Assembly (NCBI RefSeq): GCF_018143015.1
Contig: NC_054746.1
Location: forward strand, 35,992,830 to 36,056,829
Source of the DNA: Lytechinus variegatus
Lineage: Eukaryota > Echinodermata > Echinoidea > Temnopleuroida > Toxopneustidae
DNA: 64,000 nt
Direction of reading: 5' to 3'
This document shows, one piece after another, positions 1-64,000 of the stretch (the stretch's first letter is position 1; every line of letters begins with the position of its first letter). The translations under genes and the position numbers were made by a program. The notes under the pieces are model-generated. The model did not search any database. It was not told the DNA's origin and was given only the letters and a program-made list of their open reading frames with translations.

Positions 1-239
1 TTCTGTTGATAATCTAATTGAACGATCATCGATCTGGAACCTCCCAGGGAAACATACTTGTCTCTTTTTTGTTTTTTCTATTTGTATGAATGATTTTAGA
101 TGTGGAATTTTACTTCTTAAATGCTTCTTTTATAGAGACCACTATATTGAAAGAGGGATCCATTTAACATGCTAATTCTCCTTCCCGATTGAAGTCGTTT
201 TAGTGTTAAACTCAACATGATCACCAAGAGGATAAATAC
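1..239. other. AT-rich intergenic sequence, nothing recognised
   Basis: No reading frame, splice-bounded exon or repeat boundary could be supported here. It leads directly into the foldback repeat that starts near 240. Confidence 0.5.
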
Positions 240-650
240 AACGGTAAACTGCCAATTCGTCTATTGCCAACTCGTCCACTTATCACGTGGTCTACCTTCA
301 TGTAGTCTAATGCCATTCCGTCAATCACCATTTCGTCTAAAAAAACATTTGGTACAATAATCATTTGGTCAAATCATTTTGTCTATTAAATCACCAGTTC
401 GTCTATGACCATTTCTTCTCATAACCTGATGGTCTAATATACATTTTTCATTCATTTCGCCCAATGAACACTTAGTCAAACTGGACCAAATGGCTATTGG
501 ACCAACTGGTTGTTAGACGAAAAAGAGAGGGGACGAAATGGCAATTAGACCATGTAGACAGTGGTCAGTGGACGAACTGATGGTAGACCAAATGATAGTA
601 GATGAGTCGGTAATTGGACGAACCGGCAATAGACCAATTGATATAAAACC
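240..650. repeat. Dispersed foldback repeat rich in GTCTA/TAGAC motifs
   Basis: Short degenerate units built on 'cgtctattgcca' and 'tggtctacc' fill the left half. The right half carries the same words reverse-complemented ('ggtagaccaaat', 'aattggacgaa'), so the whole segment is an imperfect inverted repeat. A second copy with the same two-sided design lies at about 57720-58110. It is non-coding; the short minus-strand reading frame at 545-739 is made of repeat words and was not called. Confidence 0.6.
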
Positions 651-1139
651 TTGTAAGTGTTGCTGATCATGGAACATTGGTTAAAAAAGAGTAGTTCGAT
701 TGACAGCATTCCTTCTATTTTATATAAAGAGAAAGTCATTTTTTAGGTTCATCCCACCACCAATTCAACATATTAGTAGCATTGCACGAAAGTAACTAGT
801 ATTTCGATCAAATAGATATTTTTCTTGATTTAATTGAAAAAGGGATAATAATCAGTTTTATGTGACAAGAAACAAAATGCTGGAGAATGACATTAATTTT
901 TTATGATTGTTTCATTACAAGTGACATATAGTAATACTTAAAAGGTCCACCTTGTGTGATGATGTGTACTTATACGAAAGCTGATAATCTCCAAAACAGA
1001 ATTAAAACTAGCACATCAATGATGTGGAGCTCATCCGGCATCTTGCAAAGAAATTTAACACAATTTTTCATTTCAGCACAGTTGAAACTGTAGTGAATAA
1101 AATTGGTGACATAAATTGAGAAAACAGAATTGAAATCGA

Positions 1140-2130
1140 TGAAGAAATGACAGAGAAGCATTCTTTGAGATTTATGAATAAATTTTTCTTATAAATTGGC
1201 AAAAATAATTTTCTAGTCAAAATTTCTAAATTCTGTGTAGAACCTTCGTGAACCTCAAGTAGCTCTCAGATGGAACAGAAAAGAAATCAAAATCAGCCAA
1301 CAAATAAGCATCTTTTGTGAGTTTTGAAAAATATGCATAACTAAGCATATTTCATAAATTTTAAAATTCTGTGTAGAAATGTTGTATCCCCATCACCTAG
1401 AGCTATCATATAAGTCAAACAAAAGTGAAATTAATCAACGAATGGAAGACAATTTTTTGTGTGATTAGGAATGAATTTCGCATAACTAAGCACAAATATT
1501 TTTAGTCAAGATTTCAAAATGTTGTGTATGGTGAACCTCATGAAACTCTACCTGATAGAAGAAAAAAATCAAAATCGGTAAATAAATAAAGAAGCATTTT
1601 GTATGATTTTTTAAAGTACACATGAATTAATTTCGCATAAATTAGCGTTAAAGAAATTCTAGTAAAAATTTCACAATTCTGTGTAGAAATTTGGGGAACC
1701 TAACAAAGCTCTACCAGAAGTAAGCAACAACAAAAAAGAATAAATCGGTCAAAACAATAAAGAAGGAGTAACACTTTTTTTTTTTGGGGGGGGTTAATTT
1801 TGAAAAATGTGCATAAATTAGCATATTTAATGAGTTTCGAAATTCTGTGTAAGAAGTTTACATCCTCCTACCTAGTGATATCATATAAAGCAAACAGAAT
1901 CGGACCTGAAAGGACAAAGAAGAAATATTATGAAATTTGATCAACAAATAAGAGGCATTTTCTGTGATTTATGAATAAATTTTGCATAATTTAACAAAAT
2001 TTAATACTCAAAATTTTAAAAGTCTGTTTAGAAGTTTGAAGAACCTCACGAAGCTCAACGAGATGGAAGAAAAAAACAAATCAATATCGGACTTGAAATG
2101 ACGAAGAAGAAGCATTTTCAAATAATGGAC
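1140..2130. repeat. AT-rich tandem array, unit about 140-165 bp
   Basis: The phrase 'ttctgtgtagaa' or a close variant recurs near 1231, 1368, 1515, 1677, 1842 and 2012. It is each time preceded by 'cataa(c/a)t(a/t)agca' and followed by a 'gaacctca..aagctct' element. Copies are diverged (about 75-85% by eye). The array ends about 330 bp upstream of the lectin start codon, so it may border or lie inside that gene's promoter region. No TATA box could be called with confidence. Confidence 0.6.
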
Positions 2131-2334
2131 ACACCACAGACGTCTTACGACAAGGTGCAGTGTATGCTCATCTGGCCTTAAATATGATCATTAAAATGAT
2201 ATTTTCTCACATTTTAATAACATTATGTCAAGACATGTTATAAAGACACCTTACACTGGTATTCATTTACGGTCATTGATTCCAGTCAAGCCCCGGTACT
2301 CACGGACTTCATCACATGTTAAATTTACATCCAC

Positions 2335-2425
2335 ACTCCCACACACCCACGCGCACAATGACGAGTACACCCACACGTACGCACACACATACGCCTACGA
2401 ACATACACTTATCTACACATTCTAC
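2335..2425 (+). repeat. CA-rich simple repeat in the lectin 5' leader
   Basis: A run of CACA/ACAC and CGCACA words lies just upstream of the lectin start. It keeps an open reading frame in two phases (Thr/His-rich), which would extend the lectin N-terminus to position 2316. That extension lacks any protein character and would bury the signal peptide, so it is treated as leader sequence. Confidence 0.5.
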
Positions 2426-2462
2426 GAGAAATTTCTTCAAAATGTTTTTATATCACAGCGCC

Positions 2463-2735
2463 ATGAGGATCCTTATGTTGATAATTGCTGTCGCCACGAC
2501 AACCATGTGCTACGCCAAACACAGCTGCCCTCAATTTTGGAATCTGTTCGAGGGGAACTGCTACCGTTACCAGGGGGATAGACTGACCTGGTCGGCTGCT
2601 GAAGCTAGATGTAATGAGTACTTCACCACCAAGGGAATGGGACATCTCGCCTCTGTCCATAATCTCGAAGAGAACCGATTCATCTACGAACTCTTCAAAT
2701 CCAGCGTGGACATTAACAACATACCAGACTGGGAG
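2463..2735 (+). CDS. Secreted C-type lectin, exon 1 (signal peptide and N-terminal half of the CTLD)
   Basis: This exon encodes 91 residues and is joined in phase 0 to the exon at 5082-5363, giving a complete 184-residue protein. The chosen ATG starts MRILMLIIAVATTTMCYA, a typical signal peptide with likely cleavage before KHSCP; an ATG seven codons upstream (2442) is possible. The C-type lectin domain begins at once with the long-form Cys pair (SCP...GNCYRY), then the WSAAEARC helix and HLASVHNLEEN strand. The exon stops at GAG|GTGAGT, a near-consensus donor. The family comprises calcium-dependent sugar-binding or immune-recognition proteins. In echinoderms such single-domain secreted lectins (echinoidin type) are coelomocyte products; that role here is inferred from the family only. 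Confidence 0.85.
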
Positions 2736-3240
2736 GTGAGTTTTTACAACTTTTAAAACGTTAATCAAACATGAGATTTGCAAAGTGATGATGAATTATC
2801 TGCGGTGATGAATTTCATCAAATCAATGGAAGGAAACAAATTGCTTGGGGGAAAACACATGATGAAACGATGAATTAGAAAAACAACATCAATAGCTAAA
2901 TACTGGTTTGATATATTGAAATGTATATCAAATGTAAAACAAATATAAATATTTGTTTGATGAATTACGCCTCATAACCATGATTTAAAATTCTTTAAAT
3001 GTTCCATTTTCAGGTCTGATTATAAAAATGTTTAGCTCGCGCTTTGCTCTAGCATTATTGACTAGAGAGATATATATCCTCTTATTGAATTCTTACAATC
3101 ACTCCTTAAAATGTCTCCTTTTCAGGTAAATATATCAAAAATTCACTCTTATGAAAATTAATTTTATAAATTTATCCAGTTCATCGTCATAAACGGTGGT
3201 TAGAAAATATACGTTCCTTTTATGTCTAATAGCATGACTG

Positions 3241-4760
3241 TAGGCGCCTCTTTTCCGACGGTGGTGGCGTCAACATGAAATCTTAACAGAAGGTTAAGTT
3301 TTTGAAATTACATCATAACTTTATAAGTAGGGGAAGGCGGGGTAAGTTGAGCATAGGGGCAAGTTGAGCCACCAGCCCCAGGCCAATAATGAATGAGTCA
3401 GACATTGTGGTGGTGTCATGTATTGATGACCCATAGCATAACCCCCTAACCCCACCACATTGTTTTCAACTTTGAAACAAAAAGTAGTTATTTAGAGGGA
3501 AAAATATGAATTTCAGCCAAAAAAGTAAAAAAGAGTGTGAAATAGTTAAGTGCATTATAAACACACACGTCTTTAAATATAATAAAGACATGATAACGTT
3601 TTTAGTCCAGGTATGGATCTTTATTCTTTTCATAGTCTTTTATATAATAATGGATGCATAATAAATGTGTGGATACAAAATTATCGCACTAAGTTCAGAC
3701 TGTGGTAAGTTGAGCCAAACAGCATGGGGCAAGTTGAGTCATGGTAATTCCTATGGTAATGTATCTTAAAAAACAAACAAACCATACAAATCGATTGAAA
3801 TGCTGGCTGAAAGGAGCAAATTTACATGACTGCTCTTTTCCTTTTAAAGGATGTTAGTATTTATAGAGAATTAGCAAGTGAAAAGACTTTAAACAAAAAA
3901 TGACATGCTGGTTCTCCCCTCATACATTTTGTACATATTTTTTGTGGCTCAACTTACCGCAGAAGATGGCTCAAACTTACCCCATATATGGGGCAAGTTG
4001 AGCCATTTGACATCGTTTTGTTTTCGAAGGTCACGATGGCTTTCAGTGTGGGGATAGAAAGTTATATGTAGGTGGAAAATATTCAGAATAATTAAATTTC
4101 AAGCCATTGCACTTATTTCGACAAGATTATTAATCATATCAATTCTAACATGCGAAAAGCAAAAACTGTCACAACTTACCCCGCCTTCCCCTATATAGAC
4201 CTAGTTCATGAAACTTGCACATACGGATGATGCAGTATTTCTAAAAATCCTGTCTGATTTTCAGGTCATATGACTAAGGTCAAAGATCATTTAGGGTCAA
4301 TGAACGTAGACCATGTTGGGGGAATCAACATCGAAATCTTAACCCAAGGTTATTTTTTTGGAAATGTAATCATAACTTAAAAAGTATATAAACATAGTTC
4401 ATGAAAGGATAATCAAGTATGATTACACATCCTGCCCCGGTTTCAGGTCACATAATCAAGGTGTTGGTTGAATTACCATCGTAGCTTTGAAAGTTTATAC
4501 TTCTAGCTCATAATACTAGGACATAATAATAATCAAGTATCACTTAACATTCCATGAGTGTTTCAGAACACATGACCGAGGTCAAAGGTCATTTAACGTC
4601 AATGAACTTTACCATCATAGCTTTGAAAGTTTATGGATATACATGTAGTTCATGAAATGTAGACACAGGGGTTATCAAATATCACTGATCTCGCACAAGT
4701 CTTAAGTCACATGATCAAGGTCCAATGTCCATTTACGGTCAATAAGCGCAGTACTATTTT
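3241..4760 (-). repeat. Tandem copies of the dispersed 'tcaaaggtcatttagggtcaatga' family
   Basis: Units contain 'catgaaacttgcac', 'aagtatcactta', 'cacatgatcaaggtc' and 'gtcaatgaac' in order, with about three to four degenerate copies after 4194 and one partial before 3330. The same family, in the opposite orientation and with more copies, occupies 50490-52342. The left edge carries the 'ggcgcctcttttccgacgg' word that also ends the distal arrays. Confidence 0.7.
3330..4191. mobile_element. Non-autonomous DNA transposon with TA target duplication
   Basis: The 862-bp element begins GGGGAAGGCGGGGTAAGTTG and ends with its exact reverse complement, CAACTTACCCCGCCTTCCCC. It is flanked by TA on both sides (3328-3329 and 4192-4193), the signature of Tc1/mariner-type insertion. 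The phrase 'ggggcaagttgagcc' recurs inside near both ends. No transposase reading frame is present. Removing it restores a continuous unit of the surrounding tandem array, which shows that the array is older. Confidence 0.8.
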
Positions 4761-5081
4761 TTTTAAGGAATTGTCTTTTATGTGGATACTTATTTGATAG
4801 TTATTTATCAAAGTCGGCAATGCTGCTATTTTAATTGCGTAATGCAGGCGAGACTGCCACAGGCGCTCCACTCGTTATGTCTAAATACATGAAATATCAG
4901 CATAAATTCTCTCGCATTTCCCCTCTTATCATCAACCATATGCTGGATTTTCTCAAGAACCTGTTAATTATATAGGCCTACAAAAGAAAATCTGATGTTT
5001 TTTTACCATTGTTCAAATGAATTTATGAATTATAAAAAAATATTTCTCTAAGAGATATCATCGATTTCCCTTTATTGTCAG

Positions 5082-5363
5082 TATGATATAGAAGCTCGTT
5101 ATCCAGTCTATGGAATATGGATTGGTCTTCATCAGACTGTGGCAGACGGATCCTGGGTGAACTCTGATGGTAAAGCACAAGGTAGTTTCGAGAGGTGGAT
5201 CGAAGGAGAGCCCAACAACAATTATTACGATCATTCACAGGTGGAAGACTGCGTCCACATTTGGCGTCTGAGAGATGACTCTGACACTGCTCAAAGATGG
5301 AACGATATGTACTGCAACGAGGTGATGTCTTTCGTCTGTAAGATGCCAGCGAACGAATTCTAA
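5082..5363 (+). CDS. Secreted C-type lectin, exon 2 (sugar- and calcium-binding half, stop codon)
   Basis: The exon follows a TTTATTGTCAG acceptor, begins in phase 0 and ends with TAA. It carries the hallmark core: GIWIGLHQ, then GSWVNSDG, ERWIEGEPNNN, a DC in the long loop, RWNDMYC and the final SFVCKMP. EPN plus WND are the calcium-site-2 motifs that in characterised C-type lectins favour mannose-type ligands, so the domain looks functional and not degenerate. Six cysteines in total fit the three disulfides of a long-form CTLD. The protein ends eight residues after the last cysteine with no membrane segment, consistent with secretion. A possible AATAAA polyadenylation signal is at 5531-5536. 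Confidence 0.85.
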   Translation, partial: YDIEARYPVYGIWIGLHQTVADGSWVNSDGKAQGSFERWIEGEPNNNYYDHSQVEDCVHIWRLRDDSDTAQRWNDMYCNEVMSFVCKMPANEF

Positions 5364-5530
5364 ACCCAGCTGATAGTAAATGACGATAGTCAGAATTAAG
5401 ACGACATATGATAGGATAATTCTCTGCCCCCCCAAAAAAAAAAAAAAACTCATCAAAATCATTCAATAATTTACTAGTAGTCGTTATTAAATCTAACCCT
5501 CGGAAAAAATACATAAGAAAATTAGAAAAC

Positions 5531-5536
5531 AATAAA
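5531..5536 (+). other. Candidate polyadenylation signal of the lectin gene
   Basis: AATAAA lies about 170 bp after the lectin stop codon on the same strand. A downstream GU-rich element is not obvious, so the assignment is tentative. Confidence 0.4.
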
Positions 5537-5539
5537 ATA

Positions 5540-6190
5540 CACAAGAAAATGAATGTGATGTTAATATGTTTTCAAAGTACGTTTGATAAGATTCCTACAA
5601 AGAGTATATGAGGGGGTAATTTAGTTAATAAGAGCAATTATACGCATAAATTGTCATAACTCATTAGCAAAGAGATTTTTCGCAAAATTTGATCATAAAG
5701 TTTTGTAGATTATGCAATGGGTAAAGCCCATGCCAATTTTCGTAGCGATCGCGTGATCGACGTCCAAGATCATTAAGGGGGGGGGGTGCTGAATCAGCCC
5801 CCAGTCTTCTTAGGCGTCAAAATAGCCCTAAGATCCTGAAATTCTGACCTGCTCATTTTTCGTTTTCTTATAAATCAAGGGGGAATGAGCTTTTACTCAT
5901 ATCGGTCCAATTCTCAAAAATGCAAATCCTGTAATTTCCATTAACATTTTAAGGGCAACCTTGAAGATTCTAACGTGTGTTTGAATGATAGCCCCACCCA
6001 CACTCTCTATTTCTTTTTTTCGAATAATATCTTCTTAAAGGGTCTGAGCATTTTTATCAAAGTTGAAACGATCAAGTATTATCCTTATCATTCGTATTAT
6101 TTTTACTTTTGCAGTGTGCTAATGTATACTATTAAAACTTCTGCAACAAGCATGATCCTGTTCAAAATGAAATAGATGTATCCCATGTGT
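5540..6190. other. Intergenic, no gene seen
   Basis: Contains a G9 run near 5777 and dispersed words such as 'aaagagatttttcgcaaaatttg' that look like parts of an older repeat. The plus-strand frame at 5975-6175 has no recognisable protein character. Confidence 0.4.
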
Positions 6191-6269
6191 CTATTTACAA
6201 AAGTCTCCCAGAAATTAAAAACAGTTTTTTAACAAGAAGAATCATGGAATGTAGGTGTGAGAGATGGAG

Positions 6270-6365
6270 GAAATAAATAAATGAAAGAAAGCAGAGAGAG
6301 GGAGTTGGAGAGAGGGACAGAGAAGGGGAGGGGTGAAAGGGAAGTGAGAGAGAGAGAGAGAACAA
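6270..6365 (+). repeat. GA-rich low-complexity tract
   Basis: An almost pure purine strand (GAGAGA, GGGAGA words). It produces artefactual Ser/Leu/Pro-rich reading frames on the opposite strand. Confidence 0.7.
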
Positions 6366-6477
6366 GGTTGGGCAAGTAGTAGACGGGATGTGATGATGAT
6401 GGTGGCGACTCTGGAAAAAATTGGTCCAAAGAGATGAACTCGACCTCTGAAATAAACACGAAATAATGTAATTCATG

Positions 6478-6825
6478 GAAGTGTCGTGGTGTAGCGGTTC
6501 TGACTCTCGCCTTGCAATCAGAGGGTCGTGTGTTCGAATCCAATCACGGCCTAGCGTCCTTTGACAAGGCGTTAGGCCACACTTTGCCACTCTCCACCCA
6601 TGTGTTATATGGGTACCCCGTAGGATGCGAAAGCCTATGTAATATGCATAGCAAATGATTCTTGGAACTCTTGTTGGAATGCTCCCCTGGGAGTGGAAAA
6701 AGTGCATACATTGTTTGTGGGCATGTCAGGATCCGATGGCCGGGGTAATAATTGCAATGTAAATGGCTTAGAAACAAAATGTAATAAGCGCTATAGAAAT
6801 GTAACCATTATTATCATTTGATGGT
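6478..6825 (+). mobile_element. tRNA-derived SINE
   Basis: The head looks like a tRNA gene: an A-box-like TGGTGTAGCGG near 6488 and a B-box GTGTTCGAATCC at 6530-6541, spaced as in a pol III promoter, closed by 'aatcacggc' pairing with the start. The body runs through 'gcgttaggccacactttgcc' to a 3' tail with 'aataagcgctatagaaatg' followed by ATTATTATC, the type of tail shared with LINEs in many marine invertebrates. It does not fold as an intact tRNA beyond the head. A second tRNA-headed SINE lies on the opposite strand at 63320-63620. Confidence 0.75.
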
Positions 6826-6989
6826 GATATACAAATAATCAGATGGTGGGAGGGAGGGATGGATGGCGCGCGCGGGGGGGGGTAATGACGGTTTTGGTAT
6901 ATGGTTTATAGGTCAGTTATAGGTCGCCCCCAGTATAACAGATCCTTTAAAATGTGAAACAAGAGTGTCGCTTTGGTGAGTACATAATA

Positions 6990-7651
6990 CGCCTTGCTGT
7001 AACACCCCTCCCCCTGTTGAACATCACCTTGGCGCCCCCTAGGTCGATCATCCATTCATCACCACTTTCTAGGTCGAACATCAATTTGGCGCCCCCCCCC
7101 CAGGTTGACAATCAATTTTACGCCCCAAGGTCGAACGTTCAATCGGCACCCCCGGCGGCACCCCTATGTCGAACATCAACTCGTCGACCTATGGGCGCCG
7201 AATTCAAGTTCGACGTAGAGGCGTCGAGTCGATGTTCGACACAGGGGGTGCCAAATCAACGTTCAACCTAGGGGTGCTTAGGTGATGTTCAACATGGGGA
7301 GGGGGGGGGTGACAAATAGATGTTCGACATAGGGGCGCAAATTGGGTTCACTCTAGGGGGAGCCGATTTGATGTTAAACCTAGAGGGGCGAAATTGATCC
7401 TTAACCTAGGAGGGGGGGGGGACCAAATTGATGTTTGACCTAGGGGTGCCGAAGGGGGGGGGTGGAATAGGCAATAGGGGCGCAGAATTGATATTAAACT
7501 TAGAGGGGTCGAAATTGATTTTAAATCTAGGGGGGAGGGCACACCGAATTGTTGTTAGACCTAAGGGGGCCAAATTCATGTTCGACGTAAAGAGGCAGAG
7601 TTGATGTTCGACTCGACAAGGGGATGAACGTTCGACCTTGGGGCGTAAAAT
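6990..7651. repeat. Left end of the G-rich minisatellite array, with an orientation switch
   Basis: Monomers of about 26 bp follow 'ttgatgttcgacctagggg' plus 'cgccaaa'. From about 6995 to 7185 they run on the minus strand ('ccctaggtcgatcat', 'cgaacatcaatttggcgcc'); from about 7186 onward they run on the plus strand. The inverted part matches the higher-order segment seen at about 21250-21400. The array is cut at 7651 by the block that ends at 19773 and resumes in register there. Confidence 0.75.
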
Positions 7652-7956
7652 TATGAAAATACTTACCTGATTTTCTAATTTACGAGATAACTCATACATC
7701 TACTTGATTTGCTAGTTCAGCCCTCTGGACTGCCATACCCGAATAGAACTCCCAAGGATTTAAAAAGCGCGAGCGCGCCCTCTCCCGTTCAGGCTTACTA
7801 CCCATGATCACCGCGCAACTAGCGTCCATCTTCCTCACCTTTCGCAAGCCCATACGTTGAAACATGTTGCAACGCAAGGCGGAGGGTCGGTGGGAGGGTA
7901 TCAAGTAGATGTATGAGTTATCTCGTAAATAAGAAAATCAGGTAAGTATTTTCATA
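7652..7956. mobile_element. 305-bp inverted-repeat element at the left end of unit A
   Basis: It opens with TATGAAAATACTTACCTG and closes with the reverse complement, with arms of about 55 bp continuing through 'atttacgagataactc' to 'catctacttg'. The centre includes 'ggatttaaaaagcgcgagcg'. A near-identical copy opens unit B (12854-13161). Its right arm runs directly into the 42-bp terminus at 7955. Each arm contains the nonamer CAGGTAAGT pointing outward. The small frames on both strands are not considered coding. Confidence 0.65.
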
Positions 7957-8422
7957 ATTTACTTCAATAACTCCATACATCTACTTGATTTGCTAGACCA
8001 GCACGGACTCAAACCGTAGGGAGGCATGTTTTCAATTGTAAGCCTAAGAAAATTTAAAAGAAAAAACAAAAACAACGAAATTTAGGGAGAGGGGGAAAAA
8101 CCGCAGCTGCTTTAAGCGCCGAAGCAGCAAATCTCGCCTCGCTGGACGGAATGTCCTTCAAGTAGAAAGAAGTGAAGGAGTTAGTTGAGCGCCAAAAGGC
8201 GGCCCTCAAAAATGTCCTCGAGGGGAATGCCCTGTATACTCAGGAATACTAAGTATCATGGGCCCTCGGCCTAGTGTCAGGAGAACAACATCACCTGCTG
8301 ACTAGAGCGTAAGAATCGAAATTTGTTGAAAATTTCAACAAGAATCGTGATCGGAAAACTGAAGCTTTTAAGGCTCAGTAAGTGATCAATCGACCAATCT
8401 GAGAAGGCGAGATATCTCAGAA

Positions 8423-8660
8423 CCCCTACCGAAATTTAAGCGTGCCGCTTGCTAGTAACTAGCATGCGACTAGCAGGGCACTCGCTTAATAAGCGAGTGC
8501 ATGCTAGCGAACAGTCCCTGCTCGCTAAAAGATCGCTTAACTATTACTCTGCACGCATATCACACGCTTATTAAGCTAACCGCATGCTAGTTACTAGCAT
8601 GTCGCAAGCTTGCGCAAGCTAGTCGCACGCTTCCCGCAAGCTTGGAAATTTCTGTAGGGG
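8423..8660. mobile_element. 238-bp palindrome-rich nested element, copy in unit A
   Basis: Termini are CCCCTACCGAAATTT and the complement of CCCCTACAGAAATTT. The interior is a set of stacked palindromes: ACTCGCTTAATAAGCGAGT, CATGCTAGTTACTAGCATG and GCAAGCTTGC. In addition, 'gctagtaactagcatgcg' on the left pairs with 'cgcatgctagttactagc' on the right, so the element can fold both as one long hairpin and as several local cruciforms. It has no coding capacity. The identical position in unit B shows insertion before the 5.2-kb duplication. Confidence 0.65.
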
Positions 8661-11499
8661 AAGCCTCCGCGTGGGAGAAAGCGCCCAGAATTCGATATCT
8701 GTCTCAAATGCGTGAGGGCAGAAATCTGCAGAATTCTGATAGAGAGCTGTGGTAAAAAGTTACTAGCGGTCCGAAGGGGACCAGGAACGACGGAGAGTAG
8801 GGATTTAGGAAGAAAACCACTCGTAAGGCAGACAAGGGTCGAGAAAGCGACTGAGTGCCATCCTGTTAATAAGGAATGCCGCGGACATGTTGCCTATGTA
8901 GAATAGAGCAGTCTGGTCAAAACAGCTCAACCGGGCGTGTCAGGGATACAGCGCGGTACACATCACGACAAAAGTGTGTTAGACCGAGTGATCGAGAGAG
9001 AACTCAGGATCCCCTTTCTCCCATACTGATTGAAGCACCCATCTGAGGGTGCAGTGCCCGCGGTGGAAGAGGTGGCTTGGCTCAAGCCACCATCGCCGAG
9101 AGAGCCCGTGAGGCTAGGCTGCGATGGCTGTCCGCTGGGCGGGGGAATCCCTAGCAGCAGCAAGTGTACGCCAGAGGGAGCTGGCGAAAAAAAATCTGTC
9201 ACGATATTACGTGTAAACGACCATCAAGAGATGCTCTAAACGAACAGACATCGCCAGATATGATACCTCAACCGTTACATTCCCAACGGAATCGAATGAG
9301 GTAGCAACGGCCCTGTCCTATCAAGTTAGGGACGGAAACTGGCTAAGAGTGTCGAAGTCCTCGCTTGAAGAAACAAGCGAAGGAGACTTGAGGAAGTAAT
9401 CACAAAATTTCCATCAGTCTGCGGTGAGAACCAGTTGTTTATGAAAACAGTCACAAGGCCTGTTTCTCAGGTGATCGTAAGAGCGAGCACCGCCGGCGCC
9501 GGTTGCGGCAGCGTGGAACAGTCCGATATCGGTAAGATAAGGAGCTCCAAAAAGCTGCGGGGGGGGGCGGCAAAAATGACGCCCTAAGCAGCGGGGGATG
9601 AGAATCTAAATTTCTAAAAGAAGAACTCCAGTGAAGTAAATCACTTACATGGAGAGGCTCATCCACAGTCGGCCCGAGAGAAGGCGGGTCGTAGTGATCG
9701 TGGTTAGGAAGGCATAAGCATACATCCATCCACTGTTACATCATCCTCGGTCGAGCGGTGACCCTGGCCACATGCCTTGCATGGAAGGAGGATGAAAGCA
9801 GCATGCAGGGCGACTCGAGTGTGCCGTGAAAAAATTTCTAAGAAAGAAGCCGATTCGACTAACGGGCACGGTAAAGACATCCACCGTAGACCACTCCGCA
9901 CAAGGAGGGAGCGGCGGAGACGCCCGCAAGATTGACCCACATAGAGGGCAGTCTATAAGATAGACAGTTAGAGCTCGACCGATGGTCTGGCGGTGTACAG
10001 TTTGGTGTGAACTCGCCGACCCGGTACGGTGGGTGTGCCCAGAAAGTAGGCATAGAATGCCGACAGAGAATCCTGGGGCTTTAAACAAGTTTGAACGCAC
10101 GTACATAGCCAACAATCTCATGAGATGTACGGCGGTTACTTTCCTCCGAAATGATGTTTACCCAACCGGGAAAGACTCGGGGAACAGCTGTGAATGTCAA
10201 CAGGAGGGATATCTAGCATATGAAAAGCTGATCCCTTCCACGTATTCGGTGCGGGTGCTGCCGGCGGTGTCCGGGGGGACGACCGGTGATGGCAGCTCGG
10301 GCAGGGTTCGTACGAGCCGCCCGAATACGAGACAAATAGGTTAACATAACCATAATGCACCGGGCGGTGGAGGCATAGCGATTATTAAGCACAGGAGAAC
10401 TTTTAATCGCCGTGACATTCAGATCCGATATACATACTCATAAGCTCGGAGAGCTATGAGATAGTGAGACATACCGCTGAGCGGTGATGGTGCTCATATC
10501 AGAGTCGCCCTCTCTTCAGCGGCGATCGCTGGAGAACGGGTGTCTGTACTATAGCCCTGACTCTGGCGTTGCAAGGGTAGGAGCTAAGTAAGACAGGGCA
10601 CCCTTACTTTCGAATAGAAAGTGAGGTTCAGGCCAGAAAAGCGACGGTCCCGTCGCCTGGGCGGACGTGATAGGTTGTCCTCTCAAAGCAGCCAAACATT
10701 CTCACGAGAGAAGTGCGGCATGCGGTATGTAAGAGATTCATACCTCCAATCTACGGGCCCGCTTAGGGGGAAGAATGGAGAGAGTTACCGCTGAAGGAGT
10801 CGTCGCCGTATGTGAGCTTGACGTAGAGGGCGAATTCGGGAGTACCTGCATAATAATCGCCCCCCCCCCTGCCTCTGCCTTCTCGCTAGCCTCGAGAGGC
10901 TTGAAAATTTCGAGACGGCGGCGCCGGAGCCTGGCGCTTCCGGGCAGCAGCAGAGCGGGGGTGGGTTTACACCCACGGAGCTGGCGGCTTCCTCGTCGTA
11001 GGAGCCGGCTCGTCTAGAGCGACCCCGTCACTCTCCGAGACCCCCAATTCGGCCGATTGAGCTCGGAGCGCCTGAAGAGGCGGGGCGAGAAAATATGGAC
11101 TCCCTTGCTTCATCAATACCCCCGCTCGGAGGGTAGATGTGAGGTAGATACTTGTCAAGCAGCGCCTGAGCGCTTACTGAAAAGTCGCCCGCGGGATAGG
11201 GGTTGTCCTCGTAAAGGGAGTCTCGCTCTATGGACTGAACCGGGAGGTTGTCCAGTAAGCGCCGGGGTGGCCCCGCGTGTCGGCTGGGACACGTGCTCTG
11301 AGATCGACGAAAATGCTGGAAAGCACACGCGATCTTGGGGCACCCGGTTAATCGGTGCACTGGCTGGCGATTTAACAGAATCGCTCGAGGATTTCCCGGG
11401 TGTCTGGTGGTTATTGCCCACTTGTCTCGCTTGATGCTCAGGGGCATCAGCGGGGTGAGTAGACGTCGAGGGTGGGGTGAACCCGCACTACTCGAAAGC

Positions 11500-12853
11500 A
11501 GAATGTAGCAGCATGAATAGCTGTGACATCTGACCACCGACACAAGGGTCTGAAGGAGGGACGCCCATGGCAACAGGGCTGGCCGACCTCACCTTCGACC
11601 TCTTCTTCTTCGCGGCCTCCGCCGGTGTGGCCGGGGCAGAAGAAGGCACAAGAGGCACGGGTGATTTCTTACGATTTGCCGCCCCTGGCAGGGCGGCCGT
11701 CAACAACGAAACTTCACCCGAATCTGACGGGGTCAGATTGTGGTCACAGTCTGATGTGTGACGCCTCTCGCGGTAGCAGAATGTAGCAGCATGAATAGCT
11801 GTAACATCTGACCACCGACACAAGGGTCTGAAGGAGGAAACGCCCATGGCAGCAGGGCTGGCCAACCTCTCCTTCGACCTCTTCTTCTTCTTCTCTTTCT
11901 GCGGGCTCCGCCGGCGTGGCCGGGGCAGAAGAAGGCATGAGAGGCACGGGTGATTTCTTACGATTTGCCGCCCCTGGCAGGGCGGCCGCCGACAATGAAA
12001 CTTCACCCGAATCTGACGGGGTCAGATTGTGGTCACAGCCCGATGTGTGACGCCTCTCGCGGTAGCAGAATATAGCAGCATAACATGTATGACTGTAACA
12101 TCTGGCCACCGATAAGAGGGTCTGAAGGAGGAATGCCCATGGCAACAGGGCTGGCCGACCTCTCCTTCGACCTCTTCTTCTTCGCGGCCTCCGCCGGTGT
12201 GGCCGGGGCAGAAGAAGGCACAAGAGGCACGGGTGATTTCTTACGATTTGCCGCCCCTGGCAGGGCGGCCGTCAACAACGAAACTTCACCCGAATCTGAC
12301 GGGGTCAGATTGTGGTCACAGTCTGATGTGTGACGCCTCTCGCGGTAGCAGAATGTAGCAGCATGAATAGCTGTAACATCTGACCACCGACACAAGGGTC
12401 TGAAGGAGGAAACGCCCATGGCAGCAGGGCTGGCCAACCTCTCCTTCGACCTCTTCTTCTTCTTCTCTTTCTGCGGGCTCCGCCGGCGTGGCCGGGGCAG
12501 AAGAAGGCATGAGAGGCACGGGTGATTTCTTACGATTTGCCGCCCCTGGCAGGGCGGCCGCCGACAATGAAACTTCACCCGAATCTGACGGGGTCAGATT
12601 GTGGTCACAGCCCGATGTGTGACGCCTCTCGCGGTAGCAGAATATAGCAGCATAACATGTATGACTGTAACATCTGGCCACCGATAAGAGGGTCTGAAGG
12701 AGGAATGCCCATGGCAACAGGGCTGGCCGACCTCTCCTTCGACCTCTTCTTCTTATTTTGCGGGCTCCGCCGGCGTGGCCGGAGCAGAAGAAGGCACAAG
12801 AGGCACGGGTGATCTCTTACGATTTGCCGCCCCTGGCAGGGCGGCCGCCAACT
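11500..12853. repeat. Dimeric tandem array in unit A, five monomers
   Basis: The anchor 'cgcccatggc' or 'tgcccatggc' occurs at 11567, 11845, 12139, 12418 and 12711. Spacings alternate 278, 294, 279, 293 bp, so the true period is a dimer of 572 bp. Each monomer has a pyrimidine tract (CTTCTTCTT), a 'tgccgcccctggcagggcgg' hairpin-like segment and 'gaatctgacggggtcagatt'. Monomer and dimer lengths are not multiples of three, so the Ser/Pro/Lys-rich minus-strand frames cannot run through the array. Confidence 0.75.
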
Positions 12854-13629
12854 ATGAAAATACTTACCTGATTTTCTTATTTACGAGATAACTCATACAT
12901 CTACTTGATTTGCTAGCTAGTTCAGCCCTCTGGACTGCCATACCCGAATAGAACTCCCAAGGATTTAAAAAGCGCGAGCGCGCCCTCTCCCGTTCAGGCT
13001 TACTACCCATGATCACCGCGCAACTAGCGTCCATCTTCCTCACCTTTCGCAAGCCCATACGTTGAAACATGTTGCTACGCAAGGCGGAGGGTCGGTGGGA
13101 GGGTATCAAGTAGATGTATGAGTTATCTCGTAAATAAGAAAATCAGGTAAGTATTTTCATAATTTACTTCAATAACTCCATACATCTACTTGATTTGCTA
13201 GACCAGCACGGACTCAAACCGTAGGGAGGCATGTTTTCAATTGTAAGCCTAAGAAAATTTTAAAAGAAAAAAACAAAAACAAGAAATTTAGGGAGAGGGG
13301 GAAAAAGCCGCAGCTGCTTTAAGCGCCGAAGCAGCAAATCTCGCCTCGCTGGACGGAATGTCCTTCAAGTAGAAAGAAGTGAAGGAGTTAGTTGAGCGCC
13401 AAAAGGCGGCCCTCAAAAATGTCCTCGAGAGGAATGCCCTGTATACTCAGGAATACTAAGTATCATGGGCCCTCGGCCTAGTGTCAGGAGAACAACATCA
13501 CCTGCTGACTAGAGCGTAAGAATCGAAATTTGTTGAAAATTTCAACAAGAATCGTGATCGGAAAACTGAAGCTTTTAAGGCTCAGTAAGTGATCAAACGA
13601 CCAATCTGAGAAGGCGAGATATCTCAGAA

Positions 13630-13867
13630 CCCCTACCGAAATTTAAGCGTGCCGCTTGCTAGTAACTAGCATGCGACTAGCAGGGCACTCGCTTAATAAG
13701 CGAGTGCATGCTAGCGAACAGTCCCTGCTCGCTAAAAGATCGCTTAACTATTACTCTGCACGCATATCACACGCTTATTAAGCTAACCGCATGCTAGTTA
13801 CTAGCATGCCGCAAGCTTGTGCAAGCTAGTCGCACGCTTCCCGCAAGCTTGGAAATTTCTGTAGGGG
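13630..13867. mobile_element. 238-bp palindrome-rich nested element, copy in unit B
   Basis: Same length and structure as the copy at 8423-8660, offset by exactly 5207 bp. It differs at a few bases, for example 'gcaagcttgtgcaag' here against 'gcaagcttgcgcaag' in unit A, which breaks one small palindrome. Confidence 0.65.
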
Positions 13868-16245
13868 AAGCCTCCGCGTGGGAGAAAGCGCCCAGAATTC
13901 GATATCTGTCTCAAATGCGTGAGGGCAGAAATCTGCAGAATTCTGATAGAGAGCTGTGGTAAAAAGTTACTAGCGGTCCGAAGGGGACCAGGAACGACGG
14001 AGAGTAGGGATTTAGGAAGAAAACCACTCGTAAGGCAGACAAGGGTCGAGAAAGCGACTGAGTGCCATCCTGTTAATAAGGAATGCCGCGGACATGTTGC
14101 CTATGTAGAATAGAGCAGTCTGGTCAAAACAGCTCAACCGGGCGTGTCAGGGATACAGCGCGGTACACATCACGACAAAAGTGTGTTAGACCGAGTGATC
14201 GAGAGAGAACTCAGGATCCCCTTTCTCCCATACTGATTGAAGCACCCATCTGAGGGTGCAGCGCCCGCGGTGGAAGAGGTGGCTTGGCTCAAGCCACCAT
14301 CGCCGAGAGAGCCCGTGAGGCTAGGCTGCGATGGCTGTCCGCTGGGCGGGGGAATCCCTAGCAGCAGCAAGTGTACGCCAGAGGGAGCTGGCGAAAAAAA
14401 ATCTGTCACGATATTACGTGTAAACGACCATCAAGAGATGCTCTAAACGAACAGACATCGCCAGATATGATACCTCAACCGTTACATTCCCAACGGAATC
14501 GAATGAGGTAGCAACGGCCCTGTCCTATCAAGTTAGGGACGGAAACTGGCTAAGAGTGTCGAAGTCCTCGCTTGAAGAAACAAGCGAAGGAGACTTGAGG
14601 AAGTAATCACAAAATTTCCATCAGTCTGCGGTGAGAACCAGTTGTTTATGAAAACAGTCACAAGGCCTGTTTCTCAGGTGATCGTAAGAGCGAGCACCGC
14701 CGGCGCCGGTTGCGGCAGCGTGGAACAGTCCGATATCGGTAAGATAAGGAGCTCCAAAAAGCTGCGGGGGGGGGCGGCAAAAATGACGCCCTAAGCAGCG
14801 GGGGATGAGAATCTAAATTTCTAAAAGAAGAACTCCAGTGAAGTAAATCACTTACATGGAGAGGCTCATCCACAGTCGGCCCGAGAGAAGGCGGGTCGTA
14901 GTGATCGTGGTTAGGAAGGCATAAGCATACATCCATCCACTGTTACATCATCCTCGGTCGTGCGGTGACCCTGGCCACATGCCTTGCATGGAAGGAGGAT
15001 GAAAGCAGCATGCGGGGCGACTCGAGTGTGCCGTGAAAAAATTTCTAAGAAAGAAGCCGATTCGACTAACGGGCACGGTAAAGACATCCACCGTAGACCA
15101 CTCCGCACAAGGAGGGAGCGGCGGAGACGCCCGCAAGATTGACCCACATAGAGGGCAGTCTATAAGATAGACAGTTAGAGCTCGACCGATGGTCTGGCGG
15201 TGTACAGTTTGGTGTGAACTCGCCGACCCGGTACGGTGGGTGTGCCCAGAAAGTAGGCATAGAATGCCGACAGAGAATCCTGGGGCTTTAAACAAGTTTG
15301 AACGCACGTACATAGCCAACAATCTCATGAGATGTACGGCGGTTACTTTCCTCCGAGATGATGTTTACCCAACCGGGAAAGACTCGGGGAACAGCTGTGA
15401 ATGTCAACAGGAGGGATATCTAGCATATGAAAAGCTGATTCCTTCCACGTATTCGGTGCGGGTGCTGCCGGCGGTGTCCGGGGGGACGACCGGTGATGGC
15501 AGCTCGGGCAGGGTTCGTACGAGCCGCCCGAATACGAGACAAATAGGTTAACATAACCATAATGCACCGGGTGGTGAAGGCATAGCGATTATTAAGCACA
15601 GGAGAACTTTTAATCGCCGTGACATTCAGATCCGATATACATACTCATAAGCTCGGAGAGCTATGAGATAGTGAGACATACCGCTGAGCGGTGATGGTGC
15701 TCATATCAGAGTCGCCCTCTCTTCAGCGGCGATCGCTGGAGAACGGGTGTCTGTACTATAGCCCTGACTCTGGCGTTGCAAGGGTAGGAGCTAAGTAAGA
15801 CAGGGCACCCTTACTTTCGAATAGAAAGTGAGGTTCAGGCCAGAAAAGCGACGGTCCCGTCGCCTGGGCGGACGGTCCGCGGACGTGATAGGTTGTCCTC
15901 TCAAAGCAGCCAAACATTCTCACGAGAGAAGTGCGGCATGCGGTATGTAAGAGATTCATACCTCCAATCTACGGGCCCGCTTAGGGGGAAGAATGGAGAG
16001 AGTTACCGCTGAAGGAGTCGTCGCCGTATGTGAGCTTGACGTAGAGGGCGAATTCGGGAGTACCTGCATAATAATCGCCCCCCCCCCTGCCTCTGCCTTC
16101 TCGCTAGCCTCGAGAGGCTTGAAAATTTCGAGACGGCGGCGCCGGGGCCTGGCGCTTCCGGGCAGCAGCAGAGCGGGGGTGGGTTTACACCCACGGAGCT
16201 GGCGGCTTCCTCGTCGTAGGAGCCGCCTCGTCTAGAGCGACCCCG

Positions 16246-16635
16246 TCACTCTCCGAGACCCCCAATTCGGCCGATTGAGCTCGGAGCGCCTGAAGAGGCG
16301 GGGCGAGAAAATATGGACTCCCTTGCTTCATCAATACCCCCGCTCGGAGGGTAGATGTGAGGTAGATACTTGTCAAGCAGCGCCTGAGCGCTTACTGAAA
16401 AGTCGCCCGCGGGATAGGGGTTGTCCTCGTAAAGGGAGTCTCGCTCTATGGACTGAACCGGGAGGTTGTCCAGTAAGCGGGTGGCCCCGCGTGTCGGCTG
16501 GGACACGTGCTCTGAGATCGACGAAAATGCTGGAAAGCACACGCGATCTTGGGGCACCCGGTTAGACGGTGCACTGGCTGGCGATTTAACAGAATCGCTC
16601 GAGGATTTCCCGGGTGTCTGGTGGTTATTGCCCAC
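16246..16635 (-). pseudogene. Gag-like or unknown 129-codon frame, probably a relic
   Basis: In unit B this minus-strand frame is open for 129 codons with a protein-like composition (Ser/Pro-rich start, then an acidic helical stretch containing ALLDKYLPHIYPP). In unit A the same frame is broken, because unit A has 10 extra bases near 11264 that unit B lacks; there the two halves are in different phases. Downstream frames (16185-16376, 16003-16194) are open in other phases, as in a decayed coding region. It is reminiscent of retroelement structural proteins, but no diagnostic motif is visible. It could also be chance opening in GC-rich DNA. Confidence 0.25.
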
Positions 16636-16713
16636 TTGTCTCGCTTGATGCTCAGGGGCATCAGCGGGGTGAGTAGACGTCGAGGGTGGGGTGAACCCGC
16701 ACTACTCGAAAGC

Positions 16714-17575
16714 AGAATGTAGCAGCATGAATAGCTGTGACATCTGACCACCGACACAAGGGTCTGAAGGAGGGACGCCCATGGCAACAGGGCTGGCCGA
16801 CCTCACCTTCGACCTCTTCTTCTTCGCGGCCTCCGCCGGTGTGGCCGGGGCAGAAGAAGGCACAAGAGGCACGGGTGATTTCTTACGATTTGCCGCCCCT
16901 GGCAGGGCGGCCGTCAACAACGAAACTTCACCCGAATCTGACGGGGTCAGATTGTGGTCACAGTCTGATGTGTGACGCCTCTCGCGGTAGCAGAATGTAG
17001 CAGCATGAATAGCTGTAACATCTGACCACCGACACAAGGGTCTGAAGGAGGAACGCCCATGGCAGCAGGGCTGGCCAACCTCTCCTTCGACCTCTTCTTC
17101 TTCTTCTCTTTCTGCGGGCTCCGCCGGCGTGGCCGGGGCAGAAGAAGGCATGAGAGGCACGGGTGATTTCTTACGATTTGCCGCCCCTGGCAGGGCGGCC
17201 GCCGACAATGAAACTTCACCCGAATCTGACGGGGTCAGATTGTGGTCACAGCCCGATGTGTGACGCCTCTCGCGGTAGCAGAATATAGCAGCATAACATG
17301 TATGACTGTAACATCTGGCCACCGATAAGAGGGTCTGAAGGAGGAATGCCCATGGCAACAGGGCTGGCCGACCTCTCCTTCGACCTCTTCTTCTTCTTCT
17401 TATTTTGCGGGCTCCGCCGGCGTGGCCGGAGCAGAAGAAGGCACAAGAGGCACGGGTGATCTCTTACGATTTGCCGCCCCTGGCAGGGCGGCCGCCAGCA
17501 ACGAAACTTCACCCGAATCTGACGGGGTCAGATTGTGGTCACGATCAGATTGTGGTTACAGTCTGTGTGACGCCT
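16714..17575. repeat. Dimeric tandem array in unit B, three monomers
   Basis: The anchors lie at 16781, 17059 and 17352 (278 and 293 bp), the same alternation as in unit A but with one dimer fewer. The last monomer ends in a short repeated 'cagattgtggt' and passes into unique sequence at about 17575. Confidence 0.7.
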
Positions 17576-18004
17576 CTCGCGGTCAGGGGCTGGGCGATCT
17601 CTCCCGATGCTGTCAACGGAGGACGACTTATACGGCAGAGATCCTGACCTGTGCCGGGGGGAGAGAACCGCACTCTCCCTCCGGACTTCTGGTGACCCGG
17701 TAGCCGGTGGGTCGCATAGCCCTATGGGTGCTGCGGCGGCAGGACCTAGTTTAGGCTTGGAAGCCTTGGCTACCACTTTTTCCTTTGTCCGAGACCGTGG
17801 CACCACAGTCTCGGCCTTCCTTCTCTTAGCATCCGACCGCAAATTCGGAATGCTGATCGACGCACCCTCATACTCACCGCCGCTGGGCGCTCACCGCGGC
17901 GTCCCTCCTGCTCGCCTGGAGGCGGCCGACTTCTGTAACTTGCAATCGGGACGGTCCCCGTGGAGGGCACCAGGTCCTCTGGGGCTGTGTTAGTCCCATT
18001 CAAA
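17576..18004 (-). pseudogene. GC-rich segment with overlapping minus-strand frames, unidentified
   Basis: Two overlapping minus-strand frames (17528-17842 and 17770-18003) are rich in Lys/Arg and Pro. They read plausibly as one basic protein with a frameshift near 17800. No domain can be named. The segment lies immediately left of the AT-rich, poly-T-bearing end of the block, where an upstream region of a minus-strand transcript would be expected. Confidence 0.2.
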
Positions 18005-18275
18005 GATACCTCTCTCTACCCTGAAAAAGGAAAAACAAGAATTTTTCTTTTTCTTTTTTTTTTTTTACAAAGATCTCGCTTAGATTAAAAGTGGAGACCG
18101 GAGTGGTCTTTCCCTCCTCCTAAAAGGAGTTTGTTTGAGCAAACAGAACAAAACAAGAGGGGAGGGGTAGGGAGGACGAAGAACCTAAGAATAGTTTAGG
18201 TATCTGCCTGTAAGAAAATAAAAAGGAGGTCGGAGACTTTGAAAAAAGAAACTCCTACAAGGTTCCCCTTCTATA

Positions 18276-18306
<31 letters not shown>

Positions 18307-18726
18307 GCCCGAAGGAAAAATTCGAAACAAAAATTCAAAAATGAATGCAAGTTCAGAAGAGAACGAAGTTTCCACCTGCGAAGAAACACAAAAACAAGCA
18401 TTTCAGAGCAGGAAGAAAAGGGATTGAGAGACAAATAATTCCTAGATAAGAGAAATTTTACGATAATTTCCAAGAGGAAAAAAAAAAAAAGGTAACCTCC
18501 TGTGGAAAGGTAAAGAAATTCAGAACAGGAGGAAGGAGGAACGTCTCTAGTAACGATTCCAAGAGGAAGAACGACACAGTAAATCCTCAAAGGGAATCGT
18601 AGAGCCCGCCTGTCGAAATAAAAAAATATATAAGACTAGGAGGGAAGAGGGAATTGAACGAAGAAAACAATTCCGGGACAGGTCAAAAAAATTTCTAACA
18701 GGAAGGAGACCCCACCTGTAAAGAAC

Positions 18727-18766
<40 letters not shown>

Positions 18767-19611
18767 GGGGGATTGAATAACCAAACAATCATCAGGTATA
18801 ATTGCGTAAGCCGAATTAAACAATCCCCGAAGCGTCTGTGAATAAAATATTAATCAAGAATTTTATTCAGAACAGAAAGGAAAAGGAAATGAGCTTTAGG
18901 ATCCGCCTGTGAATAAAATATCAATCAAGAAATTTATTCAGAACAGAAGGAAAAGGAATTGAGCTTTAAGATCCGCCTGTGAATAAAATATCAATCAAGA
19001 AATTTATTCAGAACAGAAGGAAAAAGGAATTGAGCTTTAAGATCCGCCTGTGAATAAAATATCGATTAAGAAATTTATTCAGAACAGAAAGGAAAGAGAA
19101 TTGAAGAATTAATCAATCAATAATCAATCGAAAATCTTAATAAATCAATTCCAGAAAGCAAGGAAGGAACAGAGTTGAAGATCCCAACCTGCAAATAGAA
19201 ATAACAATAACACCCTCGACAACAAAGTGTAGAGGCTGTCTAGAATTTAATTCAAAAACGGCACCAAAAGCCACCACGCTTTGAACGTGAAGAACAATAA
19301 CCATGACAGGTGGTGAAGGCTTGCTGCCACGTAGGCAGGCCAAGCCCGGTGCCTCGCGAACGCGCTAGCGATGCGGCGCGACGAGAACTCAAACGTTAGA
19401 AAAACAATTTAAGTGTCACCAAAAACACGTCTAAAAAGTCACGCCAAGTGTAAATTCTGAACACAATCTTACACACAAATGGAAAGATTGAAATTAAAAG
19501 GGAGAATGCACCACAGATAAGCGAAAATAATATACCAAAGCTCAAAAAGATTTGAGCTCTTAGGAGACTTATCTGAGCACGTCTTGACAGGTGGCTTGCC
19601 GAAAGCAAAAG
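18005..19611. repeat. AT-rich right part of the block with 70-bp repeats and homopolymer runs
   Basis: Four copies of a 70-71-bp unit ('gcctgtgaataaaatatcaa' onward, including 'ttcagaacagaa') start near 18834, 18905, 18975 and 19046. Looser versions of 'cctgt...ttcagaacagg' extend back to about 18500. Poly-T runs of about 24 and 35 bases lie near 18283 and 18729. No gene is seen. Confidence 0.65.
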
Positions 19612-19773
19612 AGGAAGATGAACGCTAGTTGCGCGGTGATCATGGGTAGTAAGCCTGAACGGGAGAGGGCGCGCTCGCGCTTTTTAAATCCTTGGGAGTT
19701 CTATTCGGGTATGGCAGTCCAGAGGGCTGAACTAGCAAATCAAGTAGATGTATGGAGTTATTGAAGTAAATTA

Positions 19774-22700
19774 GTCAACCTGGGAAGGGGGCGCCAAATT
19801 GATGCTCGACCTAGGAGGGGATGAAGAATGGATGCTCGACCTAGGGGACGCCAAGGTGATGTTCAACAGGGAGGGGCAGGTGGCCGAGTCGATGTTTGAC
19901 ATGGCGGAGAGGGGGATGCTGAATGGACGTTCAACCTAGGGGTGCCGAATCGATGCCCGACTAAGGGGCGCCGAATTGATGTTCAATCTAGAGGGCGTGG
20001 AATAAATGTTTTACCTAGTGCTGCCAAAATTGATGTTCAATCAAGAGGGCGCCGAATTGGTGCCCGACCTAGAACGGGGTACTGAATGGAAGATCAACCT
20101 GGAGCGCCAATGTGATGTTCAACATAGAGGGCGGTACCAAAAAGCTGTTAAACATAGGGGGGCCAAATTGATGTTCAATCTAGGGGGCATCAAATTGATG
20201 GTCGACCAAGAAGGGCGAGCGAATGGATGATCATTCTAGAGGCGCCAAAGTGAAGTTCAAGAGAAGGAGGGGGGGGGGAGGTGTCAAAAAGATGCTGAAC
20301 CTCGGGGCACCATATTGATGTTCAATTTTAGAAGTGCAAAATTCATATTAAACGTAGAGGGGTGAAATTGATGCTAAACTTATTAGGCCGTCGAATGGGA
20401 GGAGTGTCGAATAAACAAAGAAAAGGGGCGCAGAATTGCTGCTAAACCTAGAGTGGTCGAAATTGATGTTAAATTTAGGGGGAGGGCACACCGAATTCTT
20501 GTTAGACATAGGGGGGCCAAATTCAAGATCGACGTAGAGGCGCCGAGTTGATGTTCGACACAGGGGGTGTCGAATGAACGTTCAATCTAGGGGTGCCTAG
20601 GTGATGTTCAACATGGAGAGGGGGAGGACAATAAGATGTTGAACCTAGGGGCACCAATTAATGTTCAATTTTGGAAGCGCCAAATTGTTGTTTAACCTAG
20701 AGGGTTAAAATTGATGCTAGACCTAGGACGTCGAATGGGGGGAGTGTCGAATAGACAAAAGAGAAAAGGGTGTGCAGAACTGATGTTAAACGTAAGAGGG
20801 AGGGAGCACCGAATTTTTGTTTGACCTATGGGCGCCGAATTCAAGTTCGACGTAGAGGTGCCGAGTCGATGTTCGACACAGGGGGTGCCGAATGAACTTT
20901 CAACCTAGGGGTGCCTAGGTGATGTTCAAGATGGGGAGGGGGGGTGACAAACAGCTGTTCAAAATAGGGGCGCCAAATTGATGTTCAATCTAGGGGGAAC
21001 TGATTTGATCTTAAACCTAGAGGGGCGAAATTGATCCTTAACCTAGGAGGCACCAAATTGATGTTTGACCTAGGGGTGCCGACGGGGGAGGAGGGTGGAA
21101 CAGACAATAGAGAAAAGGGGGCGCAGAATTGATGTTAAACTTAGAGGGGTCAAAATTGATTTTAAATCTAGGGGGGAGGGCACACCGAATTGTTGTTAGA
21201 CCTAGGGGGGCCAAATTCATGTTCGACGTAGAGGCGCCGAGTTGATGTTCGACTCGACATAGGGGATGAACGTTCGACCTTGGGGCGTAAAATTGATGGT
21301 CAACCTGGGGAGGGGGTGCCAAATTGATGCTCGACCTAGAAGGGGTGAAGAATGGATGCTCGACCTAGGGGGCGCCAGGGTGATGTTCAACAGGGAGGGG
21401 GGGGGGGGTTGCCGAGTCGATGTTCGACATGGTGGAGAGGGGGATGCTGAATGGAAGTTCAACCTAGGGGTGCCGAATCGATGCTCGACTAAGGGGCGCC
21501 GAATTGATGTTCAATCTAGGGGGCGTGGAATAAATGTTTTACCTAGTGCTGCCGAAATTGATGTTTAATCAAGAGGGCGCCGAATTGGTGCCCGACCTAG
21601 AACGGTACTGAATGGATGATCAACCTAGGGGCGCCAATGTGATGTTAAATATAGAGGGGGTGCCAAACAGCTGTTCAACATAGGGGCCCAAAATTGATGT
21701 TCAATCCAAGGGGCATCGAATTGATGCTGGACCTAGAAGGGCGATACGAAGGGATGATCATTCTAGGGGCGCCAAAGTGAAGTTCAATAGGGGGGGGGGT
21801 CAAAAAGATGTTGAACCTCGGGGCACCAAATTGGATGTTCAATTTTAGAAGTGCAAAATTGATGTTAAACCTAGAGGGTGAAATTGATGCTAAACGTAGG
21901 CCGTCGAATGGGGGGGGGGAATGTCGAATAGACAATAGGGAAAAGGGGGCGCAGTATTGATGTTAAATCTAGAGGGGTCGAAATTGATGTTAAATCTAGG
22001 GGGAGGGCACACCGAATTCTTGTTAGACATAGGGGGGCCAAATTCAAGATCGACGTAGAGGCGCCGAGTTGATGTTCGACACAGGGGGTGTCGAATGAAC
22101 GTTCAATCTAGGGGTGCCTAGGTGATTTTCAAGATGGGGATGGGGGGTGACAAACAGCTGTTCAAAATAGGGGCGCCAAATTGATGTTCAATCTAGGGGG
22201 AACTGATTTGATCTTAAACCTAGAGGGGCGAAATTGATCCTTAACCTAGGAGGAGGCACCAAATTGATGTTTGACCTTGGGGTGCCGAAGGGGGAGTGAG
22301 GTGGAATAGACAATAGAGAAAAGGGGGCGCAGAATTGATGTTAAACTTAAAGGGGTCAAATTTGATTTTAAATCTAGGGGGAAGGCACACCGAATTGTTG
22401 TTAGACCTAGGGGGGCCAAATTCATGTTCGACGTAGAGGCGCCGAGTTGATGTTCGACTCGACATAGGGGATGAACGTTCGACCTTAGGGCGTAAAATTG
22501 ATGGTCAACATGGGGGGGGGGGGCCAAATTGATGCTCGACCTAGAAGGGGGTGAAGAATGGTTGCTCGACCTAGAAGAGGGTGAAGAATGGATGATCATT
22601 CTAGGGGCGCCAAAGTGAAGTTCAATCGAGGGGGCATCGAATTGATGGACCTAGAATGGCGATCCGAATGGATGATCATTCTAGGGGCGCTAAAGTGAAG

Positions 22701-25700
22701 TTCAACAGGGGGGGGGGGTGTCAAAAAGATGTTGAACCTCGGGGCACCAAATTGGATGTTGAATTTTGGAAGCGCAAAATTGATGATAAAAACCTAGAGG
22801 GGTGAAACTCATGCTAAACGTAGGCCATCGAATGGGGGGGGGGGAATGTCGAATAAACAATAGGGAAAAGGGGAGCAGAACTGATGTTAGACCTAGAGGG
22901 GTCGAAATTGAAGATAAATCTAGGGGGAGGGCAAACCGAATTGTTGGTATACATAGGGGGTCAAATTGGGATCAACGTAGAGGCGCCGAGTCGATGTTCG
23001 ACACAGGGGGTGCTGAATAAACGTTCAACCTAGGAGTGCCTAGGTGATGTTCAAGATGGGGAGGGGGGGGGGATGACAAACAGCTGTTTGAAATAAGGGC
23101 GCCAAATTGATGTCCAATCTAGGGGGAGCCGATTTGATGTTAAACAAAGTGGGGTGAAATTGATGCTAGACCTAGGCCGTCGAATGGGGGGAATGTCGAA
23201 TAGACAATAGGGAAAAGGGGGCGCAGAATTGATGTTAAACCTAGAGGGGTCGAAATTGATGTTAAATCTATGGGGGAGGGCACATCGAATTGTTGTTAGA
23301 CATGGGGGGGGGGCAAAGTCAAGAGCGACGTAGAGGCGCTGAGTCGATGTTCGACACAGGGGGTGCCGAATGAACGTTCAATCTAGGGGTGCCTACGTGA
23401 TGTTTATTATGGGGAGGGGGCAGGGGTGTCAATTAGCTGTTGAAGCTAGGGGCACCAATTGATGTTCAAGTTTGGAAGCGCCAAATTGATGTTTAACCTA
23501 GAGGGGTGAAATTGATGCTAGACCTAGGACCTAGAATGGGGGGAGTGTCGAATAGACAACAAAGAAAAGGGGGCGCAGTATTGAGGTTAAACCTAGAGGG
23601 GTCGAAATTGATGCTTAACCGAAGACGGAGGGAGCATCGACAAACAGCTGTTTGAAATAAGGACGCCAAATTGATGTTCAATCTAGGGGGAGCCGATTTG
23701 ATGTTAAACCTAGAGGGGCGAACTTGATCCTTAACCTAGGAGGGGGCGCCAAATTGATGTTCAATCTATGGGGAACCGATTTGATCTTAAATCTAGAGGG
23801 GCGAAATTGATCCTTAACCTAGGAGGAGGCACCAAATTGATGTTTGACCTTGGGGTGCCGAAGGGGGAGTGGGGTGGAATAGACAATAGAGAAAAGGGGG
23901 CGCAGAATTGATGTTAAACTTAAGGGGTCAAATTTGATTTTAAATCTAGGGGGAGGGCACACCGAATTGTTGTTAGACCTAGGGGGGGGGGCCCAATTCA
24001 TGTTCGACGTAGAGGCGCCGAGTTGATGTTCGACTCGACATAGGGGATGAACGTTTGACCTTCTCGACCTAGAAGGGGGTGAAGAATGGTTGCTCGACCT
24101 AGAAGAGGGTGAAGAATGGATGATCATTCTAGGGGCGCCAAAGTGAAGTTCAATCGAGGGGGCATCGAATTGATGATGGACCTAGAATGGCGATCCGAAT
24201 GGATGATCATTCTAGGGGCGCCAAAGTGAAGTTCAACAGGGGGGGGGTCAAAAAGATGTTGAACCTCGGGGCACCAAATTGGATGTTGAATTTTAGAAGC
24301 GCAAAATTGATGTTAAACCTAGAGGGGTGAAACTCATGCTAAACGTAGGCCGTCGAATGGGGGGGAATGTCGAATAGACAATAGGGAAAAGGGGGCGCAG
24401 AACTGATGTTAGACCTAGAGGGGTCGAAATTGATGATAAATCTAGGGGGAGGGCAAACCGAATTGTTGGTATACATAGGGGGTCAAATTGGAGATCAACG
24501 TAGAGGCGCCGAGTCGATGTTCGACACAGGGGGTGCTGAATAAACGTTCAACCTAGGGGTGCCTCGGTGATGTTCAAGATAATGGGGGGGGGGGTGTCAA
24601 ACAGCTGTTCAAAGTAGGGGCGCCAAGGTGATGTTCAACAGGGAGGAGGGGGGGGGGGTTCCCGAGTCGATGTTCGACATGGTGGAAAGAGGGATGCTGA
24701 ATGGACGTTCAACCTAGGGGTGCCAAATCGATGCTCGACTAAGGGGCGCCGAATTGATGTTCAATCTAGGGGGCGTGGAATAAATGTTTTACCTAGTGCT
24801 ACCGAAATTCATGTTCAATCAAGAGGGCGCCGTATTGGTACCCGACCTAGAACGGTACTGAATGGATGATCAACCTAGGGGCGCCAATGTGATGTTCAAT
24901 CAAGGGGAAATCGAATTGATGCTGGACCTAGAAGGGCGATCCGAATGGATGATCATTCTAGGGGCGCCAAAGTGAAGTTGAACAGAGGGGGGGGGGAGGT
25001 GTCAAAAAGATGATGTTGAACCTCGGGGCACCAAATTGATGTTCAATTTTAGAAGCGCTAAATTGATGTTAAACCTAGAGGGGTGAAATTGTTGCTAAAC
25101 GTAGGCCGTCGAATGGGGGGGGGTGTCGAATAGACAATAGAGAAAAGGGGGCGCAGAATTGATGTTAAACCTAGAGGGGTCGAAATTGATGTTAAATATA
25201 GGGGGAGAGCACACCGAATTGTTGTTAGACCTAGGGGTCAAATTCAAGATCGACGTAGAGGCACTGAATCGATTTTCGACACAGGGGGTGCCGATTGAAC
25301 GTTCAATCTAGGGGTGCCTACGTGATGTTCATTATGGGGAGGGGGCGGGGGTGTCAATTAGATGTTGAACCTAGGGGCACCAAATGATGTTCAATTTTGG
25401 AAGCACCAAATTGTTGTTTAACCTAGAGGGGTGAAATTGATGCAAGACCTAGGACGTCGAATGGGGGGGGAGTGTTGGAATAGAGAACAGAAAAGGGGGC
25501 GCAGAATTGATGGTAAACGTAGAGGGGTCGAAACTGATGCTAAACCTAAGAAGGAGGGAACATCGAATTTTTGTTTGACCTATGGGCGCCGAATTCAAGT
25601 TCGACGTAGAGGCGCCGAGTCGATGTTCGACACAGGGGGTGCCGAATGAACGTTCAACCTAGGGGTGCCAAGGTAATATTCAAGAGAAGGAGGATTGGGG

Positions 25701-26318
25701 TGACAAACAGCTGTTCAATATAGGGCCAACAAATTGATGTTCAAGTTAGGGGGAGCCGATTTGATGTTAAACCTAGAGGGGTCGAAATTGATGTTAAATA
25801 TAGGGGGAGAGCACACCGAATTGTTGTTAGACCTAGGGGGTCAAATTGAAGATTGACGTACAGGCACTGAGTCGATGTTCGACACAGGGGGTGTCGATTG
25901 AACGTTCAATCTAGGGGTGCCTACGTGATGTTCATTATGGGGAGGGGGCGGGGGTGTCAATAAGATGTTGAACCTAGGGGCACCAATAGATATTCAATTT
26001 TGGAAGCGCCAAATTGATGTTTAACCTAGAGGGTGAAATTGATGCTAGACCTAGGATGTCGAATGGGGGGGGGGGAGTGTCGAAAAGGCAATAGAAAAAT
26101 GGGGGCTCAAAATTGATGTTAAGCCTAGAGGGGTCGAAATTGATGTTAAATCTAGTTGGAGGGCATACCGAACTGCTGCAAGACCTAGAGGGCCAAATTC
26201 AAGATCGACGTAGAGGCGCCGGTCAATGTTAGACACAGGGGGTGCCGAATGAACGTTCAATCTAGGGTTGCCTTCGTGATGTTAGACATGGGGAGGGGGA
26301 GGTCAATAAGATGTTGAA
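19774..26318 (+). repeat. Minisatellite array, main segment, with higher-order repeats
   Basis: About 6.5 kb of ~26-bp monomers 'ttgatgttcaacctagggg' + 'cgccaaa'. Runs of G vary in length at the same place in every unit. Longer blocks recur in the same order every roughly 0.3-1.2 kb: a 'gtcgaatagacaatag' spacer, a 'gagggcacaccgaattgttg' unit, a 'gacgtagaggcgccgag' unit and an 'acacagggggtgccgaatga' unit (near 20563, 20875, 22080, 23003, 23357, 25273, 25632 and 26236). The Pro/Leu/Arg repeats read on the minus strand are a by-product of the monomer, not genes. The array is interrupted at 26319 by the LINE and resumes at 33264. Confidence 0.85.
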
Positions 26319-26404
26319 GGTAATGTTCGTAATGTTCGCCGAGGAGTGACGTGTTTTCGAGAGCTCTCGTTTTTGCATGCTAAGTACGTAATAGAAAGCT
26401 AACC

Positions 26405-27373
26405 ATGCCTATCAATCTTCGTAGCGGAACGTCAACTGGGCCCTCCGGGGCAGCACCCCGTCAACAGTCAGCTTCCGAGGTACAACCAAATCCCCCACCT
26501 TCCGACTTTGAAAACTTTGTTAGAAAAGGGATTTCTGACATTCGGTCAATGCTTTCTAGTTTTGAGGAGTCTCTAGCTTTTCAGGATGCTCGCACAACGG
26601 AATTGGAGAAGAAGGTTTCTCCTCTCGAGAAAAAAGTGAAGGATTTAGAATCACGCATTTCGACCCATGAATCCCGTCTTGAAATGGAAGAGCTAGCCGA
26701 AAACAAGTTGCAGCGTTTCTCAAGGAGAAATAACTTTAGAATCGTTGGAGTACCATTTCATCCCAATGAGAACCCCATGGAAGTTGTAAGTCATTTTCTT
26801 ACTGAGTACTTTGATATGGAACACCCACAGATAGAACGAGCCCATCGGGACGGCCCTCAAGTGAAGAACCTGCCACGTCATCTACTGGTAAAAATGTTGT
26901 CGTATCAGGACAAGAGGTACATTGTTTCGCAGCAGAGAAAAAAGCTAGAAAGGGAAAGAATGTATATCATCGATGATCTAACGAAAAGAGATAGAGAAGA
27001 GAAGAAGAAATGGATGAAGGAAGTAAACGCGGCTTTCCGTTCGGGAACACGTTATCATTTCTCTGCCGGAAAATGGCGGCAAGGGCGTGGCAACTTAGCA
27101 CCATTCTACGCAGCCAAGACCAGCGCCGCAGCTGACTCGCCTACACAGAACGTCTCGCGGGGAACCCAGGCAAGGCACGATACTTCCGGGATGGAACCAG
27201 CGCTCATTGATTCTTCTCCCATTGGGCACACCCGCGCTACACCCCCTGCCACACCCCCTTCCACGCCTTCTACCCGTGTTCAGTATGACGCAGAAGGTCC
27301 TCCTCATATTGATCGTATTGTCACAGCGCAAGTGCATCGTGATCCCGACGACGATGATTTGGTTATTCCTTGA
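26405..27373 (+). CDS. LINE ORF1 protein (coiled coil plus RRM-like nucleic-acid-binding domain)
   Basis: The frame encodes 322 residues and is intact. Residues about 1-35 are disordered. Residues about 45-115 form a heptad-rich coiled coil (ELEKKVSPLEKKVKDLE), expected to trimerise. Residues about 118-210 match the L1 ORF1 core: RRNNFRIVGVPF, then IERAHR, HLLVKMLSYQDKRYIV and IIDDLTK. The C-terminal tail is Pro/Thr-rich and acidic. In characterised LINEs this protein coats the element RNA and acts as a chaperone; here that is inferred from the family. The ATG sits 86 bp from the element's 5' end. Confidence 0.85.
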   Translation: MPINLRSGTSTGPSGAAPRQQSASEVQPNPPPSDFENFVRKGISDIRSMLSSFEESLAFQDARTTELEKKVSPLEKKVKDLESRISTHESRLEMEELAENKLQRFSRRNNFRIVGVPFHPNENPMEVVSHFLTEYFDMEHPQIERAHRDGPQVKNLPRHLLVKMLSYQDKRYIVSQQRKKLERERMYIIDDLTKRDREEKKKWMKEVNAAFRSGTRYHFSAGKWRQGRGNLAPFYAAKTSAAADSPTQNVSRGTQARHDTSGMEPALIDSSPIGHTRATPPATPPSTPSTRVQYDAEGPPHIDRIVTAQVHRDPDDDDLVIP

Positions 27374-27739
27374 TCTGATTGGCATGGAATTATTTTGAAT
27401 AACGAATTGCAAAAGGTAAAAAAAAACGATATTTATTCTATTTATGTTTAGCGAAAACACAGTTTTACTGCAACAGAGTTCTTGTTCGCGATACTGAGTC
27501 TTTCGGTGGAATGTTACAGAAGTTACTTTCACTCATTCACGGAAAAAGAACCGATATTGAAGCAACGATACAAGTTGATCTTTGGAACATTTGTGTACAT
27601 AGACACTTTAATTCATTTTCATGTTATGATGGACAAAACATTCTAATTCAAGCTATTAATAGTACAATTGAAACGAACCCATTTGTAATTTCATGTAAAC
27701 ACGCTGTAGGTTCACTATTAGGTACTATTAATAAATACT

Positions 27740-28903
27740 ATGACTGAGACAGGAATTTATTCTATGAATGCCCGTGGTCTAGGAGACCGATTTAAACGGA
27801 TACAGGTGTTATCCTGGTTACGCAGTAAAAATGCGAGTATTTTCTTTTTACAAGAAACCCACTCTACCATTGCTAATGAAAAAAGTTGGGTAGAGGATTG
27901 GGGAGTGGGTTCAGTTTTCTTTTCGCATGGAACCTCCAATAGTCGAGGAGTATGTATTCTTTTGAAAAACGTTTTAGATATTACTGTTAATAAAGAATAT
28001 CACGATGAGTTTGGTCGTTTTGTAATATTAGATACCATTTTAAATCAACAAAAAATCACACTGATAAATGTGTATGGTCCTAACGACGATAATCATACAT
28101 TTTTTGATGAAATACTTCATAAGTTACAAGAATTTGATTGTGAATCTGTTCTTTGGGGTGGGGATTTTAATCTGGTTTTGGATGTAAACAAAGACAAAAA
28201 AGGTGGCCGCCAAACCACACATTTGCACTCTTTAAATTCAATTGATATAATAATGGATGAATATAATTTAGTAGATATTTGGCGCTTTCATAATGTTGAT
28301 ATCCAGAAGTTTACTTGGAATTCAAGAAATGTATTCTGTCGCTTGGACTTTTTCTTAGTTTCGCACAACTTGATTACACAAATTGATAATTGTGATATCC
28401 TACCTGGTTTCAAAACCGACCATTCGGCGATATTTTGTAATTTACATTTTTTAAATAAAACTAGGGGGAGAGGTTTTTGGAAATATAATACTTCATTATT
28501 ACAAGATGAAACATACACGGAATTGGTTCGTGATTGTATAAAAGAAAACAAGAATATGTTTTTGAATAATTTAGATCCTAATACGTTCTGGGATTTTCTT
28601 AAATGTCAAATTAGATCATTAACGATTGGCTATTCAATAGAGAAAGCCAGGCAAGGTAGAGCTCGAGAAAAAAATATTATAGCTAGACTCAAATTCCTTG
28701 AGTCCAGTTATTCCCAGAATCAATCTGAAGTGATTAAAAATGAGATAATATCTTGTAAAGAGGATCTTGAGATGTTATATGAGAGAAAGACAGCAGGTGC
28801 AATTATAAGAGCAAGAGCTAATTGGATCGAAAATGGTGAAAGAAACACACGTTATTTTACAAATCTTGAAAAAAAGGAATCAACGACAGAATGTTATAAC
28901 TAA
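27740..28903 (+). CDS. LINE ORF2, N-terminal part: AP-like endonuclease
   Basis: The frame starts at the first ATG after ORF1 and encodes an apurinic-type endonuclease of the LINE family. Motifs in order are YSMNARGL, FLQETH (catalytic Glu, about residue 40), INVYGPN, WGGDFN (about 141), RLDFFLVS and TDHSAI (catalytic His, about 234). This enzyme nicks target DNA to prime reverse transcription. The frame runs out at 28903 because of a +1 shift at a run of seven A (28869-28875); the reverse transcriptase continues in the next frame, overlapping by 71 bases. All endonuclease motifs are intact, so only the shift disables the protein. Confidence 0.85.
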   Translation: MTETGIYSMNARGLGDRFKRIQVLSWLRSKNASIFFLQETHSTIANEKSWVEDWGVGSVFFSHGTSNSRGVCILLKNVLDITVNKEYHDEFGRFVILDTILNQQKITLINVYGPNDDNHTFFDEILHKLQEFDCESVLWGGDFNLVLDVNKDKKGGRQTTHLHSLNSIDIIMDEYNLVDIWRFHNVDIQKFTWNSRNVFCRLDFFLVSHNLITQIDNCDILPGFKTDHSAIFCNLHFLNKTRGRGFWKYNTSLLQDETYTELVRDCIKENKNMFLNNLDPNTFWDFLKCQIRSLTIGYSIEKARQGRAREKNIIARLKFLESSYSQNQSEVIKNEIISCKEDLEMLYERKTAGAIIRARANWIENGERNTRYFTNLEKKESTTECYN

Positions 28904-31463
28904 ATTACAAATTGATAATCATATAATTGTGACTTCACAAAAACAAATACTAATTTCTCTCAGAGACTATTATCAAACTATATTCACATCATCTCATCCA
29001 TCTCAAATTGATCTTTACGATATTTTACCTCAGGGTGATAAATGCAATATTTTATCACCAGAGTTACAAAAGAAATGTGAAGGTGTTATAACAATGCAAG
29101 AATGTGTTAATGCTCTGAAATCAATGAATAACAACAAGACTCCGGGAACGGATGGGTTCCCGTGTGAATTCTATAAATTTTTCTTTAAAGAATTAGGAGA
29201 TGTTTTAATCAATAGTTTTAATTATTCCTTTATACAAGGTAAATTGTCATTGGATCAGAGGAGAGGAATTATTCATCTCATTCCTAAAAAAGACCAAAAT
29301 CCTTTGCTTTTAAAAAGTTGGAGGCCCATCTCTATTTTAAACACCGACTATAAACTTCTTGCAAAATGTTTAGCTTTGAGATTGCGAAAGGTGTTAGGTG
29401 GTATTATCAATAATGACCAGACAGGATTTTTACATGGTCGGTATATTGGTGAAAATATTCGCTTAGCCTTAGATATGATTGAATTTACAAATGAACACGA
29501 TATTCCAGGTTTTATGTTAATGGCCGACATAGAAAAGGCATTTGAAAAATTAGAATGGTCCTTTTTACTTCAAGCTTTGAAATATTTCAATTTTGGTGAA
29601 GATTTGATATTATGGATTAGAGTTATGTACAATGATATATATTCTTGTATTTTGAATAATGGACATGCTTCAGAATTTTTTCAAATTTCATGTGGAGTAA
29701 GACAGGGCTGCCCTTTAAGTCCTCTTCTTTATATCATTTGTAATGAAATTATGTGTTTATGGATAAGGGGAAACAGTGATATTAAAGGTATAACAGTGAA
29801 TGGAATAGAAATTAAGCTGAACTCTTATGCAGATGACACAACATTTTATATAAATGACGTCAAGTCTCTTAAAATCATTATGTATATTTTGGATGAATTT
29901 AAGGTTTTTTCAGGGCTTTGCATTAATCGAAATAAATCTGAAATTGTGGCACTAGGTTATTACAAAGCACATCCTCCAGACATATCCTTTTCCGGATTAA
30001 GATTTTCTAATGGCCCATTTAGATTATTGGGAGTATATTTTTCACCTGACTTAAAAGACATATTTGAATTGAATTTTATTCCAAAGCTTAAGAAAATAAA
30101 GAATGTTTTAAGAGTATGGAAAATGAGAAATTTAACTCCAATAGGGAAAATAACTATTTTGAAGTCACTCGGCCTTTCTCAAATTATATTTCTGTTGTCT
30201 GTATTACCAAAACCTCCTGAAGATTTTATGAAAGAATTAGAACATTCAATTTACTCTTTTATTTGGAATGAAAAACCGGATAAAATCAGTCGTCTTACAA
30301 TTATTGGAGATTATAGTCAAGGTGGATTGAAAATGTTACATTTACCTTCTGTAATTTCTGGCTTGAAAATTGCGTGGGTTAAACGTTATATGAGCACAGA
30401 AAATAAAGGAAAATGGAAATGTTTTTTCGAACACAACTTGGTCACCTTTGGAGGAGAATTGTTTTGGACATGTAATTTAAAATACGATGATCCCAAAATA
30501 TTACAAATAAAAAATCAATTCATTCGAGAAATCTTAATTACTTGGAGTCGTTTAACATTCTCTCCTAATTTATCTGATTTGAATATAAAGAATCAAGTGT
30601 TATGGAATAACTCATTGATCAAAGTAGATGGGAAAGTTATATATAAACAACTTTGGCTTAAATATGGGATCATCAGTATTAAACATTTAATGGATGAACA
30701 AAACAATTTTCTCTCACATACAACTTTTTTACAAAAATACAAAATTAATTGTAATTTTCTTGAATATCATTCATTGATTTCTGCAATACCCAATGAATGG
30801 AAACATTTTAGTCAACATCTTGTCGAGAGTAAAACAACTCAAGAAGATTTGTTGTATAATTTAAATAATGTTTTTAAGGTATGCAAGTTTATCCATAGAA
30901 TTTCTGTTGATAAAATCTTAAAGTCCCCCACTTCGCAATCAAAATGGGCATCCATTTTAAATGAACCGGTTAATAATTGGAACAGATTGTATATGATTCC
31001 CTTTAAATGCTGTCTTTCTACAAAACTCCGCTACTTCCAATATAAACTTTTTAATCGGATAATGGGGGTGAACAAACATCTTTACGATATTGGCTTGTCT
31101 GAATCTAATTTATGTACATTTTGTTCTTCCTCTGTTGAAAGTATTTCACATCTGTTTTGGGACTGCCCTGTAACTCAACAATTTATTCAAAACTTCCAAA
31201 CCTCTTATTTGAACAATAACGTGGATTTGAATAAGAATTTATTTTTGTTTGGTTGCCCAGACGCTCAATACTCTACTGTAAACCGTTATATTCTTTATGC
31301 TAAATATTTCATTTTTTCCACACGTTGTAAGGGTAATCGGTTGTGTTTTAGCTCTTTTAAGAGTGTATTGAAACGCTATTGTGAAATTGAAAGGGTTCTC
31401 AGTCAAAAACATCATAATTTTGTCATATCATTAGATAATAGCACGCATGTACAGTTGTTGTAA
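28833..31463 (+). CDS. LINE ORF2, C-terminal part: reverse transcriptase and zinc-finger region
   Basis: The 876-codon frame contains a complete LINE reverse transcriptase. Visible motifs are NNNKTPGTDGFP (about residue 97), SWRPISILN, DQTGFLHGRYIGENIR, ADIEKAFEKLEW with catalytic Asp 232, CGVRQGCPLSPLLY and SYADDTTF with Asp 334 and 335. A C-terminal C-x2-C-x8-H-x4-C finger (about 760-780; CTFC...HLFWDC) is the zf-RVT domain typical of L1/Tx1-type elements. The ATG at its start is not a real start: the true protein continues from the endonuclease frame. No other stop or frameshift is visible, so the copy is young. Confidence 0.9.
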   Translation: MVKETHVILQILKKRNQRQNVITKLQIDNHIIVTSQKQILISLRDYYQTIFTSSHPSQIDLYDILPQGDKCNILSPELQKKCEGVITMQECVNALKSMNNNKTPGTDGFPCEFYKFFFKELGDVLINSFNYSFIQGKLSLDQRRGIIHLIPKKDQNPLLLKSWRPISILNTDYKLLAKCLALRLRKVLGGIINNDQTGFLHGRYIGENIRLALDMIEFTNEHDIPGFMLMADIEKAFEKLEWSFLLQALKYFNFGEDLILWIRVMYNDIYSCILNNGHASEFFQISCGVRQGCPLSPLLYIICNEIMCLWIRGNSDIKGITVNGIEIKLNSYADDTTFYINDVKSLKIIMYILDEFKVFSGLCINRNKSEIVALGYYKAHPPDISFSGLRFSNGPFRLLGVYFSPDLKDIFELNFIPKLKKIKNVLRVWKMRNLTPIGKITILKSLGLSQIIFLLSVLPKPPEDFMKELEHSIYSFIWNEKPDKISRLTIIGDYSQGGLKMLHLPSVISGLKIAWVKRYMSTENKGKWKCFFEHNLVTFGGELFWTCNLKYDDPKILQIKNQFIREILITWSRLTFSPNLSDLNIKNQVLWNNSLIKVDGKVIYKQLWLKYGIISIKHLMDEQNNFLSHTTFLQKYKINCNFLEYHSLISAIPNEWKHFSQHLVESKTTQEDLLYNLNNVFKVCKFIHRISVDKILKSPTSQSKWASILNEPVNNWNRLYMIPFKCCLSTKLRYFQYKLFNRIMGVNKHLYDIGLSESNLCTFCSSSVESISHLFWDCPVTQQFIQNFQTSYLNNNVDLNKNLFLFGCPDAQYSTVNRYILYAKYFIFSTRCKGNRLCFSSFKSVLKRYCEIERVLSQKHHNFVISLDNSTHVQLL
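28869..28875 (+). other. A7 run carrying the ORF2 frameshift
   Basis: Seven adenines separate the endonuclease frame from the reverse-transcriptase frame. The frames differ by +1, so the copy appears to carry one base too many in this run. A polymerase slip, a sequencing error and a natural mutation are indistinguishable here. The -1 ribosomal slippery pattern A-AAA-AAG is present but shifts to the wrong frame. Confidence 0.7.
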
Positions 31464-31508
31464 ACATGTTCGCTTCATGATTCTTTTGTAAATTGAATTG
31501 CTTTCGTG

Positions 31509-33220
31509 CATGGGTGTCGATCGGTATTCTTGGTTGGGGGGGATGATTGACACAAATGTTCTTGTGGATGGGGATCTTTCAAAATTACCCCCACTAAAAT
31601 CACAAGTTAGGACAATTGGGAGTGGTTGATATGCATGGTGTTCTTGGAAATTCCTTCATTGTTGTAGTGTACTATACTCGTATCATTTTTTTGAAAATTC
31701 AATTTGTGTTACAAGTAAGCCTATTCTAAACTCATACCGAGAAAAAAATGACAAAAATTGACTGGACCATGTACATAGTGATCTGTTCATTGAGCATGAT
31801 GTATACACAGGGGCGTCGATCCATTTTTCAGATGGAGGTGGGAATTATGAATCAACGTTCCAAAGGCGCTCGATCACAAAAAAACGAACAAACTCACCCC
31901 CACACACATAGGCCTATATATATATATATAATATATATATATAGAAAGATACACATATCTCACCTTCACCAACAATGCGAGCGCGAAGCGCGAGCTAAAT
32001 TTTTTAGTATGCCATGAAAACAGAAAAATGTACCTGTTTAGGTTTGTTTGTAGTAACTCATGAGGAGGGTCGATACATGTATCTCACTAGAGAGCGAGCT
32101 GAAATTTCTTTATATTCTGACCTGAAAGCTTGATATTCTAAGCATTTTTGGTACCAATGATTAAGATGGGTATCTAGAAGAACAATAGATGTGAGCGCGA
32201 GCTGAAAATTTTGATCTGGAAAAAAAGACACTTTAACGGAAGATGTTTATCCACCAAAAGATTATTGCAAATCAAAGTTCTTTTGAGGTTTAGAATTGAA
32301 AACGGGACATTCTATTCACCTATATAATCATGAAAAGTATGGGTTTTTGGTACATGATGCGAGCGCGAAGCGCGAGCTGAAAATTTTTCTATTCCAATCT
32401 GAAAAGCAGACATTTTGAGCACGATTTTAAATCAAAATCGAGTTGGTTTCTCCATCTCGCTTGCTGATTTCAGTGTAGCATTACAGTCTTATTTCATTTT
32501 TTTGTTGCACATGCGGAATTATTTTTTTTTTTGGGGGGGGGCAGAACGATATGTTTGCCCCCCAATATTTTTATTGGTGGGGCGATCGCCCCCTGCCCCC
32601 CCCCCCCCACCCAGGATCGACGCCTCTGTGTATACAACTTCTCTCTTAATTCTAACCTGACTGGCAATATCTTTATTCTTCTTAATGCATTATGATAAAA
32701 TGCAGATTCAGACCAATTAAGACTAGCAAAAATTACAACCTGTGTGGCTTCTCGTGCGCCATCGGGCTTACCGTCATTCCTTAGAGATTTATCTTGCCAC
32801 TCTTTTACTCCCGTTTATTTTTCCACCCTTTTGAATAAATGATTTATTTAAATTAATTTATTCACCACTGGTGGGATGGAACACCCTATCAACAAAAGTT
32901 GATTTTCGTTGGGGTCCTTTTATGTCATGTGTTAAAAATATCAGATACATAAACATTTCATTCTTTTTCATCTTGAACCTCCACCCATCTGTTTAATAGT
33001 CCTGAAAAAGAATGTATTTATTTAATAACAATATTGCGAGGGAAACACACTGATTGATGGCATACTATAATCATCATGATCAAACTTTTCATTTTTTTTA
33101 TAATCATTATAATTTTTCTACCCTAAGTTATTGGGGGGGATGATAATACAGGCCATACCCCCCACTTGAAATATTGGGGGGGATATATCCCCCCCATCCC
33201 CCCCGTGATCGACACCCATG
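31509..33220. mobile_element. hAT-type non-autonomous element in the LINE 3' UTR
   Basis: Termini CATGGGTGTCGATC and its exact complement are flanked by an 8-bp duplication CTTTCGTG (31501-31508 and 33221-33228); 8-bp duplications are the hAT signature. The subterminal regions are G-rich on the left and C-rich on the right ('ggggggatgattg', 'ccccccccatcc'). It contains a second insertion (31808-32628). No transposase frame is present. Confidence 0.8.
31808..32628. mobile_element. Second hAT-type element nested inside the first
   Basis: Begins CAGGGGCGTCGATCC and ends GGATCGACGCCTCTG, with an 8-bp duplication TGTATACA at 31800-31807 and 32629-32636. Inside, 'gcgagcgcgaagcgcgagct' occurs twice (from 31977 and 32359), each time followed by an A/T-rich 'gaaaatttt' stretch. 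Internal TA microsatellite near 31917. The element is 821 bp and non-coding. Confidence 0.8.
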
Positions 33221-33263
33221 CTTTCGTGTTTGATTTCTGAATAAAATCTTTCTATGAAAAAAA

Positions 33264-36200
33264 AAGATGTTGAACCTTGGGGCACCCATTGATGTTCAAT
33301 TTTGGAAGGACCAAATTGATGTTTAACCTAGATGGGTGCGCGACCTAGAACGGGGTACAGAATGGATGATTACCTATAAGCTACAATGTGATGTTCAACA
33401 TAGAGGGGGGTGCCAAACAGACCTTCACCCTTGGGGCGCCGAATTGACGTTCAATCAAGGGGGCATCGAATTGATGCTCGACCTAGAAGGGCGAGCCGAA
33501 TTGATGATCATTCTAGGAGCGCCAAAGTGAAGCTCAACATGTGAGTGTCAAAAAGATGTTGAACCTCAGGCACCAAATTGATGTTCAATTTTAGAAGCGT
33601 CAAATAAATTTTAAACATAAAAGGGTGAGATTGATGCTAGACCTAGGACGTCGAATGGGGGGGGGAGTGTCGGAAAGGCAATAGAAAAATGGGGGCTCAA
33701 AATTTATGTTAAACCTAGAAGGGTCGAAACTGATGTTAAATCGAGGGGGATTGCATACCGAACTGTTGTAAGACCTAGAGGGCCAAATTCAAGATCGACG
33801 TAGAGGCGCCGGTCAATGTTAGACACAGGAGATGCCTAATGAACGTTCAATCTAGTGGTGCCTACGTGATGTTCAACATGGGGAGGGGGGGGGGGGTGTC
33901 AATTAGATGTTGAACCTAGGGGCACCAATTGATATTCAATTTTGGAAGCGCCAAATTGTTGTTTAACCTAGAGGGGTGAAATTGATGCAAGACCTAGGAC
34001 GTCGAATGGGGGGGGGGGTAGTGTTGGAATAGAGAACATAAAAGTGGGCGCAGAATTGATGTTAAACCTAGAGGGGTCGAAATTGATGTTAAATACAGGG
34101 GGAGGGCACACCGAATTGTTAGACCTAGAGGGCCAAATTCAAGATCGACGTAGAGGCACTGAGTCGATGTTCGACACAGGGGGTGCCGATTGAACGTTCA
34201 ATCTAGGGGTGCCTACGTGATGTTCATTAAGGGGAGGGGGCGGGGGGTGTCAAATAGATGTTGAACCTAGGGGCACCAATTGATGTTTTATTTTGGAAGC
34301 GCCAAATTGATGTTTAACCTAGAGGGTGAGATTGATGCTAAACGTAGGCCGTCGAATGGGGGGGGGGTCGAATAGACAATAGAGAAAAGGGGGCGCAGAA
34401 TTGATGTTAAACCTAGAGGGGCCGAAATTGATGTTAAATCTAGGGGGAGTGCACACCGAATTGTTGTTAGACCAAGAGGGCCAAATTCATGTTTGACGTA
34501 GAGGCGCCGAGTTAATGTTTGACATAGGTGGTGCCGAATGAAAGTTCGACCTTGGGGCTTAAAATTATGGTCAACCTGGGGAGGGGGGCGCCAAATTGAT
34601 GCTCGACCTAGAAGGTGGTGAAGAATTGATCCTCGACCTAGGGGGCGCCAAGGTGATGTTCAACAGGGGGGCTTGCCGAGTCGATATTCGACATAGTGGA
34701 GAGGGGGATGCTGAATGGACGTTCAACCTAGGGTAGCCGAACTGATGTTTATTTCAGTGGGGGGGGAGGTTTAGAATTTACGTTTTACCTCTGGGTGTCG
34801 AATCGATGCTCGACTAAGGGGCGCGCCGAATTGATGTTCAATCTAGGGGGCGTGGAATAAATGTTTTACCTCGTGGTGCCGAATTGATGTTTAATCAAGA
34901 GGGCGCCCAATTGATTCCCGACCTAGAACTGGCCATTGAATGGATGATCAACCTAGGGGAGCCAATGTGATGTTAAACATAGAGGGGGTGCCAAACAGCT
35001 GTTCAACATAGGGGCGCCAAATTCATTTTAAATCTAGGGGGCATCGAATTGATGCTCCACCTAGAAGGGCGAACCGAATGGATGATCATTCTAGGGGCGC
35101 CAAAGTGAAGTTCAACATGGGGGTGTGTCAGAAAGATGTTGAACCTCGGGGAACCAAAGTGATGTTCAATTTTGGAAGCGCCAAATTGATGTTTAGCCTA
35201 GAGGGGTTAAATTGATCCTAGACCTAGGACGTCGAATGGGGGGAGTGTCAAATAGACAACAGAGTAAAAGGGGAAGCAGAATTGATGTTAAACTTAAGAG
35301 GGAGGGAGAATCGAATTTTTGTTTGACCTATGGGCGCCGAATTGAAGTTCGACGTAGAGGCGCCGAGTTGTAGTTCGACGTAGAGGCGCCGAGTCGATGT
35401 TCGACACAGGGGGTGCCGAATGAACTTTCAACCTAGGGGTACCTAGGTGATGTTCAAGATGGGGATGGGGGGTGACAAACAGCTGTTCAAAATAGGGGGG
35501 CCAAATTGATGTTCAATCTAGGGGGAGCTGACTTGATGTTAAACCTAGAGGGGCGAAATTGATCCTTAACGTAGGTGGGGGCACCAAATTGATGTTTGAC
35601 CTAGGGGTGTCGAAGGGGGGGGGGTGGAATAGACAATGGAGAATAGGGGGCGCAGAGTTGATGTTAAACCCTAGAGGGGTCGAAATTGATATTAAATCTA
35701 GGGGGAGGGCACACTGAATTGTTGTTAGACCTAGGGGCCTAATTCCTGTTCGACGTAGAGGCGACGAGTTGATGTTCGACATAGGGGGTGCCGAATGAAC
35801 GTCCGACCTTGGGGCGTAAAATTATGGTCAACGTGGGGAGAGGGGCGCCAAATTGATGCTCGACCTAGAAGGGGGTAAATAATGGATGCTCTACCTAGGG
35901 GCTCCAAATTGATGTTCAACAGAGGGGGGGGGGTTGCCGAGTCGATGTTCGACATAGTGGAGAGGGGGATGCTGAATGGACGTTCAACCTAGGGGAGCCG
36001 AACTGATGTTTATTACAGGGGGAGGGTTAGAATGTACATTTACTTAGGGGTGTCGAATCAATGCTCGACTTAGGGAAGCCAAATTGATGTTCAATCTAGG
36101 GGCGTGGAATGTTTTACCTGGTGGTGCCGAATTGATGTTTAATCAAGAGGGCGCCCAATTGATGCCCGACCTAGAACGGGGCATTGAATGGATGATCAAC

Positions 36201-36776
36201 CTAGGGGCGCCAATGTGATGTTCAATCTAGGGCGCCGATTTGATGTTAAACTAAGTTGGGCGAAATTGATACTTAACCTAGGAGGGGGCACCCAATTAAT
36301 GTTTGACCTTGGTGCGCCGAATGGGGGGTTGGAATAGACAATTGAGAATAAGGAGCGCACAATTGATGTTAAACCTAGAGGGTTGGAGTTGATGCTAAAC
36401 CTAGGGGGAAGGGTGCACCGATTCGATGTTGACCAAGAGGCGCCGAATTCATGTTTGATGGAGAGGTGCAGAGTCGATGTTCGACATAGGACGATGCTGA
36501 ATGGATGTTCGACCTAGGGGAGCCAAAATGATGTTCAATCTAGGGGGCGTGTAATAAATGTTTTACCTATAGGTGGTGCCAAATTGATGTTCAATCAAGA
36601 GGGCGCCGAATTGGTGCCCGACCTAGAACGGGGCATTGAATGGATGATCAACCTAGGGGCGCCAATGTGATGTTCAACATAGAGGGGGGTGCCAAACAGA
36701 TCGTCAACCTGGGGACGCCAAATTGATTTCAATCTAGGGGGCATCGAAATGATACTCGACCTAGAAGGGCGTGGTT
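33264..36776 (+). repeat. Minisatellite array, right segment
   Basis: Same monomers and higher-order blocks as 19774-26318, continuing in the same orientation after the LINE. The unit 'cgtaaaattatggtcaacct' near 34560 shows the intact version of the site occupied by the block at 7652-19773. The array ends in mid-unit at about 36776. Confidence 0.85.
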
Positions 36777-37368
36777 CGAAATAGGCAGTGAACGATTATC
36801 AATTATCAATAATGGCAAAGAGGAGATCAGAGATTTTGTATGATTTTGAAGGTTTTGAAGCTCTCATTGTTACTGATTTGCCATACCTTCTCTAAAGGTA
36901 GCTGACAATTAATTGCAGTATTCCGTTGTTTATCTTATACTTTTTCACAACCAATAGCGATGTTAAATACTGCTGGGATCGGGGGCCGGAGAGAAATGTC
37001 TCTATTATGATTCATTCTAATTATGTAAGGCGCTAACTCTAATGTTATCCGCAAGACATTGCTGCATTGGGAAGACAATATCGGCATAAAATTTGTTCCA
37101 TACACTTTGTAACCAGCTTGGACACCACCAACATATTTCATTATTTAAAGAAGCATGGTTAGTATATCAGGCAGGTATAAGTCTCTGTTAAATTTGAGTT
37201 GGTATAAAAAAGCAAGTTTTAAAATGTCATAACTATCTAATTTTACAACCGATTATGATGAAATATTCAGTGTTATGCTTGTTGGATTTTTCTCTTTTTA
37301 TTCGAATAAACTTTGTTTGGGTGGACTTGTCCTTTAATAAGGCTGATCATTACGCACGTCGAGTGCAG
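36777..37368. other. Intergenic or intronic sequence before the CUB exons
   Basis: No supported exon. The stretch 'gggtggacttgtcctttaat' near 37319 resembles the terminus of another inverted-repeat element family, but its partner end was not found. The exon at 37369 starts in mid-codon, so an upstream exon must exist here or further left, unless the gene is truncated. Confidence 0.4.
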
Positions 37369-37586
37369 GATATACTACATTGGAGCCCAGTGAATTCTTG
37401 GTGACTTTCACTGGTAGCTCTGGAATTCTGGAAACACCGAATTATTCCCGAAAGTACCCGAGGAACTACAAACGCACCTACACAATCACGGTTCATGCTT
37501 GGCAGCAGATCGTATTGCAATTCAAAGATTTTCAGATTGAAAGTGAACGGAGAATTTTCGGGGAGGGTATAACAGAGGCCGATGAG
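37369..37586 (+). CDS. CUB-domain protein, exon (N-terminal half of a CUB domain)
   Basis: The exon runs from a GAGTGCAG acceptor to GATGAG|GTAGGA. It begins with two bases of a split codon and ends on a codon boundary. It reads as the first half of a CUB domain: GSSGILETPNYSRKYPRNYK, then TYTITVHAWQQIVLQFKDFQIE, matching the 'spNYP..Y..n..C.W.I.' pattern except that the usual cysteine before the TI strand is absent. CUB domains are extracellular protein-interaction modules in proteases, complement-like and developmental proteins. The rest of the domain is in the exon at 37907. Whether the gene is alive is doubtful (see the frameshifted segment at 38105). Confidence 0.55.
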
Positions 37587-37906
37587 GTAGGAACCGTTTT
37601 GTCATCACCTATCACCATAATCACAGCACAGAATGTGATGTTTAAAAAGAATGACAAAGAAAATATGGAAAGGAAAGTTTGCAAATACCAAAGTGAATTT
37701 ATGCAACCTCTCTTTTTTAACATCTAAACTAGATACTTATTCTTCCTCTTCCATTCAACATTCTCGACTCATTCTATCAACGAATTCCGCTGCAATTAGG
37801 TGAAGGCAGAAAGATTTTTTTTTAAATAGCTTGGAGTCGTAGGACATGCGTGCACCCAGCACATATATTTTTAAAAGGCGTATGCTAACTATTCTTATTG
37901 ATAAAG

Positions 37907-38107
37907 TTTTCTAGAATAGGTACTCCGAATTATCGAATGTTCCTTCACAGACTCTGGGGCAACAAGGAACCAGAAGGTTCTCTTGAATCCTTCGCAAACA
38001 CTATGACACTGGAATTCGTCAGTGACGGTTTTGTCGAAAAACGTGGCTTCTCTGTCTCTAATCGCACAATCAACTACCTCTGCCAGGAGCCGATATCCTA
38101 CATGTAG
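37907..38107 (+). CDS. CUB-domain protein, exon (C-terminal half of the CUB domain)
   Basis: Joining 37586 to 37907 after ATTGATAAAG keeps phase 0 and completes a CUB domain: GTPNYRMFLHRLWG, then SFANTMTLEFVSDGFVEKRGFSVS, the standard 's.s..m.v.F.SDg....GF.' ending. The acceptor has only a modest pyrimidine tract. The alternative acceptor four bases or more downstream (TTTTCTAG) breaks the frame. The frame stops at TAG 38105-38107, but a second CUB domain reads on in another phase straight afterwards, so this stop is probably produced by an indel. Confidence 0.5.
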   Translation, partial: FSRIGTPNYRMFLHRLWGNKEPEGSLESFANTMTLEFVSDGFVEKRGFSVSNRTINYLCQEPISYM

Positions 38108-38335
38108 ATGCCGGGCACCACATCAATTTCGATAATTGGCCTAAGGTTTGTCCCTGGCGGCTCCCAGAGACATGCCTCTACACCATAAAGGTGCCGGATG
38201 ACTATCGGATAGAGCTGACCTACCTGTCCATTGATTTTCTGAAGTCTGACTTCTGCAAGACGAACTCTCGTTCTTGATCTCGGTGACAGTATCGCGGTTC
38301 CAACGTTTTAAGTACTACTATAACCCTAAAAGGAC
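38105..38335 (+). pseudogene. Frameshifted second CUB domain, N-terminal part
   Basis: In a shifted frame from about 38108 the sequence reads DAGHHINFDNWP, then CPWRLPETCLYTIKVPDD and YRIELTYLSIDFLKSDFC, the opening of a CUB domain with its C...C pair. After the last cysteine a further one-base shift gives DELSFLISVTV in a third phase, which fits the 'C..D.l.i' strand. Two phase breaks in 200 bp suggest a pseudogene, or indel errors in the assembly. Downstream, 'aggacccccccccctc' is a poly-C run with no coding signal. Confidence 0.45.
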
Positions 38336-38339
38336 CCCC

Positions 38340-39395
38340 CCCCCTCAACGTTTCGCGCGATTTTGACAAAACCTGGGGTTATTGATTGACAATATTGGCC
38401 TCATAAAGAAAAGCGGTGTTGTTATTCTAAAATTTTCAGATTTTATTATGCTGTTATGCATGCTTACTACCTTGCAGTTATAACTTTTTATCATTAAGAT
38501 CTAGTCATTCTAGTATACAGATCTTGATCCCTTGATAAATTCGATCAGTAAAAAGAGAAAAAATAGAAGGAAAAAATAAGACGAGGGTGAAGAAAAAGAC
38601 GACCCCAACTTCACCACCAATATCCAACATTCCACGAAGATTCATAATATATTGATGTTAATGTTGAATAAAATGGGTAATGTATTTGCATTCTACAAAA
38701 CTACTAATCAATTAATTTTAGTTACTGGTTCTATTATTAAATACAAACGTAACACTTTCGAATTCACATCTCATTGTGCAATGATATTCACTTTCATTCC
38801 TTTAAAACTCATCGGGATTTTTCAAGGAAAATGATCAGTTGAAACTCCTCTAATATAATTGTAGTTCTTCAGAATCACGAATAGTTCGGTTTGTAAAGAA
38901 GTTTATTCTATCGCTTGAAATTTTGTTTCACGCTTTTCATTCAGCGCATCCGAGATTAGCTTACAACCCAAAATCACCCTTTAGTTATTTTGAATAAAAA
39001 GTAGCCATTCAAAACAAATTGCAATCTTATAGAGAATTGGGTCAATGATGATATTTAAAAAGGTATTTTATGTGACACTTATGTCATTTAATTTCCGTTG
39101 TCATTATTAAAGCCTCGTCGTAAAGTAGGCAGATGCAGACATTTAGGAAGATCACGGCTTATTTACATGATTTAAGACTGGCAATAATTGAGAAGTATAT
39201 CTCATGAATATATACGCTTGTAACACTATAGTTTGGGGAAAATGGATTTTCATCTGGAGATTTTGTATGTAAAATAATGCTATGTAATTGGCTAACTTGA
39301 CAATATGACACACTTCTGACCTATCACGATGTGTTGCTATAATACTAGTCTCAAATCGATCAATTTCTTGCTTGGTGTTTGACCATTCAGTCCTA
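38340..39395. other. Gap between the CUB remnant and the coiled-coil gene; contains its 3' UTR
   Basis: The minus-strand 3' UTR of the coiled-coil gene must lie here. TTTATT at 38902-38907 (AATAAA on the minus strand) is one possible polyadenylation signal. No other coding region is supported. Confidence 0.4.
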
Positions 39396-39512
39396 TTATG
39401 TTTTAATATCTTCTGGTTGGCTGACAAGCGACCTCTGCGTAATTTTCAAGAGTTTCTGCGAAGTCCGAAGTCTTTGTTGTAAATTTTGTTTCTCATCCAA
39501 AAGATCCCGTAA
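39396..39512 (-). CDS. Coiled-coil protein, terminal exon
   Basis: After the acceptor TTATACAG it continues in phase 0 as LRDLLDEKQNLQQRLRTSQK and ends SLVSQPEDIKT before TAA. It extends the coiled coil and finishes with a short polar tail. The pyrimidine tract before the acceptor is weak, which is the main uncertainty. Confidence 0.6.
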   Translation of the reverse strand, partial: LRDLLDEKQNLQQRLRTSQKLLKITQRSLVSQPEDIKT

Positions 39513-40158
39513 CTGTATAACATAATCCATGAAAATTGGAAATAGAAAGCAAATTCATTCGTGTGACCTGCCTGATTTTATACATATATTCATGTTGCAA
39601 CTTTATCAAAAGCATTTATTCGCATAGTATTTCACTTTAAGTCGGTAGTACTAGCAGCTCTCCGTTATCATTTAGGTTGAGCGTTACTCCCCAGATGAGA
39701 AGACCAGCTTTTTATAAGTTTTCAGGTTAAAATGACTTAGACATCTAGTTGGTTTTATAAAAACATTTTTTTATTTTTTCTTAAATTTTGTCAAGCCACA
39801 GAGAGCAGATCCCCACAAGACATGTAAACTAAATGAAATAAACTGTGTTCACGATGAATGAATGTGTTTTTTTAAAGTGGATCGATAAAGATGTGGTATA
39901 TTATGTATACAAGCTTCTGAATGCAAAACATTTTTTTACTATTAATGGCATTTATTGTAAGACGTCACAAATTTGAAACTTGAAAAATGCATTAACTTTA
40001 TCAATAGGTTTCACCGAGCCTTGATGTTTTTATACATTTTCTACTTTTATCAAATCCAAATTGACAGGGCAACCTAGATTGAGTTGAGGTAAACAAGGTA
40101 AACATATTCTGTCAGAAAAAAAAATCGTAAAATGTAGACAGAAAAAGAGAAGGCGTAC

Positions 40159-40312
40159 CTGATCTTGGAGTTTAGCGGAGTTGGTTTCGGCAATGCCTAG
40201 TCTGCTCGTGAGGCGTTTATTCTGATCGTGGATTGTTCCACATTCAACCTTGAGCTCATGCAGGACTTCGTGATTCTTCTTTTGGTCATCGCTGAGATCG
40301 TAGAACGCTTTC
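40159..40312 (-). CDS. Coiled-coil protein, exon 4
   Basis: Acceptor TTTTTTTCTCAG, donor GATCAG|GTACGC. The single base at the start completes a Trp codon with the TG left by the previous exon. It then reads KAFYDLSDDQKKNHEVLHEL and KRLTSRLGIAETNSAKLQDQ, a second heptad-repeat segment. It ends on a codon boundary. Confidence 0.75.
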
Positions 40313-40996
40313 CTGAGAAAAAAAATGAAATTACTGAAATATCGATGCCAGATCATAGACTACGTATACATTACAGCGCATGGATGCAATCTGCGGCGAT
40401 TAAAATAATGCAGTCAAACCCATTATTCCCCCCATCCCCCCCCCAAAAAAAAAAAGAACTCCGATTTGAACCGATCATGAGCATGCATCTTTCCCCCTTT
40501 TTTAGAGTTGAATTTGAAGATTTCGGTTCAAAATTTGGACAGAAATCTTTTTGTAACGGCATTAAAATCCCAACACTTTCCTCATGTTTGTGATCGCATT
40601 GAGCTGAGACCCTATTGTGATATTTTGTGGTCATTTTAGTTTCATAAGTTATTAGTTTATCTATATTCATCAGCGTAATGAGCCAAAAATTTAAAGGGCC
40701 ACACATGGCGTAAAGGGTGTAATTCTAAAAAGCTCCGAGCGACCTAAAGCAAGCGAGCAAATCTTTTAATCTTTTAATACAACAACTTGTTTTGTGATAG
40801 ATTTTAACATAATTTTCAAAAAATGCTATCATATTTCATCCTGTCACCTTTCCTATTTTTTTCTCTCACTTTAGTCTTGGTCGTGGAACTCTTTTTTTTT
40901 TGGGGGGTCATGGGTTCCAAACGTGCTCCCCAATTAATATATATGCCAGTGATATTTTTCTAATGAGATGAAACTTACGTTCACTGCGATACTCAC

Positions 40997-41839
40997 CAGT
41001 TCTGTTTGTGAGCTTGGAGTGCTTTGGACCAGCCTGCCGCAGGGTCGTTTTCATAGTTACCGACCATTACTTCTTCGTCATCACTGATAGAGTCGGCAGA
41101 CATTGAAGACTCTTCAATTCCTCTTTTCGGCTCTGGTGAACACGAACATACCGACTGATCGACTTGGAGCGCTCCAGTAGAGCACATCTCTTCAACCTTA
41201 TCCGCAAGCTCTTGTAGCCTGTCCACCAAGTTTCTATCTGTAGTCATTTCTGCTATTTGACTTTCAAGCTCTTCCACCCGCCAAGTCAATCTTTGATTGT
41301 CATCTTTCAGTTTGGCACATTCCAATTCCCTCTCCTTTCTCTTCCTCTGTAACCAAAGAAGAGTTCCAACAAGATTGTAATACTTTGTCAAAACATAGGC
41401 CTCTTCATTCTCTAACGATAAAGTGCCCGTGCAGAAGGTTTCCGTCGTCTTCACCAGGGCCCAGTTGCTCGCCTGGGCATCGCGAATTGTCTTTTGCATG
41501 GTGTTGTAACTCTTGGACAGTTTGTGGCTCAAGTGTTCCAAATCCTTAATGACCAACTGAGTGTCTCGCATCGCTCGGAGAATAAAGTCGAAGTGGTCAT
41601 CCTTGCTGATGGCCTGTTCGTTTTCCAGGAGAGAACCAGCGCGATTATGATGACGAAGAGTACTGATGCGGGAATTGATGCAGTCGCAAATGGAGGACGT
41701 TGTGGATCGTCGAGGTGGCTCTGATGGCTTCAACGTTGCGGTTTGCATCGAAGCATCCACAACTGATTTTAGATTAGCCATCTTTGATGAGAGGCGATTT
41801 ATCAGGTGCTTCATATCCTTGGGAAGACGTCGTTTCTCT
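40997..41839 (-). CDS. Coiled-coil protein, main exon
   Basis: The 843-base exon encodes about 281 residues without a stop. It starts after TTTCCACAG and ends at ACTG|GTGAGT. Order of regions: a basic start (EKRRLPKDMKHLINRLSSKM), a Ser/Thr-rich linker, a helical stretch (MRDTQLVIKDLEHLSHKLSK), then a long coiled coil from QRKRKERELECAKLKDDNQR to LVDRLQELADKVEEM, and an acidic Ser-rich tail (SADSISDDEEVMV). No signal peptide or membrane segment is present, so it is presumably intracellular, perhaps cytoskeletal or centrosomal; this is inference from coiled-coil content. The family is not recognised. Confidence 0.8.
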
Positions 41840-42244
41840 CTGTGGAAACGTATAGATTTGGAAATTCAGAGCAATATGTGCATTCCAGGGAGATAATGTA
41901 TTAGACAAGCACAGAGTAGACATGGAGCAAGACCATGAAGACATCCTCCCAAGATTTCTGAGATGATTGAAGACCTTCCCCTTTCCACCGTCATGGAATT
42001 ATTACAACCATTATCGAAAGGAAAATCATGATGTTTTATATTTGATATTAGCCTTATAAAGATTTTGAAAACTTAAAAACACCAACATATTCAACCAAAT
42101 CGATGGTCAGTAATAACCTTTTATGGATGAAATCATCATCCATCAATATTGATAATTTCATCAAAGCAGAAGCTTAAATAGTGGCGACGTATAAACATAA
42201 GCTGGATAACCTGATTATGGAGAAAAGAGCAAAAGAAATGTCCA

Positions 42245-42385
42245 CTTAAAGGCATGTTCCAGGCTGGAGATATTTGTATCTCAATAGAGTAAAATTCCCG
42301 GAGCAAAATGCTGAAAATTTGATTCTGCTCTGTGAACTTTACTCTATTTATTTAGATATAAATATAATGACCATCCCTTTAAAAA
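42245..42385. repeat. Short inverted repeat in intron 2 of the coiled-coil gene
   Basis: 'tatctcaatagagtaaaatt' pairs imperfectly with 'aactttactctatttattta', around a centre with 'gctgaaaatttgattctgc'. Flanks 'acttaaaggcatg' and 'catccctttaaaa' suggest the edges of a small inverted-repeat element. Limits are uncertain. Confidence 0.4.
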
Positions 42386-42535
42386 GAATCAAATCAATAC
42401 AGTGGTGTTTATAAGTTAGTGAAACCCAATAGGAAAATGCACTTCTATACATTCTGAATTTTGATTGTAGACACACAATATCCGTCGAGCCGAAAGAAAT
42501 AATCTTTATTGAATGTAATCTTTTATCACCTGACT

Positions 42536-42952
42536 CGGGGGGGGGGGCACTTACATTCGCTAGGAAAATTACGTGTTTTGGGTCGAATATGCGGGGACGA
42601 TAAGACAAAATTAAAATGTTTTATAAAGGATGTCCTTTTTGCCCCCAAACTTCGTGTTTAGAGTCCGATTTGCCCGAGGTGTAGAAGGTGGGGTCGTACT
42701 AAACCAAATAAGGTAAAGCCGACGACAGAAGGACCCGTAACAATAAAACATTCCTGTACTTGTTTAGGGGTTCATTTCAGGGAATATTTGCCAAGAGTAT
42801 CGTTTTGTTTCCAATACTTGTTAAGGGTAGGGTTTCACACACCAATACTTAAGGGGTGCATTTTCAGAAAATGGAAATTTCGTGTTTAGGGTGCTTTTCG
42901 ACCCCCATGGTCGCGCATGGTATGCACTCGTGAATGGAAGTGGCCCCCCGGG
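42536..42952. mobile_element. hAT-type MITE in intron 2 of the coiled-coil gene
   Basis: The 417-bp element has G-rich inverted ends ('cgggggggggggcacttac' against the complement of 'gaagtggccccccggg') and an 8-bp duplication ACCTGACT at 42528-42535 and 42953-42960. The interior repeats phrases such as 'cgtgtttagggt' and 'aatacttgttaaggg'. It is non-coding. Confidence 0.75.
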
Positions 42953-43074
42953 ACCTGACTTCAGAATGAAATATCTAAAAAAAAAAAAAAAGGCAGATTT
43001 TGAATACTTGATTCATTTTCTGGTGGGGTTCACTAACTTTTTAGCACCACTGTTTATTGCTTGGCATATTATAC

Positions 43075-43349
43075 CGAGGGAGCTTGAAATGAGGAATTAA
43101 TCCGATCTCTGGACCAGGAACCCAATTTTTCGACTGACGAGGTGGCTTTTCATTTTGTATACAGACATCCTTCGTTTGGGCCAACTCGGTCAATATCCTG
43201 TCGATTCTCTCCACCGAAGCCCGGCGATAGAAATCCTGGTACTTGATGGGCAAGAGAGATCCGTCGCGACCGACGACAAAGCCTTTGTCATCGACGGCAA
43301 CGGGGACGCCGTTGATGGATATGTGTCCGTTTCTGACCACCATGGTTAT
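43075..43349 (-). CDS. Coiled-coil protein, exon 2 (N-terminal globular part)
   Basis: Acceptor CCTAAAACAG, donor CTCG|GTATAA. The exon gives about 91 residues: NGHISINGVPVAVDDKGFVV, then GRDGSLLPIKYQDFYRRAS and ERIDRILTELAQTKD. The first part looks like a small beta-rich module with two related 'G-x-x-V-x-D' turns. No named domain could be assigned. It ends with two bases of an Arg codon, completed by the first base of the exon at 41839. Confidence 0.7.
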
Positions 43350-43542
43350 CTGTTTTAGGGTGAAAATAAAATATCAATTATACATGTAATAGGTGCGTGC
43401 GAGTGCTGATAGTGTGTGTGCTTGTGTATGTTTGATAGAAAGAGTGGGAATGTAAAGACTTAAGTTGTACGTACAGAAAATGGGGGGGGGGTGAATATAA
43501 TATATTGTCACATTGGAACAAGCAAATAAACACAATACTCAC

Positions 43543-43551
43543 ATCAGCCAT
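43543..43551 (-). CDS. Coiled-coil protein of unknown family, exon 1 (start codon)
   Basis: The exon encodes Met-Ala-Asp, followed by a strong donor GAT|GTGAGT. An in-frame TGA lies 12 bases upstream of the ATG, so the protein starts here in this transcript. It joins the exon at 43349 in phase 0. Together the five minus-strand exons (43543-43551, 43075-43349, 40997-41839, 40159-40312, 39396-39512) add up to 1,395 coding bases or 465 residues before the stop, with agreeing phases at all four junctions. A start further upstream through other exons (44734-44820, 47456-47568, 47716-47814) is an alternative, because the exon at 43349 begins on a codon boundary. Confidence 0.55.
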
Positions 43552-43834
43552 GCCTTTAAATCATATTCTTTATTTCTGAAGTATACTATGCTTTTATCTC
43601 TCTCCAAATAACACTGTTCTTCAAACAATTTCCACGCTGCAAAACCGTAACTGTCACTAAGACTCAAATAACAATATTCTTCCAACAATTTCCACACTGC
43701 ATTACTGTCCTGTATTGACCTCATCATAACCTCTCTAAATCTACTCCTAATCCAATACCATTACATTTACTTAATATCCAAATACCTTTGACATTATTAA
43801 ATACATCATTCCGAACCACTTCCTTATGTGCTAA

Positions 43835-44542
43835 CAGGCGCGGATCCAGGAGGGGGCCGAGCCGGCCCCGCCCCCCCCCCTATTTTTGACAACCTGCAGA
43901 AAAAATCTTAATAGAAACTACGGAAAACAGAAAGAAAACTAAGAAAAAGGTATTATACCCATGATGTGTAATTTACAGCCTCGTAACAGCCGGCCCGACC
44001 CCGAAAGGAAAGAAGAAAAATGTGACGGGAAGAATTGGTAAATAGACTTAATATAAAATTTTCGCTCGCGCTTCGCGCTCGCATTGCCTGTGTAATGAAT
44101 CTCATTCAAGAGGATTAGTGACACCTCATACATCCAGTTCTGAAATCAATTTGCACACAATAATTTAGCTCGCACATCAAGCTTTCGTTATTTCGTTTGA
44201 TTTACACTGTTGTATTAAAATTTTCAGCTCGCGTTGTTTAGTTGGAAACTTATCCTTGTTCATGATTATAAAAACTGCTCATAATCTTCAGTTCTAAGGC
44301 CATAAAATATCAAAGAATTTTAGCTCGCGCTTCGCGCTCTTATTATATCTTAAGACCACATGAGATACCTTATCTTGTTTATAACAATAAAAACTAACAT
44401 ATACTTAAGACTTCAGTCTTTAGTTACCACCCCCTGAAAAACCAACCAAAAAAAAATTAGATTATAGCGCCCAAACGAGAAAAATGTTGATGAAAATATT
44501 TTTCGCCCCCCCCCCTATTGGCGAAAGCTGGATCCGCCCCTG
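43835..44542. mobile_element. hAT-like non-autonomous element
   Basis: Termini CAGGCGCGGATCCAG and CTGGATCCGCCCCTG are inverted repeats with one mismatch. Flanks share only GCTAA (43830-43834 and 44543-44547), so the target duplication is shorter or more diverged than the 8 bp seen in its relatives. Poly-C follows the left end. The reverse complement of the 'gcgagcgcgaagcgcgagc' motif occurs at 44063-44081, with a near copy near 44320. It belongs to the same broad family as 31808-32628. Confidence 0.65.
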
Positions 44543-44733
44543 GCTAAAGTATACGCACTCGCTCTACAATAATGAACAGAAAATACTATGCGCTGATAAT
44601 TGTTCTCAAAATCCAATCACGCTCATTGTCTCAATTCCATACGTCACCAGTTTTTGATGAATAGTTCATACTCCAAGAAGAATCAATGCTTTAAAGTTTT
44701 AATCAACAAATTCAGAGTCCTGCTGTCGCCCAC

Positions 44734-44820
44734 CTCGCTAAACAGCACTCCATCGGCGTCTAAGTCATGTACGTCGAAGTTAAGGATGGGAAGGGTAGTC
44801 TTGAGGACTCCATGATGATG
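44734..44820 (-). CDS. Candidate exon with EF-hand-like loop
   Basis: The minus strand reads LKTTLPILNFDVHDLDADGV and then LFSE before a possible donor GAG|GTGGGC. D-L-D-A-D-G-V-L matches positions 1-8 of an EF-hand calcium loop; the glutamate expected at position 12 would have to come from the next exon. Its 5' boundary is unclear because the sequence runs into the hairpin at 44797-44917 and no convincing acceptor is seen. It ends on a codon boundary, so it could splice to the exon at 43349 as an alternative 5' part of the coiled-coil gene, but this is speculative. Confidence 0.3.
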
Positions 44821-44917
44821 TATTTAAAAAAAAACCTTTGACATATACTTCTTCACCATTGGATGAAGAAGTATATGTCATTTTTTTTAAAGACATCATC
44901 ATGGAGTCCTCAAGACT
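44797..44917. repeat. Hairpin with 25-bp perfect outer arms and a palindromic core
   Basis: 'agtcttgaggactccatgat' and the following 'gatgt' at 44797-44821 are repeated as an exact reverse complement at 44893-44917. The centre carries a second inverted pair, 'acatatacttcttca' with 'tgaagaagtatatgt', and A-rich/T-rich spacers face each other. Total span is 121 bp. One arm overlaps the EF-hand-like exon candidate, so an exon edge appears to have been duplicated in inverted form. Confidence 0.75.
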
Positions 44918-45002
44918 AGGAAGGGGGTGCATCCTGTCCCAGACTAAGTGCCATCTAAAATTGAATAACGGCCAGTAAACACTCTACTATACATATGGTT
45001 CG

Positions 45003-46362
45003 TATCAAAAAAAACGGGACAGATTTGAAAAGTCTATAAAATTTTAGTTTCAAATTATTATTTCTATATTTTGGTGTTAATAGGTGCTCTAAGGTCTGGT
45101 CTTTCAAATGCTATTAAAAAAATTAGTTTTGTTCATGCTTGAGTGAACACGGGACGTTTTTGTTGGGGGTTTAAAAAGAGGCTTGCGCCAGAATTGCAGA
45201 ATGTGAGTGATATGATGATCGGACTTCTTGCATATTAGCAGACTTCCTCTTAACCTTTTCATTATCTTTGCCATAATTTTCAAATAATGCAGTCAAAATT
45301 CAATTTCAGATCTATTTATTTGCTTGAATTATTCTGTTATTTCTTTTTAATATGCTCTCTGTTAGCTTTGAATATTCCTTCTTCAAGCTAAAATTATTTT
45401 TTTTCAACCGAATTATGGGAGAGCATGGATTTTTTTATTCAAATCCTTTCATTATGTGCTACAAAGATTATGGTGCCTTTTGAACAAAGCCACACAGATG
45501 GGTGGGCGCTCGGGTTGCTCCCCCCCCAATTAAAAAAATCATGACCCCAAAAAAGTGGACAGGAAATAAAAGGACAGATAGAAAGTAAAATATATTATTT
45601 TCTGAATACCATGTCAAAATCTATCACAAAATTTGATATTGCAATTAAAAAAGTGGGAATATTTGCGTGCTCACTTCGCTCGCTCACAACTTTTTAATGC
45701 ATTTTACCCGATCTGCCATATCTAGCTCCTTCAAAATTGACTCAATACACCATTGTCATTGAAAGACATGAATCCCTTCCTGTGTTTCCTGTCAAGCAAT
45801 TAAACTTGGTCAAGGAATTAATGACCCATTGAAAACTAGATTCATGTCTTTTAAAGGTACATAACATTATTTGTTTCACATAATAAAACGATTTTAATAA
45901 TCACAAGTTTTCCCAATTAATCATTCAAATCTTCTTGCTTGGGTTGACAAAAAAAATCTTCTTTTCTCAGTTACTTATGAAGGAAAATTAAAAGGTAAGA
46001 GAAGATTAAATGAAAAACGAAATAATTCAATTAATTAAATAACTTTGTAAATGAAATTTGAGAGCATAATTCGAAAATTGTGGCACAGATAATGAAAAGG
46101 TCAAGAGGAAGTCTCCTGATTAGCAAGAAGTCTGATCATTGTATTACACATATTCTGCAATTCTGGCGCAAGCCTCTTTTTGAACCCCCAACAAAAATGT
46201 CCCGTGTTCGCTCAAGCATGAATAAAATTTATTTTTTTTAATTGCATTTCAAAGATAAGACCTTAGAGCATCTATTAACACCAAAATATAGACATCATTA
46301 TTTGAAACAAAAATTTTATAGACTTTTCAAATCTGTCCCGTTTTTTTTGATACGCACTGTAT
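45003..46362. mobile_element. Tc1/mariner-like non-autonomous element with ~290-bp inverted termini
   Basis: The left arm begins TATCAAAAAAAACGGGACAG and continues for about 290 bp. The right arm is its diverged reverse complement ending 'gatacgcactgta'. The right terminus CAGTGCGTATCAAAA has the look of a Tc1/mariner end, whereas the left end lacks the first bases. A ten-base direct repeat ATATGGTTCG flanks the element (44993-45002 and 46363-46372). The middle contains 'cgctcacttcgctcgctca', similar to 40725-40930, which may be another insertion. No transposase frame was found. Confidence 0.65.
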
Positions 46363-46372
46363 ATATGGTTCG

Positions 46373-47455
46373 GATTCTATGAATAGTTATTCATAAATAA
46401 AGCACTAAAGCATCTTAATAAATAATTACTAAATAATTCAAAATCTATGACATCCTTCCATCTTGAAATGCTTACATAAATTAGTGTTTTAAACTTCAAA
46501 CAATAATAAGGATAAAATTCAAAGAATTCTATTAAAGGGTTTACTCAAATACTTTATAAATAGATCATACAAAGAATCATCCATTTCTATATTAAAGTAT
46601 CCTTTATCATAAGTCAGTATTGTTTCTTTCACATATATTGTAATTTCTGTTACTTTCAAAACATACCAAAGCTCAAAAGTCAACTCACCTGTGGTGCTGA
46701 ATTTAATATGTGTATACAGAATTGATGAAATACCCTGTCAAAACAGGTTCTTCTCCTGCTCTATAAAACTTTGAGAATTATAAGACTAAACCAGAAAATA
46801 TTACATTAACTGAAATCTCCCGAGTATCCATACCCAGGCTTGGCATGTCCTTCTCTAACTGGCAGGGTGTGTCTGCCCCAAGTGTATCTTTCTACATGCT
46901 CACTACAAGGAGCATGTCCAAAGGTAATTTGCATATTTGCACCTGAAAATTCCTAAACACAAAACCTATCCTGGGCTGAATAAAATCAGGCATGCAGCTC
47001 AATTAACTATTGCATTAAAGTTTCTATAGACTAGACAACTTTACACTAAGAACTTAAACCTCTTTATCCAGCACTGATTAACATACATTTCAACTACCTC
47101 AGGCACAAGATAAACTTAATATAAGACCCTTTCACACTAGAAAGTTAATCTTCAAGTTTCACACTAATCCCATTTCACTATCATTCACCACCAATGGCAC
47201 AAAAAGCACGTTACATTACATTCTTACATTCTCTATTTTACGTCTCTCTGATCTGTATCATTTTAAGATACGCACAAGTAAATGCAATTCTAAATCCACT
47301 GTGACACATATACTCCTTTAATTTCCACACAGGCGATTTGGGTTTTTCATCTCAAAAAGTTCAATGATAAGCAACCTTTCAATAGGTGAAACGAATTCAA
47401 TTTCCTAAGTTTGGTCTAAAGGAACTGAACTTAATTATTTTGAAGTGGGGTATAC
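46373..47455. other. No supported gene; AT-rich
   Basis: The stretch 46880-46960 has near-palindromic 'acatgctcactacaaggagcatgt' character (stem ACATGCTC/GAGCATGT). Nothing else can be supported. Confidence 0.35.
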
Positions 47456-47568
47456 AACAATCCCATCGATAATGTGAGTATCAAGGGTCTGCAATAAGGC
47501 GCCTTTAATTCATCTATAGTGTCAAAGTTGCACGCTGTTTCAGATGTCTCAGTTTGTGACGCTAATGA
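47456..47568 (-). CDS. Candidate internal exon, minus strand
   Basis: After acceptor TTGCTTCTCAG the minus strand is open for 37 codons (SLASQTETSETACNFDTIDE, then LKAPYCRPLI) to a possible donor TTGTT|GTATAC. Its phase 0 start agrees with the phase 0 end of the candidate first exon at 47716. It ends with two bases of a codon. No domain is recognised. It could be chance. Confidence 0.25.
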
Positions 47569-47715
47569 CTGAGAAGCAATATCCATAAAACACGTAGGCA
47601 TTGTATTGAAGTGAAAAGTGTGCTACATCAGGAGGCTATTTATAAAACATCTTTCAAAATCAACAGAAAAATGACATTAGATAAAAGCAGAATAATTATC
47701 GACAAGCATAGATAC

Positions 47716-47814
47716 CCGAGAGCCGTCATCTGCTGTACATCTTGTAACATCAATGCTTCCTGACCCGGAAAGACCCATTTTGAATTCACTTGGGATTTCA
47801 TTCAACTTTTCCAT
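47716..47814 (-). CDS. Candidate first coding exon, minus strand
   Basis: ATG in context 'acagatATGG' opens 33 codons (MEKLNEIPSEFKMGLSGSGS, then IDVTRCTADDGSR) to a donor CTCGG|GTATCT. It lies about 200 bp downstream, in the minus direction, of a perfect NRF1-type motif. This would fit the first exon of a minus-strand gene, possibly a longer form of the coiled-coil gene. Support is only the codon character, the splice site and the location. Confidence 0.3.
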
Positions 47815-48017
47815 ATCTGTTATCTGAAGCGTAGTCACATTAAAAAAATTATATCTTTTGCAACATTTCTCAATCTGTCTGTTGTGAAATCTTTGTGGGG
47901 ATTGATCTTCACTCTGTTTTAGTTCTGATGAGACGACCGGCTCCTAAGATATGTGCATAACGATTGTTGTGTTTGCAAATGCTATCTTGATTTTGTGTCG
48001 TCAAGGCCTGTATTATT

Positions 48018-48029
48018 CGCGCATGCGCA
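48018..48029. promoter_or_regulatory. Perfect NRF1-type palindrome
   Basis: CGCGCATGCGCA fits the consensus YGCGCAYGCGCR exactly. NRF1-like factors exist in sea urchins (P3A2) and bind this palindrome in promoters. The surrounding DNA is AT-rich, so the site stands out. A minus-strand promoter feeding the candidate exon at 47814 is the most natural reading. Confidence 0.45.
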
Positions 48030-49760
48030 AAACTTTATTCAACGCGCTTGGGTTCAACAAATAATTATGACGCAATAGTAACATTTTGTTTTCGAGAATG
48101 ACGGCAAGGTTAAACGGTAATATAAGAAGAAATATGTCAATTTATAGAATCGGATGAGTTGCATTAGAACTGATGTATCTGCGCAGTTTCTTATGTCACG
48201 TTTTGGGTGAACAATCTATAAATGCTGCCCTTTTCCATGCTTTCTATGGATATGTGTGATTTCGCCCCAAAAGTCTGTATAGATTTTTCGTCAGTGTAAT
48301 TTTTTTTGGCATTCAAAAAACAAAGAATACAAACAGATCAAAGACAAGATCAATCAAACTTGTACATGATAGAGAAAATAAGACCTGGATGAGAGTTGGA
48401 GAGGCTGCCTGGGTATGGAAAAAGGCTAACTTAATAGCAATAACCCACAGGTCTTCCCCCACAAACCTCACAACCCCATCCAGGTCATAACACTAATGGT
48501 GAAAATAAAAATAAAATGAAGATATTTAGAATCGGCAAAATACAATGGTCATACATGTGACTTGGTCACCTCAAGCCAACCCCCACAATACCTCCCCAAT
48601 CACATCATTATGTATCTATACAAGCATTAGAATGATAAGCATCAAACATTAAAGCAATCGTAAATTTAAAATAATAAAATAATACTGCATCTACCATAAA
48701 TAATGGGAAATAAGACAATAAGAACATACAAAACCATGTAAGAGTGATCAAATGACATAATGTGAGGCTTAAATAGGCCGGATTAGATTTAGTATATAAA
48801 TTATGAATAAACTTGCTCTTTAGTTGAAATTGGTCATTGGGGAAAATAATAAATTAAACATTATAGAAGGAAATATCATTATAAATCAGACATCTAATTA
48901 TTAAAAAAAACACATTTTCATTTCAATCAGGCAATGTTATCCTATCCTTGATACTAGACATTTCGAAAGGGGGCGATCGGGTATTTTTCACAACGCAGCA
49001 AAAACAAGTCTCTAAATAATGCTCCAAAGGGTCATCAAACATGTCAAATGGGGTGCCATCTCCTTTTTCTTTTGTTCTTAGTGTTCGATGAATTTTAGGT
49101 TAAATTTATGGTTTCTTTTCAGCTGCTCGGAAAAACAATGGTGATAACTTAAGGTTATCGTGGCAACAGGAATGTTTTATTGATAATTATCATTTTCATA
49201 CTCGCCATTATCACCATCATCACCATAATTGTTATCATAACACATGCACACTATTAACAATAACTGTTGCCCGTACTGTGATGACATTAATCATTTGAAT
49301 TATTATTACTATAATCGTCATCATTGTCATAATTCTTTCGATAACCAGATAACACAATTTCCTCAAAGTAAATTTATGGCAATAAAGCACATAAGCATAC
49401 AAACACGGCCCAAGTAAACGAGATGTTTTGATGATGCATGGAAAAGAACGAAAGAGGTCAGGCTCACGCGTGAAAGTTTTAAGGTACTTTAATCGAATTC
49501 AAAAGAGGTCCAACCAACTTTATCATACTAAATCGACACGATTGACAATATCAAATGTCAAACAACCAATTATACCAGTAATATGAGTAGGGAAGGCCTT
49601 TAAGTAATCCTCAGGTATGAGTTGTTTATGTCATTATGTATATCTATCAAGAATGTCTTATCATGTGTTATATTTTTCTGGAAATCAAATAAACATAAGC
49701 AATCTTTTTTTAAGCAGAAGCATTATCGCGTCAAACAAAACAAAATAAACTAGAAATTTG
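48030..49760. other. AT-rich region, no gene seen
   Basis: Contains an ATTATCAT-type simple-repeat patch near 49170-49340. No splice-bounded coding segment could be supported. Confidence 0.4.
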
Positions 49761-49761
49761 A

Positions 49762-50489
49762 CGTGTCCAAAGGACACAGATGCTCCCGCCTTGAGTTATT
49801 AACAGTTAAAAAGGAGATTGTTGTGAATAAAATTATGCTCATTAATATGCTCTGCTCATTGTACTTTGACTCATTGATTGAAAGACAGACCAATTTGTGT
49901 TAATAGACTTTGAAAAGAACATCTGTTATACACAACCAAATGAAGAACTTCACTTTGTTTAAAAAGTAAATTGAAGAACATCTTCAGAAACTACATGAAA
50001 AAGCTATTACAATTTGTAACAACATGCTGTAGAAAACAATGTGATCCCTCTGCCAACTTGATCTCACTGGATAGAATAATTGTGTGAGAGAGAAATGTGT
50101 TATTATGTGGGTGCAACATGTTACCCGGCACCACGACTAGGACGCGGATCACAGTACTCACAACCAGGCCTTAATATGTGTGTATCTACATGTATATAAG
50201 CAATATTGATAAGGGGTAATCCCCTTAAAATATTCATATGCTGTAACCAGCATTTTGCAATTATGTTCAAGCAAAAAGATTGTTTAACAAGTGGAATGCC
50301 TATAGCGGTCTCACCTGCATCACGCGATTCAATATGGCAGCAGTGCTGACTTTTAACAAGTGGAATGCCTCTGGCCGTCTCACCTGTATCACGCGGTTCA
50401 ATATAGCAGCAGTGCTGACTTTGAAAACTACTCTAACTCGCACAAGATGTTCAGTGATCCATGGTTACTCTTATGTCCACTTTTTATGA
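49762..50489. repeat. Dispersed repeat starting with a small hairpin
   Basis: It opens with the palindrome GTGTCCAAAGGACAC (49763-49777) followed by 'agatgctcccgccttgag'. Near 50280-50420 a ~67-bp unit ('acaagtggaatgcc' to 'agcagtgctgact') is repeated twice. Non-coding. Confidence 0.5.
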
Positions 50490-52342
50490 ACTAGACCAAT
50501 AAACTTACAGAGATATTATGGTTATTTAACAAAAAAACCCAACATGGCCAAAGTTCATTGACCTTACATGACCTTTGACCTTGATCATGTGACCTGAAAC
50601 TCAGAATGTTCAGTGATACTTGATTACTCTAATGTCCAAGTTTAACGAACTAGACCAATAAACTTTCAAAGATATTTGTTTGCTTGAAATTTATTTCTGC
50701 GTTCAACATGTTCAACATAATACAACATAATCAATAATTACATAGATTTTACATATATATACATTTTAGACACACGTATCATTTACAATCTCTTTCTGAA
50801 TATAAAAAAAAACATATGAAAAATATTATTCAACTCAATTTCAGAACGCAGGAGATATGATGGTAAACCAACAAATACCCCCAATTTGGCCAAAGTTCAT
50901 TGACCCTAAATGACCTTTGACCTTAATCATGAGACCTGAAACTTGCACAAAATGTTCAGTGATGCTTGATTACTATTATGTCCAAGTTTCATGAATCAGA
51001 TCCATAAAATTTCAAAGTTATGATAGGAATTCTACAGATACCCCCATTCGGCCAAAGTTCATTGACCCTGAATGACCTTTGACCTTGGTCATTTGACGTG
51101 AAACTCATGCAGGATGTTCAGTGATACTTGATTAACCTTATGTCCAAGTTTCATGAACTAGGTCCATATATTTTCTAAGTTATGATGACATTTCAAAAAC
51201 TTAACCTCAGGTTAAGATTTTGATGTTGATTCCTCCAACATGGTCTAAGTTCATTGACCCTAAATGACCTTTGACCTTGGTCATGTGACATGAAACTCTA
51301 AAAGGATGTTCAGTAATACTTGATTGACCTTATGGCCAAGTTTCATGAACTAGGTCCATATACTTTCTAAGTTATGATGTCATTTCAAAAAATTAACCTC
51401 AGGTTAAGATTTGATGTTGACGCCGCCGCCGTCGGAAAAGCGGCGCATAGTCTCACTCTGCTATGCAGGTGAGACAAAATACAAAATAAAACTATAAAAT
51501 AATTATTCACAAAACACCATTCATATGATACAATACTACGTTCATTGATATTTGACCTTGATCATGTGACCTAAAACTTGTCAGTGATACTTGATTACCA
51601 CCCCTATATCATCATTATTTTTATACACTATATCTATATACTTTGATAGTTATGACAGCAATCTAATAATTACCTCTAAAATGGCCAAAGTTCAATGACT
51701 TTAAATGACCTTTGACTTTGGTCATGTGACCTGAAACTTGCATGAGATGTTCAGTGATACTTAATAACTCTTGTGTACACGTTTTATGAACTAGACCAAT
51801 ACACTTACACGGATATGATGGTAATTCAATAAATACCCCTAACATGGCCGAAGTTCATTGACCTTATATGACCTTTGACCTTGGTCATGTGAACTGAAAC
51901 TCGGACGGAAAATGTTCAAATATACTTGATTACTCTTATGTCCAAGTTTCATGAATCAGATCCATATACTTTCAAAGTTATGATGGTAATTCAACAGATA
52001 CACCCATATTACGGCCAAAGTTCATTGACCTTTGACGTTGGTCATGTGACCTGAAATTCGCACAGGATGTTCAGTGATACTTGATTACTCTTATGTCCAA
52101 GTTTTATGAACTAGACCAATAAACTTCCAAATTTATGACGGTAATTCAACAAATACGCCCAACTTGGCCAAAGTTCATTGTCCCTAAGTGACATTTAACC
52201 TGAATCTTGCACAGGTCGGTGTACAGTGATACTTGATTAACCTTATGTCCAAGTTTCATGAACTAGGTCCATATATTTAAGTTACGCCGCCGCCGTCGAA
52301 AAAGCGGCGCCTATAGTCTCACTCTGCTTCGCAGGTGAGACA
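50490..52342 (+). repeat. Tandem array of ~165-185-bp units with terminal hairpins
   Basis: The core 'ccaaagttcattgacc' recurs near 50550, 50890, 51050, 51236, 51685, 51850, 52016 and 52170. It is followed each time by 'tgacctttgacctt', 'catgtgacctgaaact', 'gtgatacttgatta' and 'tgtccaagtttcatga'. Two sub-arrays both end in a GC-rich 'cgccgccgtcg(g)aaaagcggc' hairpin plus GTCTCAC...GTGAGAC (51450-51475 and 52316-52341). It is the same family as 3241-4760, in the opposite orientation. Steroid-receptor-like half-sites (TGACCTTTGACCTT) are created in every unit. Confidence 0.75.
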
Positions 52343-52409
52343 AAAATGCCTACAAGTATCAATGTGAGAAAGGTAAATGGTGCAATAAAAAGTATTTAAC
52401 AATGACTGG

Positions 52410-53060
52410 GTGATCTTTGAATTGCATACATCAAATTCGCAGTTGGCCTGGATTTCAGTGTCATCTACCTACACACACCAATAACTTTTTTAATTTTGTT
52501 ATTCCCAAAGTTACTATTCAGAAACCAACTTGCATGAGTTATGACGTTTGACTTGCGGACTTCGCAATCGAACTTAGCCTGTATTTTGCTTTGAAATCTG
52601 TTAATTATTCAAATTCTCCTAAATTACTATGCAGAAACCAACTTGCATATCTACAATGAGCTGTTACCTTTGACCTGTGGGCTCCGATTTCAAACTTAGC
52701 CTGTAAGTTGGTGTCCGTACCCAGACACCAAATTTTTAATATCTGGTGAATATTTCCAAAATTATGCGGAAACCAACTCGCATAATGTGAGCTTTGACCT
52801 ATGGACTCCGATTTCAAATTTAACCTGTATTTTGGTGTCTTCTACTCAGACAGGAAATATTTATAATATCTGGTCTTTCTGGTGAATATTTCCAGTTATC
52901 ATGCGGAAACCAACGTGCATATTTAATGAGTTGTGATCTTTGACCTGCGGAATCCGAATTTGAAGCCTGTATTTTGGTGTCATCTACCTACACACCAATT
53001 TGCAAAGCCATTAAACATTTTTAATGGCTTTAATGGCTTTGTTAATGCGCGGAAACCAGG
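52410..53060 (+). repeat. Second tandem array, units ~110-140 bp
   Basis: 'aaaccaacttgcat' or a near form occurs near 52525, 52636, 52770 and 52908. Each is followed by 'tttgacctgtgg(a/g)ctccgatt' and then 'agcctgtattttggtgtc'. The array ends in a short ATGGCTTTAATGGCTTT duplication and a G-run near 53062. Confidence 0.65.
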
Positions 53061-53149
53061 TGGGGGGGGGGCGGACGGACAGACAGGGGCAACTCTCAAT
53101 GCCCCCTCCGGACTTCGTCTACTAATTATAGAGCTATCTTTCCTTTAAA

Positions 53150-53644
53150 GGGGAAGTTCACCCTGAAGAAAACTTTCTTGTAAAAATAGCAGAAAAAATA
53201 GTAAAAAATATTGGTGAAGGTTTGAGGAAAATCCGTTAAAGAGTAAGAAAGTTATTAGAGTTCAAAGTTTTGGATTTGTGACGTCATAAACGAGCAGCTG
53301 TCCCATGTGTTATGTAATATAAAATGCATAAATTTCAAATTTTGTATGGTTCCTGATGACTTAATTTTGTTTTCTTTTCATGATCGGGTGTGAATCGATT
53401 TGTCTATTGATATACAAAACGTACAGTGAAAACCATTTTCAATTTTCTGAGAAAATGACATTTCATTGATTTTTTACCATTCGCTATGTAGGAATGCTGC
53501 TCGCATATGACGTCACAAATCAAATAATTGAAATTCTAATAACTTTTTAATTATTTGATGAATTTTTCTCAAACCTTCGGCAATATTTTTCATTAATTTT
53601 TTTGCTATTTTTACTATAAACTTTTTGTCAGGGTGAACTTCCCC
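53150..53644. mobile_element. 495-bp MITE with GGGGAAGTTCACCCTGA termini
   Basis: Left end GGGGAAGTTCACCCTGA and right end TCAGGGTGAACTTCCCC are exact inverted repeats. Both are flanked by TTTAAA (53144-53149 and 53645-53650), compatible with a TTAA or TA target. Inner arms also pair, including 'gtgacgtcata' with 'tatgacgtcac'. Non-coding. Confidence 0.75.
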
Positions 53645-53774
53645 TTTAAACCCTTCATGTTACCTTCTTTTTCAAAAACATGTAGCTTCGTATACCTCCC
53701 CCGTTTTTTTTATCACGTGTGTATGAGCATAATGATTGTGTTGCATATACCTCTTTGATCTCATCTGTGTCCAA

Positions 53775-53825
53775 CCATGGACCTAGTAGGTCCATGGTCC
53801 AACCATGGAGCTAACAGCTCTATGG
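53775..53825. repeat. Two adjacent small perfect or near-perfect hairpins
   Basis: 53775-53797 folds as CCATGGACCT-AGT-AGGTCCATGG. 53803-53825 folds as CCATGGAGCT-AAC-AGCTCTATGG. The two share the outer CCATGG arm and differ in the inner stem. Confidence 0.6.
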
Positions 53826-54890
53826 TCCAACACGTAGATTGTAATATCGTATTACCACCGAAACTGAGTATTATACGGTAGAAGTTATGCAATAGGGCAT
53901 TACAGTGAAGGGGGCACTTGTGTGCAAGGGAGAGCAGGGACCAGGAGGAAAAGTGATTTTATCAAAAGTGAAAATTTAGATCGCTTCAAAGCCACAGGTT
54001 TTCCATTTCACAGGGTGTAGTAGTTGCAGTAATGTGAAGTCGCCGGACTCAATGAATTTATTTTGTTCTCTCTCTCTTTTGATTTGCTTGCTGATCAACC
54101 GGTAAGGGGGGGGGGGGCTGGCCCCATATATAGGGAAGCGTTTCTTTCCGAATATTTGATCTAATTCTATGTTCCTTTCTATTTTGTTCACCTTCCCCTC
54201 TCCATTCTGACTTTTATTTTTTGCACTCTGCATTATTTTAACCCCAAGTCCTTGCAATTAAATACTCATGCTACGTACAAAATTAACAACAAAACAAAAA
54301 CAAAAGAAAGAAAGAAAATTTACTTTAACCGTAATAATTTTTTTATTAACAAAAAAACAAAGAAAGAATAGTGGTCAGAATAATTTTTGATATTGATATA
54401 AATATTTGCACATTAATTTCAACAACAAAAGTGTACGTTCCTTCACATAAATTTAAAACTGTTTGAATACTCTTATTGATTCATTGTATATTTATTCACA
54501 TCATATCAAAATCACTTATCAAAAATATTTAGAATGGCCTCTTACTATCATTTGCGAGGCAATAGCCTATAAACAAAAGATGATGTGTTTGAGAGAAATA
54601 ATAAATAAGGCAAGAAAGAGCATTAAATGAATTAAAGTTTACAAAATACGATCAGATAAATGTCCATCGTCTTCTTTAAATCGAGTAACAGATGGATGAA
54701 ACAAAAGAAAATCGAAAACTGGAAAACCCCTTTATACAAAAGTAAAACGACCGACTAAACAACATCTTTGTTTCATTCACATTTATGGATATCATGCATC
54801 ATCATGTCACATTATCAATTTACTTTTTAGAATGATGAAATTACATTAAATTTCAATGATGCCAATTCTTGCATGATTGCACACTTGTAT
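53826..54890. other. AT-rich region, no gene seen
   Basis: A G12 run near 54106 and A-rich stretches. No supported exon or element. Confidence 0.4.
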
Positions 54891-54992
54891 TTTACACAAT
54901 CACTGCCTGCTCCCTTATAAAAAAAGGGAATTGTATACTGTAACAAAACTGCAAATGACACAAATTTGATCCCATTTGGGTACCCCCCCCCC

Positions 54993-55153
54993 CTTCCCGG
55001 TAAATTGTCATCTTCCGTCTGTATCTTGGATAAATCTCGTAGCGGTCTGAAATCACCTCCATTTTGGGGCATGTTGTGACAGCTAAAACTGCACTATACC
55101 AGTTCACTTCATTAGCATTAAGCCTATACGTCACTTCAAGTTCGCATGGATAT
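54993..55153 (-). CDS. Candidate minus-strand exon with two cysteines
   Basis: After a good acceptor (CTTTTCTGCAGCAG) the minus strand reads YPCELEVTYRLNANEVNWYS, then AVLAVTTCPKMEVISDRYEI and YPRYRRKM. The composition is that of an extracellular or globular domain and unlike the surrounding AT-rich DNA. The 3' limit is unclear: the frame enters a poly-G run (GTACCC after it could be a donor) and stays open to 54892. No family is recognised. Confidence 0.35.
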
Positions 55154-55985
55154 CTGCTGCAGAAAAGCACATCATGAAATATGTCATCCGTCGGAAACTC
55201 GTGAAAGCTTACATAATCACCTCAATTGGGTGTATATCACATTGATTTTTTAAAATGTAGAACCACGTCTGTATTGACCATTCAAGTAACTTGTAATGTA
55301 GCATAATAAAATGGAAGCTTTGTGTAGATTTGTTTGTAGCCATTATGTAAACGTGTACACATTCAGGTATATGTAATAATATTTTTATATATTTCCTACA
55401 TGTATGGTATTTTACTCGACGCTCTGAAGGAAGCTAATTTCTGATTTTGGATGAAAATTACTAAATTTGAACCAGAATTATGTCCCTGTTTTTTTTTATA
55501 TATATAAATATAATGGAAGACTTGGAGAGAATAAAATCTTTGATATATTTCACACTAAAAGGCACTCAAGCCCTAATGGTGTGAGGTTGTTCGTGAAACT
55601 AAATCCAAATTAACTTTTCATAAAGATCCTACATGTCTATTTTTAATTGATCGTAAATGTGATCTCTCTGATAATTTACAACAGCGCCACCTTTTGTCAC
55701 ATTAAGAAAGGTAGACTACTGCCCTTCTTTACTCTGACTATGTTATACCATTTACTTCCATTAAATAAATAATACTATTCATATTATTCTCAATATTTTA
55801 GTACAGACATTCTTTTAAGGGAATGTGAGCACAAATAAAATGCGACATATAAAAACAACAATTTGTAAATTTCTTATTAAACAATCAGGAAGGTCAATAA
55901 CGATGGAAAGTTATTGTGATATAAAAATAGATCTATTACGATGCATATCAGTTTATGATTCTAAAATCTCATGATTGGTATTTGG

Positions 55986-56155
55986 TCACGTGATTTCCTG
56001 AGTTTTTGGTTTAATCTGTTTGATGCCCTTCCAGTAGTAGAACTTATCGAATACGTTCTTGTACTTCTTGACAAAGAGCGCCCTCAGTTGTTGGTTTTCA
56101 GTGATGGTTTGTGTCAAAGGTGTCTGGTTGGCTGCCACAGCAGACATATCGAACA
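55986..56155 (-). CDS. Candidate terminal exon of an unidentified minus-strand gene
   Basis: The acceptor CTTATTTCCAG is followed by two bases of a split codon and 55 codons: FDMSAVAANQTPLTQTITEN, then QQLRALFVKKYKNVFDKFYY and WKGIKQIKPKTQEIT, ending TGA. The Lys/Tyr/Phe-rich amphipathic stretch looks like real protein. Upstream exons, at higher coordinates, were not found in this window. An internal ATG could also make it a single-exon 53-residue reading frame. Confidence 0.35.
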
Positions 56156-56159
56156 CTGG

Positions 56160-56600
56160 AAATAAGCTGTGAGGAGCAAAAGGGAGGGGAGGGATAACGT
56201 ATAAACAGAGAATGGGAGAGAGTTAGGTAAGAGAAAAGGAAAGTGAGAAAGAGCGAGGGGGTGGTAGCCAAGGGAAGGGATGAAATTTAGAAGTTGGGGA
56301 AGACGAGAGAGGAAAGGGAGGGAAAGTAATTAAAGAAATGGGACAAAGGATAGGAAAGGGCAGGGGAGTGGAGTAGAGAGAAGAGGGGATATGGAGAAGG
56401 AGCGGAAAATGGGTAGTAAGGAGTGGAAGATGGTAAAAAGTGTATGGACGAAGGAACAGACGATAAAAATTAGTTAAAAATAATTTAAAAGGAAGTGATG
56501 GAGAATAGATATGAGACACGGGATAACAAAAAAGTTAGAAGGATGGAATGCGGTAGATAAGGGAGGAAACAGATGAAAATGGTAATAAAATAATATGATC
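56160..56600 (+). repeat. Purine-rich low-complexity tract
   Basis: Almost continuous GA/GGA/GAAA words over about 430 bp. The Ser/Pro/Leu-rich frame on the opposite strand (56223-56519) is an artefact of this composition. Confidence 0.7.
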
Positions 56601-57719
56601 ACAATGAAAAAATACTAAAAGACCATTAAATGGGAAGGGGAAATGAGCTATTGTCTCGGTTTTAATCCATTACCCTCCCCCTTAAAAGAAACAGAGATAT
56701 TGTGACGCAGATAACATAATCAAATCCATCATGTGAACATAAAAACGTCTTTACTGTGCGATTTATTAAAAAAAAAGAGTAAAACGTAATGAAAGGTCGT
56801 CTTGAATATCATTGTGAAATAAAATAATACATGTACCTGTATATCCAATTTCGAGAATTGGCTTGGTCATGTATGTTCATTTTCTTCTCAATGAATGATA
56901 TTCAAACGCCTTCTTCTAGCTGTTGGCTTAGTTTATGTTTTTCAATCTTCACAAGAATATAGTATTACCAAGGGAAATGGATGGGGAGAAGACTTAAGAA
57001 CTCTATATTTGGAACACACAATGACAAGCAACATTAAGGCGAAAATCAGTATGTTGATTTACCGCTTTATCATTCCAAATGAGGAATGTGCTGAAAATGT
57101 CAGGAAAATAAACTATACTTCCAGTTTATTTGGGGAAGAGAAAAACTTATTTCCTTGAATGTCACGGTAGTAGTGAAAATTCGAGAAAACTTTTCTGTTC
57201 TGAAGCAAAGAGCAGCTTTGTACATGTACTAAGCTTAGTATCAATAGCGCGTATAATGTATGAACAATAATTTTAACATTTGCAATAATTACCACAATAT
57301 TCAAGATAAAAAGGGAACATACATGTAATTAGTATTGTTTGGATACAGATGAAGAGACAATGAGTACAACTTTGAGAAATAATGCATTCACTTCCAACAA
57401 AGTTGTCTTACTGCCCCCCCCCCCCTTCTCTCTATAAATATACATGTATGTTACTTCTTATATCTTTCTTATCTTCCGCGCATTGCCTAGTAATTATGAT
57501 ACTTATGGTTTAATAAGTGAACTATTCAAGCTTTTGAAGCTAACTTAATTTAGATTTTATTTAAAATTGTGTTGAGAGTACGATATAACTATGACATCAA
57601 AATGGGTATGGATTGCTTCATGTTTACTAATAACCCCTAAAACCACTGTAGAAATGAACGAACAGAGATTTACTATCATGAGAAAAGTTCAGAAGATATA
57701 ACTCCCACTTGATCCACGA

Positions 57720-58110
57720 GACGAGTCTAGTACGACATAGGTTACATGCAAACCCATTTGGTCTACAATTTGAACTTTTTGTAATTTGGTCTACTACCCA
57801 CCTCGTCTAATCATTTAGTCTAATTTTCAGATGGTATTATTTTCTATTCGTTTAAAGATTATTTTGCACTTTATCAAATAAAAAAAAGGTTCATCTATAC
57901 ATAGCCTAAGTGGTGTCGGACGAAGAGCACATTAGATGAAATGGGAATAGCCTTACTGGAAATTAGACAGCATGGTAATGTGCTAAATGGCAATTCAACC
58001 AATGGCTAGTAGACGAATTGGTGGTAGGTGAACTACATGTAGGTTAAAACAATGTGAGATGAAACTAGATGGAGAGTAGACGAAGCGGATACATGTAGAC
58101 CAAGTGGCAA
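57720..58110. repeat. Second copy of the GTCTA/TAGAC foldback repeat
   Basis: Left half 'catttggtctacaatttg', 'cacctcgtctaatc'; right half 'agtagacgaattggtgg', 'agtagacgaagcgg'. Same two-sided organisation as 240-650, with a central AT-rich spacer containing an A8 run. Confidence 0.6.
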
Positions 58111-58253
58111 TATACCGTTCAAAACGTCCAAAACCGATCGTTTGATTTTGAACATTGATCGAAAATAATACAAGTACAAATTCGAAACATCTTGTTAAGT
58201 CTAATTAACTAGAATATAGATAAAATTTGATAAACTATAAGTGTAATCACACT

Positions 58254-58555
58254 GGCCCGTATTCTGAAGTCAGGTTTAACTTAGGCTATGGTCTAACTCT
58301 GTGTAAAAAATTATGGGAAGCCAAAAGTGTCGTTTTTTTTAAATTAATTTGTATGTTTCTTATGTTTACTGTGCTCTTTCCTGATTCCTCGATGGTGGAG
58401 ACAATCATCTATTTACACTTCCTAGACAATTATGAATGATTTCAGAGCCAAATGAGCTGAAATATAAATCTCTACTGTTAGTCATTTAGCTATCCATACT
58501 TAAACCACAACTTTAAACTTGAGTTTAAGTTAAACCCGACTTCAGAATATGGGCT
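58254..58555. mobile_element. 302-bp MITE with GGCCCGTATTCTGAAGTC termini
   Basis: The left end GGCCCGTATTCTGAAGTCAG is mirrored by the right end 'cgacttcagaatatgggct' (two mismatches); arms run about 29 bp to 'gtttaactt'. ACT flanks both sides (58251-58253 and 58556-58558), a possible 3-bp duplication. The interior frame (58227-58439) is not considered coding. Confidence 0.7.
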
Positions 58556-58559
58556 ACTG

Positions 58560-61500
58560 ATGTTAGATTTAAGAATATCTATAACGTGGGAAACTGAAAG
58601 ACCATTATAAAAGTCACTTTGAAAAAAGAATCACATCGTAATCGTTCTTCGAATAAACTTTGTAGACTCATTTGTTTCATTTAAAAATCATTTTCTTCGA
58701 CATAAAATACTTTCAGATTGGTATTGAAAAAATAACATATTTACATCACTTTTAGTAACAAGATCAAAATATGTTTACATTACGTCATCCACAAAGCCAT
58801 AAAACCTGAATTCCACCTTTAAGTAATAACCATCGCATCCTTGATTAAAGTGGGTACTCATACCATTATGGTAAGAGTGCTAGAAAAAATAAACCCTGGA
58901 CAAAACTCCAATTTGAGCTTAAGACGATTCAACCTTTAGACGAGAAACATATTCTCTTATTTAAAAAAAAACAAAATTTGGCATATATCAATGATGAATA
59001 AGGATGACACAATCTAGATCAGAGAAACATACATAATTTAGTCACCAAACTAAAAAATAAGTCAAAAGTAAACAGAAAAGAAAACCAAGGTATAACATTT
59101 TTTCTCGTTTGTTCCAAATTGAATCATTCTGAAAGGGCACTTGGACATGAGGAAAACGTAAAAACTTACAGATTGACCAAGTCAAATGATTCGCTCATTT
59201 CATCATACCTACCCTTTAGATAATAAGCATCTAAAATCGTTAATATCACGATCAGTAGCTATCCTGAAGCTGAATTTAGAAAATTACACCTGAATATCAT
59301 TGTCATTTGAGAGCCTAGCATGTAATTGATAGGTGTAAAGGGAATGTCACTGTCTATAATTAGAAGTAGATTAGATGACGATTGATCTCTACTTTTCTTT
59401 TATAACAATATGACTCATACCATGAGAGTAGCATGGGTTTGCAGGTTATGAAATAAAAATGGGGTTGTGTTTGCAGACATGGGCAAACCCGGGGAGTCAT
59501 TGGGGGTTTCCGACCCATCCCTCTTTTTTTTATGCGAAAGTCCCAATTAAATGTTATTTGACCGCATTTTTACAGTGTTAAAACTGGGAAGTGATGTAGT
59601 TGTATTACTGTAGAACAGTTGGAGTCTGTTGTTTTCATGAACGATGTTCCTCAATGATGATTTTACAGACAACTCTTGCAAGCTACTGAAATCTTTGCAT
59701 AATGAATGGCTGAGCGCAAATTTCTCAGCAAAAATCAATGACGAGATGCTTCGTAAAATGCTTCCATTGAATATGGGTTTGCAACTCATGTAGATAGAAG
59801 ATGCATAACTCCTAAAATCAGCACCTGGATCTGTATTCATAACTGAATCTACTTTTATTCAATGGCACAAAAAACACAAGAGAAATTCAATATGACTTTG
59901 TCAATATAAAGTAGAACGACTATGGACCCACGGCTGTCTAAAATATGGAGCGCCGAAATGTCCCTAGTTGTCATGGACTCACATGTTCAAATCATTCTGC
60001 TTCAAAACAGATTCTAACTTCACTGCATCCTCAATCAAATGTATTTAACCTTTCATTTTTTATTACAACAGGTAAATATATCATTTTTTAAAAACAAACA
60101 CTCTCAAATGAATAACCATGTGCTTGACTGAAACAAACAAGGATGGAAAGTATGAGAAACACATTAGTGTATTAAGATCATTTTAACACGAATCATGGTA
60201 GAATCGATTCAAACAAGCAGCAAAGTATCATTGATCAGGGTCATACATGAAACTCTATTGGCAAGTAGTGGTTGAAAAACAATCACTAATGACTAATGGA
60301 ACCAAACCAGGTAGTCTAAGAAGAAAAAAAAACATTGAAATCAAGATATAATTGGTTTGAACAAAATTCCAAAAATATTTCCACAAAAAAGACTAATCAT
60401 GTAAAAACAAAACTCAGTGGGAGGAGTATAAGGTATTAGGTAGAAAAATGTGGGAATAGATTATGATTTCTCTGATGTTTTTTTCACTTTCCCTACCCCA
60501 CCCCTCTCTTTCTCGTTTCTCTTCATACATTTCAACAGGGGGGGGTGTCAATCAGATAAAACTGCATTTCTATTTCATATCACACAAAATGAGGAACATG
60601 ATGTGGATTTAAACCATGCTAAAAGACTCAAGAGTGTGATCACATAAGATACTAACAAAATAAGGAAATTAAATGCTGATACACTGTACAGATGAGAAAT
60701 TGTCCAAATATATAAGAAATCAGTACTATTGAGAAAGTACAAATACATCACAAAATTCTTGAACTTGAATCAAATAAAATGCCCTCTAAATCCAAAAATA
60801 AAACAAGGGGGAAATGAATCATGAAAAGTTCATATTGGGGTTTCCCACATTTAGTGTTTTAACTATATGCAGCTTTTGTTTCGTTTTTTTTTTTGGCTAC
60901 AAAAATACATGTACGGAAACATGTCGGGATGTCAGCTAAGAGATGAAAATGAGTGGTCATACATGTATTACTAACGAAGTCTATACATGTAGATCTCATG
61001 TTTATAATTATATCGATATTAATGAAGATTCAGATTCCTGTACATGTACATTCTTGTCTCCAATAGTAATAAAAACATTTTATTTTCTAAGTTGTTCACA
61101 CTGTCATGTTTGCTCATAAATCATATCGAAGTGACTCCATATAGCTTGCATTAAGTTTTTGACTATTAAGAAATCACACAAGTTCTAAAATCTATCATAA
61201 TAAAACCTGTATTTCATCTTCATGTGATAAAAAGTTGATTTAGAAATCATATTGACTTGCCATGGTCCAATTATAGTATGCATTACTTTTAAAATAGTTT
61301 AATGAATCACCCCCCCCCCCCCCCCTCCCATGGGTCATCCAATTACCACTTCATTGCTTGTATTCTTTCTTATGATAACTCCTTGAAAATTCAAAAACTT
61401 CTAGAGCAAGAATTTAAAGAGTGGATTAATGCTAAAGTTTACCCCCTGCAACATAGAAATCGATGAGAGAAATGATAAAGGAATGTGTCCTAACTATTCC

Positions 61501-63310
61501 TCAATCCTACAAAAATGGGGTTTTACTTAAAAAAAAAGAAATCTTATCAATGAGGCAGAGCTTGATGAATCAATTAATTTATTTGAAGAAGTGTATCACA
61601 CAGAATTAGGTATGATCATTCATTTATTGAACAATATTTTTTTCATTTTCTTTACTTACCTAATACCACTAACTTCTTAAATGTTACTTCATATTCAGCC
61701 AGGTTACATGTATATGACTTCACCATTATGTAGAAAACCAAGTCAATTCTTTCCTCAACCTTTATTCTGAATTACGAAAGGCGACCTTCTGAGCAAAGGT
61801 CATTCTCATGATCAGGTCATTGAGAATTGATCAGGAAAGTAGGATATTGAGAACGGAAGTATTCAGCCAATACATTATCCTGACTTCCTGCCCATAATGC
61901 ATCAGTTCAGAGTCACATAACCACCAGTCAAAGCACAGCTGGCATGAGAACTGATGTTATTGCACAATCAGACATGACATCACTTTCTAGCCATGTGATT
62001 GGTTGATTGGGTACTGTGGGCATTGTGGGAAGGTGTCCCAAAGGAAATAACGGTTCAAAAGATAACAACCTGGAGGTACATGTATTATCACATGCAAGAG
62101 GTGCACTCCTTTGAAAATATCAAGTGATGTATGGAAATACTTGTGCATATGTTACTGAAAACTTCATAGGATAAAAATTAATTATAACATGCCTTGCCAT
62201 ATAATATGTCAAGGTGTTTCATCATTTCATCCTATTTCCTGACTTTAAGATACATGTAGTTCATTTAGATAAGTACCGTAATTGAGATTAGTTAGTAATT
62301 AGGTTTCGTTATGTCAAGTGCTTCGAGAAATTATACAACTGTTATTTTTCGAAAATTCAATCCCTGCCATCTAGAAAATAGTAGAAATACTATCTGATAA
62401 AGCTTGATATCAATAATTTGATGTGATGATATTACGATCAAGAAAGGATTAAATGATAAAACAGCTACAAACTGTACATATGTCAACATACATGTATCCT
62501 GGCCTAACCATCCAGGTTAGTCTTTTGCCCTTTTACTATTTATAACCTTCTTTTCCTGCCATTATGTCATCCCACAATGGCACTTTTAATGAGGGTGGGA
62601 GCTATCTAAACACACGAATCCATTTCCAGACCAGATACAAATGCAGCTATTAAAATAATGTTTTTGCCAAAACTAGCAATTGTTGGACACGAACAGTATT
62701 GCTCTCTGCCAGGTAAAAAAAATTCAGAAACACAAACCAAACATGGGATGGAATTTCTAGTGAATGTGATGCCAAATTAAAGGACCAAATAATAGGCAAT
62801 GGTAATGTTCTTCTTTTGCTTTTGATACATGTATTGTGTCATGTTGAAGGAGGTGCCTAATGGGAGAATTATGAGCACCAAGAGTTATATGAATATATGT
62901 TTTCAAACAATCTCATAACTTACCAGGCATGCCAGGAGGAGAGGTAAGAGGGGAAAGATCTTGCAGACTATTTTTCAAACCAGGAAAAAACAACTTTCCC
63001 TACAGAGTGTGGTGTAAATTTATCATGAAAACAAAATATGCAGATTGTATCAAAGCAAGAGTTTGGAATAATAACCCAGATTATTTCCCCAAATTTCAAT
63101 TTAGCTGAAAACTATTGGCTTTTTATTCCAATCTTGGGGAAACAAGGTAACAAACATATTGAAATTGATTCATAAGGAAGAGCTACATGCACAGTATATT
63201 TATATCATAAGCCTACTTTAGTTTCCTTAAAGATTCATTACCTTTTTCCATTGGTATTCTTACTTATCTTGCTCTTAAAACACCATAGAAAATTGTACAT
63301 GCTAAATCCT
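58560..63310. other. Long AT-rich stretch without a supported gene
   Basis: Only simple features are visible: TACATGTA motifs clustered at 60906-61045, a C17 run near 61313 and a G9 run near 60538. A minus-strand frame at 59547-59840 has mixed composition and no splice context. This is either intergenic or a large intron. Confidence 0.4.
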
Positions 63311-63319
63311 TTTCAAATA

Positions 63320-63620
63320 TAATAATAATAATAGGTCCATTTATATAGTGCAGATACTATGTGCATATACTCTACTGCGCTTTGATAATTGGTATCATAT
63401 TATTACCCCGGCTGTAGCTGAGCCGCCATATTAATAGGCGCTAAAGCGTTCAAGGAAAAATCCTACCGGGTACCCATTCACCTCACCTGGGTCGAGTGCA
63501 GCACAATGTGGATAAATTTCTTGCTGAAGGAAATTACACCATGGCTGGGATTCGAACCCACGACCCTCTGTTTCAAAGTCCGAATAGATATAGCTTGAAT
63601 CACACTCTCATGGCTACCTT
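63320..63620 (-). mobile_element. tRNA-headed SINE, minus strand
   Basis: Reading the minus strand, a pol III B-box GGTTCGAATCC (63548-63558) follows a degenerate A-box region near 63610. The tail ends in ATTATTATT (plus strand AATAATAATAATA at 63321). The body includes 'gggtacccattcacctcacc' (plus strand). It is related in design but not identical to the SINE at 6478-6825. Confidence 0.7.
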
Positions 63621-64000
63621 GGGACAAATCCTAGGCTCCAACTTATATTCTATTTAATCTAGGGCTCTACAACATAAAGTTTGGTGATTGATTGTTGGGC
63701 TGAATGTTACCTTTCTTTGCAATGATTATTATGTGCAATTAATTTTACAAATCAGATGCAAGATTAATTGTGTAGCTTTGTATTATAGGGCCCAGACATG
63801 CGGTACTGGATTAGATTCGAATCAACAAATACACAACTATCTATCTTTGTGTGGATTGATATAGGCTGTGATGGAGGTATGAGAGAGCAGTTTGGGAGAT
63901 GGGCAACAGCCCCGGAGGGGTCACTCACATATATTGGTGGTACGGGGACATGCCGCTTTGATGACCTTCTTTTTCAGACCAAATTTTCAATTCTCTAGAT
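63621..64000 (+). other. End of window, possible repeat, no supported gene
   Basis: A plus-strand frame is open from 63798 to 63998 with phrases such as DIGCDGGMREQFGRWATAPE. It starts inside 'gggcccagacatgcggtac', a phrase echoed by 'ggtacggggacatgccgc' at its end, which suggests a repeat. It could continue beyond the window. Confidence 0.25.

Follow-up and report, generated by a model that had tools for sequence, protein, structure and literature searches.

A GC-rich block in a Lytechinus variegatus minisatellite as a probable large non-autonomous DIRS1-like retrotransposon

The window, a 64,000-nucleotide stretch of the Lytechinus variegatus genome, includes a large block composed of two similar units, and raises the question of what kind of mobile element this block represents and how it came to be composite. 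A sequence-only reading had described a GC-rich insertion within a minisatellite whose array carries on past the far side, and a mobile insertion that has inverted repeats and lacks any intact transposase, recombinase or reverse transcriptase (RT); our results agree with both descriptions. It had also considered the class not obvious and the family possibly undescribed. This is not upheld, since the class is assignable as DIRS1-like because of the DIRS1 circle-junction structure, i.e. the internal complementary region (ICR), together with remnants of tyrosine recombinase (YR) and gag genes and the coding relative L074.

Composition of the block and its insertion site

The block, with ends located by exact-word matching and comparison with fetched copies, runs from 7652 to 19771. 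Its true left end, TATGAAAATACTTACC, is located at 7652 and repeated at 12853. The main segments are as follows.

7647..7651, no strand: left-junction target core AAAAT, similar to the element's TAAAT (junction comparison)
7652..12852, minus: unit 1, truncated copy of the L009-L014 subfamily, spanning from the 3' terminus into the gag array (BLAST, diagnostic sites)
12853..19771, minus: unit 2, full-length non-autonomous DIRS1-like element of 6.9 kb, majority subfamily (alignment)
21236..21355, plus: empty target paralogue, an uninterrupted minisatellite unit (alignment of joined flanks)

Flanks joined over the insertion align to the uninterrupted paralogous 120 nt at 21236-21355. Because this empty site is a paralogous unit, the 3 nt by which it differs at the junction are no evidence of a deletion.

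Two near-identical units are indeed present (98.7% over 4.7 kb in BLAST), but the proposed recent internal 5.2-kb duplication of a single block does not hold, as diagnostic sites place the units in different subfamilies and two joined elements are found instead. With the gag array left out, the units differ at 19 of 3811 sites, and unit 1 differs from copies L009-L014 at merely 7-13. At seven of these 19 sites the state of unit 1 is that of 5-6 of the 20 fetched copies, while 14 copies have the state of unit 2. Unit 2 aligns end to end with all 20, some of them with indels. As judged from these comparisons, the block is two elements of one family and of different subfamilies, a truncated one at 7652-12852 and a full-length one at 12853-19771.

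In the simplest reading, an older copy would have been the target of a full copy from a different subfamily, and one of the two similar tails would then have been lost via direct-repeat recombination. Template switching between two co-packaged RNAs, in place of nested insertion and later loss, could also combine units of two subfamilies, and a chimeric copy, L075, does exist; we regard this origin as possible but rather unlikely, as the junction coincides precisely with the complete 3' terminus and a target-like core, as nested insertion predicts. An assembly artefact joining two loci has a small probability: near-identical repeats of this type may be mis-joined, but both flanks belong to one minisatellite and jointly align to an uninterrupted unit, the inner junction between the units reads CCAAC|TATG and looks like an ordinary insertion site, and copy L026 is likewise nested inside the same family.

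Termini, internal complementary region and coding remnants

Modules detected within the units are listed below.

7652..7708, no strand: DIRS 3' terminus of unit 1, ~57 nt recurring inverted in the ICR (inverted-repeat arms)
12853..12909, no strand: DIRS 3' terminus of unit 2, ~57 nt recurring inverted in the ICR (inverted-repeat arms)
7900..7996, no strand: unit 1 ICR, matching the reverse complement of the two joined ends (inverted repeats; words at 7933, 7955 and 7957)
13105..13201, no strand: ICR of unit 2, 97/97 nt exact (comparison with joined ends)
12853..13041, minus: 3' inverted terminal repeat (inverted-repeat arms)
19611..19771, minus: 5' inverted terminal repeat and 5' end, on the plus strand ...GAAGTAAAT (inverted-repeat arms)
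13291..13557, minus: broken C-terminal YR remnant directly upstream of the ICR (57% identity to L074 YR aa 430-517, E 2e-16)
13442..16077, no strand: ~2.5-2.6 kb segment replacing RT, RH, MT and most of YR (no L074 DNA alignment)
16113..18003, minus: decayed, frameshifted gag (tblastn to L074 gag, best E 5e-86)
16711..17542, minus: gag-segment array of unit 2, 2.9 copies of ~293 bp (repeat finding, L074 comparison)
11497-12859, minus: gag-segment array of unit 1, 4.8 copies of 289 bp (repeat finding, L074 comparison)
18450..19610, minus: AT-rich 5' leader, part of an alignment 85% identical to L074 (repeats, L074 alignment)
18731-18764: poly-T run in the 5' leader
18836-19104: 71-bp repeats in the 5' leader

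In 19 of 21 copies the ICR is an exact match, 97 nt long, to the reverse complement of the joined ends (94/97 and 96/97 in the others), the longest exact match in 20 shuffles being at most 10 nt. Inverted terminal repeats (ITRs) extend over 144 nt at 99% identity (7693-7836 and 19611-19754), or over 126 nt at 99% within unit 2, and the outermost ends are unlike each other (TATGAAAA and ATTTACTTC). Terminal and internal repeats are inverted, which differs from the A1-B1-A2-B2 split direct repeats of PAT/Ngaro elements. The exact 42-bp inverted repeat noticed earlier exists (at 7955 and 13160 on the plus strand and 19732 on the minus strand), but it does not bound the block, its left arms being internal and forming half of the ICR. 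The layered internal structure also described there corresponds to parts of DIRS anatomy: the "305-bp element" is the stretch from the 3' terminus to the ICR and, together with its 42-bp end, contains the ICR, the dimeric array consists of tandem copies of a gag segment, and the AT-rich tail is the 5' leader. The splice-donor-like CAGGTAAGT in the termini had suggested an introner, an idea dropped because CAGGTAAGT belongs to the circle-junction repeat and a related motif occurs in a second DIRS1 clade, that of L031.

YR and gag remnants share the same strand and follow DIRS order. DNA alignment with L074 ends at 13441, while protein similarity to YR extends to 13557. Against the L031 YR the remnant scores 35.8 bits, compared with 28.1 for the best of 400 resampled sequences. 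Of the autonomous DIRS1 gene set (gag, RT/RH, MT, YR), only broken pieces of gag and YR are kept in the window element. Pfam revealed no domain in the 13 frames scanned among the 19 stop-free ones (at least 55 aa) of the replaced segment. Two sets of 10 stop-free frames, one from unit 2 and a further one from the insert, contained no transposon domain; one frame gave two sub-threshold matches (FBP_C, 17.6 bits; FtsA_C, 11.1 bits). An Rfam scan of the window at gathering scores gave no match.

The coding sister, copy number and insertion preference

A protein-coding relative between the same termini, sought as had been proposed, was found in the same genome. This element, L074, is 6869 bp long and has frames for gag, RT, a Dam-like methyltransferase (MT) and YR. 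Its ICR (97/97) occupies the same position as in the window element, its ITRs extend over 151 nt at 98.7%, and its left flank is TAAAT. The two elements are 95.6% identical in the first 589 nt, 80-94% in gag blocks and 85% in the leader. Termini and ICR are thus common to the window element and an encoding family of the same genome, the pattern of a non-autonomous derivative, and the window element is classified as such because the frames reside in its sister. The L074 YR and MT score under the Pfam cut-offs (16.2 vs 27.1 and 19.1 vs 28.1 bits, respectively), and Pfam detected no RNase H in L074; the YR assignment relies on its group being 54-58% identical to the YR of L031, a protein that passes the cut-off.

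L031 and eight relatives make up the second clade, with the circle core GAAGTAGATTATG as opposed to GAAGTAAATTATG in the window family. Its target flanks are similar, with ATY after CATA in seven of nine. The YR loci compared were L029, L030 and L031, along with 36 short pieces lying downstream of further YR matches. The first 20 of these pieces gave only short weak matches to the window element; among the last 16, the core GAAGTAGATTATG was present in three and the exact core GAAGTAAATTATG in none. In tblastn against the window element, L029 and L030 proteins and L031 gag and RT gave nothing above resampled sequences.

The genome contains 309 occurrences of an insert marker (control, 0), compared to 21 of sister YR markers. 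The repeat-core 20-mer has 1002 matches at no more than one mismatch and its reversed-pattern control none, so the repeat is not due to chance. Six places with oddly spaced cores (L032-L037, among the first 100 listed) were considered to be all of the window family, which is contradicted by L035, where a sister-element end adjoins a window-type copy. Single elements of 6.5-7.0 kb make up 18 of the 20 other fetched copies, and substitutions among these 20 and unit 2 amount to 0-0.9% (indels not counted). The window family is very young, with about 300 copies of which the sampled ones are almost identical.

No fixed-length target duplication was observed across 21 copies. To the left of the insertion, the 5-mer is similar to the TAAAT at which the element ends (35 mismatches, null mean 71; none of 20000 resamplings equally good), and 19 of the 21 copies have TAAAT as their right end. 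Past TAAAT, direct repeats of at least 3 nt occur only in three of 21 copies, one of them within a TA repeat. Copy L017 sits in a TA repeat, with a 10-nt match at the junction. Short direct junction repeats in L019 and L020 (TCACAAA and TCAAT, read by eye) are read as target-derived cores substituting for the element's own.

Assignment, alternatives and significance

We are highly confident that the window element is a large non-autonomous DIRS1-like (tyrosine recombinase) retrotransposon on the minus strand. Its mobilisation by enzymes of the sister family in the same genome is very probable. In the proposed mechanism, minus-strand RNA would be copied by the RT of a sister family such as that of L074, the ICR would template end joining to form a circle, which the sister's tyrosine recombinase, acting in trans, would place at short cores resembling TAAAT|TATG, an insertion expected to leave no fixed target-site duplication.

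A giant MITE-like DNA transposon, flanked by terminal inverted repeats and dependent on a DDE transposase, would account for the 144-nt inverted subterminal repeats, but the outer ends differ, the 21 copies are without fixed-length target duplication, and the ICR, the gag and YR remnants and the RT-encoding sister are all present, making this origin extremely improbable. Hardly more credible is a Crypton-like YR DNA transposon integrating as a circle without RT, to which the short core-like repeats and YR remnant could be ascribed, while ITRs, ICR and a sister with RT and gag are DIRS features. Cryptons are not known to encode RT. Animal Cryptons are without terminal repeats, as described in PMC3212892, which also reports that non-autonomous Cryptons exceed their YR-encoding partner in number, as in the present DIRS1-like family.

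DIRS1-like elements are defined, in PMC8969392, PMC9210276 and PMC2685390, by ITRs (possibly imperfect), an ICR complementary to both ends, lack of target-site duplication, and encoded gag, RT/RH, MT and YR. The window element shares with them the ITRs, the ICR and the lack of a fixed target duplication, and L074 the gag, RT, MT and YR frames; it differs in that it has no intact gene and that pol is replaced by an unrelated 2.5-kb segment. SIRE, the truncated VIPER relative of Trypanosoma cruzi, is also a non-autonomous YR-retrotransposon derivative, but it is ~0.4 kb long and its parent has split direct repeats (PMC6681497), unlike the 6.9-kb window element with ITR and ICR. A search for the phrase non-autonomous (nonautonomous) DIRS in one open-access library, a narrow test, gave no match. 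LARD and Dasheng-type non-autonomous LTR elements have a large non-coding body and move with the help of a partner that has matching ends, Dasheng and RIRE2 reportedly being an example pair. They have LTRs and integrase, in contrast to the ITR, ICR and YR found here. Descriptions of ITR- and ICR-bearing non-autonomous DIRS elements seem scarce. The window element belongs to a known kind of retrotransposon, of which it is a scarcely documented variety, and not to an unknown family.

It is conceivable, but doubtful, that the 2.5-kb non-DIRS segment was captured and benefits the parasite, for instance in RNA packaging or escape from silencing. If true, it would explain the ~15:1 excess of the derivative over its coding sister with full length kept. 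The young pair with shared ends (21 and 309 markers) represents a natural system for the cis requirements of YR retrotransposons, and its many fresh junctions reveal the recombinase core TAAAT|TATG and target choice directly.

Two units and their genomic copies

The block 7652-19773 is made of two units, as seen from exact-word positions and copy comparison:

7652-12852: unit 1, a truncated copy
12853-19771, minus coding strand: unit 2, a full-length copy with its 5' end at 19771 and 3' end at 12853

In an exact-word search of the window, the left end word, TATGAAAATACTTACCTGATTTTC, matched at two positions, 7652 and 12853; 7933 and 13138 carry its reverse complement. The exact 42-mer inverted repeats proposed in the sequence-only reading as ends of the block do exist. 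However, their left arms are internal, because the 42-mer sits at 7955 and 13160, with its inverted match at 19732.

From 40 full-length places in the surrounding genome (870 Mb, 33 contigs), 20 other copies were fetched. Single elements of 6.5-7.0 kb account for 18, L009 (8.5 kb) has foreign DNA inserted in it, and in L026 an inner element of 6.9 kb is nested within another copy; compared with these 20, the 12-kb form is an exception. The extra insertion in L009 (C13:27367400-27377399), with long inverted ends starting GCGCGTTTCC as seen by eye, is probably a DNA transposon. L026 (C1:81343930-81353929) interrupts the 3' region of the other copy at GAAA|CATG and shows no duplication there, which recalls the DIRS-1 self-insertion that Cappello reportedly described in 1984.

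The repeat core gave 1002 genome matches at ≤1 mismatch and the insert marker 309, places being known for the first 100 among the matches listed in each case; the sister tyrosine recombinase (YR) marker gave 21, and controls gave 0 for all three. By arithmetic estimate, 309 copies of ~6.9 kb would occupy 0.25% of the genome, ~2.1 Mb in all. Substitutions among unit 2 and the fetched copies range over 0-0.9%, a figure biased low because these copies are the best matches to the window. Four further loci (L032-L034 and L036) match the element at 93-97%.

DIRS1-type layout and insertion sites

When the ends of one copy are joined as a circle and reverse-complemented, the resulting sequence recurs at internal positions 249-345 of that copy (unit 2, 253-349; L026, 460-556 counted from the end of the outer copy). 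All 97 nt match in 19 of 21 copies (94 in L019, 96 in L020), while the longest match in 20 shuffled bodies did not exceed 10 nt. This is the internal complementary region (ICR) of DIRS1-type elements, as described in PMC8969392, PMC9210276, PMC5633606 and PMC2685390. An independent DIRS1-like element with inverted terminal repeats (ITRs) and ICR, L029, served as positive control for the layout. We regard the DIRS1-like class of the window element as settled with high confidence. In another locus, L037 (C1:47057400-47058700), the 305-bp segment from the 3' terminus to the ICR seems to have the opposite orientation, as though its 57-nt inverted repeats had allowed it to flip.

The right end is exactly TAAAT in 19/21 copies, and in L019 and L020 what seems to be a duplicate of the target core takes its place. 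Summed across the 21 copies, the 5-mer on the left flank of the element mismatches TAAAT at 35 of 105 positions; 20000 resamplings of the same flanks averaged 71 mismatches and never fell below 52. Past TAAAT, direct repeats of the left flank of at least 3 nt occur in three of 21 copies (3, 3 and 10 nt, the last in a TA repeat), and mismatched flank pairs yield similar lengths. Insertion within a minisatellite, as read from the sequence, was confirmed: once joined, the flanks match a 120-nt unit of the same minisatellite that has no interruption, the junction being 3 nt shorter. Such junctions and flanks are expected if a circle recombines site-specifically with a similar core.

Two blocks at 19778-27000 and 33545-36251 apparently belong to one minisatellite, with 26-27 bp units and ~350-bp higher-order periods. 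The window also holds a non-LTR retrotransposon at 26384-31463 (+), with endonuclease (PF03372) and reverse transcriptase (RT; PF00078) frames and an upstream frame without Pfam match. Positions 6480-6800 resemble a tRNA-derived SINE.

Encoding sister element and replaced pol region

Pfam PF00589 led to L031, a DIRS1-like element whose YR was used as a query and matched several groups, one of them 54-58% identical. Three places of this group on contig 1, L074 among them, adjoin repeat cores among the matches listed. Two loci are relevant here:

C1:46211250-46218250: L074, 6869 bp, sister element with the same ends and ICR (97/97) as the window element
C1:26858100-26859300: L075, a 1.2-kb fragment from a different copy, containing gag, incomplete RT (70% aa), then part of the foreign insert

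L074 is the relative with protein genes between the same termini that had been proposed for searching. Its ITRs are 151 nt long (98.7%) and its left flank is TAAAT. The frames comprise gag (646 aa, no Pfam match), RT (RVT_1, E 3e-22), a Dam-like methyltransferase (MT; E 0.001) and YR (PF00589, E 0.009), the last two under the Pfam cut-off. At the DNA level, the window element matches it at 95.6% over the first 589 nt, 80-94% in gag blocks and 85% in the leader.

In tblastn with the L074 proteins, remnants of gag (best E 5e-86) and YR (aa 430-517, E 2e-16) were found on the minus strand, split over several pieces and frames; L074 RT and MT gave no match at E 0.01. The L031 YR matches the same YR place at 35.8 bits, against a best of 28.1 in 400 resampled sequences (281 with any listed match). 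Between the YR-end DNA match and gag, 13442-16077 (2.6 kb) has no DNA counterpart in L074. Since protein similarity to YR extends to 13557, the truly foreign segment is ~2.5 kb. Chimeric or intermediate forms exist, as L075 combines gag, part of RT and insert sequence.

Origin of the composite and related elements

The block is not the recent internal duplication initially suggested. When 3811 sites (3.8 kb) beyond the gag array are compared, 19 distinguish unit 1 from unit 2, whereas unit 1 and L009-L014 are separated by only 7-13. For seven of those 19, the unit 1 state is present in 5-6 of 20 copies and the unit 2 state in 14. The units thus derive from two subfamilies. The inner junction, CCAAC|TATG, is shaped like an ordinary insertion site. 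One copy probably inserted into another, and one of the pair of similar tails was then presumably lost; the chief alternative for the composite is template switching.

A second DIRS1 clade in this genome (L031, L038-L042, L044, L053 and L056) has the same layout beside its YR. Its circle core, GAAGTAGATTATG, and its AGGTAAGTAT motif are similar to their counterparts in the window element. Its flanks read ATY after CATA in 7/9, mirroring the RAT-like flank of the window element.

Phrase searches of one open-access library for non-autonomous DIRS yielded no paper; among the elements compared, the described non-autonomous YR element that comes nearest is SIRE/VIPER (PMC6681497). The novelty is modest: the window element is a non-autonomous variant with its pol region replaced, for which the sister element would act as helper.
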